A stretch of DNA of 54,058 nucleotides from a virus: IMG/VR virus record IMGVR_UViG_3300031776_000001, positions 1-54,058 of that record. The stretch is one strand, 5' to 3'. The position numbers and the translations under genes are program-made. Positions 1-54,058 of this stretch are shown here, in pieces. The notes under the pieces are model-generated. The model was not told the DNA's origin. It saw nothing but the letters and a program-made list of their open reading frames with translations, and searched no databases. Position 1 is the stretch's first letter, and the number at the start of each line of letters is the position of its first letter.

Positions 1-1626
1 AGCCCAGGGCACCAGGACCTCACGCGTCACCTCGGGGTCGAGGTAGGCGAGATCAGCCAAGACCCTCTCGTTCTCCCGTTGCGGATTCTCGATACCCAGA
101 AACTCGTCGCGGGCCGTCTCCAGGGAGATCAGCTTCTTGTCGGTGAGCAACGCCGCCAGCTGCGCCATCTGGACGCGGTCTCGCGGTGCCACCTTGCGGA
201 ACCTGACCACGGTGCGGGTGCCCACGGCAGCCACGAGATCTGGGGTAATGGCATTCCCCGACACCAGACGCCCCGTCAAGGGATCGCGCACTAGATACCC
301 CACTGGGCCATCATGGAGATCCCGAATCAGCTCCAGAGCACGCTGGTTCACCTGCTCGATCACTTGCTCCAACACCCGCGTCAGCGGGTGCAGCGTATCC
401 ATGGCAGCATCAGTCTGGAGCGTCAGCGCAAAGCCGGAGCCTTGGCCCACGCCCCAGAGGACACCCGGCAACCCTCCCTTCTCCACGTCATCCACCAGCG
501 CCTGCATCACCGGCGCCGCATTGGCCGGGTTGGGAGTCACCTGGAGCACATCCACCCGCTCCCTGTCGAAGTAGAGGAAGTTGGTGGCACCCGCCGACAG
601 CTTGATGGGCTGCGGGTTGTCAGGGCGGGCCGGATCGTAGTAGTAGACGGTGGGCGGGTTGGCGACTCTGGCCACCTCCGTCGCGAGTTGTGAGATGAGA
701 CGGTTCAGTTGGCGATAGGCTCGCTTGATGCCATGGAAGATGGAGACGCCCACCTCTTGTGTCCAGTGCTGCTGGTCACGGAAGGTGGCCCGGATGGGAG
801 CTCCCAAACCGGTGGCGACAATCCAGGGCACGAAACCATACCCATGCTCCGTGGGTGGCTTGATCTCGATTCCATCCACCTCCAGCGCATGCCACCAGTC
901 GTCGTAATAGGCCTGCACCTCGACAATATGATCCTCATCGCGCCCCGAGAGTGCCTTCTCCGCCTCGGGCCACTCATCCAGGATCTCCCCTACCGTTGCC
1001 CAGTAGCGGTGCACCACGTAACGGAGCCCGTTGGTTCCCAACTGTGGGTAGACCTGCCGCGGGTCACAGACATGGAGCTCCACCGGCAGCTCCCCCGCCG
1101 GTGCATCGGCGTTGTAGGAGATCCGGATGGTCACCCATCCCCGCAGGCAGAGAAAGTGGGCGATGTCGCGGAGCAGCGGGCCATGTAGCCCTTGCATCCA
1201 GCGACGGTCCCAGACCTCCCAGGCATAGCGCAGGAAGTCCTCGATGGCCTGAGCCGCCTCCCGCAACCGGCTGTGCGGCGGCACGGCATCGATGGATGGC
1301 AGCTGCTTGGACAGAATCGACGATGCCTTCTCCACCAGCACCCACGGGATGTTGCGGATCACCACCTCTCCCTCGCCCTGGGGGATATCGGTCATCCGGT
1401 AGAGCGAGAGATCTTCATCCATCCGCTGGTCACGGAGGGCCCAGAACTCCGTGGCGCGCTGCACCAGTGTCTGGATCTGTTCCCGCGTCGGCTTGCGCCG
1501 CCGAGGGTGCCGCTCCTCCTCCTCGGTAGCCGAGGGCTCCAACAGCCCTTGCACCTCGGCCATCCCCTCGGCGATCCGCCACAAACCCTCTGGATTCTCT
1601 TCTGGAGGCTGCGGGGGCAGTACCAT
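1..1626 (-). CDS. Portal protein, partial (left copy, C-terminus cut by window start)
   Basis: This is the N-terminal part, about 542 codons, of the portal protein whose complete copy lies at 50088-52010; the shared part is identical. The window begins inside the gene, so the stop codon is missing here. The start is taken at the ATG beginning MVLPPQPPEE, because the Shine-Dalgarno sequence GAAAGGAGGGG lies just upstream of it and inside the nine-codon longer alternative. The gene follows TerL after 13 bases. This is the same locus as the right copy and is not a second portal. Confidence 0.85.
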   Translation of the reverse strand, partial: MVLPPQPPEENPEGLWRIAEGMAEVQGLLEPSATEEEERHPRRRKPTREQIQTLVQRATEFWALRDQRMDEDLSLYRMTDIPQGEGEVVIRNIPWVLVEKASSILSKQLPSIDAVPPHSRLREAAQAIEDFLRYAWEVWDRRWMQGLHGPLLRDIAHFLCLRGWVTIRISYNADAPAGELPVELHVCDPRQVYPQLGTNGLRYVVHRYWATVGEILDEWPEAEKALSGRDEDHIVEVQAYYDDWWHALEVDGIEIKPPTEHGYGFVPWIVATGLGAPIRATFRDQQHWTQEVGVSIFHGIKRAYRQLNRLISQLATEVARVANPPTVYYYDPARPDNPQPIKLSAGATNFLYFDRERVDVLQVTPNPANAAPVMQALVDDVEKGGLPGVLWGVGQGSGFALTLQTDAAMDTLHPLTRVLEQVIEQVNQRALELIRDLHDGPVGYLVRDPLTGRLVSGNAITPDLVAAVGTRTVVRFRKVAPRDRVQMAQLAALLTDKKLISLETARDEFLGIENPQRENERVLADLAYLDPEVTREVLVPWA

Positions 1627-1639
1627 GGCCCCTCCTTTC

Positions 1640-3193
1640 TCACCATTGGTCATACGCCATGCGCCGGACCACTGGCTCAGGGCGCTCCAGGCGCCGGAAC
1701 GGTGGCAGGTTCACGAAGAAGTACTCCACCGCGCTGCGCAGATGCGAGGTCCCATCATGAATGGGCCTGCCACGCTCATCCTTGCGGGCCCGGCTCATCG
1801 CCTCATCGACGAGGGAAGCATCGACAGCACTCCCTGGGTTCACATTGACCACCACGCGCCGGATCCCGATTTCGGTGAGTTGCTTGCGGGTAAGATAATC
1901 CCGCGCCTTCTGGTTGGTGAAGACGTAGATCCCATGCTGCTTCAAGATGTCCAGCACCGAGAGCCCAGTCCCCACATGACGGTTGCCCCCTGCTGGATCA
2001 CCGAAGTGGATCGGCTTGGCCCACTTGCGGTGGGCCTGGATCTTGGCCCTCTCGTCCATGCTGTAGAGGTGCTCCCGCTCCGGCTCCAGCTCCCCCGTCA
2101 CGAAGGGGATGAACCAGTCCACCGGCATATCGCGGCGCTGGATGGCATCGAGGCAGACCACCTCATCCCGCTCACGATTGACCTGCCACCAGATGATGCA
2201 GGTGGTGTCGAGCCCGAAGTCCCAGCTGCAGTAGAGCAGCGCATTGGGATCATACTCCCGCTGCTCCCGCCGCACTCCCTGCCACCCCGGGTAGACCAGA
2301 TCCCCCTGGTCCACGTAGGGATCCATCTCCAGCTCCTGCAGGATCTCCTCCCGCGTCTTGCGCTCCAGCTGCCGCTGGTACCAGGCCTCATCCTTGCGGG
2401 GATGCAGGCGCCAGTGCAACTGGAGGCGGGGAATCTGGCCTGACTCCCAGAGGCGCCAGAACAGGTTGTCGGCCCCGTTGACAGTGGAAACGGCGATGCG
2501 ACACCGTGTGGCCTCGGAGGCAGAGCGCCAGGCCCGCTCCTGGGTATTCTTCTCCCAGTGCGCCAGCTCATCGATGAAGATCACCGAGAACCGCCCCTGG
2601 CGCCCAAAGTTCCCCTGCGACGACTCCCCCTTGATGGCGGAACCGTTAGCGGGATTGATCAGCTTCATGTGGAAGCGATGCTTGCGTGGCAGGAACCCCT
2701 CAGGCTTGAGCCAGCTGGGCAGCCGCTCCAACATGTAGTCGAGCCTGCCGAAGTGGGAATCCGCCAAGCGATTATCCACCAGGTCCTCGGTACGGGATCC
2801 GATGAGAGCCTGAAAACCTTGGTCGAAGAGCCAGTGCCAGAGTAACCAAGCCATCGCCACCCAGCTGGCACCCATGTCGCGAGACTTCAGGACGATCCCA
2901 TCTTCCTGGTTGCGATAACGCTCCTCGTACCAGCGGATGAGATCCACCTGGAACTCGTAGAGGATGAAGGGGAGATGCGGCGTCTTGCCACTCTCCAGTT
3001 CACGAGGGTCGAAGGTCCACAGAGCGAAGTTGCAGAACCAGGCTGGATCCTCGCGACAACGGCGGCTGATCTCCTCGCGCAGCATGGGATCCCGGTGCGC
3101 CTGCACTGTCAAGAGGCCACGCTCCCGCAGAGTGGGTGGGCGGTCCGGGATCAGGATCCCGCCTCGTGGAGACGCGCTAGCCACCGTGCCCAC
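1640..3193 (-). CDS. terL: Terminase large subunit (packaging ATPase/nuclease), left copy
   Basis: This is the motor that pumps and cuts phage DNA at the portal during head filling. The 517 residues carry an ATPase domain with a deviant Walker A (LKSRDMGAS, residues 102-110), Walker B with catalytic Glu (VIFIDE, 204-209) and the AVSTVNG coupling motif. The C-terminal RNase H-like nuclease shows SWDFGLD (323-329) and HFGDPAGG acidic motifs. The start is a GTG. A second GTG at 3184 is spaced better from the GGAGGAGG ribosome site, so the protein may be three residues shorter. It overlaps TerS by 43 bases. It differs from the right copy at five residues, all in the N-terminal half. Confidence 0.92.
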   Translation of the reverse strand: MGTVASASPRGGILIPDRPPTLRERGLLTVQAHRDPMLREEISRRCREDPAWFCNFALWTFDPRELESGKTPHLPFILYEFQVDLIRWYEERYRNQEDGIVLKSRDMGASWVAMAWLLWHWLFDQGFQALIGSRTEDLVDNRLADSHFGRLDYMLERLPSWLKPEGFLPRKHRFHMKLINPANGSAIKGESSQGNFGRQGRFSVIFIDELAHWEKNTQERAWRSASEATRCRIAVSTVNGADNLFWRLWESGQIPRLQLHWRLHPRKDEAWYQRQLERKTREEILQELEMDPYVDQGDLVYPGWQGVRREQREYDPNALLYCSWDFGLDTTCIIWWQVNRERDEVVCLDAIQRRDMPVDWFIPFVTGELEPEREHLYSMDERAKIQAHRKWAKPIHFGDPAGGNRHVGTGLSVLDILKQHGIYVFTNQKARDYLTRKQLTEIGIRRVVVNVNPGSAVDASLVDEAMSRARKDERGRPIHDGTSHLRSAVEYFFVNLPPFRRLERPEPVVRRMAYDQW

Positions 3194-3735
3194 TCCTCCT
3201 CCGATGCATCCTCCGGCGGCAGGGCCCCCATGAGCTCCTGATCCCGCTCTTGCCGCTGCTCCGTCTCCCGCATGATCTCCCGCGTCATGGTGGTGGTGGA
3301 GAGCCTGACGATGCCGACTCGGTCCAGCCAGGTCTCGATAGCCTTGAGCTTGATCTCCTGACGCCCTTCTTGGAGCAGCGTCACGAACTGTTCCAGCACC
3401 AGCGGGGCCAGGACCGCCAGATCCTCCAACACCCTGGTGCGCAAGGTGGCGAGGTTGCGGAGCTCCTTCTCTTGCTGCTCCGCGTCATAGAGCTGCGCCT
3501 GCTCATACCAGCGATCCTCGCGAGACCACCGGTACAAGAGCTCCTTGTTGGTGGTGGGAATATCCCGCCGCAGCCCCAGGCTGCCATCAGGATCACGACG
3601 ACGACGGCTCACGTACTCCCGCCAGAGCCCTTCCACACTGCGCCGGGGTCCCATGGCCAGGAAGTCGGTGAGGGCACGCTGCCGACGGAGGTACTCCTTG
3701 GTACCCGGATTGGCTCCGTAGATCTGCACCGTCAT
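3151..3735 (-). CDS. terS: Terminase small subunit
   Basis: Probable DNA-recognition subunit of the packaging terminase. The 194 residues contain a helix-turn-helix-like segment around TNKELLYRWSREDRWYEQA (about residues 60-80), followed by long charged helices and an acidic tail, as in many small terminases. Position is the strongest evidence: it lies directly upstream of TerL and overlaps it. GGAGGAGG precedes the ATG, and the start overlaps the stop of the 3732-4049 gene as ATGA, suggesting translational coupling. The right copy is cut by the window end and differs at a few residues (for example V-R-L versus V-K-L near residue 148). Confidence 0.78.
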   Translation of the reverse strand: MTVQIYGANPGTKEYLRRQRALTDFLAMGPRRSVEGLWREYVSRRRRDPDGSLGLRRDIPTTNKELLYRWSREDRWYEQAQLYDAEQQEKELRNLATLRTRVLEDLAVLAPLVLEQFVTLLQEGRQEIKLKAIETWLDRVGIVRLSTTTMTREIMRETEQRQERDQELMGALPPEDASEEEWARWLARLHEAGS

Positions 3736-4049
3736 GGCTCCTCCTCCCGGCTGGTCGCACTCTTGGCACCCTGCACCAGTGCCTCCTCGACGAGTGCCTG
3801 GATCTGGCTCTTAGGAGTGAACTCCTGGTGATAGTAGCCCAGAAGCTGCGCACCCGGTACCGCGTCACCCCAGATCAGCCCTGGACCAGGCGCTCCCTCC
3901 ACCTCGGGAGCCAGGGGATCCCGCGGTACGATGCTCCTGAGAGTACTCTCGTCGAGAGCCCAGAAGGTGAGGGGAAGGATCAGCCGATAGGGATGACGCG
4001 CTAACGCATAGACCGCGAACCAACCTGCCGCTGGAAACAGTTTCACCAT
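3732..4049 (-). CDS. Hypothetical protein upstream of terS
   Basis: A 105-residue protein that I do not recognise. The N-terminal half (LFPAAGWFAVYALARHPYRLILPLTFWALD) is hydrophobic but broken by charged residues, so it is more likely a packed domain than a membrane span. The C-terminal half contains a short helix (SQIQALVEEALVQGAKSATS). The start has a GAGGTGG ribosome site and the stop overlaps the terS start as ATGA, so the two genes are probably coupled. A packaging accessory role is only an inference from position. Confidence 0.7.
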   Translation of the reverse strand: MVKLFPAAGWFAVYALARHPYRLILPLTFWALDESTLRSIVPRDPLAPEVEGAPGPGLIWGDAVPGAQLLGYYHQEFTPKSQIQALVEEALVQGAKSATSREEEP

Positions 4050-4073
4050 CCACCTCGCACTGTCGCGTCACCA

Positions 4074-4280
4074 TCAGCTTGAAGCTGGTGTCTCTTCATG
4101 CTCCTCCAACCCACGCAGGAGGTCCAGCACCTCTACCAGATAGATCCGGAGGTGCCGCAAGAGTTCCCGCAGCCCCTCCTCCTCATCGAGGACACCATCC
4201 AGGACATCGTGCCGGATTCCCCAGCAGTCATCCTCGATGTCCTCACAGATCCGTATCACTTCCTCGTAGAGATCCGGCAT
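4074..4280 (-). CDS. Small acidic helical protein
   Basis: A 68-residue, strongly acidic protein beginning MPDLYEEVIRICEDIEDD and ending with leucine-rich helices (LRELLRHLRIYLVEVLDLLRG), so it is probably an all-helical oligomer. A longer reading frame exists upstream, but it runs through the tRNA-like gene. The ATG at 4278-4280 has AAAGGAG eight bases upstream, so I use this start. No family is recognised. Confidence 0.68.
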   Translation of the reverse strand: MPDLYEEVIRICEDIEDDCWGIRHDVLDGVLDEEEGLRELLRHLRIYLVEVLDLLRGLEEHEETPASS

Positions 4281-4309
4281 CGGATGGCTCCTTTCTCGAC
4301 TACCAGCGG

Positions 4310-4381
4310 CAGCCGGGGCAGGATTCGAACCTGCGTGGCAGGGGTCAACCACCCCGTGCTCTACCCTTGAGCTACCCGGCT
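4310..4381 (-). tRNA. tRNA-like gene, anticodon position GTT (Asn?) with unusual G33
   Basis: Read on the minus strand, 72 bases fold as a cloverleaf. The acceptor is AGCCGGG/CCCGGCT, positions 8-9 are TA, and the D arm is GCTC-AAGGGTA-GAGC. The anticodon arm is CGGGG-TGGTTGA-CCCCT (outer pair C-T mismatched). The variable loop is GCCAC, the T arm GCAGG-TTCGAAT-CCTGC and the discriminator G. CCA is not encoded. In the standard numbering the anticodon is GTT (asparagine), but base 33 is G instead of the near-universal T, so charging and decoding are uncertain. It sits between two small late genes in the same orientation. Confidence 0.75.
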
Positions 4382-4390
4382 GCGATGGGC

Positions 4391-4534
4391 TCACTTCTTG
4401 CGGCGCGTCTGCTTCGCCTTCGTCTTCGTCTTCTTCTGCTCCTGCAGCGCCTGACCAGTCTTCTTGGCGTACTCCATCGCCTCGCGGATCCCCTGTTCCG
4501 TGTAGGGGAAGTGGCGCTTTCCCACCTTCGGCAT
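4391..4534 (-). CDS. Small Lys/Arg-rich phage protein
   Basis: A 47-residue basic protein that begins MPKVGKRHFPYTEQGIREAM and ends in a Lys/Arg-rich tail (KKTKTKAKQTRRKK). Short proteins starting M-P-x-V-G-K-x-x-F-P-Y-T recur in phage morphogenesis regions, although their function is unknown. The basic tail suggests nucleic-acid contact. The ATG follows GGGAAAGGG, and the upstream gene stops only two bases before the start. The tRNA-like gene begins ten bases after its stop codon. Confidence 0.72.
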   Translation of the reverse strand: MPKVGKRHFPYTEQGIREAMEYAKKTGQALQEQKKTKTKAKQTRRKK

Positions 4535-4536
4535 CG

Positions 4537-4755
4537 TCACTCACCCTTTCCCCGCTTCGGGTGCTTGATGTTCACCAGCTTGGTACGCCCACCCTCCGGA
4601 CCTTTCTTGCGCAGCACGGCAAAGGTCAGGATGGTGCCGTCCTCCAGCTTCACGCTCCGGTAGCGGAGCACCTGCTTCTTGGGCGGATCTTTGTAGTCCT
4701 CGATGACGTAGTTCTTGGTCTCCTCGATCCTGATGGGTTGGCGCTTCTTGGCCAC
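4537..4755 (-). CDS. Hypothetical small basic protein
   Basis: A 72-residue protein starting at GTG (MAKKRQPIRIEETKNYVIED), chosen because GAGGAGGG sits six bases upstream and the longer frame lacks a ribosome site. Residues 10-60 alternate hydrophobic and charged positions (VLRYRSVKLEDGTILTFAVLR), suggesting a small beta-sheet domain. The C-terminus is basic (KHPKRGKGE). The next gene starts almost immediately after its stop codon. No family recognised. Confidence 0.68.
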   Translation of the reverse strand: MAKKRQPIRIEETKNYVIEDYKDPPKKQVLRYRSVKLEDGTILTFAVLRKKGPEGGRTKLVNIKHPKRGKGE

Positions 4756-4766
4756 CGCTGCCCTCC

Positions 4767-4994
4767 TCAACCGCTCCCCGCACCAACGCGAGGCCGGTAA
4801 CCACGCCAGGTCGGCGCCAGGCGCTCCCACTCGCGACGGCACTCTTCTGGATCGGTACCCATCACCCAGACGCCGCGCTCTGGCTCCGGAGTACCGATGA
4901 GGTAGGGTGTACCTGGAACCGCCTCGAAGTGCCAGCCATCAGGATCCACCCAGGAGACAGGGATCTCAGGCGGTATCGTGGTTCCATCCATCAT
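4767..4994 (-). CDS. Hypothetical Trp/Pro-rich protein
   Basis: A 75-residue protein starting MMDGTTIPPEIPVSWVDPDGWHF. It has five tryptophans and many prolines, suggesting a compact beta domain. The ribosome site is weak (GAGGGTGGTGG), and either of the two adjacent ATG codons could be used. A longer frame extends upstream but would run over the preceding 55-residue gene, so I reject it. Function unknown. Confidence 0.6.
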   Translation of the reverse strand: MMDGTTIPPEIPVSWVDPDGWHFEAVPGTPYLIGTPEPERGVWVMGTDPEECRREWERLAPTWRGYRPRVGAGSG

Positions 4995-5016
4995 CTTCCA
5001 CCACCCTCGTCGAGGG

Positions 5017-5184
5017 TCAGCGCTTGCGCCCCTTCTTGGCCAGCTCCTGGAAACGGCGCTTGCCGTACTTCTGCCTCCCGATCCAGGCAGCCAGCGCTGC
5101 CGGGTTGTCAGCTCCACGCTTCTCGAGTTGCTTCACCAGCTGCTTGAACCGTTCACCACTGCCCAGAGGTGGTTTCTTGGCCAT
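5017..5184 (-). CDS. Small basic helical protein (MAKKPPLGSGERF type)
   Basis: A 55-residue basic protein. The sequence MAKKPPLGSGERFKQLVKQL followed by NPAALAAWIGRQKYGKRRFQ resembles a class of very short, highly basic proteins common in phage late regions, often annotated only as hypothetical. GAGGAG lies five bases before the ATG. It is too small to assign a fold, but the charge and helix propensity suggest DNA or RNA contact. Confidence 0.72.
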   Translation of the reverse strand: MAKKPPLGSGERFKQLVKQLEKRGADNPAALAAWIGRQKYGKRRFQELAKKGRKR

Positions 5185-5196
5185 CGTCGCTCCTCA

Positions 5197-5409
5197 TCAG
5201 GTATCTTCACCGTAGGACCAGAACTCCTCAGCGGCGCCCATCTCATCAACACGCGAGTAGATCAGGGCCCGGAGATCTGCCAGGGTGTCGAGAAGGAGGC
5301 GCAGGGCCAGCACCTGCTCTCGTCCCTCTCGTTGCCGCACTGTCCAGAAGCGCAGCGCTAGCTCCCGTTCCAGGGCGTCCAACTCTTCCAACCAGTTCGC
5401 CGTCTCCAT
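5197..5409 (-). CDS. Hypothetical helical protein
   Basis: A 70-residue protein starting METANWLEELDALERELALRF. It is almost entirely predicted helix with heptad-like leucines (LALRLLLDTLADLRALIY), so it probably forms a coiled-coil dimer. The longer upstream frame overlaps the terminator-like hairpin and the end of the glycosidase gene, so this internal ATG is preferred, even though the GGGGGTG upstream is only a fair ribosome site. Function unknown. Confidence 0.6.
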   Translation of the reverse strand: METANWLEELDALERELALRFWTVRQREGREQVLALRLLLDTLADLRALIYSRVDEMGAAEEFWSYGEDT

Positions 5410-5448
5410 GAGCACCCCCGTTTCGCGTACCTGGCAGAGAGAGATGAT

Positions 5449-5480
5449 GCACTGGGGAGCAGGTAAGGACTCCCCAGTGC
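5449..5480 (-). terminator. Hairpin after the glycosidase gene
   Basis: The arms GCACTGGGGAG (5449-5459) and CTCCCCAGTGC (5470-5480) pair perfectly over 11 bases with a 10-base loop. It lies 12 bases past the stop of the leftward 5492-7582 gene. The minus strand continues with ATCATCTCTC and not a strong U-run, so it may attenuate or stabilise the mRNA instead of fully terminating. Confidence 0.55.
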
Positions 5481-5491
5481 TAGGCACACCA

Positions 5492-7582
5492 TTACCGCAT
5501 CCGGTAGAGCTCCACGACACCGCGGATGGTGCCGTTGATGTGCGGGTTGAACTCTGACTCGGCACAGTAGCTCCGCGGCACACCAGCTCCCAGGCGGATC
5601 AGCGGTGCATCCCAGGGCTCCACGGTAGTCCGAGGACAGTTGGGACTGGAGCCGGAGAGCAGGCCATCCGGGTGTTCATAGCGCAGGACGCCTCTCTCGA
5701 AGTACTGCACCAGGTAGTTGCAGACGTCACCGTTGATGGTCACCCGCTCATGGAAGTGCGTCGATATGGGTCTCCCCAGGAGGGCAATCCGCTCCTGGTC
5801 CGTGATGCCAGCGGCACCACTCTGCCGCCCCACCCGCGAGGCATGGTGGCTCCAGAGGTGCCCACAGACCTGGAACCCGGTCACGGTGTCGAAGTGGGGG
5901 CAAGCTGTCGAATCCTGCACCACTGACTGGTAATCGAAGGGGTTCCGCCTCCATTGCCCATTGACGTTGCGGATAAAGCAGTTTCCAGGGCCAGTGCCAT
6001 CTTCGCAGCGCAGGATCAGCCGGAAGCGTCCAACGGTTCTCCCCGTGTCCTTGCACTGCGACGAGGTGTTGCCTGGTGCACACAGGTACCCGGCGCGGAT
6101 GGCTCTCAGGAACCCGAGTTCAATGTTGCTGGACTGCGTGTCGCTCAGGATACCCCGCTCCGTCACCAGGAACCAGCGGTTGGTGTCAGGATTGAACCAC
6201 CAGCCGAGGCGGACACCGTAGATGTACATGGAACCGCCCACCGACTCGTTGCCATCGGCGACATAGTTGTACCGCTGGGCAGTGCACCCGGTGCCGGAGT
6301 AGACACAAGCAGGGTTGAAGCTGATGTTGCTCTCCGGTATCCGCGCAAAGACAGTGTCCAGGAGAGCCCGGTCCAGCATGTAGCGGTTCCGGGAGAACCC
6401 ACGACGGTAGTCGGCAACGAGGTTATCGGGATCTGCCGAGGCCTGGAACGGCCTCACCATGGTGGAGAGGTTCTCGCACTCTGCCTTTGAGACGCGATCC
6501 GGATCGCTCTGGTACCAGCAGCCGAGAGTGAAGAGTAACCCAAAGGCAATCTGGTTGGCGTCATCCCGCAGCATCTCCCGGATCGCATAACCTCTCACCA
6601 TACCAGGCTGGCGGGTGCCGTTGACGCCCTCCCCCACGATGTTGGGAAGGCCCCAGCCGTTGAGGTTCTGAATCGCGCCGACTCCCACCTCGCCCACGTA
6701 GACCGGCTTGTTCCCCACCCGCTGCTTCAAATACCGCATCGCCTGCACCGGATTGATGGGGTTGGAGAGGGAACCGTTGTAGAAGCGCTGGCGGGCATAC
6801 ACGTTGATGGCGAAGGCGTCGAAGCGCTGCACCACCTGCGAGTTGGAGAGCACCGCGTCGATTTGGCGTTGCCGAGTCGTGTAATCGGTGTCGGGAAACC
6901 CTGAGATGGTTCCCGCTGCCAGGATGACGCGACTCTTGTTGGTGCCGAATTTCTCGTTGATGAAGTCCCGCATTTGCGGCGCCAGCTCAGCCAGCTGGTT
7001 GGAGTAGGCGCGGAGATCAGCCAGGACATCGTCGAATCGGCCATCGCAGTTGGTGTCGTACTCGAGGTCAGGCTCATTCCCGAGTTGGATATAGACGCGC
7101 ACCGAGGAATCGCTGCTCAGGTAGTGGTTGAGGCGGTCCACCAGCGAGGCCCTGGACGTGCCATGAGGACGCAGCTGCGTCAGGCGCCGCGTGATCTGAC
7201 TGTAGGTCATGGGATCCCGCCCTGGATTGGTTTCACATGGTGCACGGGAACCCACACGCACCACGAAGGTGCGCACCCCGTTCTGGTAGAGTCTGTCGAT
7301 GTCATCAGCCCGGAGGTAGTTGGTCTCGTGGGCTGCCCAGATGCTAACAATTCGCACACCGTAGCTCCGGATGATGTTCATCTGGGTGTCGATGTGGCGG
7401 ATGTCACCAGCTGGCACCTGGCGAGACGCATCACCGAGGAACGGCGCGGTGAGCCCAATCTCGGTATTCGATGCAGACTCTACCGTAGGCGCTTCGCGCT
7501 TTGCCACTGGCACCAGCGCCAGCGACGACAGCACCAGGAGCAGGGTTAGCACATGGACCGCGAGACGTTGCCAACGCTTCAC
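5492..7582 (-). CDS. Secreted glycoside-hydrolase-like protein
   Basis: A 696-residue protein with an N-terminal signal or anchor (KRWQR then a hydrophobic stretch at residues 8-26). It is followed by a probable TIM-barrel glycosidase domain (about 45-390): the acid/base candidate is E170 in QLGNEPDLE and the nucleophile candidate E298 in PVYVGEVGVG, the clan GH-A pattern. The C-terminal third has several cysteines and ends with LGRPIS ... VQYFERGVLRYEHPDG (about 600-645), a motif also found in the endolysin of this phage. It may act on host surface or matrix polysaccharide, or be expressed from a prophage-like state. The start is GTG with a weak ribosome site. It lies between the small late genes and the decoration-like gene, with its own promoter upstream. 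Confidence 0.65.
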   Translation of the reverse strand: MKRWQRLAVHVLTLLLVLSSLALVPVAKREAPTVESASNTEIGLTAPFLGDASRQVPAGDIRHIDTQMNIIRSYGVRIVSIWAAHETNYLRADDIDRLYQNGVRTFVVRVGSRAPCETNPGRDPMTYSQITRRLTQLRPHGTSRASLVDRLNHYLSSDSSVRVYIQLGNEPDLEYDTNCDGRFDDVLADLRAYSNQLAELAPQMRDFINEKFGTNKSRVILAAGTISGFPDTDYTTRQRQIDAVLSNSQVVQRFDAFAINVYARQRFYNGSLSNPINPVQAMRYLKQRVGNKPVYVGEVGVGAIQNLNGWGLPNIVGEGVNGTRQPGMVRGYAIREMLRDDANQIAFGLLFTLGCWYQSDPDRVSKAECENLSTMVRPFQASADPDNLVADYRRGFSRNRYMLDRALLDTVFARIPESNISFNPACVYSGTGCTAQRYNYVADGNESVGGSMYIYGVRLGWWFNPDTNRWFLVTERGILSDTQSSNIELGFLRAIRAGYLCAPGNTSSQCKDTGRTVGRFRLILRCEDGTGPGNCFIRNVNGQWRRNPFDYQSVVQDSTACPHFDTVTGFQVCGHLWSHHASRVGRQSGAAGITDQERIALLGRPISTHFHERVTINGDVCNYLVQYFERGVLRYEHPDGLLSGSSPNCPRTTVEPWDAPLIRLGAGVPRSYCAESEFNPHINGTIRGVVELYRMR

Positions 7583-7749
7583 GTCGTGTGAACTCTTTTC
7601 GCTACCTCACAGCCGATTCCGACACCGATGGGATCCCAGGGGCAGGAGAGCGCACCCAGAGGGGCGCGGGCAACGCCAGAGGGCCGCGAGCAGCTGGACC
7701 CTGATGCGGATGCAGGTGCACTTCGGACCTGCCCCACCCATCGGAACCG

Positions 7750-7778
7750 AGTGTACCAGGCCAGCGCGACGCTGTCAA
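7750..7778 (-). promoter_or_regulatory. Leftward sigma70-type promoter
   Basis: On the minus strand, TTGACA (7773-7778) is followed after exactly 17 bases by TACACT (7750-7755). The -35 box is perfect and the -10 box has four of six matches. Transcription would begin near 7743, giving a leader of about 160 bases before the GTG of the glycosidase-like gene, and would read into the packaging genes. Confidence 0.7.
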
Positions 7779-7800
7779 GCGACAGCACTGCTCAACACCA

Positions 7801-8157
7801 TCAGATGGGCGACAAGAAGACGCGTATCGTCACGTCACTGGTCTGGTTGACCGCAGCATTGGAGTTGTCCATCGTCACCAACCGGATGGCGTCGAAGTCG
7901 GATAACAGTCGTGTGATGTCAGGAGCAAACACCGCAACGGTGTTCCCAGCGATGGTGGTGTAGACCACGCCACCGACGTTGCGCAGAGTCCGGAACGTGT
8001 CTGAACCATTGACGCGCACCTGGATTCCCAAGCGGGCTCCTGCGATGTTGGATGGCGTCGCAACTCCCACCAGCATGAGACCATTGATTGGGATGACCCC
8101 CGACGTCGAGGACCCATTGGCAATGGTCACATCTTGGGCAAAGACCTGATAACCCAT
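7801..8157 (-). CDS. Putative decoration/fibre-type virion protein
   Basis: A 118-residue beta-rich protein: MGYQVFAQDVTIANGSSTSGVIPING ... GLMLVGVATP ... IRLVTMDNSNAAVNQTSDVTIRVFLSP. The order VTIANG, then LVGVATP, then a predicted strand pair and a final IRL ... VTIR segment resembles a small domain common at the ends of phage capsid or fibre proteins (often written DVTIANGxSxSxAxxLxG). The start is the ATG at 8155-8157, placed six bases after GGGGGAG; the upstream in-frame GTG overlaps that site. It is the first leftward gene after the control region. A capsid-decoration role is inferred from fold resemblance only. Confidence 0.6.
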   Translation of the reverse strand: MGYQVFAQDVTIANGSSTSGVIPINGLMLVGVATPSNIAGARLGIQVRVNGSDTFRTLRNVGGVVYTTIAGNTVAVFAPDITRLLSDFDAIRLVTMDNSNAAVNQTSDVTIRVFLSPI

Positions 8158-8513
8158 CGACGGCTCCCCCACTTCAGCTTGAGCGCGAGAGGATCAAGAC
8201 CCAGCTCGCGCTGGTTGGGCAACAGCGGCACAGGTGGCAGAGAACAGCAGGCTACTGCGGTGCGACAGCAGCCTGAGGGCAGCAGGCACAGGGCGGCAGT
8301 ACGGCGCAGAGGCACCCGGATTTTGGTGCTCCCATAAGATATGGCGGCCCCAGTGTTCCCGAGAGCCCATGACCACCGGTTCCGAGGCCCAGAATTCCGC
8401 ATCACGACGCCCAACTTGCCCTCTCAGGCTCCGCGTTCCCGCAGTTTTCCTCATCACGACGCGGAAATCACCGGTGGGCAACTGGCTCCGAGGGGAGTCG
8501 CGAGGTGTAATTT

Positions 8514-8636
8514 TGATTACACCCCTGTCACAGGTGCCCCGCCTCCTCGCCTCGGCAGCTGCTACCTACGTTTCGACTACCTAACTTTCGACAGCGTTTA
8601 CGCTGTCGATGACCAGGGCTGCTGACGCAGCCCTGG
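8514..8636. repeat. Three short perfect hairpins
   Basis: GGTGTAAT-TTTG-ATTACACC (8514-8533), TCGACAGCG-TTTA-CGCTGTCGA (8588-8609) and CCAGGGCTGC-TGAC-GCAGCCCTGG (8613-8636) are perfect stems of 8, 9 and 10 bp with tetraloops. The last two are three bases apart. They precede the large palindrome array and could be operators, origin hairpins or RNA terminators. Confidence 0.7.
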
Positions 8637-8725
8637 CTCCAAGAGCGAGGGATATTGTGTAGCTGGAGCTGAGCAGGGTACATCTCCTCACCATCACGCT
8701 GATACCTGGTAGCTGGTACCTGGAA

Positions 8726-8773
8726 GCATCGTGTTACTCAGGGCGTCTTGGAAAGCCCTGAGTAACACGATGC
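8726..8773. repeat. Large palindrome 1
   Basis: Arms GCATCGTGTTACTCAGGGC (8726-8744) and its exact complement (8755-8773) enclose the 10-base centre GTCTTGGAAA. The outer 13 bases GCATCGTGTTACT are shared by all three palindromes, while the inner six (CAGGGC) are specific to this copy and matched on the other arm. Confidence 0.95.
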
Positions 8774-8872
8774 GACCTAGGAGCTTCTGGGTACCTGGAA
8801 GCCACCACATGGTTATAACACGATAAACCCAATTGCTCCTGGACACCTGGTGCTTCTAGGAACCATTGGGTC

Positions 8873-8920
8873 GCATCGTGTTACTCGAGGCTCTCCGAGA
8901 CGCCTCGAGTAACACGATGC
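8873..8920. repeat. Large palindrome 2
   Basis: Arms GCATCGTGTTACTCGAGGC (8873-8891) and its exact complement (8902-8920) enclose TCTCCGAGAC. This centre is the exact reverse complement of the centre of palindrome 3, so copy 2 is in inverted orientation. The inner arm bases (CGAGGC) differ from copies 1 and 3 with full compensation. Confidence 0.95.
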
Positions 8921-8972
8921 TACCTGAGGGTTCCTGGTTAACGCATTACCTGGTACCAGGTACTGGGTTGCA

Positions 8973-9020
8973 GCATCGTGTTACTTAAGGCGTCTCGGAG
9001 AGCCTTAAGTAACACGATGC
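8973..9020. repeat. Large palindrome 3
   Basis: Arms GCATCGTGTTACTTAAGGC (8973-8991) and its exact complement (9002-9020) enclose GTCTCGGAGA. Three more flanking bases (GCA/TGC) also pair, so the arms reach 22 bp. A solitary partial half-site, TAACACGAT, occurs at 8816-8824 between copies 1 and 2. Confidence 0.95.
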
Positions 9021-9184
9021 TGCCCCATGGGATCCCATTGGCTACCTGGATACCAGCTGCTATCGAACTAGTACCATGATACCCATGGGTATCTAGAGGC
9101 CCCTTATGGTTCCTATATGGGGCTCGATGTGTTCAAACGAAATTCAGGTGGATCCCAGGGAGCAGGATGTAACCTGGTAGCAGC

Positions 9185-9214
9185 TTGCACTGGGTGACCC
9201 TGTTGTGCTATGCT
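9185..9214 (+). promoter_or_regulatory. Rightward promoter, upstream candidate
   Basis: TTGCAC (9185-9190) and TATGCT (9209-9214) are separated by 18 bases, each with four of six consensus matches. It would give a leader of roughly 135 bases in front of the replication operon. It is weaker than the promoter at 9284-9312. Confidence 0.45.
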
Positions 9215-9283
9215 CTGCTCTGGGGCGCAGGTACAGGAGCCAGAGGGGGCAGCGCTGGTAGCCAAGGATCCTGGAGGAGACTC

Positions 9284-9312
9284 TTGACAGCGGAGCGGTT
9301 TTCAGGTATCTT
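9284..9312 (+). promoter_or_regulatory. Main rightward promoter of the replication operon
   Basis: A perfect TTGACA (9284-9289) is separated by 17 bases from TATCTT (9307-9312). The first ATG of the operon follows at 9357, with GGAGGG between. The sigma70 type of this promoter suggests use of host RNA polymerase without a phage factor. Confidence 0.8.
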
Positions 9313-9356
9313 ACGGGTAGCGGCGGCGCAGAGGCACTGGTGACAAGGAGGGTGCC

Positions 9357-9929
9357 ATGGAGGAGCGAACCAGACGCGAGAACCGGCAGCTCCCGAGTAT
9401 CCAGATCCGGACACGTGGCCAGGTGCAGCAGGTGTACCGGTACCGGGATGTCCTGAACTTGGCGTACCAGCATGGGCTGGTAGCTTTTGAGCAGGCAGCA
9501 CCGGTGCAGGTGGTGATGGTGCCCTCGCAGCGAGAGCCTGGCAAGATGATCCCGCTCTTTATCAGTGAAGTGTACGCCATCTTCCGCAACAGCGATGGCT
9601 CTCTGGTGCGGTTCCACGGTGTGGGTGACTGCAGCTACGAGAATGCGCAGCCCAACGTGGCGGCAGCTGGGCCTCGCATGGCCCACACACGGGCCAAGGC
9701 CAGGGCACTGGCGGATGCATTGAACCTGGATGCCAACCTCAGCGAGGAGTTCGACCTCTCGGAGGATACCTCGGGATCCACACAGGAGGCAACGGCAGGT
9801 CCAGGTAGTCGCAACAGTGCTGAGCCACGCTGCTCTCGCTGTGGCAGCCCGATGAGTCAGCGCAGCGCCGAGTACTCGCTGCGGGTGCGGGGTGAGCTGG
9901 TCTGCTACCGTTGTGCGAAGGGTTCCTGA
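9357..9929 (+). CDS. Putative ssDNA-annealing recombinase (ERF/Rad52-like) with zinc ribbon
   Basis: The 190 residues comprise an alpha/beta core (about 25-130) and a C-terminal zinc ribbon with four cysteines (C159, C162, C183, C186). The core ends in FHGVGDCSYENAQPNV ... PRMAHTRAKARALADALN. A G-x-G-D-x-S/C ... N segment followed by a Met-Ala-x-T-R-A-K-A-R-A-L helix is typical of ERF/Rad52-type annealing proteins and I use it as the main evidence. It is the first gene of the replication operon, and a Cas4/RecB-type exonuclease (17548-18306) lies in the same operon, a pairing typical of phage recombination systems. The Rad52/ERF assignment is tentative. Confidence 0.6.
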   Translation: MEERTRRENRQLPSIQIRTRGQVQQVYRYRDVLNLAYQHGLVAFEQAAPVQVVMVPSQREPGKMIPLFISEVYAIFRNSDGSLVRFHGVGDCSYENAQPNVAAAGPRMAHTRAKARALADALNLDANLSEEFDLSEDTSGSTQEATAGPGSRNSAEPRCSRCGSPMSQRSAEYSLRVRGELVCYRCAKGS

Positions 9930-9930
9930 C

Positions 9931-10779
9931 GTGAGTGACCCGGTACTCCGTGTACTCGAGATCATCGAGGTCCTCCATGCTCATGAGGACGGCCTCCGCC
10001 CCCTCGACCACCGGCGCTACCAGCAGCTTCTCCAGGAGCTGGAGCGCAATCTGCGGGAGGCCTTTCCCAGCTACGCAGAGCGGATCCCCGAGATCTTGGC
10101 AGCGCTGCGCGGCGGACCAGCTCCCCTGCCTCCGCGCTGGTGGGAAGGAGGTTGGGAGATGACAGCGCCCTCGCCGGAGGAGATCCTGCTCTCGGTGGTG
10201 CTGGGGCAGCGGGATCCACGCTACCTCCCAGAGGACTCGCGGGATCCGCTGGGTGACGCTTACCGTGAACACGTGGCGAGTCATGAGCTTCCCGCACCTG
10301 GTTCACCCGTGCTCTTCGTGCTCTTGCTCCTGGTGGAAGCGCTGCTCTGGGGCTTCTACCGTTTTCGCCTGGTGCGGAGCGGTAAGTTGCAGGGGATGCG
10401 CGAGGTGTTGCGGGAGCGCTATGGTGCCAGCGAGGGGTTCCTGGAAGGCATGTCCACCCTCTCGCGGCGTTACCAGGGGATGGGCTGGGGAGAGCTCCTG
10501 GGGGCGTTTCTCTCCCTCCCTGGTGCTGCTGAGATCCTGGACCGGATGTTGACGCTCTACGGTGATCTTCTGGTGGCCAAAGGGGTGGAGAACTCCGTGG
10601 TGGCCCCAGCTCCGGTGCCGGAGCAGACCACCAACTGGTTGCGGAGTCGCCTCCTGGCGGTGTATCATACAGCGGGCAACGTGAGCCTGGCGGCCAAGGC
10701 GATGCGGATGCGGAAGGCAGCGGCGACGGCTCTGATACGCGAAATGGAGGGCAAAGATGAGCAAGCGCAAGCAAGCTGA
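9931..10779 (+). CDS. Hypothetical protein with hydrophobic segment and C-terminal HTH-like helix
   Basis: A 282-residue protein starting at GTG, one base after the previous stop, with GAAGGG as ribosome site. The N-terminal 110 residues are acidic and helical. A hydrophobic stretch SPVLFVLLLLVEALLWGFYRF (about residues 125-145) could be a membrane span or buried helix. The C-terminus (TAGNVSLAAKAMRMRKAAATALIREME) has the spacing of a Fis-like helix-turn-helix. The end overlaps the next start by 23 bases. I do not recognise the family; a replication-initiation or regulatory role is conceivable from position. Confidence 0.6.
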   Translation: MSDPVLRVLEIIEVLHAHEDGLRPLDHRRYQQLLQELERNLREAFPSYAERIPEILAALRGGPAPLPPRWWEGGWEMTAPSPEEILLSVVLGQRDPRYLPEDSRDPLGDAYREHVASHELPAPGSPVLFVLLLLVEALLWGFYRFRLVRSGKLQGMREVLRERYGASEGFLEGMSTLSRRYQGMGWGELLGAFLSLPGAAEILDRMLTLYGDLLVAKGVENSVVAPAPVPEQTTNWLRSRLLAVYHTAGNVSLAAKAMRMRKAAATALIREMEGKDEQAQAS

Positions 10780-11308
10780 GGCGGCAGTTCTGGAGCAGCA
10801 GGAGGCAGTCATGGAGAACCCGAAGCGGGAGCTCCTCGAGGCGTATCTGCCGGATGGGTTGGATAGCGACACCAGCAACCGGATCTTGGATGCCCTGAGC
10901 ATCTTGAGGCAGTTTACACCCGAAGAGCTTCAGCGCCTGGAGACGGCGGCTCTGCTCTTGATGCTGGAGCGCATGCACCTGATGGTGGAGCGACTGGGCC
11001 AGATGGTCACGGAGCTCTCCTTGAGCGAGGTCGCTCCAGTGGCCAAGAGCGATGGAGTTTCCGGTGGTTTCGACGCCGTCTACTTCCGTGGCCGCATCCT
11101 CCAGGAGCTGGGTGTCGAGCCAGACGACACCACTCTGGAGCGAGTGGCACAACTGGCAGGGGATCCCAGTCGCCTGGAGCGTGCCATCATGGCTACCCGC
11201 AAGTACCTCGATTACACGGAGGTGGAGAGTCCTCTCGGGGTGCTGATCAACAAGCTCCGCCGCTGGCAAGAGATGGACATCGCCAACGGCAAGCGGCAGC
11301 GCTACTAG
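10757..11308 (+). CDS. Putative helicase-loader/primosome-like protein
   Basis: A 183-residue helical protein immediately upstream of the DnaB-type helicase. Residues 30-90 form amphipathic helices. The C-terminal part (DPSRLERAIMATRKYLDYTEVESPLGVLINKLRRWQ) resembles the last helices of DnaD-like or replication-loader proteins, where a conserved aromatic/Pro-Leu-Gly-x-Leu-Ile motif is followed by a basic tail. No Walker motif is present, so it would not be a DnaC-type ATPase loader. The assignment rests mainly on context. Confidence 0.5.
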   Translation: MSKRKQAEAAVLEQQEAVMENPKRELLEAYLPDGLDSDTSNRILDALSILRQFTPEELQRLETAALLLMLERMHLMVERLGQMVTELSLSEVAPVAKSDGVSGGFDAVYFRGRILQELGVEPDDTTLERVAQLAGDPSRLERAIMATRKYLDYTEVESPLGVLINKLRRWQEMDIANGKRQRY

Positions 11309-11341
11309 AGCCGCGAGTACCACGGTAGCGAGGGTGCGGGC

Positions 11342-13036
11342 ATGAGGATCTGGCGAATCGCGAAGGGTGTGCTGCAGCAAGAAGAGCAGTGGGTGCAAAC
11401 GCCGCTGCAGCCGCGAGGGGTGCCGACGGGGCTGAGTGCCCTCGATGCGTTGACCCATGGGCTCCGCCCTCGCGAGGTGACGCTGCTGGCAGCCCGCACC
11501 AGCCATGGCAAATCGGCGTTGGCGCTGACCATCGCCATCAACGTCCTCAAGTGGGAAGTGCTGCGCAGCCTCAGGAAGAATCGCCAGCCGGGGCGGGTGC
11601 TGTACCTCTCGCCGGAGATGCACCCAGAGCAGCTGGTCATGCGCCTGGCCTCTGCCGAGAGCCGGGTGGACCTGGAGCTGATCCAGGATGGAGTAGCGCC
11701 GCCGAAGGAGCGACAGCGCTGGCGCGAGGCACTCATGGCGCTGGAGCCGCTGGATCCCTACCTGGTCATCGAGGGTGGCCATGCTATGGACATCACCGAC
11801 GTCGAGTCGCAGATCCGGAGCCACCATGCTGAGCACCCGCTGGTGCTGGTAGTTATCGACTACCTCCAGCGGCTGAGCTATGGCGTCGTCGATGACGATT
11901 ACCGACGCTATTCGCTGATCTCCCAGACCATCAAGGACCTGGCCAACGAAATCGCGGTGCCCTTCTTGGTGGTGTCTCAGCTCAACCGCCAAATCGAAAG
12001 AGACCGCCACCAGATGGACCGGATGCCAGACCTCTCGGATCTTCGTGGCTCCGGGAGGCTGGAAGAGGATGCCGACAACGTCTGGCTCCTCTGGCGTCCT
12101 CCCAAGCTCTCAGCGGAGAGTTCTGGCGCACCGCAGAGCGCCAAGATCCTGGTGGCCAAGGCGCGGAGCGGCAGGGTAGGTGAGGTGGAGCTCTGGTTCT
12201 ACCCGCGCACTGTCAGCTTCATGGATGCCGGTGCCGGGAGGGTGCGGGCTGATGGAGGTCTAGCGGTCCACTCGGTGGCCGGTGAGCCCTTGCCCAGCCT
12301 CGTGGAGTTAGCGCGGATGCTGCGAGGTGATCAGGGGCCAGTGCCGCCACCAGCTGCACCTGATCCGGTCACCTCATCACCTGATCCAGCGGGGAGCCAG
12401 TTGGTGGCGGATGACGATGGCACAACGGCTCCAGATGCTGGTAACCGAGGTTACCGGAGAGCAGCGTCGGGCACGAGTGTGCTCCAGGCTCTCGATGAGC
12501 TGGCCGAGGTCTTCCAGAACTGGCCCCAGCTGTGCAACAACGGTGTTCCTGATAGTTCTGGCTCTGTCCAGGATCCCGCCACCTCCGCGACGCTGGTGCA
12601 AGCCCAGCTCCTGAGCAGCGAGGGCTTGGTCTTCTCGTGTCGGGAGCGGCGCCATCGGCAGACTCCTCGAGACGGCGAGGCCGAAGGGGATCAACCACCC
12701 ACCTCGCTCCGGGCTCCACCCAAGGGGAGGAGACGTGGTGCGGACTTCGAGAAGCGCCTAGCCAAGCGTCTGGGGGCCTACCGCTGGCCAGGGCTGGATG
12801 GCGACATCGAGACGCCGCAGGGGTGGCGCCTCGAGTGCAAGTACCGGGAGGGGCTGGTACTGGACCGCCGTGACGAGTTGCGGAGCTGGTTGGAGCAGGT
12901 GCAAGGGTACGCCAAACTTTGGCCACCGGGGAAACGCTGGGCACTCGCGCTCACTGGTGGGCGGAGTTACCGGCGGGGGCAGGTGTATGTGCTGATGCCG
13001 CTGGAATTCTGGTGGGAACTGGTATGCGGTACGTGA
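11342..13036 (+). CDS. dnaB: DnaB-type replicative helicase fused to a PD-(D/E)XK nuclease-like domain
   Basis: The N-terminal 290 residues are the RecA-like motor of DnaB: GLSALDALTHGLRPREVTLLAAR, Walker A ARTSHGKSAL (K57), Walker B LVLVVIDYLQRL (about 165), and the arginine/DNA-loop region SDLRGSGRLEEDADNVW. The DnaB N-terminal primase-binding domain is absent. A 160-residue Pro/Ala/Ser-rich linker follows. Residues about 455-564 (ADFEKRLAKRLGAYRWPG LDGD ... RLECKY ... WLEQVQGYAKL) look like a PD-(D/E)XK domain with D and E-x-K catalytic candidates. Similar standalone phage proteins exist, so this looks like a gene fusion. The linker changes character between frames near 12475, so a frameshift separating once-distinct genes is possible. 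GAGGG precedes the ATG. Confidence 0.85.
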   Translation: MRIWRIAKGVLQQEEQWVQTPLQPRGVPTGLSALDALTHGLRPREVTLLAARTSHGKSALALTIAINVLKWEVLRSLRKNRQPGRVLYLSPEMHPEQLVMRLASAESRVDLELIQDGVAPPKERQRWREALMALEPLDPYLVIEGGHAMDITDVESQIRSHHAEHPLVLVVIDYLQRLSYGVVDDDYRRYSLISQTIKDLANEIAVPFLVVSQLNRQIERDRHQMDRMPDLSDLRGSGRLEEDADNVWLLWRPPKLSAESSGAPQSAKILVAKARSGRVGEVELWFYPRTVSFMDAGAGRVRADGGLAVHSVAGEPLPSLVELARMLRGDQGPVPPPAAPDPVTSSPDPAGSQLVADDDGTTAPDAGNRGYRRAASGTSVLQALDELAEVFQNWPQLCNNGVPDSSGSVQDPATSATLVQAQLLSSEGLVFSCRERRHRQTPRDGEAEGDQPPTSLRAPPKGRRRGADFEKRLAKRLGAYRWPGLDGDIETPQGWRLECKYREGLVLDRRDELRSWLEQVQGYAKLWPPGKRWALALTGGRSYRRGQVYVLMPLEFWWELVCGT

Positions 13037-13644
13037 GGCTGGAACCTGGTGAACTCGAAGAGTTGTGGCGGATCGCTGGGGCCATCGAGGAGTCGAAGCT
13101 GCACCTGCCCTCGCCGGACTGGGGTGTCAACACCCTGGAGTCGCGTTTCCTGTCGCTCTGTGCAGAGCGTTGTGTGGCGCGTTTGTTGGGTTGTGCACAC
13201 GAGGTCGAGGTGTTGCCAGCTGGTGATGGCGGGATTGACCTGGTGCTGCCACGGGAGACGGTGTATGGCAGAACCGTCGAGGTCAAGTTCCGGCGGAATC
13301 GCAAGTCCGATATCGCCACTGCCACCATCCGTTTCTGGGAGGAGCTGGTGGCCGACATCTATGTCCTGGTGTGGCCTGCGGCAGAACAGGGGTGGTTGCC
13401 AGATCAGGGATTCACTGTGGTAGGGTTTGCGACGCGGCGGCAGTTCCATGAGCGGATCCTGGCCCGCCCTCCAGTGCGCATGAAGGGTGAGAAGTGGGAG
13501 ATCCCCTGGCAGGATCTGGTACCCATCGAGGTGCTGATAGCGGAGGTGCGACATGAAGCCACTCATCGCCTTAGCGGGGAAGTCGGGAGCCGGGAAGACG
13601 ACGCTGGCCGAGGCGCTGGCGGAGCGCTATCGGATCCCGCGTGA
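13024..13644 (+). CDS. PD-(D/E)XK nuclease-like protein
   Basis: A 206-residue protein whose start overlaps the helicase stop by 13 bases. The core reads ESRFLSLCAERCVARLLG, then LPAGDGGIDLVLP, then RTVEVKFRR (about residues 40-105). The Glu helix, Asp in GIDL and E-V-K give the PD-(D/E)XK pattern of phage and restriction-like nucleases. The last 30 residues overlap the next gene by 92 bases and look out of character, so the native end may have shifted. It may process replication or recombination intermediates. Substrate unknown. Confidence 0.68.
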   Translation: MRYVRLEPGELEELWRIAGAIEESKLHLPSPDWGVNTLESRFLSLCAERCVARLLGCAHEVEVLPAGDGGIDLVLPRETVYGRTVEVKFRRNRKSDIATATIRFWEELVADIYVLVWPAAEQGWLPDQGFTVVGFATRRQFHERILARPPVRMKGEKWEIPWQDLVPIEVLIAEVRHEATHRLSGEVGSREDDAGRGAGGALSDPA

Positions 13645-14041
13645 CAACTTTGCGGCGCCGATTCGCTGGGCTCTCATGGAGCTGGGTGTCAAAGCTCCCT
13701 ATCCACGGCAGCTGGCGCAGGGCATCGGCATGCTCCTGCGCGCCTGGAATCCAGACCACTTCATCGAGCTCCTGGCAGAGCGCAGTGGGGATTTCCCACG
13801 CGCTGGACTCGTCATCGATGACCTGCGTTTCCTCAACGAGTACCAGTGGCTCCGGCAGCATGGGTTCCTGGTGGTTTACATCGAGGGGAGCTTCCGTCCT
13901 CTCCAGGGTGCCGAGGCGGAACATGAGAGTGAGACAGCTCTCTCACCCGAGGTGGTTCCCTTCGATTTGGTACTCCCGGCGGGGAGCTCAGTGGCGGAGC
14001 GGGTAGAGGCGATAGTCAGCGTGTTGGATGCCGTGGACTGA
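13553..14041 (+). CDS. Deoxynucleoside monophosphate kinase-like protein
   Basis: A 162-residue P-loop kinase. GKSGAGKTTLAEALAERY (residues 9-26) is the Walker A and helix 1. VIDDLRFLNEYQWLRQHGFLVVYIEG (about 86-111) matches the segment after Walker B in phage dNMP kinases, where D-D-x-R-F-x-N-E contacts the nucleotide. It probably phosphorylates dNMPs for the phage polymerase. Length is shorter than T4-type kinases (about 240), so the lid region is small. It is flanked by nuclease and polymerase genes. Confidence 0.72.
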   Translation: MKPLIALAGKSGAGKTTLAEALAERYRIPRDNFAAPIRWALMELGVKAPYPRQLAQGIGMLLRAWNPDHFIELLAERSGDFPRAGLVIDDLRFLNEYQWLRQHGFLVVYIEGSFRPLQGAEAEHESETALSPEVVPFDLVLPAGSSVAERVEAIVSVLDAVD

Positions 14042-14049
14042 GGTGCGGC

Positions 14050-16083
14050 ATGTGGAGCTATCAGCTGGTACGGGAGGTACCAGACCTGCCACCTGGGCCG
14101 GTGGCACTGGATATCGAGACCACTGGCCTCCGCCCTGGTGAGGATCAGGTGGTGGTGATCAGCGTAGCGGCACCGGACCAGGCCTGGGTGGTAGACTGCC
14201 GCGGGTTGGCGCGGGAGGTGATTGCGCACTGGTTGGAGCGGCTCTTTGCCCAGCACCCCATCCTGGTCCACAACGGGATCTTCGATATCGTGTTCCTCCA
14301 GGTGGCCTACGGTGTGGCTGCGCCGCCGGTGGGGCAGCTCTGGGATACCAAGCTGGTGGAAGCGATTCTCGAGGGTGGGGCTGCCGAGGCCACGCTGCAG
14401 GAACTGGCCCAGGAGTACTTGGGCCTGGCTCTCGACAAGTCGTGGCAGACCAGTTTCGAGGGTGGGGGCGACCTCAGCGAGGAGCAGGTGCGCTACGCGG
14501 CGTATGATGCGTTGGTGCTCCATGGGATCCAGGTGGGGCAACACCGGCGGTTACGAGACCAGAGCCATCTCTGGCGCATCGTGGCACTGGAACATCGTGT
14601 GGCGCCAGCTTTCTGGGAGATGCAGCGCCGCGGGGTGGCAGTGGACCTGGCAGTCCTCGAGGAAGAAGCACGACGCTGGCGGAGCGAGTGTGACCTGATC
14701 AGGGTGCAGCTGGAGCGTCGGCTCACCCGACGCGTCATCTCCCTCCGCGAGGGGAAGGTGGCTCAGTCTGAGGAGGAGCTAGCACAGTGGAACCAGGCAC
14801 TCGAGGCGGAGGTGGCCCGCTGCGAGGAGGAGTGGCGCCAGCGGCGGGATGATCCTGGCTGGGTGGCGAGTCTCGAGGCTGCCTGGATCGGCTACCAGGT
14901 CACCGAGAAGACAGTGGTGACTCGCGAGGAGATCCAGCGCTGGTTGGATCCGGACAAGGGGCTCCGCCGCTACTTGGAGCGGGTGCGGCAGCGTTTCCGG
15001 CGGGAGCATCCCCGGCCCAAGGTTCCGCGCATCGATGTCTGGGCACCCATCAACCTGCTCTCGTCGCAGCAACTCCTCGAGGCCTTGAATGGGGAACTTG
15101 CGGAGGCAGGGCTACCCCGCATCGAGACCACGGAGTCCAAGGTGCTGCGCAGCCTCCTGGGCCGGTATGAGGATCTGGACCGGGAGGTGTTGCGCCCCCT
15201 CTTGCGCTACAAGGAGTTGGAGAAGCTTCTCGACTTCGTGGAGCAGATCCGGGAGTACACCCGTGGCGGGGTGCTCTATCCTGACTGGCAGCAGATTGGC
15301 GCTGCCACCGGGAGGGCCTCATGCCGGAACCCCAACCTCATGGCGCAGCCGAAGTCAGCTGGCTTCCGGCGGGCCTTCGTAGCGCGGGATGGTCATGTCC
15401 TGATCACGGCGGACTACTCCCAAATCGAGCTCCGGATCATGGCGGCACTCTCAGGGGATCCAGCGATGGTGCGGGCCTTCGTGGAGGGGCAGGACCTGCA
15501 CCGTCTCACCGCCTCGCGGATCTTTCGGGTGCCAGAGGACCAGGTGACGGAGCGGCAGCGCAAGATCGGCAAGCAGGTCAACTTCGGCACCTTGTATGGG
15601 ATGGGGGCGCGGCGGCTGGTGGCAGAGCTGGCAGCGCAGGGGATCAGCATCACCCTCGAGGAGGCTCAGCAGGCGCTGGAGAGCTGGCGGAGGACCTACC
15701 GGCAAGCGGCTCAGTGGATCCGGGAGCGGGGTGAGGAGGCGGCAAAACATGGTGCCGTCTCCACGGCATTGGGCAGGATTCGCAGTTTCCCCAAGCCCCG
15801 CGATGCAGCGGAGGCGGCAGCCATCGCGAGGCGGGGTGGAAATTTGCCCATCCAGGGCACCGCTGCCGATATCATGAAGCTGGCCATGAGCGAGCTCACT
15901 GGTCTCGGGATGGTGCTCCAGGTGCATGATGAGCTGGTCCTCGAGGTACCGGCGGCGGAGGCCGAGGAGCTGGCAGTGGTCATCGAGGAGATGATGCGAG
16001 AGTGTGCTGAAGCGGTTCTCGAGGGGTTTCCCGTGGACGTCGATGTCAGAGTAGGTCAGACCTGGGCGGAGGCAGCAGAATGA
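14050..16083 (+). CDS. polA: Family A DNA polymerase with 3'-5' exonuclease
   Basis: This is the replicative polymerase of the phage. The 677 residues start with an active DnaQ-like proofreading domain: Exo I DIETTGL (D21, E23), Exo II HNGIFD (D79), Exo III YAAYD (Y149, D153). The polymerase domain shows motif A DYSQIELRIM (D455), O-helix motif B RKIGKQVNFGTLYGMG (about 504-520) and motif C HDE (about 626-628). The O-helix has Phe at the sugar-discrimination position, as in bacterial Pol I and unlike T7. There is no 5'-3' exonuclease domain. A charged helical insert (about 210-330) joins the domains. GAGGTG is the ribosome site. Confidence 0.95.
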   Translation: MWSYQLVREVPDLPPGPVALDIETTGLRPGEDQVVVISVAAPDQAWVVDCRGLAREVIAHWLERLFAQHPILVHNGIFDIVFLQVAYGVAAPPVGQLWDTKLVEAILEGGAAEATLQELAQEYLGLALDKSWQTSFEGGGDLSEEQVRYAAYDALVLHGIQVGQHRRLRDQSHLWRIVALEHRVAPAFWEMQRRGVAVDLAVLEEEARRWRSECDLIRVQLERRLTRRVISLREGKVAQSEEELAQWNQALEAEVARCEEEWRQRRDDPGWVASLEAAWIGYQVTEKTVVTREEIQRWLDPDKGLRRYLERVRQRFRREHPRPKVPRIDVWAPINLLSSQQLLEALNGELAEAGLPRIETTESKVLRSLLGRYEDLDREVLRPLLRYKELEKLLDFVEQIREYTRGGVLYPDWQQIGAATGRASCRNPNLMAQPKSAGFRRAFVARDGHVLITADYSQIELRIMAALSGDPAMVRAFVEGQDLHRLTASRIFRVPEDQVTERQRKIGKQVNFGTLYGMGARRLVAELAAQGISITLEEAQQALESWRRTYRQAAQWIRERGEEAAKHGAVSTALGRIRSFPKPRDAAEAAAIARRGGNLPIQGTAADIMKLAMSELTGLGMVLQVHDELVLEVPAAEAEELAVVIEEMMRECAEAVLEGFPVDVDVRVGQTWAEAAE

Positions 16084-16478
16084 GCCGGATACCGCAGAGT
16101 GTGCTCATCGCAGGACTCCGGTATCGCGTGGTGCTGGAGGAGGAGATGGTCAGTGACGAAGGTGTGGAGATCCTGGGGCAACACGATTACGGGAGACTGC
16201 AGCTCAAGCTGTCGCTGGCAGCGGATCCCGAGGTGCGCCCCTTCGTCTTGCTCCATGAGGTGCTCCATGCCTGCGTCACGGTGAGTGGTGGCGACTCGCA
16301 CCAGGAGGAGGCGCTGGTGGCGGGCCTCTCGCATGTGCTGTTGCAAGTGCTGCGGGAGAACCCTGATCTGGTGCGGTATCTTTTGGGAAGGTCGGTGCAG
16401 CGAGGTAGCACAGGAAGGAGTGGACACGATGCGGCAGGTTCGGGTACCGCAACGGAGGCTGATGGTGGATCCGCTTGA
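16080..16478 (+). CDS. HExxH metallopeptidase-like small protein
   Basis: A 132-residue protein with LLHEVLHAC (H59, E60, H63) followed by Glu residues in the next helix (HQEEALVAGL), which would give a zinc site of the gluzincin or ImmA/SprT type. Small phage proteins with HEVLHA are common in replication modules and have no assigned substrate. The start overlaps the polymerase stop as ATGA, so the genes are coupled. The last 17 residues (GSTGRSGHDAAGSGTATEADGG) overlap the next gene and are low-complexity, suggesting a run-on C-terminus. Confidence 0.7.
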   Translation: MSRIPQSVLIAGLRYRVVLEEEMVSDEGVEILGQHDYGRLQLKLSLAADPEVRPFVLLHEVLHACVTVSGGDSHQEEALVAGLSHVLLQVLRENPDLVRYLLGRSVQRGSTGRSGHDAAGSGTATEADGGSA

Positions 16479-16680
16479 CGTGGTGGAGCAGATCCGGTGG
16501 GAGATCCTGGAGGCCAACCGGTCTCAAGAGCAGTTGTGGGATCGGCTGGCTCATCTCGGTGAGGCGTTGGATCTGGTGGAGGCTCTCGAGGCAGCGTTGG
16601 AGGAGGCGATTCGGGCTACGGCACTGGATCTCCGGACCTGGGGAGGTGGCGAGGGGGAAGAGCTGGTGGAGGGTGTCTGA
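16429..16680 (+). CDS. Small acidic helical protein
   Basis: An 83-residue protein beginning MRQVRVPQRRLMVDPLDVVEQIRWEI. The ATG has GGAAGGAG eight bases upstream, clearly the best start in the frame. The middle is a continuous amphipathic helix (AHLGEALDLVEALEAALEEAIRATALDLR), probably oligomeric. It sits between the metallopeptidase and the primase, and its stop overlaps the primase start. Function unknown. Confidence 0.7.
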   Translation: MRQVRVPQRRLMVDPLDVVEQIRWEILEANRSQEQLWDRLAHLGEALDLVEALEAALEEAIRATALDLRTWGGGEGEELVEGV

Positions 16681-17576
16681 TGGTGGTGCTGGTGCACTGC
16701 CCCTTCCATGACGACTCGACGCCCTCGTTAGCACTGTACCCGGATCACGCCTTCTGCTACGGTGGCTGTGGCTGGATAGAGCTGGAACAGCTACCGGAGG
16801 AACTGAGGAGGTTGGCAGAGCGGCAGGTGCAGACGCAGCACCGCTGTGGCTGTCAGCATCCACCGGAGCGGCTGCTGACTCTGGTGGATCCCTGGGCCTG
16901 GAACCTTCTCGAGGGGCCGCGCCGCCACCGGCTGGCCTGGCTCGAGGCACGGGGCATCGATGCTGCCGCGGCGCGGCGCTTTCGCCTGGGGCACACAGGA
17001 GCTTGGTTCGTGATCCCGGTGTTGCAGGGAAACCAGGTACTGGGAGTCCGCTTCCGCCGAGACCCCTATTACCTCGACGAGGACCAGGGGCCCAGGTATC
17101 GCAACCCGAAAGGGCAACCTGTGCTCCTCTACCGGCCCAACCCTGGTGGCTGGCCGCTGGTGGTGACCGAGGGGGAATTCGATGCCATGTTGCTCTGCCT
17201 GGTAGGGTGCGACGCGGTCACCGCGACAGCTGGTGCGGGGAGCCTGGTGGGCCTCTTGGAGCGAGAGGGGATCCTGGAACAGTATCGGCGGAGTGGTGCC
17301 ACCCTGCATGTGGCGACGGATCAGGATGCGGCGGGAGAGGGGGTAGTGGAACAGCTCTTGGGGCGCGGTGTGGGTGTCTGCCGCTGGCGCTGGGATGGAG
17401 GCAAAGATGTCTCCGAGGTCTTGGCAGGAGTGCCTCGCAGCGAGTGGCCAGTGTTGGTGCGGCGCTGGATGCGCGAGGGTGCCGTGAAGGCTCCTCGGCA
17501 GAGGGTGTCAGCAGGTGTGAGGAGGAGCGCGCTGGAAGGGGGAGCGGATGCCCGCGGTGGGATGGTGGCTGGGTGA
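16680..17576 (+). CDS. dnaG: DnaG-type primase (zinc finger + TOPRIM)
   Basis: It synthesises RNA primers for the phage polymerase. The 298 residues begin with a CHC2-like zinc finger (C7-P-F-H10 ... C26, C30; the last spacing is one residue longer than usual). A TOPRIM catalytic domain follows, with E164 in VVTEGEFDAM and the DQDAAGEG motif (D214, D216) for metal binding. At 298 residues it is roughly half the length of bacterial DnaG and lacks the C-terminal helicase-binding region. The accompanying DnaB also lacks its primase-binding N-terminus, so the pair may not interact in the classical way. The start overlaps the preceding stop (TGATG). Confidence 0.88.
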   Translation: MVVLVHCPFHDDSTPSLALYPDHAFCYGGCGWIELEQLPEELRRLAERQVQTQHRCGCQHPPERLLTLVDPWAWNLLEGPRRHRLAWLEARGIDAAAARRFRLGHTGAWFVIPVLQGNQVLGVRFRRDPYYLDEDQGPRYRNPKGQPVLLYRPNPGGWPLVVTEGEFDAMLLCLVGCDAVTATAGAGSLVGLLEREGILEQYRRSGATLHVATDQDAAGEGVVEQLLGRGVGVCRWRWDGGKDVSEVLAGVPRSEWPVLVRRWMREGAVKAPRQRVSAGVRRSALEGGADARGGMVAG

Positions 17577-18306
17577 GGATGTGACCATCTCCTTCGCCGA
17601 GGCCCGGGAGCAAGCAATGCGTGAAGGGGAGTTCGCGGGCTGGATCTTGCCCATCCTGGTGGCGATGGAGGAGCAGGCCACACGACAGCGAGGCTTGTGG
17701 GTCTCGCCCTCGCAGGCCCTGGTGTGCCCACGGCTGCGGGTGTTGCAACTCGAGAAACCCTACTACGTGAGGCCAGAGTGGGTGTGGGCAGCCATGAATG
17801 GCACAGCCATCCACCACTGGATGGCCGAGGTGGGTGCACTCGAGGGTTGTTTCCACGAGTTGCCGCTGGCAGCTAGGCTCACGGTGCGTCTCGGAAAGCG
17901 CGACGTCGAGTTCCCAGTGCAAGGCACGGCGGACCTCTACATCCCGGCGGAGGCGAGGCTGGTGGATGTCAAGACGACGTCGCGGCGCCTGTGGGGATCC
18001 TCCTCGAAGGTGCCGAGGGCGCTGGAGCATGAGTTCCAGGTGAACATCTACGCCTGGCTCCTCCGCGAGAGCGGTTACCCAGTGGAGCGGGCTGAGTTGT
18101 GGTATGCTCAACCAGGACTGCGGAACGGGAGAGTGGAGCGCCAGCTGGTGGTGGTGGAGCTCCTGCCCCATGAGGAGGTGGGGGAGCTCCTGGTGGCGAT
18201 AGCGGAGCCGTTAGTGCGCTACCTCGAGGAGGGGAGGCTGCCAGAGTGCCGGTGCCAGGAGCGGCCATTCATCTATCCGGATCTCTGCAGGGAGGTGGAA
18301 CCATGA
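17548..18306 (+). CDS. Cas4/RecB-like 4Fe-4S exonuclease
   Basis: The 252 residues carry the RecB-family nuclease motifs: H89 in GTAIHHW, D129 in GTADLY, D140-V-K142 in VDVKTTS, and Q164-x3-Y168 in EFQVNIYAW. C60 near the N-terminus and C234, C236 and C247 at the C-terminus are placed as in iron-sulfur-stapled Cas4/AddB nucleases. It probably resects DNA ends for recombination or packaging-linked replication. No CRISPR array or other Cas gene is present, so this is a phage recombination nuclease and not a CRISPR component. It overlaps the primase by 29 bases. Confidence 0.82.
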   Translation: MPAVGWWLGEDVTISFAEAREQAMREGEFAGWILPILVAMEEQATRQRGLWVSPSQALVCPRLRVLQLEKPYYVRPEWVWAAMNGTAIHHWMAEVGALEGCFHELPLAARLTVRLGKRDVEFPVQGTADLYIPAEARLVDVKTTSRRLWGSSSKVPRALEHEFQVNIYAWLLRESGYPVERAELWYAQPGLRNGRVERQLVVVELLPHEEVGELLVAIAEPLVRYLEEGRLPECRCQERPFIYPDLCREVEP

Positions 18307-18638
18307 AGCGGTCACGCAAGACCAGGTACCGAGAGGCCGAGAACCTGCTGCCAGAGGAGGCTAAGAGCCTGGTGATGGAGTGGCGGCGACAGCAGAACCT
18401 GGTGGTGAGTGGGCTCCTCGAGTGGTGGCGGAAGGCGAGTCCAGCCGAGAAGCAGGGGCTGCCCTGGTGCTGGGAGTCCGATGAGTCAGGGAACCCGACG
18501 CTCCTTAGGAGCCGCGATGGCGGTGTGCTGCTCAGGGTAGCAAGGATCCCCTCGGGAGAGCCGGTGCTGGTCTGGGCGCTGTCAGCAGGAACCCTGAGCC
18601 AGCTCCAGGAGACGTTGCGGGAGCTCCGCGGGGGCTGA
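18303..18638 (+). CDS. Hypothetical protein ending the replication operon
   Basis: A 111-residue protein starting MKRSRKTRYREAENLLPEEAK, translationally coupled to the nuclease gene (ATGA overlap) with GGAGGTGG upstream. It has a basic N-terminus, a helix-rich centre and a short beta-like section (GGVLLRVARIPSGEPVLVWAL). The family is not recognised. Its stop coincides with the beginning of the 2.1-kb gene-poor region. Confidence 0.66.
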   Translation: MKRSRKTRYREAENLLPEEAKSLVMEWRRQQNLVVSGLLEWWRKASPAEKQGLPWCWESDESGNPTLLRSRDGGVLLRVARIPSGEPVLVWALSAGTLSQLQETLRELRGG

Positions 18639-18671
18639 TGCTACCTCCATGCCCCAGTGCCATGTTGGCAA

Positions 18672-18704
18672 GGGTAGGGGTGGTGGGGTATGTGGGTAGT
18701 GGGG
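18672..18704 (+). other. G-quadruplex-forming motif
   Basis: Five G-runs (GGG, GGGG, GGGG, GGG, GGGG) are separated by loops of 2, 4, 5 and 4 bases on the + strand, meeting the usual intramolecular quadruplex pattern. Further candidates lie near 18740-18765 and 18925-18950, so this is a cluster and not an isolated run. They begin about 35 bases after the last gene of the replication operon. Confidence 0.65.
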
Positions 18705-19256
18705 ATTGGCCCCGGTTCTGGAGCTGGCCCAGGAAAGGAGCGGGGGTGGGGGTAGGGGTGCGCAGACGGCGCTGGCCTCGCCTGCGGCGCTGGAAGTGGT
18801 GCCTCAGACGGCGGCGGCCTCGTCCATCCCCTATGGCAAGCGGCGGCTGGTTGAGTGTGGCCCTGCACCGCGGGGCTGGTTGTTAATGGTGGTGCTGCCC
18901 TCGCATGGCGAGGCTGGTGGTGAGGGGGAGATGGGTGGAGGGGGAGGGGTGTGGTGGTTGGAGGGGAAGGTGGAGCAACGGCGGCAGGCGAGGTGTTGGA
19001 CTGGGGAGCGGCGTGTGGGAGGGTGGTGGCAGCGGGCCATTGGGTGGCAGCCATTGGATGGCCCGTTTGGTGGTAGAGGATGGATGGGCTGTGCCTGGGT
19101 GGGCCTGCATAGTGGAGCTACTCGGTTGGCCAGCCAGGTTGGCTGGCAGAGTTGGTTGGTGGGGTGGCAGGCGTCTGTTGTAGCTGCAACAGCGGATCCC
19201 TCATGGCTTGCAGGAACCGGCTCAGACCGACGAGGAGGCTCGTAGAGGGGCCTGTG

Positions 19257-19457
19257 GTAGAGGGGCTGATAGAGGTACTGGGGGTGGTCCCGAAAGGGCC
19301 TCAGCGGCCAACGTGGTGAGCCTCAGGGCATGTTCTGGGCACGGTTGGGATCCCTGCAGCAGGCTGCAGGGAGTGGCAGCTCGCTGCTGGTGCTCTTTTG
19401 CGCATAAGTGCTCTTATACGCTGGAGGCAGGTTCCGCCAAGCTCCACACTGCTAGGA
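19257..19457 (+). ncRNA. Possible structured RNA
   Basis: Consecutive hairpins include a GGTCCC-GAAA-GGGCC stem with a GNRA tetraloop (near 19285-19302), CCCTGCAG-CAGG-CTGCAGGG (near 19362-19381), and GCGCATAAG-TGCT-CTTATACGC (19400-19421, one mismatch). Immediately after comes TGGAGGC ... GCTCCA. The density and small loops suggest selection for RNA structure. I see no convincing promoter, no match to a known RNA class, and no homologue to test covariation, so this is tentative. Confidence 0.3.
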
Positions 19458-20456
19458 GCGGCAGGGGGAGGTGACATGGGCGGAAGGATCTACCCAATTA
19501 CCGGTAGCTCCTGAGAGCCGAGGTGGGGCAAGGTGGGCAGCGTGGCGGGAGTGCACCATGGTGGACCAGCCTGGTGCGAGGGAGGCAGCGACCTCGACGC
19601 AGGCACTGGCGGCAGCAGCAACCCTCGAGGAGTCGGGTGCCAGCGTGACTCAATGGACCTAGCACAGTACCGGGAGTTCATGAGAACCAACCTGCCGGGC
19701 CCTCGAGGAGGGCACCGCCACTGCGCCAGGAGCAGACTGCCACCACGACAGCACTGGTGGCGCCGACTCAACACGCGGCCTGATGCCAGCTGCACCTGCG
19801 CACCCTGTCCACCGGTGGAGCGGCAGGCAGGCAGCTAGAGCACTGGCAACCCCTTGGCCCCTGATCTGCCTCCGCTCCAGCACCACCAGCGCTCACTACC
19901 ACCCACACCAGCCAGTCGCAGCAGTTGGATCAGCTACCAAAGGTTTGGGAGCAGTCACCTGCACCAGGTACCCCTACCCAGTACCCGTTGTGCTGGGATA
20001 CCCTACCCCAGTACCCGCTGCAGGTAGGGGCATACGGTACCGGGGTATCAGCACAAACGCAGCGCCAGGGCGCGCAAAGTTGTGACAAGGGGGCAGGGGT
20101 AGGGAGTTTGGGGGTACTGGTAGGGGGTATGGGCGCAATCCCTTGCCCACTGCCCTGTTGCCCCACCGCCAATCCTCACCCACTGCCCCGCAACCCGCAG
20201 TAGCCCGCAGCAACCTCGTCTCCTGCCCCTGCGTCCCCTCAATCCCACTCCATCCTGCCCTGGCCACCTGCCCTCGCCACCTACCCCGGCTGTGTCCACC
20301 GTCACCACCTCCCACCTCCCCTACCTGTGCCTCAAGGTCACACACCATTCTCGTACCGGCCCCGCAGAGCTTTGCTTTGGGTCCCTCTGAGATCCGCGTC
20401 GCGACGCCAATGTTGGAGGCAAGAAACGAATCCGAAAAATTCCCCCTCGAAACCCC

Positions 20457-20485
20457 TTGACAACCGCTCCCACAGGTGCTATAAC
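20457..20485 (+). promoter_or_regulatory. Near-consensus promoter of the second rightward operon
   Basis: TTGACA (20457-20462) is followed after 17 bases by TATAAC (20480-20485): six and five consensus matches at optimal spacing. It is the strongest promoter-like sequence I find in the window. It would start a transcript near 20492 with a leader of about 290 bases. Confidence 0.85.
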
Positions 20486-20784
20486 GGTACCAGAAGACAA
20501 GAGCGGCACCACCCGGCCCCCCCCCCCTCGAGACGAGGGGCCAGGAACAGGAGCCGCACCGGCATCCACCAGCAAGCCACGTCACCCGGTGCCGGGCACC
20601 TTGACAAGCGAGACGGTCACCTCTGGGTGCTGTGACAGCACTCGGAGCCTCGAGAACCGAAGCTGGCCAGCGTGGCGTCGAGGGAGCCACCAGCCAGCTT
20701 CGTGGGAGCAGGAGTTGAACCGGGGTGCGACTCCCCGGGCTCCCAGAGGTAGGTACGGTTCTCGAGTCCGTAAGGAGGGACACC
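20486..20784 (+). promoter_or_regulatory. Long structured mRNA leader
   Basis: Between the promoter and the first ATG lie at least five hairpins. They are CCCCTCG-AGA-CGAGGGG (20524-20540), GTGCT-GTGAC-AGCAC (20627-20641), CGAAGCTGGC ... GCCAGCTTCG with an inner GTGGC/GCCAC (20658-20702), a tRNA-like minihelix (20703-20745), and TACGG ... CCGTA (20754-20772) directly abutting the ribosome site AGGAGGG. A tract of about 13 C residues precedes the first hairpin. The hairpin touching the Shine-Dalgarno sequence suggests translational control of the first gene. Confidence 0.6.
20703..20745 (+). ncRNA. tRNA-like acceptor/T-arm minihelix in the leader
   Basis: TGGGAGC (20703-20709) pairs with GCTCCCA (20739-20745) over seven bases, the length of a tRNA acceptor stem. 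Inside it, CCGGGG-TGCGACT-CCCCGG (20720-20738) mimics a T arm with a seven-base loop. The D and anticodon arms are replaced by the ten bases AGGAGTTGAA. It may be a decayed tRNA or a functional tRNA mimic in the leader. Confidence 0.5.
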
Positions 20785-21105
20785 ATGGTCAACCTCATGC
20801 AGCAGGCGGAAATGATCCGCGAGCTCCGCCGCAACCGCGCCATCCAGATGTTCTACCAGGAGGTGGCAGCCCTCGCTCTGGCCGATGCCATCAGCCAGTG
20901 CTGGTTCCAGCTCACCGGTGAGCGCCTGGATGAGACCGACGCACTCCACCTGGCCAAGGTCGCGATGGAGCACCTCCCTGACCAGTCCTGGATCACCATC
21001 GGCAGCTGGTTCCGGAGCCAGAATGGCAGCCACCGCGACCTCCTCAACCACGAGGCCGACGCGGAGATCCTGGTCTACCGCCTCCGCGACCTCGGCTACC
21101 TCTGA
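20785..21105 (+). CDS. Hypothetical protein, first gene of second rightward operon
   Basis: A 106-residue, mainly helical protein (MVNLMQQAEMIRELRRNRAI ... EVAALALADAISQCWFQLTG ... LLNHEADAEILVYRLRDLGYL). The start at the ATG after AAGGAGGGACACC is unambiguous. I recognise no family. As the first gene behind the strongest promoter and a long structured leader it is probably made early and abundantly, as host-takeover or anti-defence proteins often are, but that is inference from position only. Codons here favour C in the third position, unlike the replication operon. Confidence 0.72.
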   Translation: MVNLMQQAEMIRELRRNRAIQMFYQEVAALALADAISQCWFQLTGERLDETDALHLAKVAMEHLPDQSWITIGSWFRSQNGSHRDLLNHEADAEILVYRLRDLGYL

Positions 21106-21118
21106 TGCCCACTCCCTT

Positions 21119-21214
21119 CCCTCCCTTCCCCAGCAGCTGCGGGTGTCACCCAGCACCCGCAGCGTCGAATGGGACCTCTTGCCAGAGAGGTGCCAGGGAA
21201 ACTGGAAAGGAGGG
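21119..21214 (+). promoter_or_regulatory. Repeated structured 5'-UTR element, copy A
   Basis: A pyrimidine tract (21119-21129) is followed by the conserved CCCCAGC, then stem 1 GCTGCGGGTG/CACCCGCAGC (21136-21163). The linker GTCGAATGG leads to stem 2 ACCTCT/AGAGGT (21174-21191). Stem 3 is CCAG-GGAAA-CTGG (21193-21205), directly followed by the ribosome site AAAGGAGGG (21206-21214). CCCTCC of the tract can pair with GGAGGG of the ribosome site, closing a multi-branch junction. The ATG of the next gene is six bases on. Confidence 0.7.
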
Positions 21215-21219
21215 AACCG

Positions 21220-21699
21220 ATGGTGCAGATCCATGGTCTCGAAATCGAAATCTTCGACGGCGCAGAAGAGAAGGGGGCCAAGATGGCAGGACACCAGGTC
21301 AGCGCAGTGATCCGGCAAGTGGTGGGCAAGCCCCAGCCCCAGCGCAAGGCGGTGGCTGAGTTCGGTGCCGCCAGCGACGTCACCGCTCTCCGCGACATGA
21401 TTGCAGCCTGGCTGGAGCAGCTCCAGAGCGACCTCTATGCACCCCTGGCTCAGCAGACAGGCAAGATGCCCCGCTGGTTCGCTGAGCATGATGCTCAGCA
21501 GATGCTCGACGGGAAGTGGGTTCAGATCGGGTGGCTCAACTCCCGTTCCCACACCATCACCACCCAAGCTCAGGGGCGCGTCATCGACTGGATCCAGGGA
21601 GCCATCGTCTTCTATGACCCGGAGCAGGACACCATCTACTACCCCATCTTCCTGGTCGCCGAGATCCGCCGTCGGCGCGCTCCCCGCGGAGCCCGCTAG
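21220..21699 (+). CDS. Hypothetical protein downstream of UTR element A
   Basis: A 159-residue protein (MVQIHGLEIEIFDGAEEKGA ...). The N-terminal half is charged and mixed; the C-terminal half (GWLNSRSHTITTQAQGRVIDWIQGAIVFYDPEQDTIYYPIFLVAEIRRRR) reads as a small beta-rich domain. The start is set by AAAGGAGGGAACCG. No family recognised. Its translation is likely governed by the structured element just upstream. Confidence 0.72.
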   Translation: MVQIHGLEIEIFDGAEEKGAKMAGHQVSAVIRQVVGKPQPQRKAVAEFGAASDVTALRDMIAAWLEQLQSDLYAPLAQQTGKMPRWFAEHDAQQMLDGKWVQIGWLNSRSHTITTQAQGRVIDWIQGAIVFYDPEQDTIYYPIFLVAEIRRRRAPRGAR

Positions 21700-21706
21700 C
21701 CCAAGA

Positions 21707-21798
21707 CTCCTTCCCCAGCGGCTGGGGGCAGCCAATCGGCTCCCCCAGCGTCGAATGGTGTGGCAACAGGGCCACATCAGGGAGACTGGAAAGGAGGG
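21707..21798 (+). promoter_or_regulatory. Repeated structured 5'-UTR element, copy B
   Basis: The pyrimidine tract CTCCTT (21707-21712) precedes CCCCAGC. Stem 1 is GCTGGGGG/CCCCCAGC (21721-21749), the linker GTCGAATGG is identical to copy A, stem 2 is TGTGGC/GCCACA (21759-21776), and stem 3 is TCAG-GGAGA-CTGG (21777-21789, one G-T pair). The ribosome site AAAGGAGGG (21790-21798) can pair with CTCCTT of the tract. Stems 1 and 2 share no sequence with copy A yet pair fully. Confidence 0.7.
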
Positions 21799-21803
21799 CA
21801 ACC

Positions 21804-22184
21804 ATGACTCGACGATTGCGCCAGCAAGCAGCGCTGGAGCGCTCACTCGGCACCATGATCACCCAGGCACTCTGGGGCAAGCCCACGACACGACGCAACG
21901 CCGACTCCCGCAAGCGAGTGGCCAAGATCATCCAGGCAGAGCTGGTTGCGCAAGCTCTCCCCATCGTGGGGAGCCAGGAGCTGGCTCAGCAGGTTGCCTA
22001 CCTCGCTTGCCAAGATCCCGCCGCGATGGTGCAGGTCTTCCTCGGCGATGCCGACACCATCAAGCGGCTGGCAGAGAAGGCTGCCACCATGCCGGAGCCT
22101 CCCCAGTCACCGACTCTCGAGGAGCTGATCCCGGTAGCCGAAGAGGCGATGCAGATAGTGCGGAGTCTCTTGGCAACACGATGA
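21804..22184 (+). CDS. Hypothetical helical protein downstream of UTR element B
   Basis: A 126-residue, nearly all-helical protein starting MTRRLRQQAALERSLGTMITQALWG. The first 45 residues are basic. The centre (ELVAQALPIVGSQELAQQVAYLACQDPAAMVQVFLGD) has repeated Ala/Leu helices. A proline hinge (MPEPPQSPT) separates a final helix. AAAGGAGGG precedes the ATG. No family recognised. Confidence 0.7.
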   Translation: MTRRLRQQAALERSLGTMITQALWGKPTTRRNADSRKRVAKIIQAELVAQALPIVGSQELAQQVAYLACQDPAAMVQVFLGDADTIKRLAEKAATMPEPPQSPTLEELIPVAEEAMQIVRSLLATR

Positions 22185-22197
22185 AAGGAGGGCACCC

Positions 22198-22602
22198 ATG
22201 AAGCGGCTCTACAGCCTCGAGAAGGAACTGGCCAAGATCCTGGATCCCCGGCCACCGCGTCCACGCCGCCAGCCACTCTCCCCTGAGGCTATCCGCTCCA
22301 TCGCAGTCCAGGGCTGCCTCGAGTACCTGGCTGACATGACAGAGTCCCGCGAGGGCGCTGAGGCCCAGCGGCTCCTGGCTGAACTCGAGGCGCTCCCCGT
22401 GAACCGACTCGGCGACTCCATCCTCACCTCGATGGAGAACCTGCTGATCAACAAGCACCGCCGCGGCGGCCTGATCTTCCAGACACTGCGCCAGCGCGCA
22501 CCGGAGCGCCTGGGCCGCGGCTATGCCATGTACCGGCTCCTCCAAGATCCGGACCTGGTGGTGGAGGAACTCTTCTGGGACTACCTCGACTACCAGCCCT
22601 GA
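22198..22602 (+). CDS. Hypothetical protein
   Basis: A 134-residue protein starting MKRLYSLEKELAKILDPRPP, with AAAGGAGG upstream in the 13-base gap after the preceding gene and no structured element. A proline-rich segment (DPRPPRPRRQPLSPE) is followed by helices ending LFWDYLDYQP. No recognised domain. The gene before and the UTR element after it (copy C) frame it as part of the same operon. Confidence 0.7.
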   Translation: MKRLYSLEKELAKILDPRPPRPRRQPLSPEAIRSIAVQGCLEYLADMTESREGAEAQRLLAELEALPVNRLGDSILTSMENLLINKHRRGGLIFQTLRQRAPERLGRGYAMYRLLQDPDLVVEELFWDYLDYQP

Positions 22603-22619
22603 CGCTTACCCATTCCCCT

Positions 22620-22706
22620 CCCCTTCCCCAGCGGCGGTGGGTGCCCCAGTGGGCACCTGCCGCGCCGACTGGCACCAGTGCGGTGCCAGGGAGACTGGAA
22701 AGGGGG
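22620..22706 (+). promoter_or_regulatory. Repeated structured 5'-UTR element, copy C (orphan)
   Basis: The tract CCCCTT (22620-22625) precedes CCCCAGC. Stem 1 is GGTGCCC-CAGT-GGGCACC (22640-22657) with outer GCGGC/GCCGC pairs. The linker is GCCGACTGG, stem 2 TGGCACC/GGTGCCA (22670-22688) and stem 3 CCAG-GGAGA-CTGG (22686-22698). The ribosome-site-like AAAGGGGG (22699-22706) can pair with the tract; both have changed together relative to copies A and B. Stems 2 and 3 share three bases, so they compete. No start codon lies at normal distance; the next gene begins 62 bases further with its own AAAGGAGG. Confidence 0.65.
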
Positions 22707-22768
22707 TCACGCGGATACCACTGGCTGTCCACCAGCGCAGGCGCGGCGAGTCACTGAAAGGAGGTCAC

Positions 22769-23011
22769 ATGAGCATCGATCCCGTTGCCCTCATCGAGTT
22801 CCTCGAGGATGCCCTGAAGGGTGTCCATGAGGAGTCAGCCCGCCACTGGATCCGCGCCGCCATCCAGCACCTGGCGGAGGGATCCCAGCCACGGTGGGTG
22901 GCAGCCGCCGCTGCCTGCCTCCACGAGGCAGCGCGCTGCACCACCCACCCCAGCTACCGGAACTGGTTGCGGTCCATGGCAGCTCATCTCGAGAAGGAGG
23001 TCTGGTCATGA
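22769..23011 (+). CDS. Hypothetical helical protein
   Basis: An 80-residue protein starting MSIDPVALIEFLEDALKGVH, set by AAAGGAGGTCAC upstream. It consists of three or four helices with regularly spaced alanines and aromatic residues (WVAAAAACLHEAARC ... YRNWLRSMAAHLEKE), like a small helical bundle. The stop overlaps the next start. It follows the orphan UTR element C by about 60 bases. No family recognised. Confidence 0.68.
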   Translation: MSIDPVALIEFLEDALKGVHEESARHWIRAAIQHLAEGSQPRWVAAAAACLHEAARCTTHPSYRNWLRSMAAHLEKEVWS

Positions 23012-23430
23012 AGGATCCACGCTACACGATTGATCGCCTCTCCCGCAACGACAAGGTGGTGGTGAAGGGCCTCGACTCCCTGGCCCTGCACCTGGCTGAC
23101 CTCGAGATCCTGATGAAGGACCTCGAGCTCCCCCTGGCTCAGGAGTACGGCTCCCAGACGGCGTACCTCCTCAACTACCTGCGCCTGGCACTGGAGGCCG
23201 AGGTCCAGGCAGCCAAGATCCTCGAGAAGGTCTCCTCGGCTGCCGACACCCCCGACACCCGGATTGCCCTCCAGGCCCTCCGCCGCTGCTCCGAGGCCAT
23301 CCGGATCCTGGCCTACCGGCGCCTGGAGTGCCTGTGGGAGGTCCTGGCGCTCCGCGAGGGCAGCCGCGACGAAGCAGATCTCGCCAAGCAGCTCATCGAC
23401 GAGTTGCACCTGAGCCCGGCGATTCACTGA
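23008..23430 (+). CDS. Hypothetical four-helix-like protein
   Basis: A 140-residue protein starting MKDPRYTIDRLSRNDKVVVK, coupled to the upstream gene by an ATGA overlap with GAGAAGGAGG as ribosome site. The sequence is an alternation of long amphipathic helices (LALHLADLEILMKDLELPLA, YLLNYLRLALEAEVQAAKIL, CSEAIRILAYRRLECLWEVL). Ferritin-like metal ligands are not evident. No family recognised. Confidence 0.7.
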   Translation: MKDPRYTIDRLSRNDKVVVKGLDSLALHLADLEILMKDLELPLAQEYGSQTAYLLNYLRLALEAEVQAAKILEKVSSAADTPDTRIALQALRRCSEAIRILAYRRLECLWEVLALREGSRDEADLAKQLIDELHLSPAIH

Positions 23431-23448
23431 ACCGAAAGGAGGCATGTC

Positions 23449-23736
23449 ATGCAGCCCTGGGACGTCTTCGAGGTAGCCCGCCGCATCGTGAAGCGCCACC
23501 TCGACACCGATGACCTCGACTTCGTCGCAGCTCAACTCATCGCCGAGTATGGTGCCCAGGTCCTCGACGAGAGCCAGGACTGGGGCCCACGAGTCCTGGC
23601 AGCCCAGGAAGAGGTGATCCGCTACGCCCAGAGCCACGCCTACTACGCTCCCTGGGACCCCTATGACGAGGCGGACTGGGCCTGCCTCGAGGAGTGGATC
23701 CTCGAGACGCTCCCGAAGGGAGGTGAAAGCCGCTAA
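23449..23736 (+). CDS. Hypothetical acidic protein
   Basis: A 95-residue acidic protein starting MQPWDVFEVARRIVKRHLDT, with GAAAGGAGG seven bases upstream. It is rich in Asp/Glu and aromatic residues (YYAPWDPYDEADWACLEEWIL), a composition often seen in DNA-mimic or protein-inhibitor phage products, though nothing specific supports that role. It is followed by a 13-bp hairpin before the next gene. Confidence 0.68.
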   Translation: MQPWDVFEVARRIVKRHLDTDDLDFVAAQLIAEYGAQVLDESQDWGPRVLAAQEEVIRYAQSHAYYAPWDPYDEADWACLEEWILETLPKGGESR

Positions 23737-23754
23737 GCGTCTCACCCCTGCACT

Positions 23755-23786
23755 GGCCCCGGTAGGGCACCCACCCTACCGGGGCC
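23755..23786 (+). terminator. Strong intercistronic hairpin
   Basis: GGCCCCGGTAGGG (23755-23767) and CCCTACCGGGGCC (23774-23786) pair perfectly over 13 bases around the loop CACCCA. No U-run follows on either strand, so it may be a processing or stability element, or an operator, instead of a classical terminator. It lies 19 bases after one stop and 47 bases before the next ATG. Confidence 0.5.
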
Positions 23787-23833
23787 CGCCACCCCGGCGC
23801 TGAGGCCAAACTGATCACGAAAGGAGGACCGTC

Positions 23834-24325
23834 ATGACTGCCAAGGAACTGGCTCAAAGCATCCGCGAGCTCCACCACCTGGTGCCGAAGCTCCTGGTGG
23901 GGGAGATGACGCCAGAGGAGTTCTGGAGCCGAGTCGAGGCCTGGTTTGAGCAGGTGTCAGCCGAGTCCAGTGCCCTCGCCGCCTACCTGCCTGGTGAGGG
24001 CACCATCCAGCAGGCTCTGGCTGCCCTGCGCGAGGGGATTCGCTGGGATCTGGAGCTCAACCGCACCCTGTTTCCAGTGCTCCAGGGGCGAGAGTCCGAG
24101 GACATCCTCATCCACCACGCCGTCTCCATCTTCGGGATCATGAGTGCTGAGATCCTGGACCGCCTCTTCAGCCGCCTCGCGGTGTGGGCAGAGCTCTTGG
24201 GCATCCTCGATGGCTCCATCGAGTTCCCTGAGGAGACCTACCTCACCTACCGGGAGCTCCGGGCCATGATCCAGGCCCACCCCTTTGCCGAGTACAGCTT
24301 CGACGTCGAGGACCTCGATGCCTGA
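23834..24325 (+). CDS. Hypothetical protein
   Basis: A 163-residue acidic, helical protein starting MTAKELAQSIRELHHLVPKL, set by GAAAGGAGG. The centre contains AVSIFGIMSAEILDRLFSRLAVWAELLGIL, a hydrophobic helix pair that may form the dimer core, and the tail is acidic (YSFDVEDLDA). No motif recognised. It is the first gene after the 13-bp hairpin, so may be separately regulated. Confidence 0.7.
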   Translation: MTAKELAQSIRELHHLVPKLLVGEMTPEEFWSRVEAWFEQVSAESSALAAYLPGEGTIQQALAALREGIRWDLELNRTLFPVLQGRESEDILIHHAVSIFGIMSAEILDRLFSRLAVWAELLGILDGSIEFPEETYLTYRELRAMIQAHPFAEYSFDVEDLDA

Positions 24326-24339
24326 GGAGGGTGAGCACC

Positions 24340-24708
24340 ATGAAGACAGTGGCCTTTCTCGAGAGCCTGGATGTCGCCTTCCGCGCCGAACCCGTCGCCA
24401 TCACCACCTACCACCAGGGTGAGGGCACCACGGCGCGCTACCGCTTCCTGGTGGAGGCCCGGCCCGCCAGCCACCACGGCAACGGCATCCGTGGGGTGCT
24501 CTCCATGGTGGCCCGGCGCGAGGCGGGTGTCTCCTTTGCCTGGGAAGAGGTGCGCTGGACCGATGGAGCCCCACTCTCCGAGCCCGAGTCGCAACTGGCA
24601 CTGGATCTCCTGCTCCGCCACGTGGCGGCCCAGCTCCTCTACCAGCACGCCTACTTCGCCTTGAAGGCTGGTGACCTCCAGGTCATGGAGGAGCGCCTCG
24701 ATGCCTGA
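24340..24708 (+). CDS. Hypothetical protein
   Basis: A 122-residue protein starting MKTVAFLESLDVAFRAEPVA. The ATG at 24340 is preferred to the in-frame GTG at 24331, because GAGGAGGG lies about eight bases before the ATG but touches the GTG. The first half is beta-like (VAITTYHQGEGTTARYRFLVEARP), the second helical. Its stop overlaps the start of the next gene by eight bases. No family recognised. Confidence 0.68.
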   Translation: MKTVAFLESLDVAFRAEPVAITTYHQGEGTTARYRFLVEARPASHHGNGIRGVLSMVARREAGVSFAWEEVRWTDGAPLSEPESQLALDLLLRHVAAQLLYQHAYFALKAGDLQVMEERLDA

Positions 24709-25171
24709 GCTGGTCCGCTTCGGTAAGCGAATTCCTGTCTGGTTGGACGCCACCGTCGCCGAGGAGCTGCAGCGGATCTTGCTCCCGGGCACCCACCCTG
24801 CCACCATGCTCCGTCTCCTCATCCGCGCTGCCCTGCATGAGCTCCGCGAGGCCCAGCTCTCTCCAGGGGTGCGGTCCCTGGCCTCGCTCTGCTGGGCTGC
24901 AGTGGCTGCCCGGCGACGGAGGCCAGCCATCATCGAGGTCCTGCCCCGCCTCGTCGATGAGCACCTGGAGGCTCTGGGTGCGAGTTACGCCACCCGCGCC
25001 AAGGTCTATGCCCTGCTGCTGCCGCTGTCTCCATTGCAGCGCCTAGCCCTCCTCGTCGAGGGAGCCCACCAGGCGCGCCAGGCGCTGGCCCCCAGGGCAC
25101 CGGTGCCAGCCGCCACTGGTGGGCCGCAAGACAAACCAGAACCGGATCAGGAAGGAGGTCACGATGGGTAA
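24701..25171 (+). CDS. Possible ribbon-helix-helix protein with helical extension
   Basis: A 156-residue protein. Residues 1-45 (FGKRIPVWLDATVAEELQRILLP ... PATMLRLLIRAALHELRE) fit a beta strand followed by two helices, the ribbon-helix-helix DNA-binding plan. The rest is helical with an Ala/Arg-rich centre and a Pro/Gly-rich tail that overlaps the next gene. It could be a transcription regulator of the operon. The resemblance is by pattern only. Confidence 0.5.
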   Translation: MPELVRFGKRIPVWLDATVAEELQRILLPGTHPATMLRLLIRAALHELREAQLSPGVRSLASLCWAAVAARRRRPAIIEVLPRLVDEHLEALGASYATRAKVYALLLPLSPLQRLALLVEGAHQARQALAPRAPVPAATGGPQDKPEPDQEGGHDG

Positions 25172-25682
25172 ACTCGCCAAGTTCCATGAGCATGGGCTCC
25201 CGGACCAGGTGGACTGGGAGGCGGTGCGCACCACCGTCCTCCAGTGCCTCGGAGCTCAGCCACCCTATCCACCGGAGCACTTCTGGGCCATCGACCCCAG
25301 TGGCGCGGTGCGGGGGGCCTGGGTGGGTGACGAGGAGTCGGTGACCATCCCCTTCCGCGAGCTGGGCAAGCTCTACCAGGCGGTGCTGGTCCACTCCCAC
25401 CCACCCGGCTGCCCACCCACGGTGGACGATGCCTACCTCGGCGTCATGGCTGCCTCGCCGCTCCTCGTCATCATCGAGGGAGAGACAGCCCACCTCGTCA
25501 CTGTCTGGCATGACCGGTCTCCTGGCTACATGGCCGCGCTCCTCTGGGATGCACCAGATCTCACCACCGGGCTCAACCTGGTCAGGGGCAACTGGACCAG
25601 GTCCAACCTGGCAGGCCTCGGCGAGGCCATCCAGCACCTGGCAGCGCGTTGGCAGCAGTTCCTGGCGAGTCTGGAGGGCTGA
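25164..25682 (+). CDS. JAMM/MPN-like metalloprotein
   Basis: A 172-residue protein starting MGKLAKFHEHGLPDQVDWEA, with AAGGAGG upstream. The segment LVHSHPPGCPPTVDD (H77, H79, T86, D89) resembles the JAMM zinc signature H-x-H-P ... S/T-x-x-D, and the preceding strand (YQAVLVHSH) and following helix-strand (AYLGVMAASPLLVIIEG) match the JAB/MPN fold used by deubiquitinase-like peptidases and RadC. A catalytic Glu could be supplied by the FRELG segment. Phage proteins of this fold occur in tail assembly, but this gene lies in an operon of small early-type genes, so its target is unclear. Confidence 0.55.
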   Translation: MGKLAKFHEHGLPDQVDWEAVRTTVLQCLGAQPPYPPEHFWAIDPSGAVRGAWVGDEESVTIPFRELGKLYQAVLVHSHPPGCPPTVDDAYLGVMAASPLLVIIEGETAHLVTVWHDRSPGYMAALLWDAPDLTTGLNLVRGNWTRSNLAGLGEAIQHLAARWQQFLASLEG

Positions 25683-25683
25683 C

Positions 25684-26172
25684 ATGTACCTCTGTGGTCG
25701 CTGTCACGGCACAGGGCTCCACCAGGGCCACCCCTGCCCCGTCTGCGCAGGCTGGGGCGTCTTGCCCGGCATCCACGCCACCTGCACCCGTTGCGGTGGC
25801 AAGGGTTCCGATGCCCGGGGCTACACCTGCCACCTCTGCTACGGCAAGGGGTGGGTGGCCTCGACGGTCCAGTACCAGGAACCACCGGTCACCCGGATCC
25901 CGGTAGCCACCCTGGCTGCCGTCTGGCTCTCCGCCAGGTCTGGCCAGCCCTCCCCCGTAGGGGAGCGCGCCACTGGCCTCGCTGCGGGGATCCTCCTCGC
26001 CCTGCAGCAGCATCGCGAGGACAATCACCTCGACGTGGGAGTGCAGATCCGGCAGCTCCTGCGCGAGGGTGGCTGGATCCTCATCGCCCCGGATGGGCTC
26101 TGGCACCTGGTGGAGGGGAAAATCCCCACCCGTATCCTGATGTTCCCGGCTCTCGGTTCGCGAGGTTCGTGA
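25684..26172 (+). CDS. DnaJ-type zinc-finger protein without J domain
   Basis: The 162 residues start with four C-x-x-C-x-G-x-G-type units (CGRCHGTG, CPVCAGWG, CTRCGGKG, CHLCYGKG; residues 4-58), the cysteine-rich zinc-binding module of DnaJ/Hsp40. No J domain or peptide-binding domain is present. The C-terminal 100 residues are unrecognised and include a helical stretch with Leu-rich ends. Phages use such isolated modules for protein or RNA binding, but the role is unknown. It starts one base after the upstream stop. Confidence 0.72.
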   Translation: MYLCGRCHGTGLHQGHPCPVCAGWGVLPGIHATCTRCGGKGSDARGYTCHLCYGKGWVASTVQYQEPPVTRIPVATLAAVWLSARSGQPSPVGERATGLAAGILLALQQHREDNHLDVGVQIRQLLREGGWILIAPDGLWHLVEGKIPTRILMFPALGSRGS

Positions 26173-26186
26173 AAGGAGGGAGAACC

Positions 26187-26453
26187 ATGGCTGCACCAGT
26201 GAGCACCTTCCCCCGCGTCCTGCGGGAGCTCCGCGAGAAGCATGACATGAGCCAGGCGCGCCTGGCCAAGGCTGTCGGCGTAGACCACTCCTACATCAGC
26301 CGCCTGGAATCTGGTCAGCGGCGCCCCAGCTACGACATCCTCTTGGCCATCTCGAGTGCCCTGGGTCTCAGCGCTGAGGAGCGGAAACTCCTCTTCGCCA
26401 GTGCCTGCTACCTCTTGCCAGAAGAAATCGAGTTGATCCTGCGCAAGCGCTAG
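26187..26453 (+). CDS. XRE-family helix-turn-helix regulator
   Basis: An 88-residue protein composed almost entirely of a lambda-repressor-like DNA-binding domain: LRELREKHDMSQARLAKAVGVDHSYISRLESGQRRPSYDILLAISSALGLSAEERKLLF (about residues 10-70). It has no dimerisation or RecA-cleavable domain. The ribosome site is AAAGGAGGG. It is a candidate repressor or activator for the operon promoter at 20457 or the leftward promoters. It alone is not evidence of lysogeny. Confidence 0.85.
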   Translation: MAAPVSTFPRVLRELREKHDMSQARLAKAVGVDHSYISRLESGQRRPSYDILLAISSALGLSAEERKLLFASACYLLPEEIELILRKR

Positions 26454-26469
26454 GAAAGGAGGACATCCC

Positions 26470-27027
26470 ATGCCCGTCGCAACCCTCACCCCCGACACGC
26501 TGGCCCCCTTCCTCCGCGAGGTCCGCTTCTCCTACGACGAGGAGTATGGCTGGGTGGCCGAGGTACCAGGCTACGAGGACCTCCTCTGCACAGCCGGGAG
26601 GACGCCGGAGGAGGCCCTGGCTGAGCTCGTCACCCTCATCGAGGCGGAGCTCCGCGAGGAGGAGGAGGAGGGGGAGACAGAGAGCCTCCAGCCCGTCGGC
26701 TTCTCCCTCGATCCCGGATTGCCCAGCCCCTTCGGGATCCCCTGGCGCTGGATCCTGCTCCCAGCCATCGTCCTCACCCTGCTCCTCCTCACCCTGGTGG
26801 TGCGCTCACAGCCCGCTGCGCCGGTGCCGACACCACCTGCCTCACCCACCCGGTGGTCAGCACCGGCACCAGCACCACCACCACTGCTCCTCACCCCCTA
26901 CCCCGGGAGCAGCCGGGAGCTGGAGCGGGAACTGGAGCTGGAGCGCCGCCTCCGCGAACTCGAAAGGCGCCAGGACCTGTGTGCCGACCCAGATCTGCCA
27001 CCGCACTTGCGAGACCGTTGCCGCTGA
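26470..27027 (+). CDS. HicB-like domain fused to a transmembrane segment
   Basis: The first 62 residues (FSYDEEYGWVAEVPGYEDLLCTAGRTPEEALAELVTLIEAEL) match the HicB antitoxin-like ribonuclease-H-fold domain. An acidic linker, a membrane span at about residues 94-112 (WILLPAIVLTLLLLTLVV), a proline-rich region and a C-terminal coiled coil (148-168, ELERELELERRLRELERR) follow. No HicA-like toxin is adjacent, so it is not an obvious toxin-antitoxin pair. A membrane-tethered HicB-like protein is unusual. It is the last gene of the operon, 20 bases before the terminator. Confidence 0.65.
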   Translation: MPVATLTPDTLAPFLREVRFSYDEEYGWVAEVPGYEDLLCTAGRTPEEALAELVTLIEAELREEEEEGETESLQPVGFSLDPGLPSPFGIPWRWILLPAIVLTLLLLTLVVRSQPAAPVPTPPASPTRWSAPAPAPPPLLLTPYPGSSRELERELELERRLRELERRQDLCADPDLPPHLRDRCR

Positions 27028-27046
27028 GCCGCTCCCAAAACGAAAA

Positions 27047-27071
27047 GGGGCCAGGCACGGAGCCTGGCCCC
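27047..27071. terminator. Bidirectional terminator between convergent operons
   Basis: GGGGCCAGGC (27047-27056) and GCCTGGCCCC (27062-27071) pair perfectly around ACGGA. On the minus strand the stem is followed by TTTTCGTTTT, a good U-rich tract for the leftward late operon; on the + strand the tail is only TGCTTC. It lies between two converging stop codons. Confidence 0.85.
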
Positions 27072-27088
27072 TGCTTCATGGTCCTGTC

Positions 27089-27430
27089 TCAGCGGCGGGA
27101 TCCCTCATCCAGTGGTGGGAACTCGATGACACCGAAACTCGCCGTCGGCCCCGTCGGTGGCTGATTATCCTGGTGGTCACCACGCTTCACGTAGCGCACC
27201 GTGAGGCTGGCAGCTGCCGCCAGAGCCAGCCCGGTGCCCAGCGTCTCCTGGATGGCATCCGGTGCCAGCTGCGTCACCATGGCCACCGCCATGCCGACTA
27301 CCAGTGCCACGAGGGGGGTGAAGCGCCCCTTGAGGGCCGGTACCACCTCGATGATGGTCTGGACCAGGAACACCACCAGGATCACCGCCTGGAAACCTCC
27401 CAAGAGGATCCCGCTGACGTCGAGATCCAT
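27089..27430 (-). CDS. Holin-like membrane protein
   Basis: A 113-residue protein with three hydrophobic segments (about residues 8-28, 36-56 and 62-82; AVILVVFLVQTIIEVVP, LVALVVGMAVAMVTQLA, LGTGLALAAAASLTV) and a soluble C-terminus rich in Gly/Pro. The size, three-span plan and position right behind the endolysin fit a class I type holin that opens the membrane for lysis. AAGGAGGTGAGC is a strong ribosome site, one base after the endolysin stop. It is the last gene of the late operon. Confidence 0.75.
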   Translation of the reverse strand: MDLDVSGILLGGFQAVILVVFLVQTIIEVVPALKGRFTPLVALVVGMAVAMVTQLAPDAIQETLGTGLALAAAASLTVRYVKRGDHQDNQPPTGPTASFGVIEFPPLDEGSRR

Positions 27431-27431
27431 G

Positions 27432-28901
27432 TCAGCTCACCTCCTTGCGCCTCTCCAGGCTCTCGAGGAGCCGGTTGCCGATATCCACCACCATGGCCAG
27501 ATCCGCCGAAGCTCTCTCGACCAGCGCCAGGAAACCTGCCAGTTCCCCTACCAGCTGCTCCCGTTCCTCTTCCAAGGCTTGCTCCTTGGACTCCCGCAGC
27601 CGCTGCAGCTCTTCGCGGAGTTCCAGGAGCTCTGCCCCCACTCGCCCCAGCACCACATGGTAGTCCTCAGCCTTGCCGAGGTCGGGGCGGTGCTCCATCC
27701 TGGCCCTCTCGAAGTACTGCACCGTCACCCCATTCTCGCGGAACTCCTCCGTGATGGGCCACCCGAAGATGGGTAGTCCCCCTCGCTCCTCCCAGAAGCG
27801 CCGGAACCCGCCACCGAGGTGCACTCCAAAGGGGCCGACGCGCACCACCGCCATCTTGTCCTCCGCCGGGGAGCCTCCCGCGCCCACCAGAGCCAGGAAG
27901 CGCTCCCAGGGGAAGTAGGGGCCGGGATCAGTGTGGCGGCCAGCGCCGCCACCGAACTGGGGCTGGTTGGGATCCGGCACATCCACATGCCCCGCGATAC
28001 CTGGGATACCCGCCAGGATGGCAGGGCGGTCCACCCGCCGCACCGGCACCCGGTGCCGCTGGCAGATGCGGGCCACCAGGGCTGCTCCCACCCGCAGCGT
28101 CTCCTCCTCGACAGGAGGGTTGCGGCGGGCTGAACCCACCAGCTCCACGTTGACCGAGGCCTGGTTCACCGCAAAGTTCCCCGCCGTCCAGGCAGTGTCC
28201 TCCTCCGAAACCAGCTGCACAATCCGCACCGGCTGGGAGGGATCATCCCGCCCCACCACATAGTGGGCCGAGGCCTGGGCCCGCGGATTGCGCAGCCAGT
28301 TCACCGCACTGGTGAAGCTCCCCTCCGTGGTGTGGATGATGACCCAGAGGACACGGCGCCCACCGCGCCCATAGGTGAAGTTGGACTCCGGTGCGGGTAA
28401 CCTCTCTATCCGCGGCAGCGACATCGTCTCCACCTCCTGGTGTCGCTCCATGAACCGCACCACGGCACCAGTGTACCACACTGGATCATTTCCGTCCTGC
28501 GCAGGGGCCCAGAGGGGGATGATGGACTCGACAGTTACCGCCCCCCGCTGGGCATAGGGATAGCGTGGATCCACCAGCCGGTGCGCCGCATCGCGAAACC
28601 CCTCAGTCCAGGAGGGGTAGCGGATGAAGCGCCCCTTCTCTGTCTCGACTGGGATGCCCACACCGGTGGAGCTGGACCGGGTGTTCCCAGGGTTCTTGGT
28701 GTCGTACTTGGCCACGATGCCTTGGGTGCCGAAACGCGACTCGCACCAGAAGATGGCCAGGAGGAACAAGGGATCCACTCCCCAGGCCACGATGGCATCG
28801 TAGCTGGGCCCCGCCTCCGCGGCGGCAGGTGAACCGTACTGAGCCAGGAGCTCCTGGAAGCGCTCTCGGGATATCCTGGGTGCCACTCCCACGACTCTCA
28901 T
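27432..28901 (-). CDS. Bifunctional endolysin: glucosaminidase/lysozyme-like + amidase_2 + QYFERAR module
   Basis: The 489 residues form four parts. Residues about 35-150 are lysozyme/glucosaminidase-like (LFLLAIFWCESRFG with catalytic candidate E54; KNPGNTRSS). Residues about 180-335 are an N-acetylmuramoyl-L-alanine amidase domain (H190, HVD at 305 and HTDPGPYFPW with H323). Residues 355-425 hold GGLPIFGWPITEEF ... VQYFERARMEHRPDL ... VVLGRVG, a module frequent in Chloroflexota secreted proteins. The end is a coiled coil (425-489). The ATG with GGAGGAGG upstream is used; an upstream extension has Pro/Gly-rich shadow sequence. It should cleave peptidoglycan in lysis together with the holin. 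Confidence 0.88.
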   Translation of the reverse strand: MRVVGVAPRISRERFQELLAQYGSPAAAEAGPSYDAIVAWGVDPLFLLAIFWCESRFGTQGIVAKYDTKNPGNTRSSSTGVGIPVETEKGRFIRYPSWTEGFRDAAHRLVDPRYPYAQRGAVTVESIIPLWAPAQDGNDPVWYTGAVVRFMERHQEVETMSLPRIERLPAPESNFTYGRGGRRVLWVIIHTTEGSFTSAVNWLRNPRAQASAHYVVGRDDPSQPVRIVQLVSEEDTAWTAGNFAVNQASVNVELVGSARRNPPVEEETLRVGAALVARICQRHRVPVRRVDRPAILAGIPGIAGHVDVPDPNQPQFGGGAGRHTDPGPYFPWERFLALVGAGGSPAEDKMAVVRVGPFGVHLGGGFRRFWEERGGLPIFGWPITEEFRENGVTVQYFERARMEHRPDLGKAEDYHVVLGRVGAELLELREELQRLRESKEQALEEEREQLVGELAGFLALVERASADLAMVVDIGNRLLESLERRKEVS

Positions 28902-29107
28902 GAACCGTCCTCCTCCCTGGCCGCGTGGAACCCCTGCGCAGCAGCCCCACCCAGGGGGCGGAGGATGTAGCGGTGTTGTTCCGAGAGGTGCATCCGGCGC
29001 TCCAGCTCCTGCACCTTGCGCCGCACCTGGATGATCTCCTGCCACTGCCGTTCCGGTGTCTCCTTGGGGTGGCCGATGGAGAGGAGGTCACGCAAGATCC
29101 CCTTCAT
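28898..29107 (-). CDS. Small coiled-coil protein of the lysis cassette
   Basis: A 69-residue protein (MKGILRDLLSIGHPKETPER ... VRRKVQELERRMHLSEQHRY) with a charged coiled-coil centre and no membrane span. Its stop overlaps the endolysin start and its start overlaps the stop of the next gene upstream, so three genes are tightly coupled. GGAGAGGAGG precedes the ATG. The role is unknown; perhaps it is a lysis regulator. Confidence 0.66.
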   Translation of the reverse strand: MKGILRDLLSIGHPKETPERQWQEIIQVRRKVQELERRMHLSEQHRYILRPLGGAAAQGFHAAREEDGS

Positions 29108-29331
29108 GACGACCTCCTCTCCAGCCTCTCGATAGCCCTCTCGGCCAAGTTGGTGGTGGAGAGGGCGATCTCACGCCAGGCATCACGCTCTCGCGCCACT
29201 TCACGGTAGTGCCACCCGAAGACCCACCAGCCACGGGCACCGGCGATGAGAATCAGGAGCAGCATGGCCACGGCGCCCAGATCCGAGAGTGCCCCGAGGA
29301 GCTCAGGGTTCAGGATCTCCACTCCCCCCAC
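29104..29331 (-). CDS. Single-span membrane protein with coiled coil (spanin/holin-like)
   Basis: A 75-residue protein with one membrane segment (LGAVAMLLLILIAGARGWWVFGW, about residues 18-40) and a basic/acidic coiled coil (EVARERDAWREIALSTTNLAERAIERLERR). An inner-membrane spanin subunit or accessory holin would look like this. No lipoprotein partner is visible. The start is uncertain: GTG at 29331 lies inside a G-rich stretch, and the GTG at 29322 has better spacing. Confidence 0.6.
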   Translation of the reverse strand: MGGVEILNPELLGALSDLGAVAMLLLILIAGARGWWVFGWHYREVARERDAWREIALSTTNLAERAIERLERRSS

Positions 29332-29349
29332 CCCCTTTCTCGCATCGCC

Positions 29350-31236
29350 TCATCCGATGAACACTATCTGCAACCGGTTGAAGAGCCCAGCTGATGACTC
29401 GGTGGTGCTGGACCTAGCGGTTCCGCACCAGATCACCACGCTGATGGCGTCGTTGGCGGAGCAGGACAGCAGGATCTGCCCCTGAGCCAGGACGAAGTCG
29501 TTGGTGTTGATGTTCTGGTCATAGACGAAGAAGGTGGTGGTGTTCCGCCGCACCCGCAGTGACACTCTCCCACCACCACTGACGCCGTTCAAGAGCACCG
29601 CCACCATGATCAGGTAGAGCCCCGCGAGGCCCACCGTGTAGAGGTGGTTGGTGTTGTCCCAGCTCCCCGGCCCCACCAGGCTCACCGCGTTGGGGAAACT
29701 CACCACCGTCTCGGTGGAGGCAGCGAAGCTCTGCGACGTGGTCTTGCCGCGAAAGAGGAAGGGGCGGTTGCTAGTGGTCACATACCCGGTGACCGCCAGG
29801 TTGCCGCTGATGGTTCCCCCGCTGGTTTGGAGGAAACTGGACGCATGCAGCCCATCCACCAGGTCCGCATTGAGGTTAGTGCAGAGTGTCCCGTTGGAGA
29901 CTGGCACCTGGTTACTGGAGTTTCCGGCATGGTAGTTGTCCAAAAGATCCGCATGCAAGTTGGAGCCCGACCCCTGTGGCGACACCGCCACCGTCACCGT
30001 CTTGGTGCTGGTGTTGGCCGAGAGGCTGATGTTGCTCCCAGCGCTGAACCGGATGGTATCCGTCGGAGCGCTGGCAGCGATGTTGGTGCTGCCCACCTGC
30101 ACCACCGAGTAGGCATCCTGGTTCTGGAGCGTCGAAGCATGGACACCATCCACCAGGTCCGCATTCAGGTTGGTGCAGACCGTGCCGTTGGAGACCGGGA
30201 TCTGGTTGTTGGCGTTACCCGCATGGTAGCTGTCGAGAAGGTCGGCGTGGAGACCTGAGCCTGCACCCTGTGGTGAGACGGCTATCGTCACCTGCTTGGC
30301 CGACGTGTTGGGCGTCAGCGTCACATTGCTCCCCGCCACCAGCCTGAGGGTGTCCCCCGGATCCGTGGCCGCCACGTTGGTGCTCCCGACCTGCACCACC
30401 CCGTAGCTATTGACACTGCCCCCACCACCCGTGGCGGCGATGGTGACCCGTTTGTTGCTGGTGTCCGGCGTCAGCGTCACATTGGAGCCTGCCACCAGCT
30501 CCACCGTATCCGTCTTGGTGGTGGCCGCGATGATGGTGGTGCCCACCTTCACATTGGAGAAGGCAGGCTGGTTGACCTCCGCACCCGCCTGGATCCCATC
30601 CAGCTTGCTCTTGTCGGCGCTACTCATGAAACCTGCGCTGGTTGACGTGGCGTTGGGATGGGTGTGCGAGGCCGCGGCAAAGGCGCTGGCGTGAGCACCA
30701 TCGACGGTGTCGGCATCCAGCCCAGATCCGGCCCCTTGGGGCGACACCCCCAGCGTCACCCGCTTGTTGCCGACATCCGGTGTCAGTGCCAGGTTGCTCC
30801 CCGCCACCAGGGTGAGGGTATCGGTCTTGCTGGTGGCCAGGATCCCGGTGGATCCGACACGGACCTCGGAGAAGGCAGGCTGGTTGACCTCGGCCCCGGC
30901 CTGGATCCCATCCAGCTTGCTCTTGTCATCCGGGCTCATGAACCCCGCGGCACTCGAGGTGGCATTGGGGTGACTGTGGGCCGCTGCCGCAAAGGCGCTG
31001 GCATGGTTCCCATCGAGGAGGTCGGCGTCCAGCCCAGAACCCTCTCCCTGCGGTGTGATATCCCCCGGGGCATGGGTGTGCGCGGGGATGGCCACCTGAC
31101 GGGCTACCCAGCGCCCCTTGGTCGCGTCCCAGAGCAAGAGTGCCCCATCGGTGGGGGTGCCAGAGATCTCGACATCCAAGAGCTGGCGCAGGCGGGTGCC
31201 GCGAGGGATCACTCGTTGAAATGTCTCCTCGGCCAT
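29350..31236 (-). CDS. Tail fibre with repeats and C1q-like head
   Basis: A 628-residue fibre. The N-terminal 60 residues (RGTRLRQLLDVEISGTPTDG) probably attach to the tail. Then come repeated shaft units AGFMSxxDKSKLDGIQAGAEVNQPAFSxVxVG, alternating with GSGLDADxLDGxHAS and AGSNVTLTPxTSxKxVTIA strands. The last 140 residues (RPFLFRGKTTSQSFAASTE ... YTVGLAGLYLIMVAVLLNG ... LQIVFIG) resemble a C1q/TNF-like trimeric head for receptor binding. The shaft type is shared with the 31847-33589 fibre, so the two are paralogues. GGTGAGGAGG precedes the ATG. Confidence 0.85.
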   Translation of the reverse strand: MAEETFQRVIPRGTRLRQLLDVEISGTPTDGALLLWDATKGRWVARQVAIPAHTHAPGDITPQGEGSGLDADLLDGNHASAFAAAAHSHPNATSSAAGFMSPDDKSKLDGIQAGAEVNQPAFSEVRVGSTGILATSKTDTLTLVAGSNLALTPDVGNKRVTLGVSPQGAGSGLDADTVDGAHASAFAAASHTHPNATSTSAGFMSSADKSKLDGIQAGAEVNQPAFSNVKVGTTIIAATTKTDTVELVAGSNVTLTPDTSNKRVTIAATGGGGSVNSYGVVQVGSTNVAATDPGDTLRLVAGSNVTLTPNTSAKQVTIAVSPQGAGSGLHADLLDSYHAGNANNQIPVSNGTVCTNLNADLVDGVHASTLQNQDAYSVVQVGSTNIAASAPTDTIRFSAGSNISLSANTSTKTVTVAVSPQGSGSNLHADLLDNYHAGNSSNQVPVSNGTLCTNLNADLVDGLHASSFLQTSGGTISGNLAVTGYVTTSNRPFLFRGKTTSQSFAASTETVVSFPNAVSLVGPGSWDNTNHLYTVGLAGLYLIMVAVLLNGVSGGGRVSLRVRRNTTTFFVYDQNINTNDFVLAQGQILLSCSANDAISVVIWCGTARSSTTESSAGLFNRLQIVFIG

Positions 31237-31255
31237 GGCTCCTCCTCACCCGCTC

Positions 31256-31837
31256 TCAGTGCATCACCCACTGTGACCCGTTCCAGCGCTTGACCGGGAG
31301 CCAGACCCAACGGGTGCCGTCCCAGCGCTTGACGGGATGCTTGACCCATGAGGTGCCGTTCCAGCGCTTCACACCCGTACCGCGGTTGTAGACCAGGTAG
31401 GCACCGATCCGCCCCGAGTGGGCAGTGCCACCCGTGGCAGTACTGATGCCACCAGTGGACGTCTTGTGGTAGTGGGTGCCCCCGCTCCCGTAGCTCCAGA
31501 CCGCCTGGCCACTGGGGTTGCGCCACCAGCCGACATAGTACTCCCAGCCGTACTGGGTGACCATGGGCTCGAAGGTGACCTCGGTCCAGGACTGGCCTCC
31601 TGTATTGTTGCCACCCGTCGGGAAGGTCACTGAAACGGAGCGCAACAGGTTCCCCTGGTAATCCCAGACGCAGACGTAGCCGGTGACAGGTCCACCACGT
31701 CCACCGACATAGACACCCGCGCCAGTGATGATACCCCCCTCAGGCATCACGATCTTCTCGGACCAGATCTGGTTCTCGTAGTTGACGCCAGTCCACTCCC
31801 AGGATGACCAGGGCCCAGTGTAACCGACCTGCGGCAT
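31256..31837 (-). CDS. Small fibre/tip protein with three C-terminal 13-residue repeats
   Basis: The 193 residues form a beta-rich domain (about 1-150: WTGVNYENQIWSEKIVMPEGG ... GYVCVWDYQGNLLRSVSVTF ... YYVGWWRNPSGQAVW), like a jelly-roll carbohydrate-binding module. Three tandem repeats follow: VKRWNGTSWVKHP (156-168), VKRWDGTRWVWLP (169-181) and VKRWNGSQWVMH (182-193). Such short WNG-type repeats occur in phage fibre and bacterial surface proteins. It lies between two fibre genes, so a receptor-binding or fibre-tip role is likely. Confidence 0.75.
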   Translation of the reverse strand: MPQVGYTGPWSSWEWTGVNYENQIWSEKIVMPEGGIITGAGVYVGGRGGPVTGYVCVWDYQGNLLRSVSVTFPTGGNNTGGQSWTEVTFEPMVTQYGWEYYVGWWRNPSGQAVWSYGSGGTHYHKTSTGGISTATGGTAHSGRIGAYLVYNRGTGVKRWNGTSWVKHPVKRWDGTRWVWLPVKRWNGSQWVMH

Positions 31838-31846
31838 GTTCCCCTC

Positions 31847-33589
31847 CTAGGACAGCACGGTGCTGGTGTCGATCCAGATGTCACCAGTGCGGGCATCCGA
31901 GGGCGCGGAGCTCTGGACATAGATCCGGCCACCTTGCAGGTTGTTGGCACTGCGGTAGACCACCAGATCATCGCCGCTCCCACTGGAGCCGATGCGGGCC
32001 ACGAGGCGCCCTCCACCTGAGACCACCCAGATCCGCCCCATCTCGTTGCCGGATCCATCTACGAAGATGATGGCTCCTGGCGCGTTGGAGGTGCTGCCAC
32101 CAGCCCGGAGGTGCAAGTTCTTGCTGGAGCCGATGATGAGATCCCCGCTCATCGTCCCACCACTGGTCTCGAGGTAGTTGGGGTGGGTGTGCGAGGCGGG
32201 AGCGAAGCTGGTGGCATGGTAGCCGTCCACCATGTCGGCATTCAGGTTGTTGCAGAGGGTGCCGTTGGACACCGCTACCTGGTTACTGGAGTTCCCAGCC
32301 CGGTACCCATTGACCATCTCAGCATTGAGCCCCGTTGCGCTGAGGGCGATGGTCACCGTCTTGGTAGTGGCATTGGCCGAGAGGCTGATGTTGCTCCCCG
32401 CTGACAGTGCCAGCGTATCCGTCTTGCTGGAGGCCGCTATCGTCGTGGAGCCCACCGCCACGTTGGAGAAGGCATTCTGGTTCACCTCGGCACCCGACTG
32501 GATCCCGTCGAGCTTGCTCTTGTCGGAGCTGGACATGAATCCCGCCGCACTCGAGGTGGCGTTGGGGTGGGTGTGCGTCGCCAGGGCAAAGGCACTGGCA
32601 TGCTGCCCATCCAAGAGGTCGGCGTCCAGACCAGAACCGGCTCCTTGGTTCAGGGCCAGCGTCACCGTCTTGGTCGTGTTGTTGGGCGTCAGGGTGAGCT
32701 GCGTCGTGTTGCTGGCCAGCGTCAACCGGTCATTCCCAGTGGTGGCTTCCACATCGGTGGTGCCGACGCGAACCTTACCGTAGTTGATGAGACCAGACGA
32801 GGAGGACAGGGCATCCAGGCGGCTCTTGTCGGTAGCGCTCATGAACCCGGCACTGGTGGTGGTGGCTACCGGGTGCGTATGATCAGCTGCCGCCGCACCG
32901 ATGGCCGCAGGTGTCAAGGCATCAGGTCCCCCCGCCGCATGGCGGCTGGCATGGTTGGCCAGCGCCGACAAGGTGATGGGAACCGTATCGGACCAGTTGG
33001 TGGTGCCCAGGATCTCGCGGATCCGCTTGACCAGCCAGGAGAGGATCTGCGTCAAGCTCCCCGTGTTGGCGTAACTCGTGGAGGTTCCCTGGTCCACGGT
33101 GCGGTTGCCGATTTTGGCATCCGTCACCGCCCCATCGGCAATCTTGGCAGAGCCGACAGCACCATCAGCGATGGCCGCAGCGTTGACGGCGCCATTGGCC
33201 AGCTTGGTGCTGGTCACCGCGCCACCCGCCAGCTTCACCGTCGTCACCCCACCATCGGCCAGCTTGGCAGTGGTGACTGAGCCATCAGCCAGCGGCGAGG
33301 CTCCACCCGGGCCGAAGAGTGCCAGCACCTGGAAACGGATCCCACTCTTGATCCAGCGCACCGTGTTGGTCGCCGGATCCAGAAGCTCTATGTCATAGCG
33401 CCCAGTGGGAGAGGCCAGCGTCTCGGTGTTGACGGACAACTCCCAGTAGCCAGTGCCCGAGGCACTGGAGGTCTCCACGAAACTGGAGCCCAGCGTCCCA
33501 TCAGTGTTCACCGGATAGGCCCGGACACGCACCCCTCCCAGAGGTGCCCCCTCGCGGAAGGCATAGCCACTGAAGACCAGAACCGCCAT
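31847..33589 (-). CDS. Tail fibre with collagen-like and DKSKLDGI-type repeats
   Basis: A 580-residue fibre. Residues 1-90 (MAVLVFSGYAFREGAPLGG ... YPVNTDGTLG ... YWELSVNTETLASPTGRYDIELLDP) look like an Ig/carboxypeptidase-regulatory-type domain for tail attachment. A run of ADGSVTTAKLADGGVTTVKLA pentads-of-strands (about 95-160) gives a beta-helical shaft. The later region repeats TSAGFMSxxDKSxLD and GSGLDADLLDGQHASAF, as in the neighbouring fibre. The C-terminal 100 residues (NLHLRAGGSTSNAPGAIIFV ... IWIDTSTVLS) form a distinct tip. Confidence 0.83.
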   Translation of the reverse strand: MAVLVFSGYAFREGAPLGGVRVRAYPVNTDGTLGSSFVETSSASGTGYWELSVNTETLASPTGRYDIELLDPATNTVRWIKSGIRFQVLALFGPGGASPLADGSVTTAKLADGGVTTVKLAGGAVTSTKLANGAVNAAAIADGAVGSAKIADGAVTDAKIGNRTVDQGTSTSYANTGSLTQILSWLVKRIREILGTTNWSDTVPITLSALANHASRHAAGGPDALTPAAIGAAAADHTHPVATTTSAGFMSATDKSRLDALSSSSGLINYGKVRVGTTDVEATTGNDRLTLASNTTQLTLTPNNTTKTVTLALNQGAGSGLDADLLDGQHASAFALATHTHPNATSSAAGFMSSSDKSKLDGIQSGAEVNQNAFSNVAVGSTTIAASSKTDTLALSAGSNISLSANATTKTVTIALSATGLNAEMVNGYRAGNSSNQVAVSNGTLCNNLNADMVDGYHATSFAPASHTHPNYLETSGGTMSGDLIIGSSKNLHLRAGGSTSNAPGAIIFVDGSGNEMGRIWVVSGGGRLVARIGSSGSGDDLVVYRSANNLQGGRIYVQSSAPSDARTGDIWIDTSTVLS

Positions 33590-33613
33590 CGTCGCCCCTC
33601 CCCAGAACTGCCA

Positions 33614-34156
33614 TCACACTGCGCGCCGCAACTTGGAGTGATCCCGCCCTTCCAGCGCTTCTCTCACATAGTAGAGTGGATCGCGGATGGCATCGTCCTC
33701 GTCGATGAAGATGATCTGGATCCCCCGCTCCGCAAAGTAGAGGAGCCGGAAGAGATCCCGCTCCTGCCGCTCTGATCCCAGCACATAGTGCCAGTACAGT
33801 CCACTCACCTCGATGCCGATACCCAGGTCCGGCAAGAGGAAGTCCACCTGTGAGTAGAAGCCACGCCCTACCCCTGGGAGCTGCACATGGACGAAGAAGT
33901 CCTCCTCCGGCTGGTATCCCAGCTGCACCAGCGCCCAGTAGACTGCCCACTCAGGCTTGGTGCCACCCGGGTAGCGCTGGCGCCACCAGAGTGGCGGCTC
34001 TCCCGCTGGCTCCTGGACACGGAAGCTCTCCAGTCCACGCAGGCCGCGGGGGATCAGGGTGACGTCGCTCCTGCCGAAGCCACGCGGCTCCCGTGGTATC
34101 CCAGGGAGACGCGGGATCTTGCCGCGCCGGGGGAGCTTGGTTGAGATCTTCACCAT
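33614..34156 (-). CDS. Vsr/DUF559-like nuclease-fold protein
   Basis: The 180 residues include PEWAVYWALVQLGYQPEEDFFVHV ... YSQVDFLLPDLGIGIEVSGLYWHYVLGSERQERDLFRLLYFAERGIQIIFIDEDD (about residues 68-165). This is the Vsr/DUF559-type PD-(D/E)XK core: Glu helix, D-F-L-L-P-D, I-E-V-x-G and the R-D-x-x-R-x-x helix. The usual catalytic Lys after I-E-V is Ser here, as in some Vsr-like members. Its location among tail genes suggests a virion or morphogenesis role, not DNA repair. A weak ribosome site and overlap with the upstream stop suggest coupling. Confidence 0.7.
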   Translation of the reverse strand: MVKISTKLPRRGKIPRLPGIPREPRGFGRSDVTLIPRGLRGLESFRVQEPAGEPPLWWRQRYPGGTKPEWAVYWALVQLGYQPEEDFFVHVQLPGVGRGFYSQVDFLLPDLGIGIEVSGLYWHYVLGSERQERDLFRLLYFAERGIQIIFIDEDDAIRDPLYYVREALEGRDHSKLRRAV

Positions 34157-34158
34157 GG

Positions 34159-35985
34159 TCAGGACTCCAGCTCGATGAGAGACACCACATAGCGCCCCTC
34201 GCGCCGCGGCCCCTGCACCTCGCTGGCCACGAGTTCCGTGATGAACACCCGCTTCTCGATGACCTCCCCCTCGTCATGGTAGCGGAAGGTTCCCGCCACT
34301 CGCGAGGTGGCAGCTGCCTCGAGGCGCCGGATCAGCTCATGGGCAGGCACTCCCACTGTCTCCCGGCAGAAGGGATCCGTCAGCTGGAGCGAGACCTCCC
34401 ACCCCCAGAGCAGGCGCGGTACCCGCAGATAGGTCAAGATGCAGGTCCGGAGCAGCGGTGCCACCATGGGATCCGTACCGCGGCGCATGGCGATGAGCAT
34501 GCGACAGGCGCGAAAGTGGTGCCCCTGGAGCCCTCCTATCCGGAACCGGTGCTTCCCAGTGGTGGTCACCGTACCCACATACTCCCAGTCGTCGCGATAG
34601 TCCCAGCCCACGTAGATGGCGACCTCGCACCCCTCTGGCACCACTGCATCGACATCGACACCGAGAGCCAGCTTGTCCAGCTCCGACCAGCCCATGTCCC
34701 ACCAGGAGGTGATCAAGGCGCCCTCCTCAGCGTAGCGTTGCGTGGGATTCTGGAGCGGGTTGTGAAGCCCCACCGGGAGGTCCACTGACCAGACACCCTG
34801 GGAGTCGGAGCCCCAGAGGCGATAGGTTCCATCCCCAGTGAGCGCGGCCACATCGCCCATCTCGGTGATACTGGTGCGTTGCGTCAAGAGATGGAAGGCG
34901 ATACCAGGGCTCATGAGCACCGCTCCCGTCACCGAGACACCAGGGAAGAGTGGGGTGTCGATGGGGAGCCCCGTCTCCATGACGGGTGCACTACTGGTCC
35001 GCTGCGCCACCGCGATGACGGCGAACCACAAACCATGCCCCGCCACCACTTGCTGCACCCTCCCAGACAGGTGCGCCGGGAGACCATCGTCTCTATCGGG
35101 GCCCACCACGGTGACGGCATTGGTGTTGTACTTGTAAATCGACAGCCCCACCGGTACATAGAGCTCACCACGCCAGACGGCAGCCCGCCCCACCTGATCC
35201 GTCTCGGGATAGAGGAGACCAGTGGGATAGAAGCGCTGGGCCGCAAAGTCATAGGCATAGAGACCATCGCGGGCCACGGCATGGAGCACCAGCTCACCCG
35301 CGGCATCGAAGTAGGGAATCAGCTGCCGCGCATAACCTGGGGGAGCCGGGAACCGTCCTGCCTCGTTCCACGAGGATCCATCCGTCGGATCCAGTGTCCA
35401 CCGCATCCGGTTCTGCAGATCCAGCCGGAACAGCTTGTCATCCCAGACGCCGAGTGCAAACCCACTGGCTCCCGTTACCGTGGTCCAGCTCCCCAGATCC
35501 GTATCGTAGATGGCCAGCCCCGTCGTGGTGAGGATGATGATCCTGCCGTCATAGATGGCGACATCGCTGAAGGCACCCGAGACCGCCCCCAGATTGCTCC
35601 AGGACTGGGTGTCCTCGTCCCAGCGGTACAGCGTCTCCGAAGCCACTGCATAGATCCGGTCCGCGAAACTGAAGAACCGTTGCACCACTGGCAACTCGCC
35701 GCGGCTCTCCACCAGGGGCGCCAGGGTGAGATAGCGATAGCGCCCATCCAGGCTCCCGAACCAGTAGCGGTCCAGGTGCCGCGTCGGATCTGCAAACAGC
35801 ACCCCGAGACCACCAGTGAAGTCGCTGACTACCCACTCCGATTCCACCACATGGTCACTGCGCCGGTAGTCTCCCGTCACCACCTTCTGGGGGAAGGGGG
35901 TGATGCCACGGCGCACCAGAGGACGTTGCGCCAGTGGGTAATGGACGCCGTAGAGGGAGATCACACCCTCGCGGGTTTGGTTCAT
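34159..35985 (-). CDS. Beta-propeller-like tail protein
   Basis: A 608-residue protein. The centre (about 80-390) has repeated blade-like segments (FADRIYAVASETLYRWDED, YDGRIIILTTTGLAIYDTD, WDDKLFRLDLQNRMRWTLD, WRGELYVPVGLSIYKYN), consistent with a beta-propeller. The C-terminal 200 residues (WWDMGWSELDKLALGVDVDA ... WEYVGTVTTTGKHRFRIGG) are beta-sandwich like. Size, propeller plan and location next to the fibres fit a tail hub or nozzle protein in short-tailed phages. The ribosome site is GGAGGGAGC. Confidence 0.72.
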   Translation of the reverse strand: MNQTREGVISLYGVHYPLAQRPLVRRGITPFPQKVVTGDYRRSDHVVESEWVVSDFTGGLGVLFADPTRHLDRYWFGSLDGRYRYLTLAPLVESRGELPVVQRFFSFADRIYAVASETLYRWDEDTQSWSNLGAVSGAFSDVAIYDGRIIILTTTGLAIYDTDLGSWTTVTGASGFALGVWDDKLFRLDLQNRMRWTLDPTDGSSWNEAGRFPAPPGYARQLIPYFDAAGELVLHAVARDGLYAYDFAAQRFYPTGLLYPETDQVGRAAVWRGELYVPVGLSIYKYNTNAVTVVGPDRDDGLPAHLSGRVQQVVAGHGLWFAVIAVAQRTSSAPVMETGLPIDTPLFPGVSVTGAVLMSPGIAFHLLTQRTSITEMGDVAALTGDGTYRLWGSDSQGVWSVDLPVGLHNPLQNPTQRYAEEGALITSWWDMGWSELDKLALGVDVDAVVPEGCEVAIYVGWDYRDDWEYVGTVTTTGKHRFRIGGLQGHHFRACRMLIAMRRGTDPMVAPLLRTCILTYLRVPRLLWGWEVSLQLTDPFCRETVGVPAHELIRRLEAAATSRVAGTFRYHDEGEVIEKRVFITELVASEVQGPRREGRYVVSLIELES

Positions 35986-36003
35986 CGCTCCCTCCTCTCC
36001 TGC

Positions 36004-37035
36004 TCACGGCAGCACCGCCACCGCCCCATGAGGCACCCGGCCCACCAGGCGATGGAGCGCTCCATCGGCTACCTGCAGCGCCACCATGAGACGGCGCAAG
36101 TGCTCCTCGACGTCGATGCCTGGCCCCGCGCTCCGCGCTGCATGCAAGAAGACCGACGCCAGGTTGACCAGCGACAGCGGCTCCACCGGGAGCTGCGAGT
36201 GCGGTTGCACCGGAACCGTCAGTGGCCCGAGACCCCTCAAGAGCACTTCGGTGAGGTCAGCGGGCACCAGGAGGCGCCTGCCCAGCGCTGGTGCCCAGGC
36301 CTCGTCAGGGAGCACTCCTCCCTCCACATGCACCTCGTAGACGTGAGTGAAGCCCACTGGGATCCGCACCTCCCCACGCGCTGCCCCTGGTGCCGTCGTC
36401 ACCGAGAGTCCAGGAGCATCCAGGCGCACCCGTGCCAGGTTGCTGTACTCAGCTACCGCAGAGCGGATGGCCCGCAGCACCTCAGCGGGAGCGAGTTCCA
36501 GGAGCAGATAGCGTGTGCCGGGCAAGAGGGGAGACGGGAAGCTACTGACCAGCCGCAGCTCTCCACCTCGCGAGGAGGCCACCACGCGGCTCACGAGACC
36601 ATTGGCCAGGTCATCCTCCGGGTGGATCACCACATGGTGCTGCACCCAGGTGTCCTGACCACCCGGCAAAGTTTCATCGACGATGACGGTTCCATCAGAC
36701 GAGACGGCATGGATCTCCCCCTCGATCACCGGGGCCTGGTGCGCCGCCACTTGGGCCAGGAGGTCATAGAGGGAGAGCATCGGCACCGGCGTCGGGTTGC
36801 CGATGAAGGCTGGGATCACCCGCTGGATGGAACCGCGCTGGAAGGTGACCTCCCAGAGCCCTGGCACCGTGACGCGACTCCCTGGCACCCTCACCGCAAA
36901 GCGGTTCCCCCCGAGGGCAGTGGCTGACAACCCTGTCACCGCCTCGCCGAGGGAGTCGCGTACTGCCACGGTTACGCTGCCAGTGCCTGGCAGGTCGGCC
37001 ACCACGGTGAGCTCAGCGCCAATCACTCCCTCCAT
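36004..37035 (-). CDS. Putative head-tail connector/structural protein with Ig-like N-terminus
   Basis: The 343 residues start with an Ig-like or bacterial-surface-like beta domain (LTVVADLPGTGSVTVAVRDS ... GLWEVTFQRGSIQRVIPAFIG, residues 8-77), followed by a larger mixed domain with SLYDLLAQVAAHQAP and MVALQVADGALHRLVG helices. The gene lies between the small capsid-side proteins and the propeller-like tail protein. I infer a connector or tail-tube-like role, without a specific family. Confidence 0.6.
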   Translation of the reverse strand: MEGVIGAELTVVADLPGTGSVTVAVRDSLGEAVTGLSATALGGNRFAVRVPGSRVTVPGLWEVTFQRGSIQRVIPAFIGNPTPVPMLSLYDLLAQVAAHQAPVIEGEIHAVSSDGTVIVDETLPGGQDTWVQHHVVIHPEDDLANGLVSRVVASSRGGELRLVSSFPSPLLPGTRYLLLELAPAEVLRAIRSAVAEYSNLARVRLDAPGLSVTTAPGAARGEVRIPVGFTHVYEVHVEGGVLPDEAWAPALGRRLLVPADLTEVLLRGLGPLTVPVQPHSQLPVEPLSLVNLASVFLHAARSAGPGIDVEEHLRRLMVALQVADGALHRLVGRVPHGAVAVLP

Positions 37036-37051
37036 GACCTCTCCCCCTCCG

Positions 37052-37549
37052 TCAGCTTCCCTTCTTGCGCGTCTCCGGCGGCGGCGTCTCGGCAGGCTCC
37101 TCAGTCTCCACGATATGCGTCAGGTAGTCATCCAAGAAGCAGATCTGCGACTCGTCGTAGAGAGCCCGGATCTCTGGCTTCAAGGTGGTCCACTGGAGAC
37201 GGGTGAACCCTGTGGCCTGGTCTCTCCCGCGGTAGAGCCCTCGCTCCCCGAAGTTGTAGAGGAGGTCGATGGCCACACTGCGCGGCACACGACGCCCCTC
37301 TGGTCCAAAGGTCCACTCCCGCCCCTGGTAGCGGACCACCATCGGCTTGCCAGAGGCCGGGGCAATGCGCACCCGCCCATCCCCCAGGTGATCCGCGTCT
37401 ACCCAGGCACGCAAGAGCTGAGTCCGCTCCGGCTCCTCGGTGCGGAACAGGATGTCATCCAGCCGAAGCCCTGCCACCTGGGTGGGATCCGGCACCGTCA
37501 CACCCTGCGCAATCAGAACCGGCGCCTGCTCCTGTATCCGGATGCTCAT
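37052..37549 (-). CDS. Small structural/connector protein
   Basis: A 165-residue protein starting MSIRIQEQAPVLIAQGVTVP, with GGAGGGAAC at the ATG; the longer frame upstream has no ribosome site. A central beta-rich section (RIAPASGKPMVVRYQGREWTFGPEGRRVPRSVAIDLLYNFGERG) is followed by helices and an acidic, proline-rich tail. Its start overlaps the stop of the zinc-ribbon gene upstream. Context next to the capsid suggests a head-tail joining role. Confidence 0.6.
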   Translation of the reverse strand: MSIRIQEQAPVLIAQGVTVPDPTQVAGLRLDDILFRTEEPERTQLLRAWVDADHLGDGRVRIAPASGKPMVVRYQGREWTFGPEGRRVPRSVAIDLLYNFGERGLYRGRDQATGFTRLQWTTLKPEIRALYDESQICFLDDYLTHIVETEEPAETPPPETRKKGS

Positions 37550-37848
37550 GTTCCCTCCTTGGCCACGCTGCACAACTCTCGCAGATCCTCGGCGCTGACG
37601 AGGTCAGGATCCTGCGTCGGAGCTATCTGGCAGGGCAGATACTCCGGATCATCGTGGATCCCCTGCCAGTAGACAGGATCCGTCGGGGAGGCCGAGTAGT
37701 TGGGGGGCCGCATCACGATGACGGGGCTGGTGAAGACACGTTGGGCCAGCTTCCCGCACACACAGTGCTGCGGCTGCCCCGCCTCTGCCATGGGAAGCTT
37801 CACGAGGTACCGCAACCCACCCTGGCAACGGAAGACATACCACGGCAT
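37546..37848 (-). CDS. FmdB-like zinc-ribbon protein
   Basis: A 100-residue protein starting MPWYVFRCQGGLRYLVKLPM with a C-V-C pair (QPQHCVCGKLAQRVFTSPVI) near residue 35. The M-P-x-Y-x-F-x-C ... C-x-C order followed by R-V-F-T-S-P is the FmdB-type regulatory zinc ribbon. The rest is unstructured with Pro/Asp. The start follows GGAGGGTGACC. It sits directly after the capsid gene, and such ribbons are frequent beside phage capsid genes, perhaps as assembly factors. Confidence 0.72.
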   Translation of the reverse strand: MPWYVFRCQGGLRYLVKLPMAEAGQPQHCVCGKLAQRVFTSPVIVMRPPNYSASPTDPVYWQGIHDDPEYLPCQIAPTQDPDLVSAEDLRELCSVAKEGT

Positions 37849-37870
37849 GGTCACCCTCCATGGGAATGGA

Positions 37871-37895
37871 GGGGGAGGGATCAACTCCCTCCCCC
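37871..37895 (-). terminator. Hairpin after capsid gene
   Basis: GGGGGAGGGA (37871-37880) and TCCCTCCCCC (37886-37895) pair perfectly around TCAAC, eight bases after the capsid stop on the minus strand. Without a long U-run it may lower expression of downstream genes relative to the abundant capsid protein. Confidence 0.6.
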
Positions 37896-37903
37896 GCTCA
37901 CCA

Positions 37904-38866
37904 TTACGTGGTCTGCAGGTCACGAATGGCACCCTGCCGCCCCGGGTGACGGCAGATCAGGTTGGCGTAGGTCTTGATCACATACTCTTCCCGGTCCGTG
38001 TTCACCGGCACCTGATCTGTCTCGAAGGGCAGGAGCACCTCGTAGCTCCAGTCACGCTTGTCGATCCAGAACATGGCACCTGCCGCCATGCGCGGCACCA
38101 CCATGACGGGGATCGAGTCGTACTCCAGGGCCTCGAAGCCGCCGTCAGCCTTGGTGACATTGACCCAGCGGCGCCGCTCCTCCAAGAGGTTGCCGTACTG
38201 GTCGAAGTGGACGCGGCTGGTCAGGATGAAGGAGATCTCAGCCTCCCGCTCCGGTACCTCGAGTTGAGCCCGCATCTGCTGGAAGAGCCCCATGGTGAGA
38301 GGACGCGCCGTGCCACCATTGGCCAGCACCACGCTCCGCCACCAGGTAGCGGTGCTCCGGTTGATGGTGGCATACACCCCAGTGTCGCGGATGATGTCCC
38401 CCAAGGAGTCCATCTCGACGCGGGCATACTCGTCGGCGACGGTGTTGGGGTTGATGTTCAAGAGGTGCCCATCGATCCGGTACAGGAGGTCCAGCGAGGC
38501 TCGGCGGGCCTCCTCAGCCAGGACGCGCACCAGGGCTGCTTCATCCGACTTGGTCGCCGCGATGGCCAGACCAGATGCACCATAGGTGATGCGGGCCATC
38601 TTGTAGGGCTTGCGTGCCCTCTCGTATGCCTGCTTGCCAGCCTCGGCGATGACGTCATCTTCACGGTAGAAGACAGCACTGTTGTTCCGGTCATAGTGGA
38701 CGATCCACTGGGCCTCATGACCAGTGCCAGCCTTGGTCCCGAACAGCTTGACCAGTGTCACCTTTTCACCGAGAGCCCGCACAAACGGCTTCTCGAAGTG
38801 CTCCCGGAAGATCCGCGCCAGATCAGTCAGTGCACCTGCACTGGTATAGACTCGCGGACTCGCCAT
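37904..38866 (-). CDS. Major capsid protein (HK97 fold)
   Basis: A 320-residue protein: MASPRVYTSAGALTDLARIF, a loop and long-helix region (SDEAALVRVLAEEARRASLDLLYRIDGHLLNINP), then the peripheral and axial segments (RPLTMGLFQQMRAQLEVPER ... FILTSRVHFDQYGNLLEERR ... IPVMVVPRMAAGAMFWIDKRDWSYEVL), a pattern of the HK97-fold capsid proteins of the T7/P22-like and related groups. It follows the scaffold gene and is preceded by GGGAGGGAAACG. The hairpin after it marks it as the main late product. Confidence 0.88.
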   Translation of the reverse strand: MASPRVYTSAGALTDLARIFREHFEKPFVRALGEKVTLVKLFGTKAGTGHEAQWIVHYDRNNSAVFYREDDVIAEAGKQAYERARKPYKMARITYGASGLAIAATKSDEAALVRVLAEEARRASLDLLYRIDGHLLNINPNTVADEYARVEMDSLGDIIRDTGVYATINRSTATWWRSVVLANGGTARPLTMGLFQQMRAQLEVPEREAEISFILTSRVHFDQYGNLLEERRRWVNVTKADGGFEALEYDSIPVMVVPRMAAGAMFWIDKRDWSYEVLLPFETDQVPVNTDREEYVIKTYANLICRHPGRQGAIRDLQTT

Positions 38867-38899
38867 CGTTTCCCTCCCATTGCATCATCGCTTGCGTCA

Positions 38900-39577
38900 T
38901 CAGCGTCCCTGGAGCGACCTCACGATGGCTTCCACCGCCTCGTCGAAGGTCTCCGCTGGGCGCGGAGCTGCACCACCAGCTGCCCCTTCGAACTTGTCAG
39001 CTTGGGTGGCCCGGCGCTGGCTCTTGGCAGCTTGTCGCCGGATCTGCGCCAACTCGCGAGCCACCATCTCCATCGCGTAGGGATCATTGATCTGGTAGAG
39101 GCGCTCTGCGGGAACGCCGTAGCGCTGCGACAAGGTCATGACAACCAAGTGTTTGGCCAGTTCTTGCAGCTGCTGCTCCGCATAGGAGAGCTGCGCAGCC
39201 TTCTGTTGCATAGCCATATCAGCATAGAGCTGCTGCGCCACCTGAGGACGCTCCTCCTCCGGGATCTGCTGCAGCTGCTGCTGCAGGATCATCTGCTGGA
39301 GCTGTGCCTCGAGGCGGGCCTTTTCGAGTTCCAGGGCGCGGCGGGCCTCCACTTCACGCTGGACACGCGCCTGCAGCCCCTTGAAGCGTCGTTCCCACTC
39401 CTCAGCCCGGCGCCGGTACACCTCAGGATCGGCTGCCTCCTCTCCCCGGGCAGCTGCCAGATCCTCAGCAGTATCAGCGCTCCCCGTTCCAGCGAGACCC
39501 TCGTCCTCGAGGGGAAGCTCCTGGCTTTCCTCGGGTTCGGGGGCTCCGGTGACGGTGGGGAACTCGAGCTCTTGCAT
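38900..39577 (-). CDS. Scaffolding protein
   Basis: A 225-residue acidic protein with a disordered N-terminus (EPEESQELPLEDEGL), a long coiled coil (about residues 55-150: RAEEWERRFKGLQARVQREVEARRALELEKARLEAQLQQM, then Gln-rich) and a C-terminal basic helix (RRQAAKSQRRATQADKFEG) that would bind the capsid. It is directly upstream of the capsid gene. This composition and order are typical of phage scaffolds, which guide head assembly and leave before packaging. GAGGAGG precedes the ATG. Confidence 0.82.
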   Translation of the reverse strand: MQELEFPTVTGAPEPEESQELPLEDEGLAGTGSADTAEDLAAARGEEAADPEVYRRRAEEWERRFKGLQARVQREVEARRALELEKARLEAQLQQMILQQQLQQIPEEERPQVAQQLYADMAMQQKAAQLSYAEQQLQELAKHLVVMTLSQRYGVPAERLYQINDPYAMEMVARELAQIRRQAAKSQRRATQADKFEGAAGGAAPRPAETFDEAVEAIVRSLQGR

Positions 39578-39653
39578 GGTCTACCTCCTCGTGTCATCCC
39601 TGTTCAGGGTGGTGAGCGGGAGGGAGGTGGGGCCTCCCTCCCCCTACCACCTC

Positions 39654-42600
39654 TTACCGCTGTGTCGCTTGCCAGTAGGCCTGCGGAGTGCGTGGTACCC
39701 CGCGAGGCTGCTTCTGCACCCACTCGAAGTAGCGGCGGAGCTCCGGATCCTGCTGGATCAGCTCCTCCTGCTTGCCCGGCGGCAGGAACAAGAGCGCTTG
39801 CACCTTGGCCACCAGGTTCTCCGGCCCCGGCTTCCAGGAGAGCGGGACGTAGGCAGCACCGATCCAGCCCTGCTTGGCCAGCTGGCTCATGGTGCCGCGG
39901 GGGAGCTCACTGGAGGCGGGTAGCTGAGCCCTGGCCTCGCGGATCTGCCGCTCCGTCTCAGGGAGGAACTTCACCGGTACCGGGAGCGTCATGCCCACCA
40001 CCTCCTGCGCCAAGAGCTGGCGCCGGACATCTTGCCAGGCGCGCTGGAAGATGGGGCTCTCGGGATCATTGAGCGCCTTGACATACTCTGGATCCGCTGC
40101 CCTCCCGGTCTCCTCCACCGACAGCTCCAGGATCCGCTTCTTCACCAGGTAGTCGGTGTAGCCAGATCCGGTGAGCGTCTCAGGCTGGCCACGGATCCGC
40201 CGGATCCCCTCGCGGAACGGCTGCTCCACATCCAGGCCCGTCGCCTGCGCCAGGAGACCAGAATGGCGCAGCACCCGCATCGGCTCCCAGTCCTCACCCA
40301 GCACTCCCGCCACTCCCAGCGGGATCTCAGCCCAGGGAGCCAGGCCCAACCCTACCCGCGAGGCCTGGACCTGGAGCCGCGCCAGGAGCGGGGCGTCATC
40401 TGGGATGTAGCGGTACTTGAGCTGGTCAGCGATGGAGAGCGCCACTATCGGGTTGGCATAGGCAGTGCCGGGGCCGAAGAGCCAGCCCAGGAAGGGGACC
40501 GGCATGGTATCGATGAAGCGCCGCGGCAAGCCCAGCCGCTCCCGCTCATCCTCAGCGATCTGGTGGTAGCTCTCCCAGGCCCGCAGGAGCCAGGGATGCT
40601 GCCCCAGCGTCTCGAGGTAGAAGGGGATGTTCCTGGTCGCCCAGAAGTGGAAGGGTGCCCAGGCCCGGATACCCAACCACCTCTCGATGTTCTTCTCGTC
40701 GCCGTAGTCGAAGAAGAGGCGACGGGCTAGCTCTTCACCGCGCCGCGAGGCCTCCACCTGCACCCGGCTCCAGGCGGCGGAGAGTTCCGCGGCCTGCTCT
40801 GGGGTGCCACCCACCCGGCGCACTGCCTCTTCCAGCTGCTGCACCGAGAAGACCACCCCGCGCTCCGTGGCATCCAGCATCCGGATGAGCCGGTTACCAT
40901 TGCGAGTCCCCAGTACCTGGCGCACCAGCCCATCGAAGGCAGGTCTGGCCTCCCGCAGCTGGCGCAGCGTCTCGGTGATCCAGGCCCCGCTCCGGAAACT
41001 GGATTCCACTGCCTGGCCCACCCGGCGGTTGAACTGCACCAGCTTCTCGGCACCAGCCCCCAGGCGGCGCGAGAGTCGCGAGAGGAGTGTCCCCAGCGCG
41101 GTCTCGGCCTGTGGAGAGGCAAACTCCTCCCACACCGTCGTCTGGGGCCTCCAGAGCACCGACTCCGGAATCGGGATGCCCAGGCGCTCCGCGAGGGTGA
41201 AGGCACTGCGTCCTATCACAGGGTTGACGCCATAGAGCACCGCCTTCACCGTCGAGTCCAGGATGTTCTGGAGGTGATAGCGTGGCGTCAGGAGTGCCTG
41301 CTCCCGCCAGGCCCGCAGCGGCAGTGCCTGGGCCAGGCGGCTGAGAGCCCGCACCGCTACTGGATCCTTCTCCACCCCCAGGCGCTTGGCCATCTCGTCA
41401 GCATAGGCCTCGACGAGTGCCTCCCGCCGCGTCTCTGTCACAGTCTTCCCCAGCACTGCCTCCGCCGCCTCGTCAGGATCCAGGCCGATGAGCTGGAGGA
41501 AGTTGTCGATGACGCGGCGCTGGTTCTCGTCGGCAAAGCGCCTAGCCTCCACCACGTCGCGGATGGTGGCTGTGGGAGCTAAGAGATCCGGTGCCAGTGG
41601 CTCCCGCTCCACCAGGTGCTGGCTGATCTCGCGGAGCGCCTGCCGCGCCGCTTGGAAGCTCTCCTCGAGCTGCTGCACCCGCGGCAGTGCCCCCGCCTCG
41701 CGGAGCACCCGCACCATCTGATCCGGCAGGACACTTCCATACCAGCTCCGCGCTAGCTCCCCTTGCACCTGACCACGCAGGCGCCGAGTGCGTGGGAGCA
41801 GGCGGTCCACCAGGCGCTGGGCTACCGGGAAGCGGACTCCGAAGGCAGCCCAGGTATCCCCGACCTCGCGGAGGAGGGCTGCCGCGTGGTTGCGCAGCTC
41901 CTGTGGGGAGCTGGCCCGCAGCGCTTGCACCACCCGTGGCCGCAAGTGCGGGAGCCACAATGAGACCGCTGCCAGCGGCTCATTCTCGTTGCCGAAGGTC
42001 CTGCCCAGGAGCTCGGCCAGCTGGTCCAGGTTCTGCTGCGGCAGCCGCTCCTCGGCAGCGATTTGCGAGAGCACCTCGCGGAGATCCTCCACTGCCAGAG
42101 GACGCATCGTCGGACCTGGCTTGCCGCGGGTGAGCCGGGCTGCCTCACCAGCAGCCTCCTCCACCACCTCCTGGGCGAGTTGGCCACCGAAGTGCGCCTG
42201 GACTACCAGACCGGCATCGGGCCCCAGGACCCCTGCCTTCTGGAGCAGCCACTCCAGGTGCCCGAGTTCTCGCTGGGAGAGGCTGCGCAGGCGCCCATCG
42301 GATCCCACACGCCCTAGGATCTGCTCCACCCCGGGAGCCCAGTCTTGCCCCGACAAGAGGTAGCGCACCGCCTTGTCGAAGAGTGCTCCCTTGAGACGCG
42401 GGTTGAAGTCGAGTGGACCCTTGCCCTGGTCATCGAAGAGGGGGCGACCCGCCACCTCGGGGTTGGGATCACCCGCCTCGAAAGCCAGGCGACGGCTCTT
42501 GCGGATCTCCCTCAGAGTCCGTCGGACCTCCTCCTCAGTGCGTGGACGGACCTCCTCCCAGAGCAGTGAGCGCTGCCCGGCACTCTCCAGATCCCTGGCG

Positions 42601-45600
42601 GCTGCCGTCTCCACTTGGCGCAGCTGCTCCGGGGTGGCGGGAACCAGCCTGCCAGGCTCCACCGCGAAGTCGCGTGGCCAGGTGCCGTCGTCCAGTCGCA
42701 CCGAGAACTTGACCACGCCCTCGGGTGTATCGACCTCGGTGAAGAAGAGGCGCTCCGGACCTTGAATGGAGACCTCTCCCGTCGCCTGGACCACGTGCCC
42801 GCGATGCGGACCACTGGTGTAGACCAGGCCCTTGCCGCCTACCAGCACTGACTCCTGCTCATACTTGGCCCCGAGTTCCAGGGCATCCCGTTCCCGCATA
42901 CCGGGAACCAGGAATGACTCCTCGACGATCCCCTCCTCCGAGTAGCGTCCTCGCACCGGAATCGGCTGGTAGCCACGGCTTTGGAGATCTGCCAGGAGCT
43001 CCTGGCGCCGTCGCACCAGCTCCTCCTCCGGGAGCCCCAGCTTGTCGGAGGTCAGGACCACGTAGTCGCCGCTCTCCAGGATCTCCCGCAGCCGCTTGGG
43101 TACCGGAGCAGCGGGCAGTGCCAGGTCCTGCAACAGTTCCCGCGCTACCTCAGGTGTCAGCGCCTCGCGGGGCAGCCCTCGCCGGTAGGCCACTTCAGCC
43201 ACGCGGCGGTAGTTCTCGAGAGCCTGGCGCAAGGGTTCTGGGACGTCACCAGTGGCCAGGAGCCTCTCGACACCGCGGGCAAAGGCTTCTTCAGCAGGAG
43301 CTGCCTCCTCGGCGAAGATCCCCGCCCCACGCGCCACGTAGCGCATGAGGTGGGCCAACTCATGCGGCAGCGTGGTGATGTCGGCACGCGGTGTGAGGTA
43401 GATCACTGGGCCACCCGGCCCGAGTTCCAGGTACCCCCGCACCCGGCGCAGCCCCTGGTAGAGCCGCGGATAGAGCACATCGATGATGGCGGCTGCCTCG
43501 TCGCTCCGCAGGATGCCGCGCTGGGCCACCTCGGAGAGCAACTCGCGGATCTGCGGATCCCGCTTGGCGATGTCGCTGGGCATCCAGAGGTCCCAGTCGG
43601 CCAAGATCTTGCGGATCCCGCTGGCATCACCCTGGAGCAGCGCCTGCACCACCTCACCAAGACCGCGCTTCACCCCCTCTCCCTCGATCCGGATGATCTG
43701 CCAGAGCCCGGCTTGCAGCGCCGCCAGGTTGGGATAGAGCCTAGACAGCTCCGGATCGCGCTGCACCCGCCGCCAGAGTTCCCGCAGGAGCACCCGCTCC
43801 GCCACTGCCCTGGCCGGTCCCGCTGCCTTCTCAGCCTGGGCCACCGCCTCCTGGTAGGGGATTCCTGAGAGCAGAGCTATATCGCGGCGGATCCAGCGGT
43901 CCAGTGCAGCGCCATTGACCTCCCGCTCAGCCCGCTTGATGTACTGGAGCACCTGCTCCTCCGGTACCCCAGCTGCCCGCATGGCCACTGCCTGGTCGAA
44001 GATGTCAGCGTAGCGGTCCACCACGTAGGTGTAGTTCATCAGCTTGTCGAGGTAGGGTGACGGCTGCCCCGGCTTGGGCACCAGGCGCCCCAGATCCGGT
44101 ACCCGCCTCCAGAGTGGCTCGGCCAAGTTGGTCACATCGGCGAAGGCGCTATCCGGCAAGAGGCCAGGGTATCCCAAGAGCAGGAAGCGCCGGAACTCGT
44201 CGAATCCCGCCAGCAACATCCCTGAGGGATGGCGCCCCTCGGCCAGCTGTCGCGTCCATCCTGCCACGGCACGGAGGTTCAGGAGCGGGTTGGCTCCCTT
44301 GCCACCCGCCGCCCAGGCCGCCAGGGCAAAGTCGCGGATATCCCGGTTCTCGAGGCGATGCCGCACCAGCTTGGCCGCCTCTTCAGGCACCAGGTACCCT
44401 GCCTCGTCCACCCTGGTGAGGTCGATGCCCAGCCGCCGCGCCAGGGTGGGATCCACCCGGTCTACCCTGGTCAGCCCCAGCGTCCTGGCAGTGTCCAGGA
44501 GCGGGTTCACCGGCTGCTCAGGGATGACGAACTTGGTCACCCCCGTCAGGCGACTCACAGAGCGCTCCCGCGGTGGGCGATAGGGTACCTCCCCGATACG
44601 GCTCATCGCCTCGCGGAACAGTGGCTCCGGTATCGCCTCGGTGGGGCGGAAGCGGTACCCCATCTCCTTGAGGGTCTCGTTCAGGCGCTTGGCCTCCGCC
44701 TCGGAGAGGTAGACAGCGCGCTGATAGGCTGGATCCACGTTGCGGGGATCCACCAGCCGCTGGATGGCCTCCTCCGGGAGTCCCTGCCCACGGGGGAAGA
44801 GCCGCGAGAACCAGGCACCGGCATCCCGATACCAGGCTCCCGCCTCTTTGGCCATCGGCTCTCCCATGGCCTGGGAACCGGCCCGCAGCCGCCGCTGCCA
44901 GCGCTCCACCGCATCCGGTGGGTGGCTGAGAAACTTCAGCGCCGAGGCCACCAGTTCCTCGTCGGGGCTCTCCGGTACATAGCGTGGATCCTCCAGCATC
45001 TTGCGGGTGACCTCTTCCACGGTTTGGAAGAGCTTGCTGGCCCCACCGGGGTCGTCCTCGAAGGAGGCGCGGATCCGCATCATCCCATAGACCTCGTCGA
45101 GGTCGCGGAAGCGCCCCGGGTTCTGGGCATAGGTAGCCACGGCTACCGCGTCGAGGATCCGGTGCAGCGTCTGGCGGGTGGGTGCTGGGAACTCCCGCGT
45201 CAGCAAGGCATCGTCCAGCTCCAGGTGGACGCGCATTCTTTCGGAGGGGCGCACCAGGATCCGGTTCCCCTCGCGGACCTCCTGAAGGAGACCGCGCTCC
45301 AGGAGCTCCCGTTTCACCTCGATGAGCGGCTCGCGGGCCTCAGGGCGCAAGGGTGCCTCCCGCGAGAGCGCATCCCAGGCCCGCGTCAGGCTCACACTGT
45401 CCACCCCGCGGATGACGTCACGTACCTGCTCCCGCGGTTGCCCGATGAGCAAGTCTGCCCACCCCTGGCGCGCCAGTCGCACTACTTCTCCCTCGGGAGC
45501 CAGAGGGTTCTCGACACCGCGGCTCTCCGCCTCCTCCAGGGCGCGGCGGAAGAGTTGGACGTTCTGGCGGAGCTCCGCCTGCGGCGACTTCTGGAAGAGT

Positions 45601-46232
45601 GGCTTGCCAGTGATCCGCTCCAGTGCCCGGGCACCCCGGCGCAGCCCAGCCAGCGGCACCGTCACCGGGAGCGCCATGATGCGCCCCAGGAGCTCATCGG
45701 TAGCCGCCACCACGTCGTAGGTCTTGGCCAGTGCCGGAGAGGTCTCGAGGAGGCGCACCACCTTGGGAATCTTGCCCACCTTGCCGACCAGGCCCACGCC
45801 CACCAGGTTCAGGGGATCGAAGAGGATCTCCGAGCCCAGCTTGAGCCAGGGGTGCCCTTCCATGGCGAGGTTCCAGGCCTCGGTGAAGCTCTCCGCCTCC
45901 CGTACCCTGGGATCCTCCGAGATCTGCTTGACGTACCACCCCAGCGCTGGGCGCGTCACGAATTTGTTGCCGACATCGAGGAGCCACCCGGCTGCCGACA
46001 GTGCTTGCCGGAGCGGCCCCTTACCCGGTTGCTCAGCCTGCGCCGGGCTGGGTGTCACCGGTGGCGTGGTGCCCACCGGTGGCATCCGCCCTGGTGCCGC
46101 AGTCACCGGAGCCACGAAACTGGGCAGTGTCGGCTGCGGCGCCGGTCCCGTTGGGCGGCTACCCGGTAGTGCAGCACCAGTGCGAACCTCCGACAGTGCC
46201 TCCTCGAAGAGGCGACGTTCCAGTTCCCCCAT
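39654..46232 (-). CDS. Giant (2192-residue) internal virion/ejection protein with HExxH site
   Basis: This is the largest gene in the window. The start is the ATG after AAGGAGGGGCG; the 7-codon-longer ATG contains this ribosome site. A proline-rich N-terminus is followed by hydrophobic and helical domains. LPHELAHLMRYV (H957, E958, H961) is a zinc-peptidase signature with further Glu residues in EEAAPAEEAF. Long stretches are alpha-helical and Arg/Glu-rich. Near the end, FWATRNIPFYLETLGQHPWLLRAWESY and IVALSIADQLKYRY resemble large inner-virion proteins of short-tailed phages. It is likely ejected with the DNA and may span the envelope. The position beside the lysin gene supports this. Confidence 0.75.
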   Translation of the reverse strand: MGELERRLFEEALSEVRTGAALPGSRPTGPAPQPTLPSFVAPVTAAPGRMPPVGTTPPVTPSPAQAEQPGKGPLRQALSAAGWLLDVGNKFVTRPALGWYVKQISEDPRVREAESFTEAWNLAMEGHPWLKLGSEILFDPLNLVGVGLVGKVGKIPKVVRLLETSPALAKTYDVVAATDELLGRIMALPVTVPLAGLRRGARALERITGKPLFQKSPQAELRQNVQLFRRALEEAESRGVENPLAPEGEVVRLARQGWADLLIGQPREQVRDVIRGVDSVSLTRAWDALSREAPLRPEAREPLIEVKRELLERGLLQEVREGNRILVRPSERMRVHLELDDALLTREFPAPTRQTLHRILDAVAVATYAQNPGRFRDLDEVYGMMRIRASFEDDPGGASKLFQTVEEVTRKMLEDPRYVPESPDEELVASALKFLSHPPDAVERWQRRLRAGSQAMGEPMAKEAGAWYRDAGAWFSRLFPRGQGLPEEAIQRLVDPRNVDPAYQRAVYLSEAEAKRLNETLKEMGYRFRPTEAIPEPLFREAMSRIGEVPYRPPRERSVSRLTGVTKFVIPEQPVNPLLDTARTLGLTRVDRVDPTLARRLGIDLTRVDEAGYLVPEEAAKLVRHRLENRDIRDFALAAWAAGGKGANPLLNLRAVAGWTRQLAEGRHPSGMLLAGFDEFRRFLLLGYPGLLPDSAFADVTNLAEPLWRRVPDLGRLVPKPGQPSPYLDKLMNYTYVVDRYADIFDQAVAMRAAGVPEEQVLQYIKRAEREVNGAALDRWIRRDIALLSGIPYQEAVAQAEKAAGPARAVAERVLLRELWRRVQRDPELSRLYPNLAALQAGLWQIIRIEGEGVKRGLGEVVQALLQGDASGIRKILADWDLWMPSDIAKRDPQIRELLSEVAQRGILRSDEAAAIIDVLYPRLYQGLRRVRGYLELGPGGPVIYLTPRADITTLPHELAHLMRYVARGAGIFAEEAAPAEEAFARGVERLLATGDVPEPLRQALENYRRVAEVAYRRGLPREALTPEVARELLQDLALPAAPVPKRLREILESGDYVVLTSDKLGLPEEELVRRRQELLADLQSRGYQPIPVRGRYSEEGIVEESFLVPGMRERDALELGAKYEQESVLVGGKGLVYTSGPHRGHVVQATGEVSIQGPERLFFTEVDTPEGVVKFSVRLDDGTWPRDFAVEPGRLVPATPEQLRQVETAAARDLESAGQRSLLWEEVRPRTEEEVRRTLREIRKSRRLAFEAGDPNPEVAGRPLFDDQGKGPLDFNPRLKGALFDKAVRYLLSGQDWAPGVEQILGRVGSDGRLRSLSQRELGHLEWLLQKAGVLGPDAGLVVQAHFGGQLAQEVVEEAAGEAARLTRGKPGPTMRPLAVEDLREVLSQIAAEERLPQQNLDQLAELLGRTFGNENEPLAAVSLWLPHLRPRVVQALRASSPQELRNHAAALLREVGDTWAAFGVRFPVAQRLVDRLLPRTRRLRGQVQGELARSWYGSVLPDQMVRVLREAGALPRVQQLEESFQAARQALREISQHLVEREPLAPDLLAPTATIRDVVEARRFADENQRRVIDNFLQLIGLDPDEAAEAVLGKTVTETRREALVEAYADEMAKRLGVEKDPVAVRALSRLAQALPLRAWREQALLTPRYHLQNILDSTVKAVLYGVNPVIGRSAFTLAERLGIPIPESVLWRPQTTVWEEFASPQAETALGTLLSRLSRRLGAGAEKLVQFNRRVGQAVESSFRSGAWITETLRQLREARPAFDGLVRQVLGTRNGNRLIRMLDATERGVVFSVQQLEEAVRRVGGTPEQAAELSAAWSRVQVEASRRGEELARRLFFDYGDEKNIERWLGIRAWAPFHFWATRNIPFYLETLGQHPWLLRAWESYHQIAEDERERLGLPRRFIDTMPVPFLGWLFGPGTAYANPIVALSIADQLKYRYIPDDAPLLARLQVQASRVGLGLAPWAEIPLGVAGVLGEDWEPMRVLRHSGLLAQATGLDVEQPFREGIRRIRGQPETLTGSGYTDYLVKKRILELSVEETGRAADPEYVKALNDPESPIFQRAWQDVRRQLLAQEVVGMTLPVPVKFLPETERQIREARAQLPASSELPRGTMSQLAKQGWIGAAYVPLSWKPGPENLVAKVQALLFLPPGKQEELIQQDPELRRYFEWVQKQPRGVPRTPQAYWQATQR

Positions 46233-46265
46233 CGCCCCTCCTTCCGTTCTCATGATCCCTCGGCA

Positions 46266-47429
46266 TCAGAAGACCAGGTAATTGCGTGGGTTGACGATCT
46301 TCCCACTGGCATCACGCATCTCGATATGGACATGCGGCCCCGTCGAGTAGCCAGTGTTCCCCGACAGGCCCAGAAAGGCCCCTGGCTCCACGCGCTGCCC
46401 AGGGCGCACTGCCACGGCGGACAGATGCCCCAGGATCAGGACCTTGCCATCGTCGAGCCGGATGGTCACTGAGTTGCCATACCCACCATTCCAACCCGCT
46501 TGGACCACCACCCCGCGGAAGGGGCTGTAGAGACGCGTCCCACTAGGCACGCCGATGTCGATACCGCTATGGTAGCCACCGCGATACATCCGCGGGTTGT
46601 GGTTGGCGTACTCCTGAGTGATGGGGAAGCGCTGTCCACCGAAGATGGTCCAGACACTCCCTTGCACCACCGCTCCAGCCGGTTGCCCCAGATTCTGGAG
46701 GCGGGCCAGCGTGTTGCGGAACTTCTCGACATACTGGAACCCAGTCGTGCCCAAGGCATCGCGGGCACCGGTGATGTTGCCCTGGGCATCGATGGCTCCG
46801 AAGTAGGCTGCCGCTGCCTTGTCCCACGAACCGTAGCGCCGGTATAGCTCAGCTAGGTAATCTGCTGCCGTGAAGACATTCACCCGCGGATCCCACAGGT
46901 TGCCACCATATTTGGCGGCGCGCCCCGCGTGGTAGTTGGGCATGACCTGCATCAAACCCACCGCTCCGGCGGGTGAACGCGCCTGCGGATTCCCCCCACT
47001 CTCGATGGCCATGATGGCTCCCAGAACTTGCCAGGGCACCCCGAACTGCCGCTCTGCCTCCTCCAGGAGCGGCTTCCACTGCAGGACACCGCTGATGTCA
47101 GCACCCTCCTGCGGGTTGCCGGTGGGTAGGTTCTTGGCTCCGGGGAGCTGTTCCTGGGCAGCCAAGAGCAGTGCCTCGCGGAGCTGCTCTTCAGGACTCT
47201 TGCGGATCCCATACACGACATCGTAACCGACGCCATAGCGCGAGAGTGCTGTCTCTGGCTCCCGGACACCATAGACGACATCGTAGCGCGCCGGTGGAAC
47301 CGGTGCGAAGGAGCTCACCAGCTCCTTGTGAAAGCGGTCAGGACGCAGCAACGGTGGAGTGGGAGGTAGCAGGACTCCGGCTTGCATCGGCTTGGGCCAG
47401 AGCGGACCAGCCAGATTCCCGAACACCAT
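46266..47429 (-). CDS. Virion lysin: lytic transglycosylase + M23 endopeptidase
   Basis: The 387 residues carry a GH23-type lytic transglycosylase (about 115-245: IMAIESGGNPQARSPAGAVGLMQVMP with the catalytic Glu in IES, then AAYFGA). They also carry a C-terminal M23 peptidase (about 285-387: GGYHSGIDIGVPSGTRLYSPF with H-x3-D, and GPHVHIEM). The N-terminus has two near-identical YDVVYGxRxPE/SPE units (RYDVVYGVREPETALSRYGV and GYDVVYGIRKSPEEQLREAL). It probably opens peptidoglycan at infection from inside the virion, beside the giant protein. GAGGTGGGGAG is the ribosome site. Confidence 0.88.
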   Translation of the reverse strand: MVFGNLAGPLWPKPMQAGVLLPPTPPLLRPDRFHKELVSSFAPVPPARYDVVYGVREPETALSRYGVGYDVVYGIRKSPEEQLREALLLAAQEQLPGAKNLPTGNPQEGADISGVLQWKPLLEEAERQFGVPWQVLGAIMAIESGGNPQARSPAGAVGLMQVMPNYHAGRAAKYGGNLWDPRVNVFTAADYLAELYRRYGSWDKAAAAYFGAIDAQGNITGARDALGTTGFQYVEKFRNTLARLQNLGQPAGAVVQGSVWTIFGGQRFPITQEYANHNPRMYRGGYHSGIDIGVPSGTRLYSPFRGVVVQAGWNGGYGNSVTIRLDDGKVLILGHLSAVAVRPGQRVEPGAFLGLSGNTGYSTGPHVHIEMRDASGKIVNPRNYLVF

Positions 47430-47447
47430 CTCCCCACCTCATCCGGA

Positions 47448-48170
47448 TCATCTGCCAAAGTAGCGGTCAATGAAGCCAGTGCTGACCAGGAACTCGAGGA
47501 AGCTCATGCCCTGGGCATTGGTGCTGGCGTAGTAGCGGATGTAGTCATCCAGCTTCTGTTGGAGATCCTGGCGCGCTATCCGCTGCCAGGTCGGCGTCAT
47601 CCACAGTCCTCCCAGGTACTGCAAGATGTCGTCAACCAGGCGATACTGGTCCGCGAAGTCACCATATTGCTCACCCGGCACGAAGTTGCGCAGCGCTTGC
47701 CCGATGGTGCGGCGCGAGAGCTGGGTCCCCGCCAAGGCGCTGGGAGTCCGCAGCAACATCTGCGGGAGCTGCTGGGCAAACGCCAGGAACCCGGCAGCTT
47801 GTGACTCCTGGTCTGCTGTCGGCGGGTTCAAGATGTCGTAGACCAGCCGGAGACCAGGTGACATGCTGACGGCGAAGGACGTGAAGGGGTTGGTCAAGTG
47901 GGTCGTGTACCCCATCTCGGCCAAGCGCTGGGTGATAGCTGACGCTGGATACTGGTAGAACCAGCTCTGCTGCCAGATGTTGCCGGTGACTGGCCCAAAC
48001 AGCGGGGAGCCGCGTGGATTGACCTGGAACTGGCTCCCGTACACCGGCTTCCCGGCTCCCGTCACCTGCTGGTACATCTGTTGCTGCTGTTGCTGCGCTT
48101 GTGCTCCCGCCTGCAGCGCATTCGGATCGTAAGGGTTGTACCACGGCGAACCCAAGTGACCCGGCATCAT
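47448..48170 (-). CDS. Unrecognised virion-region protein
   Basis: A 240-residue protein with a Gln-rich segment (QAQQQQQQMYQQ, about residues 24-35), Pro/Gly/Asn-rich early region and helical C-terminal half (LVDDILQYLGGLWMTPTWQRIARQDLQQKLDD). Two neighbouring ATG codons start it; the second is better spaced from AGGAGGAG. It lies in the group between portal and lysin, where short-tailed phages keep internal virion and ejection proteins. No family. Confidence 0.6.
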   Translation of the reverse strand: MMPGHLGSPWYNPYDPNALQAGAQAQQQQQQMYQQVTGAGKPVYGSQFQVNPRGSPLFGPVTGNIWQQSWFYQYPASAITQRLAEMGYTTHLTNPFTSFAVSMSPGLRLVYDILNPPTADQESQAAGFLAFAQQLPQMLLRTPSALAGTQLSRRTIGQALRNFVPGEQYGDFADQYRLVDDILQYLGGLWMTPTWQRIARQDLQQKLDDYIRYYASTNAQGMSFLEFLVSTGFIDRYFGR

Positions 48171-48180
48171 CTCCTCCTGT

Positions 48181-48540
48181 TCATGCGAAGGCGAACCACC
48201 GCAGTGGTCGCTGATAGCGTCTCAGATCCATCCCGCGCATCTGCGGCACCAGGGTAGCCAGCAGACGGTTGGGATCCAACGTGCTCAAGTATTCCACCCA
48301 GTCGGGTGCAGTGGGCCCCTCGAGAGCACTCCGCGCCTGGTAGCCACGGTAGATGTCCTCGAAGAGGCGCTCCAAGCCCACGCGCTCCGCCAGGCTGGCA
48401 CCGAGCTCCCGCAACCAGAGCTCATAAGCTGCCTGCGGGCTCTGCTCGAAGTACCCTCGGGTGTAGATGGAGTAGAGCGGTACCTGACCAGCCCACCCCA
48501 CTGCTGAGAGACGAGGAAGGCGTACCGCATAGTTGGCCAC
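48181..48540 (-). CDS. Unrecognised virion-region protein
   Basis: A 119-residue protein starting at GTG (MANYAVRLPRLSAVGWAGQV), with GGGAGGTGATGAG upstream. Aromatic-rich sequence (YSIYTRGYFEQSPQAAYELW) leads to helices (LGASLAERVGLERLFEDIYRGYQARSAL) and a basic C-terminus. No family recognised. Position between portal and lysin suggests an internal virion or head-completion role. Confidence 0.6.
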   Translation of the reverse strand: MANYAVRLPRLSAVGWAGQVPLYSIYTRGYFEQSPQAAYELWLRELGASLAERVGLERLFEDIYRGYQARSALEGPTAPDWVEYLSTLDPNRLLATLVPQMRGMDLRRYQRPLRWFAFA

Positions 48541-48563
48541 GACTCATCACCTCCCTCGCTTGA

Positions 48564-48923
48564 TCAGAACCGTCTCCCCGGCATCGTCATCGGTGGCATC
48601 TGGCGACTGGGCATCTGGGCTGGCGCCATCGCGGGTGGCATCCGCCCCGCCTGAGCCAGCGCCATCTGGAGCATCATCGGGAGGTCACGGAATTCCTGGA
48701 TACCAGCTTGCTCCGGCGACATGCCTGGTGCACCCGGTACCATCATGGACGCCGGGCCCATCATACCGGCGGGTGAGCTCTGCTGGAGCGCCTGGAGCAG
48801 GGCCAGGAGGTCGAGGGCTCCTGCACTGTTCATCATCTCCTGGTTCTGGAGCAACCAGCGGATGAATGGTGAGGAGAGCAGGCGCTCTGGCATCATCCCA
48901 TTGGTCGGTCTCATCGGCATCAT
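48564..48923 (-). CDS. Methionine/proline-rich virion-region protein
   Basis: A 119-residue protein unusually rich in Met (about 17 residues) and Pro (MMPMRPTNGMMPERLLSSPF ... MQMALAQAGRMPPAMAPAQM ... MPPMTMPGRRF), with one central amphipathic segment (IRWLLQNQEMMNSAGALDLLALLQALQQ). Such composition suggests flexible tails around a helical core. AAGGAGG precedes the ATG. No recognised family. Confidence 0.58.
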   Translation of the reverse strand: MMPMRPTNGMMPERLLSSPFIRWLLQNQEMMNSAGALDLLALLQALQQSSPAGMMGPASMMVPGAPGMSPEQAGIQEFRDLPMMLQMALAQAGRMPPAMAPAQMPSRQMPPMTMPGRRF

Positions 48924-48951
48924 GGTGTGTCTGGATCCTCCTTCCCCGCCC

Positions 48952-50076
48952 TCAGGCTAGCGGATCATACCCTACATTCCACAGGAACTCGGCGAAGTCC
49001 TGGAGTTGCCCATAGCTCCGCCACTGTCGCTCCAGTTCCTGAAGCTCTTGCCGCTTGCGGCGCATCTCCTCCTCGCTGAAGCCATACCGTCGCAGCAAGG
49101 GCTCGATACCTTGCTCCCAGTACAGCTCCGCTACCGAGGCTCCGGGAGTCTGGGCAGCCCTCCGCGCTGCCAGGCGCAGGGCTTGTCCCTTCTCGGTAGT
49201 CACTCCCAGCACATCGAGCACATCCTGCTGGCGGCGGTAGACATCGAGCCAGGTGGGTACCGTGCCAGATGGCGCGGTCTCGACCCCTGGTGCACTCATG
49301 CCTGGGCGGTTCCGGTAGAGGTTCCACAGTGCATAGGTCGGCTGCACACCCGCCGCCTGCATCGCCTCCAGGCTGGGGTAGAAACCCATGAGGACCTGAT
49401 CCGGTATCGGTTGCCCCGCCTCCAAAGCCTCGGTCACCTTGCCCACATTCGGCAGCTGGGCAGGGATCACTGGCCGGTCCGCCATGGCTACCACCTCGGC
49501 AGGAGCCAGGAAGTAGGTGGGTTCCAGGCCCATCTGGCGGATCTCGTCGATGGTGGAGGCCATGCCAGTGATGATCTGATCCGGCACCGGTGTCACCCGG
49601 ATCGGCTCCTGGTAGAGGGTGCTGCTCCGAGGGCTCGGCGCTGGCTGAGACTGCAGGCTGTAGGTGGGGCGGAGACCACGCTGCGCCAGCTCCTCCATGG
49701 TTGCAGCCTGCCCCGTCAGGATCTGATCCGGCACCAGCGTCGAGGCCAACGGCTCCGTCAGCGAGGCCCGCGGTGGCGTCACCGCTGGCTGCACCGGTGG
49801 CAGGTTGCCGAGTTTCCGCTGCGCCTCGACGAAGGAGGGGCTCTTCCAGGGATCATAAGGGCGGAACTCCGGCACCTCGGCAGGCTCAGCCGTCAGGAAC
49901 GAGGTCAGCCAGGCTCCTGGGTAGCTCATAGCCACATTCAAGCCCTGCAGCGTGGCCGATACCCCCTGGCGCCCACGATGCGCCGCGGTAATCGCACCGG
50001 CCTCCGTCTGTTCCGCCAGCCAGCGCAACCAGTTCCCCACATCACGCACCGTGACCGGTGCCATCGTCGTCGGCAT
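48952..50076 (-). CDS. Virion-region protein with three internal repeats
   Basis: The 374 residues contain three copies of a 26-residue unit with the consensus V/I-P-D-Q-I/V-x-x-G ... T/S-x-x-E-x-x-x-x-G-L/V-x-P-T-Y: VPDQILTGQAAT (115-140), VPDQIITGMAST (164-189), IPDQVLMGFYPS (224-249). Proline-rich spacers separate them. The N-terminus is helical (VRDVGNWLRWLAEQTEAGAI), and the C-terminus is a charged coiled coil (EEEMRRKRQELQELERQWRSY). It directly follows the portal gene. I infer a binding or ejection role, without recognised family. Confidence 0.62.
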   Translation of the reverse strand: MPTTMAPVTVRDVGNWLRWLAEQTEAGAITAAHRGRQGVSATLQGLNVAMSYPGAWLTSFLTAEPAEVPEFRPYDPWKSPSFVEAQRKLGNLPPVQPAVTPPRASLTEPLASTLVPDQILTGQAATMEELAQRGLRPTYSLQSQPAPSPRSSTLYQEPIRVTPVPDQIITGMASTIDEIRQMGLEPTYFLAPAEVVAMADRPVIPAQLPNVGKVTEALEAGQPIPDQVLMGFYPSLEAMQAAGVQPTYALWNLYRNRPGMSAPGVETAPSGTVPTWLDVYRRQQDVLDVLGVTTEKGQALRLAARRAAQTPGASVAELYWEQGIEPLLRRYGFSEEEMRRKRQELQELERQWRSYGQLQDFAEFLWNVGYDPLA

Positions 50077-50087
50077 GTCTCACCTCC

Positions 50088-52010
50088 TCACACCAAGCCC
50101 GGGATCTCCCCAGCTCCCGGCAGCGGCTCCACTCCCGGCACTCCCGGCGGTGCCTGTTCACCTTGACCACCCGCTACCGAGGCCTGCGAGTGCTGCAACA
50201 GGTTCATGAGCGTGGCCAGCTGCGGTGGCAGTACTTGTGGCGGTGGTACCGCGGGTGACACTCCAGCGGGGGCACTCGCGCCACTCTCACCAGGCGGCGC
50301 TGACTCCTTCTGGCTCTGCCGCAGCTCCTTCTGCAGCTTGGCCTGTCGCCAGAGTTCATAGAGCACCGGATCAGTGCGCGCCAGAGCCCAGGGCACCAGG
50401 ACCTCACGCGTCACCTCGGGGTCGAGGTAGGCGAGATCAGCCAAGACCCTCTCGTTCTCCCGTTGCGGATTCTCGATACCCAGAAACTCGTCGCGGGCCG
50501 TCTCCAGGGAGATCAGCTTCTTGTCGGTGAGCAACGCCGCCAGCTGCGCCATCTGGACGCGGTCTCGCGGTGCCACCTTGCGGAACCTGACCACGGTGCG
50601 GGTGCCCACGGCAGCCACGAGATCTGGGGTAATGGCATTCCCCGACACCAGACGCCCCGTCAAGGGATCGCGCACTAGATACCCCACTGGGCCATCATGG
50701 AGATCCCGAATCAGCTCCAGAGCACGCTGGTTCACCTGCTCGATCACTTGCTCCAACACCCGCGTCAGCGGGTGCAGCGTATCCATGGCAGCATCAGTCT
50801 GGAGCGTCAGCGCAAAGCCGGAGCCTTGGCCCACGCCCCAGAGGACACCCGGCAACCCTCCCTTCTCCACGTCATCCACCAGCGCCTGCATCACCGGCGC
50901 CGCATTGGCCGGGTTGGGAGTCACCTGGAGCACATCCACCCGCTCCCTGTCGAAGTAGAGGAAGTTGGTGGCACCCGCCGACAGCTTGATGGGCTGCGGG
51001 TTGTCAGGGCGGGCCGGATCGTAGTAGTAGACGGTGGGCGGGTTGGCGACTCTGGCCACCTCCGTCGCGAGTTGTGAGATGAGACGGTTCAGTTGGCGAT
51101 AGGCTCGCTTGATGCCATGGAAGATGGAGACGCCCACCTCTTGTGTCCAGTGCTGCTGGTCACGGAAGGTGGCCCGGATGGGAGCTCCCAAACCGGTGGC
51201 GACAATCCAGGGCACGAAACCATACCCATGCTCCGTGGGTGGCTTGATCTCGATTCCATCCACCTCCAGCGCATGCCACCAGTCGTCGTAATAGGCCTGC
51301 ACCTCGACAATATGATCCTCATCGCGCCCCGAGAGTGCCTTCTCCGCCTCGGGCCACTCATCCAGGATCTCCCCTACCGTTGCCCAGTAGCGGTGCACCA
51401 CGTAACGGAGCCCGTTGGTTCCCAACTGTGGGTAGACCTGCCGCGGGTCACAGACATGGAGCTCCACCGGCAGCTCCCCCGCCGGTGCATCGGCGTTGTA
51501 GGAGATCCGGATGGTCACCCATCCCCGCAGGCAGAGAAAGTGGGCGATGTCGCGGAGCAGCGGGCCATGTAGCCCTTGCATCCAGCGACGGTCCCAGACC
51601 TCCCAGGCATAGCGCAGGAAGTCCTCGATGGCCTGAGCCGCCTCCCGCAACCGGCTGTGCGGCGGCACGGCATCGATGGATGGCAGCTGCTTGGACAGAA
51701 TCGACGATGCCTTCTCCACCAGCACCCACGGGATGTTGCGGATCACCACCTCTCCCTCGCCCTGGGGGATATCGGTCATCCGGTAGAGCGAGAGATCTTC
51801 ATCCATCCGCTGGTCACGGAGGGCCCAGAACTCCGTGGCGCGCTGCACCAGTGTCTGGATCTGTTCCCGCGTCGGCTTGCGCCGCCGAGGGTGCCGCTCC
51901 TCCTCCTCGGTAGCCGAGGGCTCCAACAGCCCTTGCACCTCGGCCATCCCCTCGGCGATCCGCCACAAACCCTCTGGATTCTCTTCTGGAGGCTGCGGGG
52001 GCAGTACCAT
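50088..52010 (-). CDS. Portal protein (complete copy)
   Basis: The portal is the twelve-fold ring through which DNA enters and leaves the head. The 640 residues start at the ATG with GAAAGGAGGGG. Residues 40-110 (TEFWALRDQRMDEDLSLYRM ... EVVIRNIPWVLVEKASSILS) form the wing and clip entry seen in many portals. The middle has a helix-rich core (FLRYAWEVWDRRWMQGLHGP) and long helical C-terminal segments (FRKVAPRDRVQMAQLAALLT, the barrel/crown type). The end is a Pro/Gln-rich tail. It directly follows TerL. Its left part recurs as 1-1626. Confidence 0.85.
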   Translation of the reverse strand: MVLPPQPPEENPEGLWRIAEGMAEVQGLLEPSATEEEERHPRRRKPTREQIQTLVQRATEFWALRDQRMDEDLSLYRMTDIPQGEGEVVIRNIPWVLVEKASSILSKQLPSIDAVPPHSRLREAAQAIEDFLRYAWEVWDRRWMQGLHGPLLRDIAHFLCLRGWVTIRISYNADAPAGELPVELHVCDPRQVYPQLGTNGLRYVVHRYWATVGEILDEWPEAEKALSGRDEDHIVEVQAYYDDWWHALEVDGIEIKPPTEHGYGFVPWIVATGLGAPIRATFRDQQHWTQEVGVSIFHGIKRAYRQLNRLISQLATEVARVANPPTVYYYDPARPDNPQPIKLSAGATNFLYFDRERVDVLQVTPNPANAAPVMQALVDDVEKGGLPGVLWGVGQGSGFALTLQTDAAMDTLHPLTRVLEQVIEQVNQRALELIRDLHDGPVGYLVRDPLTGRLVSGNAITPDLVAAVGTRTVVRFRKVAPRDRVQMAQLAALLTDKKLISLETARDEFLGIENPQRENERVLADLAYLDPEVTREVLVPWALARTDPVLYELWRQAKLQKELRQSQKESAPPGESGASAPAGVSPAVPPPQVLPPQLATLMNLLQHSQASVAGGQGEQAPPGVPGVEPLPGAGEIPGLV

Positions 52011-52023
52011 GGCCCCTCCTTTC

Positions 52024-53577
52024 TCACCATTGGTCATACGCCATGCGCCGGACCACTGGCTCAGGGCGCTCCAGGCGCCGGAACGGTGGCAGGTTCACGA
52101 AGAAGTACTCCACCGCGCTGCGCAGATGCGAGGTCCCATCATGAATGGGCCTGCCACGCTCATCCTTGCGGGCCCGGCTCATCGCCTCATCGACGAGGGA
52201 AGCATCGACAGCACTCCCTGGGTTCACATTGACCACCACGCGCCGGATCCCGATTTCGGTGAGTTGCTTGCGGGTAAGATAATCCCGCGCCTTCTGGTTG
52301 GTGAAGACGTAGATCCCATGCTGCTTCAAGATGTCCAGCACCGAGAGCCCAGTCCCCACATGACGGTTGCCCCCTGCTGGATCACCGAAGTGGATCGGCT
52401 TGGCCCACTTGCGGTGGGCCTGGATCTTGGCCCTCTCGTCCATGCTGTAGAGGTGCTCCCGCTCCGGCTCCAGCTCCCCCGTCACGAAGGGGATGAACCA
52501 GTCCACCGGCATATCGCGGCGCTGGATGGCATCGAGGCAGACCACCTCATCCCGCTCACGATTGACCTGCCACCAGATGATGCAGGTGGTGTCGAGCCCG
52601 AAGTCCCAGCTGCAGTAGAGCAGCGCATTGGGATCATACTCCCGCTGCTCCCGCCGCACTCCCTGCCACCCCGGGTAGACCAGATCCCCCTGGTCCACGT
52701 AGGGATCCATCTCCAGCTCCTGGAGGATCTCCTCCCGCGTCTTCCGCTCCAGCTGCCGCTGGTACCAGGCCTCATCCTTGCGGGGATGCAGGCGCCAGTG
52801 CAACTGGAGGCGGGGAATCTGCTCCGACTCCCAGAGGCGCCAGAACAGGTTGTCGGCACCGTTGACAGTGGACACGGCGATGCGGCACCGGGTGGCCTCA
52901 GAGGCAGAGCGCCAGGCCCGCTCCTGGGTGTTCTTCTCCCAGTGCGCCAGCTCGTCGATGAAGATCACCGAGAACCGCCCCTGGCGTCCAAAGTTCCCCT
53001 GCGACGACTCCCCCTTGATGGCGGAGCCGTTAGCGGGATTGATCAGCTTCATGTGGAACCGGTGCTTGCGCGGCAGGAACCCCTCAGGCTTGAGCCAGCT
53101 GGGCAGCCGCTCCAACATGTAGTCGAGCCTGCCGAAGTGGGAATCCACGAGGCGATTATCCACCAGGTCCTCAGTGCGGGATCCGATGAGAGCTTGAAAA
53201 CCTTGGTCGAACAGCCAGTGCCAGAGCAGCCAGGCCATCGCTACCCAGCTGGCACCCATGTCGCGAGACTTCAGGATGATTCCATCCTCCTGGTTGCGGT
53301 AACGCTCCTCGTACCAGCGGATGAGATGCACCTGGAACTCGTAGAGGATGAAGGGGAGATGCGGCGTCTTGCCACTCTCCAGTTCACGAGGGTCGAAGGT
53401 CCACAGTGCGAAGTTGCAGAACCAGGCTGGATCCTCGCGACAACGGCGGCTGATCTCCTCGCGCAGCATGGGATCCCGGTGCGCCTGCACCGTGAGGAGG
53501 CCACGCTCCCGCAGCGTGGGTGGGCGGTCCGGGATCAGGATCCCGCCTCGTGGAGACGTGCTAGCCACCGTGCCCAC
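52024..53577 (-). CDS. terL: Terminase large subunit (right copy)
   Basis: This is the same locus as 1640-3193, repeated by the circular overlap. It is complete at 517 residues with the same Walker and nuclease motifs. It differs from the left copy at five residues (A/T7, D/H84, V/I101, A/V144, G/E252, left/right), all in the part of the overlap that carries substitutions. Most of the other base differences are silent, so both versions look functional. The two versions may represent two strains. Confidence 0.92.
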   Translation of the reverse strand: MGTVASTSPRGGILIPDRPPTLRERGLLTVQAHRDPMLREEISRRCREDPAWFCNFALWTFDPRELESGKTPHLPFILYEFQVHLIRWYEERYRNQEDGIILKSRDMGASWVAMAWLLWHWLFDQGFQALIGSRTEDLVDNRLVDSHFGRLDYMLERLPSWLKPEGFLPRKHRFHMKLINPANGSAIKGESSQGNFGRQGRFSVIFIDELAHWEKNTQERAWRSASEATRCRIAVSTVNGADNLFWRLWESEQIPRLQLHWRLHPRKDEAWYQRQLERKTREEILQELEMDPYVDQGDLVYPGWQGVRREQREYDPNALLYCSWDFGLDTTCIIWWQVNRERDEVVCLDAIQRRDMPVDWFIPFVTGELEPEREHLYSMDERAKIQAHRKWAKPIHFGDPAGGNRHVGTGLSVLDILKQHGIYVFTNQKARDYLTRKQLTEIGIRRVVVNVNPGSAVDASLVDEAMSRARKDERGRPIHDGTSHLRSAVEYFFVNLPPFRRLERPEPVVRRMAYDQW

Positions 53578-54058
53578 TCCTCCTCCGATGCATCATCCGG
53601 CGGCAGGGCTCCCATGAGCTCCTGATCCCGCTCCTGCCGCTGCTCCGTCTCCCGCATGATCTCCCGCGTCATGGTGGTGGTGGAGAGCTTGACGATACCG
53701 ACTCGGTCCAGCCAGGTCTCGATAGCCTTGAGCTTGATCTCCTGGCGCCCTTCTTGGAGCAAGTTCACGAATTGTTCCAGCACCAGCGGGGCCAGGACCG
53801 CCAGATCCTCCAGCACCCTGGTGCGCAGGGTGGCGAGGTTGCGGAGCTCCTTCTCCTGCTGTTCCGCATCATAGAGCTGGGCCTGCTCATACCAGCGATC
53901 CTCGCGAGACCACCGGTACAAGAGCTCCTTGTTGGTGGTGGGAATATCCCGCCGCAGCCCCAGGCTGCCATCAGGATCACGACGGCGGCGGCTCACGTAC
54001 TCCCGCCAGAGCCCTTCCACACTGCGCCGGGGGCCCATGGCCAGGAAGTCGGTGAGGG
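53535..54058 (-). CDS. terS: Terminase small subunit, partial (right copy)
   Basis: This is the same locus as 3151-3735, cut by the window end before its start codon. It has substitutions against the left copy (for example T/N and R/K near the centre, E/D in the acidic tail), consistent with a second strain version. The stop overlaps the TerL start. Confidence 0.78.
   Translation of the reverse strand, partial: LTDFLAMGPRRSVEGLWREYVSRRRRDPDGSLGLRRDIPTTNKELLYRWSREDRWYEQAQLYDAEQQEKELRNLATLRTRVLEDLAVLAPLVLEQFVNLLQEGRQEIKLKAIETWLDRVGIVKLSTTTMTREIMRETEQRQERDQELMGALPPDDASEEEWARWLARLHEAGS

Follow-up and report, generated by a model that had tools for sequence, protein, structure and literature searches.

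The whole stretch of DNA analysed, hereafter the window, is a 54,058-base IMG/VR virus record encoding a terminase, DnaB helicase, family A DNA polymerase, primase, tail-fibre proteins, and an amidase, and it therefore represents a tailed phage. The nearest relatives found were prophages of bacterium HR28 and of a further genome from the class that includes Thermalbibacter longus (Thermomicrobia), together with two IMG/VR contigs (3300020567_000320 and 3300049992_000041), so the host is probably a member of the Thermomicrobia, which are heat-loving bacteria. The ends of the window repeat one another (1–3674 and 50385–54058; offset, 50384), with 2338 identical bases followed by 58 differences, all within the last 1336 bases, suggesting that two strains contributed to the assembly of a circular or circularly permuted genome. 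Diverged internal repeats occur in the tail-fibre gene region (29833–32697), and three palindromic repeats (GCATCGTGTTACT..AGTAACACGATGC), whose inner hairpins all differ, lie at 8722–9040; the palindromes had no counterpart among the other loci compared and are possibly operators or a replication site.

Within a rightward early operon, three copies (A–C) of a structured element occupy the gaps after gene 1, gene 2, and gene 4 (Table 1), and the short gap before gene 4 holds no copy. The promoter assigned to this operon is omitted by the consensus promoter scan, which demands a final T. Together with the ACGGTACCAGAAGRCAAGAG that follows it (20457–20510), it is near-identical in four related phages, though the surrounding leader differs. 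No plus-strand terminator was found in 20200–23100.

Table 1. Window positions of the early operon features and of the parts of element copies A–C.
Feature	Position	Strand	Remarks
Probable early promoter	20457–20485	+	TTGACA-17-TATAAC, by eye; heads the operon with the copies; kept in three relatives
Gene 1	20785–21105	+	106 aa, no assigned function; upstream of copy A
Copy A	21118–21217	+	Tract 21118–21129; P1 CCAG 21130–21133; P2 21136–21163; J2/3 GTCGAA 21164–21169; P3 21170–21195; J3/1 GGGAAA 21196–21201; P1′ CTGG 21202–21205; SD 21207–21213; 66.3 bits
Gene 2	21220–21699	+	159 aa, no assigned function; starts 14 nt past copy A CTGG; ends 15 nt before copy B CCAG
Copy B	21703–21801	+	P1 CCAG 21715–21718; P2 21721–21749; J2/3 GTCGAA 21750–21755; P3 21756–21779; J3/1 GGGAGA 21780–21785; P1′ CTGG 21786–21789; SD 21791–21797; 73.5 bits
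Gene 3	21804–22184	+	126 aa, no assigned function; starts 14 nt past copy B CTGG
Gene 4	22198–22602	+	134 aa, no assigned function; ends 25 nt before copy C CCAG
Copy C	22616–22710	+	P1 CCAG 22628–22631; P2 22634–22663; J2/3 GCCGAC 22664–22669; P3 22670–22688; J3/1 GGGAGA 22689–22694; P1′ CTGG 22695–22698; G-rich tract 22700–22706; start codon absent at the usual distance; 74.4 bits
Gene 5	22769–23011	+	80 aa, no assigned function; first gene past copy C, 70 nt beyond CTGG; own SD

The three copies lie where an earlier note on this DNA had located them and share CTTCCCCAGC, GTCGAATGG (GCCGACTGG in copy C), and CAGGGARACTGGAAAGGRGG. All fold more stably than their dinucleotide shuffles (z = −4.46, −4.25, and −2.90 for A, B, and C, respectively). 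The fold consists of hairpins P2 and P3, of unrelated sequence, around an invariant core of three strands: CCCCAGCR (CCCCGGCG in one copy), GYCGAM followed by UG, and CA-GGGARA-CUGG. A model search of positions 8,000–30,000 with filters off returned A–C at 75–85 bits and no fourth copy, the next best score being 14.7 bits.

Using pattern scans of viral and genome contigs, followed by the covariance-model search that the earlier note had proposed (model R1, built from ten trimmed copies), 12 further copies that keep the P2/P3 pairing were found, giving 15 copies in eight records: three in the window, two each in L004, L005, HR28, and G126, one each in Thermalbibacter longus and G122, and two in an Acidobacteria MAG (on two contigs). 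Besides the single MAG, the homologues are carried by two related phages from IMG/VR, by prophages in two Thermomicrobia genomes, and by integrase-linked elements in a further two. Copies left out of R1 were still recovered (Thermalbibacter, 46.8 bits; second Acidobacteria copy, 40.8 bits), the G122 and G126 copies were likewise recovered with R1, and the top score among 20 negative control contigs matching a loose core pattern was 13.1 bits. The Thermalbibacter and G122 copies each come after a SWIM-like gene transcribed divergently, which adjoins an HTH regulator and either an integrase or a serine recombinase (protein names partly by eye).

Looser DNA patterns in viral contigs gave only chance matches beyond L004 and L005 (L006–L008, L038–L057, and L098, judged by models R1 or R2), and weak model matches in Thermomicrobia and other genomes of the phylum (L034–L036 and L067) were G-rich palindromes or coding sequence. 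Two conserved operon proteins used as IMG/VR queries yielded no new phages, and the G126 and G122 relatives of one conserved operon protein lie outside this operon and have no element copy. A search of 396 genomes of the phylum of the Acidobacteria record returned only the MAG already known, and BLAST searches among phage and plasmid records were unproductive.

Across the alignment of all 15 copies (A7), standard pairs filled 95.2% of the proposed cells, compared to 38–52% with the partner slid by 1–3 columns and a match in 0 of 500 shuffles, and both sides changed at 17 of 24 pairs, including 12 of the 14 P2/P3 pairs (8/8 in P2, 4/6 in P3). Such pair counts are biased towards the proposed structure, from which the model was derived; the P2/P3 pairings had been noted by eye from single sequences before the model and still hold in unrelated letters. 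With near-duplicates removed, 163 of 165 P2/P3 cells were paired. The covariation check suggested in the earlier note was run with APC-corrected G statistics, in which the top six of 3,596 column pairs were all proposed P2/P3 pairs. Its observation that the first two stems carry different letters and yet pair in each copy thus extends to the 12 homologues at a level beyond chance. On the coding strand, G–U pairs outnumber A–C mismatches (10 versus 1), and the model scores no more than 14.7 bits on the reverse strand, so the sense strand is the folded strand. The comparison strongly supports a selected RNA structure, one preserved as a fold while its letters differ.

The third hairpin of the earlier note ('stem 3', CCAG-GGARA-CTGG) fared less well, having lost its outer pair in three of the 15 copies. 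The CA of this hairpin is part of P3, where the third pair covaries, and its CUGG could pair instead with the 5′ CCAG. The better supported arrangement is the predicted three-way junction with CCAG/CUGG as its closing helix; it was the more stable of the two folds in 11 of the 15 copies, stem 3 coming second overall. The CCAG/CUGG core of P1 is near-invariant, so that covariation speaks neither for nor against it. Support for the outer P1 helix is moderate (its best pair ranks 17th of 3,596), aided by Thermalbibacter (CGUG/CACG) and G122 (CCGU/ACGG), where other letters close the helix and the SD is uninvolved; the two Acidobacteria copies have no such extension. An alternative helix (CCC/GGGA in place of CCAG/CUGG) was clearly favoured only in Acidobacteria copy L009 and was about equal in L019, and K-turn and T-loop readings of the junction, considered by inspection only, were not adopted.

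Though described at first as 5′ UTR elements, the copies instead fill intercistronic gaps. The CCAG starts 3–31 nt past the upstream stop codon in 12 copies and 10 nt past it in the second L004 copy, with the two HR28 copies farther away. A start codon follows CTGG in 11 of the 15 (+14 in six, +12 in one, +19 in two, and +5 in two), and is absent there from copy C, the second G126 copy, the first HR28 copy, and the second L004 copy, all of which keep the structure. At these four places (window 22699–22768; L058 after 10223; L061 after 5717; L063 after 14840) a GGGGGU run replaces the GGAGG-type SD and the tract pairing is kept. Orthologues of gene 1 in L058, L061, and L062 likewise precede an element copy, and the gene that comes after gene 1 varies: gene 2 in the window, an orthologue of gene 4 in G126, and a gene 3-like protein in L005. 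Since position is conserved while the next gene varies, this suggests a control module tied to the operon slot and not to one protein.

The pyrimidine tract can indeed pair with the SD in A, B, and C, and can do so in all 11 phage copies (duplex energies, −5.6 to −17.9 kcal/mol; predicted SD-region pairing at 37 °C, 0.51–0.98). The compensating change of tract and ribosome site that had been read into copy C was not significant: tracts paired no better with their own SDs than with swapped ones among the 11 phage copies (permutation p = 0.33), p = 0.007 being reached only with the four outside copies added. No start codon stands at the SD of copy C, the next gene starting at 22769 with an SD of its own. 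Predicted SD occlusion was 0.73 for five element-linked starts and 0.62 for 91 other SD-bearing starts from the same GC-rich loci (p = 0.20), a control chosen mechanically that takes in some doubtful ORFs. The SD may thus be occluded by the tract helix. Action as an RNA thermometer finds no support, in that SD pairing in the phage copies is predicted to change little between 37 and 65 °C and the core is invariant.

A search of Rfam 15 returned only a tRNA in the window at gathering thresholds, nothing plausible in the region at E ≤ 10, and no match in six homologue-bearing loci at E ≤ 1; literature searches gave no description of this RNA element, in keeping with the first impression that no described class has this plan. 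The architecture had also been likened to that of a riboswitch or translational operator. A selected, undescribed structure stands and the likeness is plausible. Its SD-hiding helix can form in all 11 phage copies, but the SD compensation (p = 0.33) and occlusion (p = 0.20) results, the two homologues closing the helix without the SD, the two without an outer helix, and the 4 of 15 copies without a start codon weigh against that helix as the means of control. The aptamer-like conserved core with covarying helices is a trait of riboswitches, whereas the downstream genes differ and point to no one pathway (gene 2, gene 3, gene 4, a 71-aa protein, a DUF3489 protein, and a weak phrog_993 match). 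A structured site that overlaps the region of initiation, as in 11 of 15 copies, is a trait of protein operators; no RNA-binding domain was found among the operon proteins scanned. In its putative working the element is most like a structured translational operator or riboswitch, and may belong to either.

Among phage translational operators, the T4 RegA, gp32, and gp43 sites (PMC3014915) likewise overlap or abut the initiation regions of early genes, and one effector serving several cistrons would be RegA-like. However, the RegA sites lack structure and are rich in A+U, and a single hairpin makes up the gp43 operator, whereas here a large GC-rich junction occurs in unrelated mobile elements, which makes a phage-encoded repressor unlikely. 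In the DNA compared, the elements outside the phage group resemble the phages only weakly, through their integrases, and the Thermalbibacter and Acidobacteria genomes lack two conserved phage proteins, so a factor encoded by the phage is unlikely, though this is not conclusive as several of the outside loci are cut by contig ends.

The preferred reading, given a probability of roughly 0.5, is an undescribed cis-acting mRNA element that would tune how the next early cistron is translated, with its junction recognised by a small molecule or a host factor. An element of ~85–100 nt in the intercistronic gaps of the early operon would be closed by P1 (CCAG/CUGG) and extended by pairing of the tract with the downstream SD region, a closure supported less firmly than P2/P3. 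The junction core, because it is invariant, is the putative site for a trans-acting small molecule or host protein. Occupancy by this factor, or a terminating upstream ribosome covering the 5′ strand of P1, would shift P1 and so set initiation of the next cistron. Several copies per operon could place several early genes under common control, and their divergent hairpins may keep the copies from recombining.

A more specific reading, tentative and somewhat unlikely, is a new class of ligand-sensing riboswitch (or a new small ribozyme) with repeated intercistronic copies in thermophilic Thermomicrobia phages and mobile elements, through which a host signal would be read without a phage-encoded partner. 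Orphan riboswitch classes built on a three-way junction, with the purine or TPP type as the structural reference, share sequence-free helices, an invariant junction, and an adjoining ribosome-binding site, but this element has no Rfam match, several intercistronic copies per operon, and a downstream gene that varies.

The four copies without a start codon help two serious rivals to the preferred reading. The first, unlikely though it appears, is action of the nascent RNA on the host RNA polymerase, suppressing pausing or termination along the early operon in the manner of HK022 put, which consists of two stem-loops near the promoter, one site per early transcript, and requires no phage protein (PMC9378689). 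Here too a structured RNA lies in a phage early operon downstream of a sigma-70-like promoter, and no common effector gene was found among the records, as expected of a host polymerase partner. The element is instead a closed three-way junction in two or three copies per operon, hundreds of nt downstream and intercistronic, and such action leaves unexplained its fixed distance to the SD and start codon and its position just past stop codons.

The second of these rivals, less probable still, is an mRNA processing or stability element, either a nuclease site or a small self-cleaving ribozyme. The early intercistronic RNase III sites of T7, single long hairpins without an invariant multi-strand core, are likewise repeated structures in the gaps of an early operon, and small ribozymes usually combine a conserved core with sequence-free helices, as this element does; moreover, it persists where no gene starts. 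An RNase III site, however, would need no invariant 20-nt core, no ribozyme in Rfam matched, and the SD spacing would be coincidental. The position between stop and start codons, the gap that is always filled, and the tract/SD pairing of the phage copies would also suit a passive structure insulating or coupling neighbouring cistrons, with the SD hidden until the upstream ribosome terminates and no ligand involved, but this is rather improbable, as it explains neither the invariant junction letters in both phyla nor the copies lacking a P1 extension or start codon. A repeat acting at the DNA level (a mobile palindrome, or a recombination or packaging site), as its repetition, inverted repeats, and occurrence in mobile elements might imply, is already disfavoured and very improbable given that G–U is tolerated on the coding strand only, that the stems within one genome are unrelated, unlike recent transposition, and that orientation is always sense with constrained spacing to stop and start codons.

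The element represents a class of structured RNA missing from Rfam; its covariation is unambiguous, it recurs within one operon, and it is common to tyrosine-integrase prophages, an element adjoining a serine recombinase, and an Acidobacteria MAG. Literature searches returned no description of phage RNA regulation for the Thermomicrobia, a little-studied thermophilic class. If the effector is a metabolite or host protein, mobile elements would read the state of the host via a common RNA fold, and the compact family with its clear core makes probing, ligand screens, and reporters straightforward.

Immediately 5′ of gene 1 lies a second structured leader (20653–20787), comprising a closing helix (GAACCG/CGGUUC), a variable hairpin, and a tRNA-like acceptor/T-arm (UGGGAGC, a 10-nt linker, and CCGGGG-UGCGACU-CCCCGG-GCUCCCA) with a T-loop-like 7-nt loop. 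This leader had no match in an Rfam search and is kept, with altered stems, in L005, HR28, and G126. Farther downstream (25164–25682), a conserved protein of the early region carries an HSHPPG motif, looks JAB/RadC-like by eye, and has no Pfam match; separate homologues of it occur elsewhere in G126 and also in G122.
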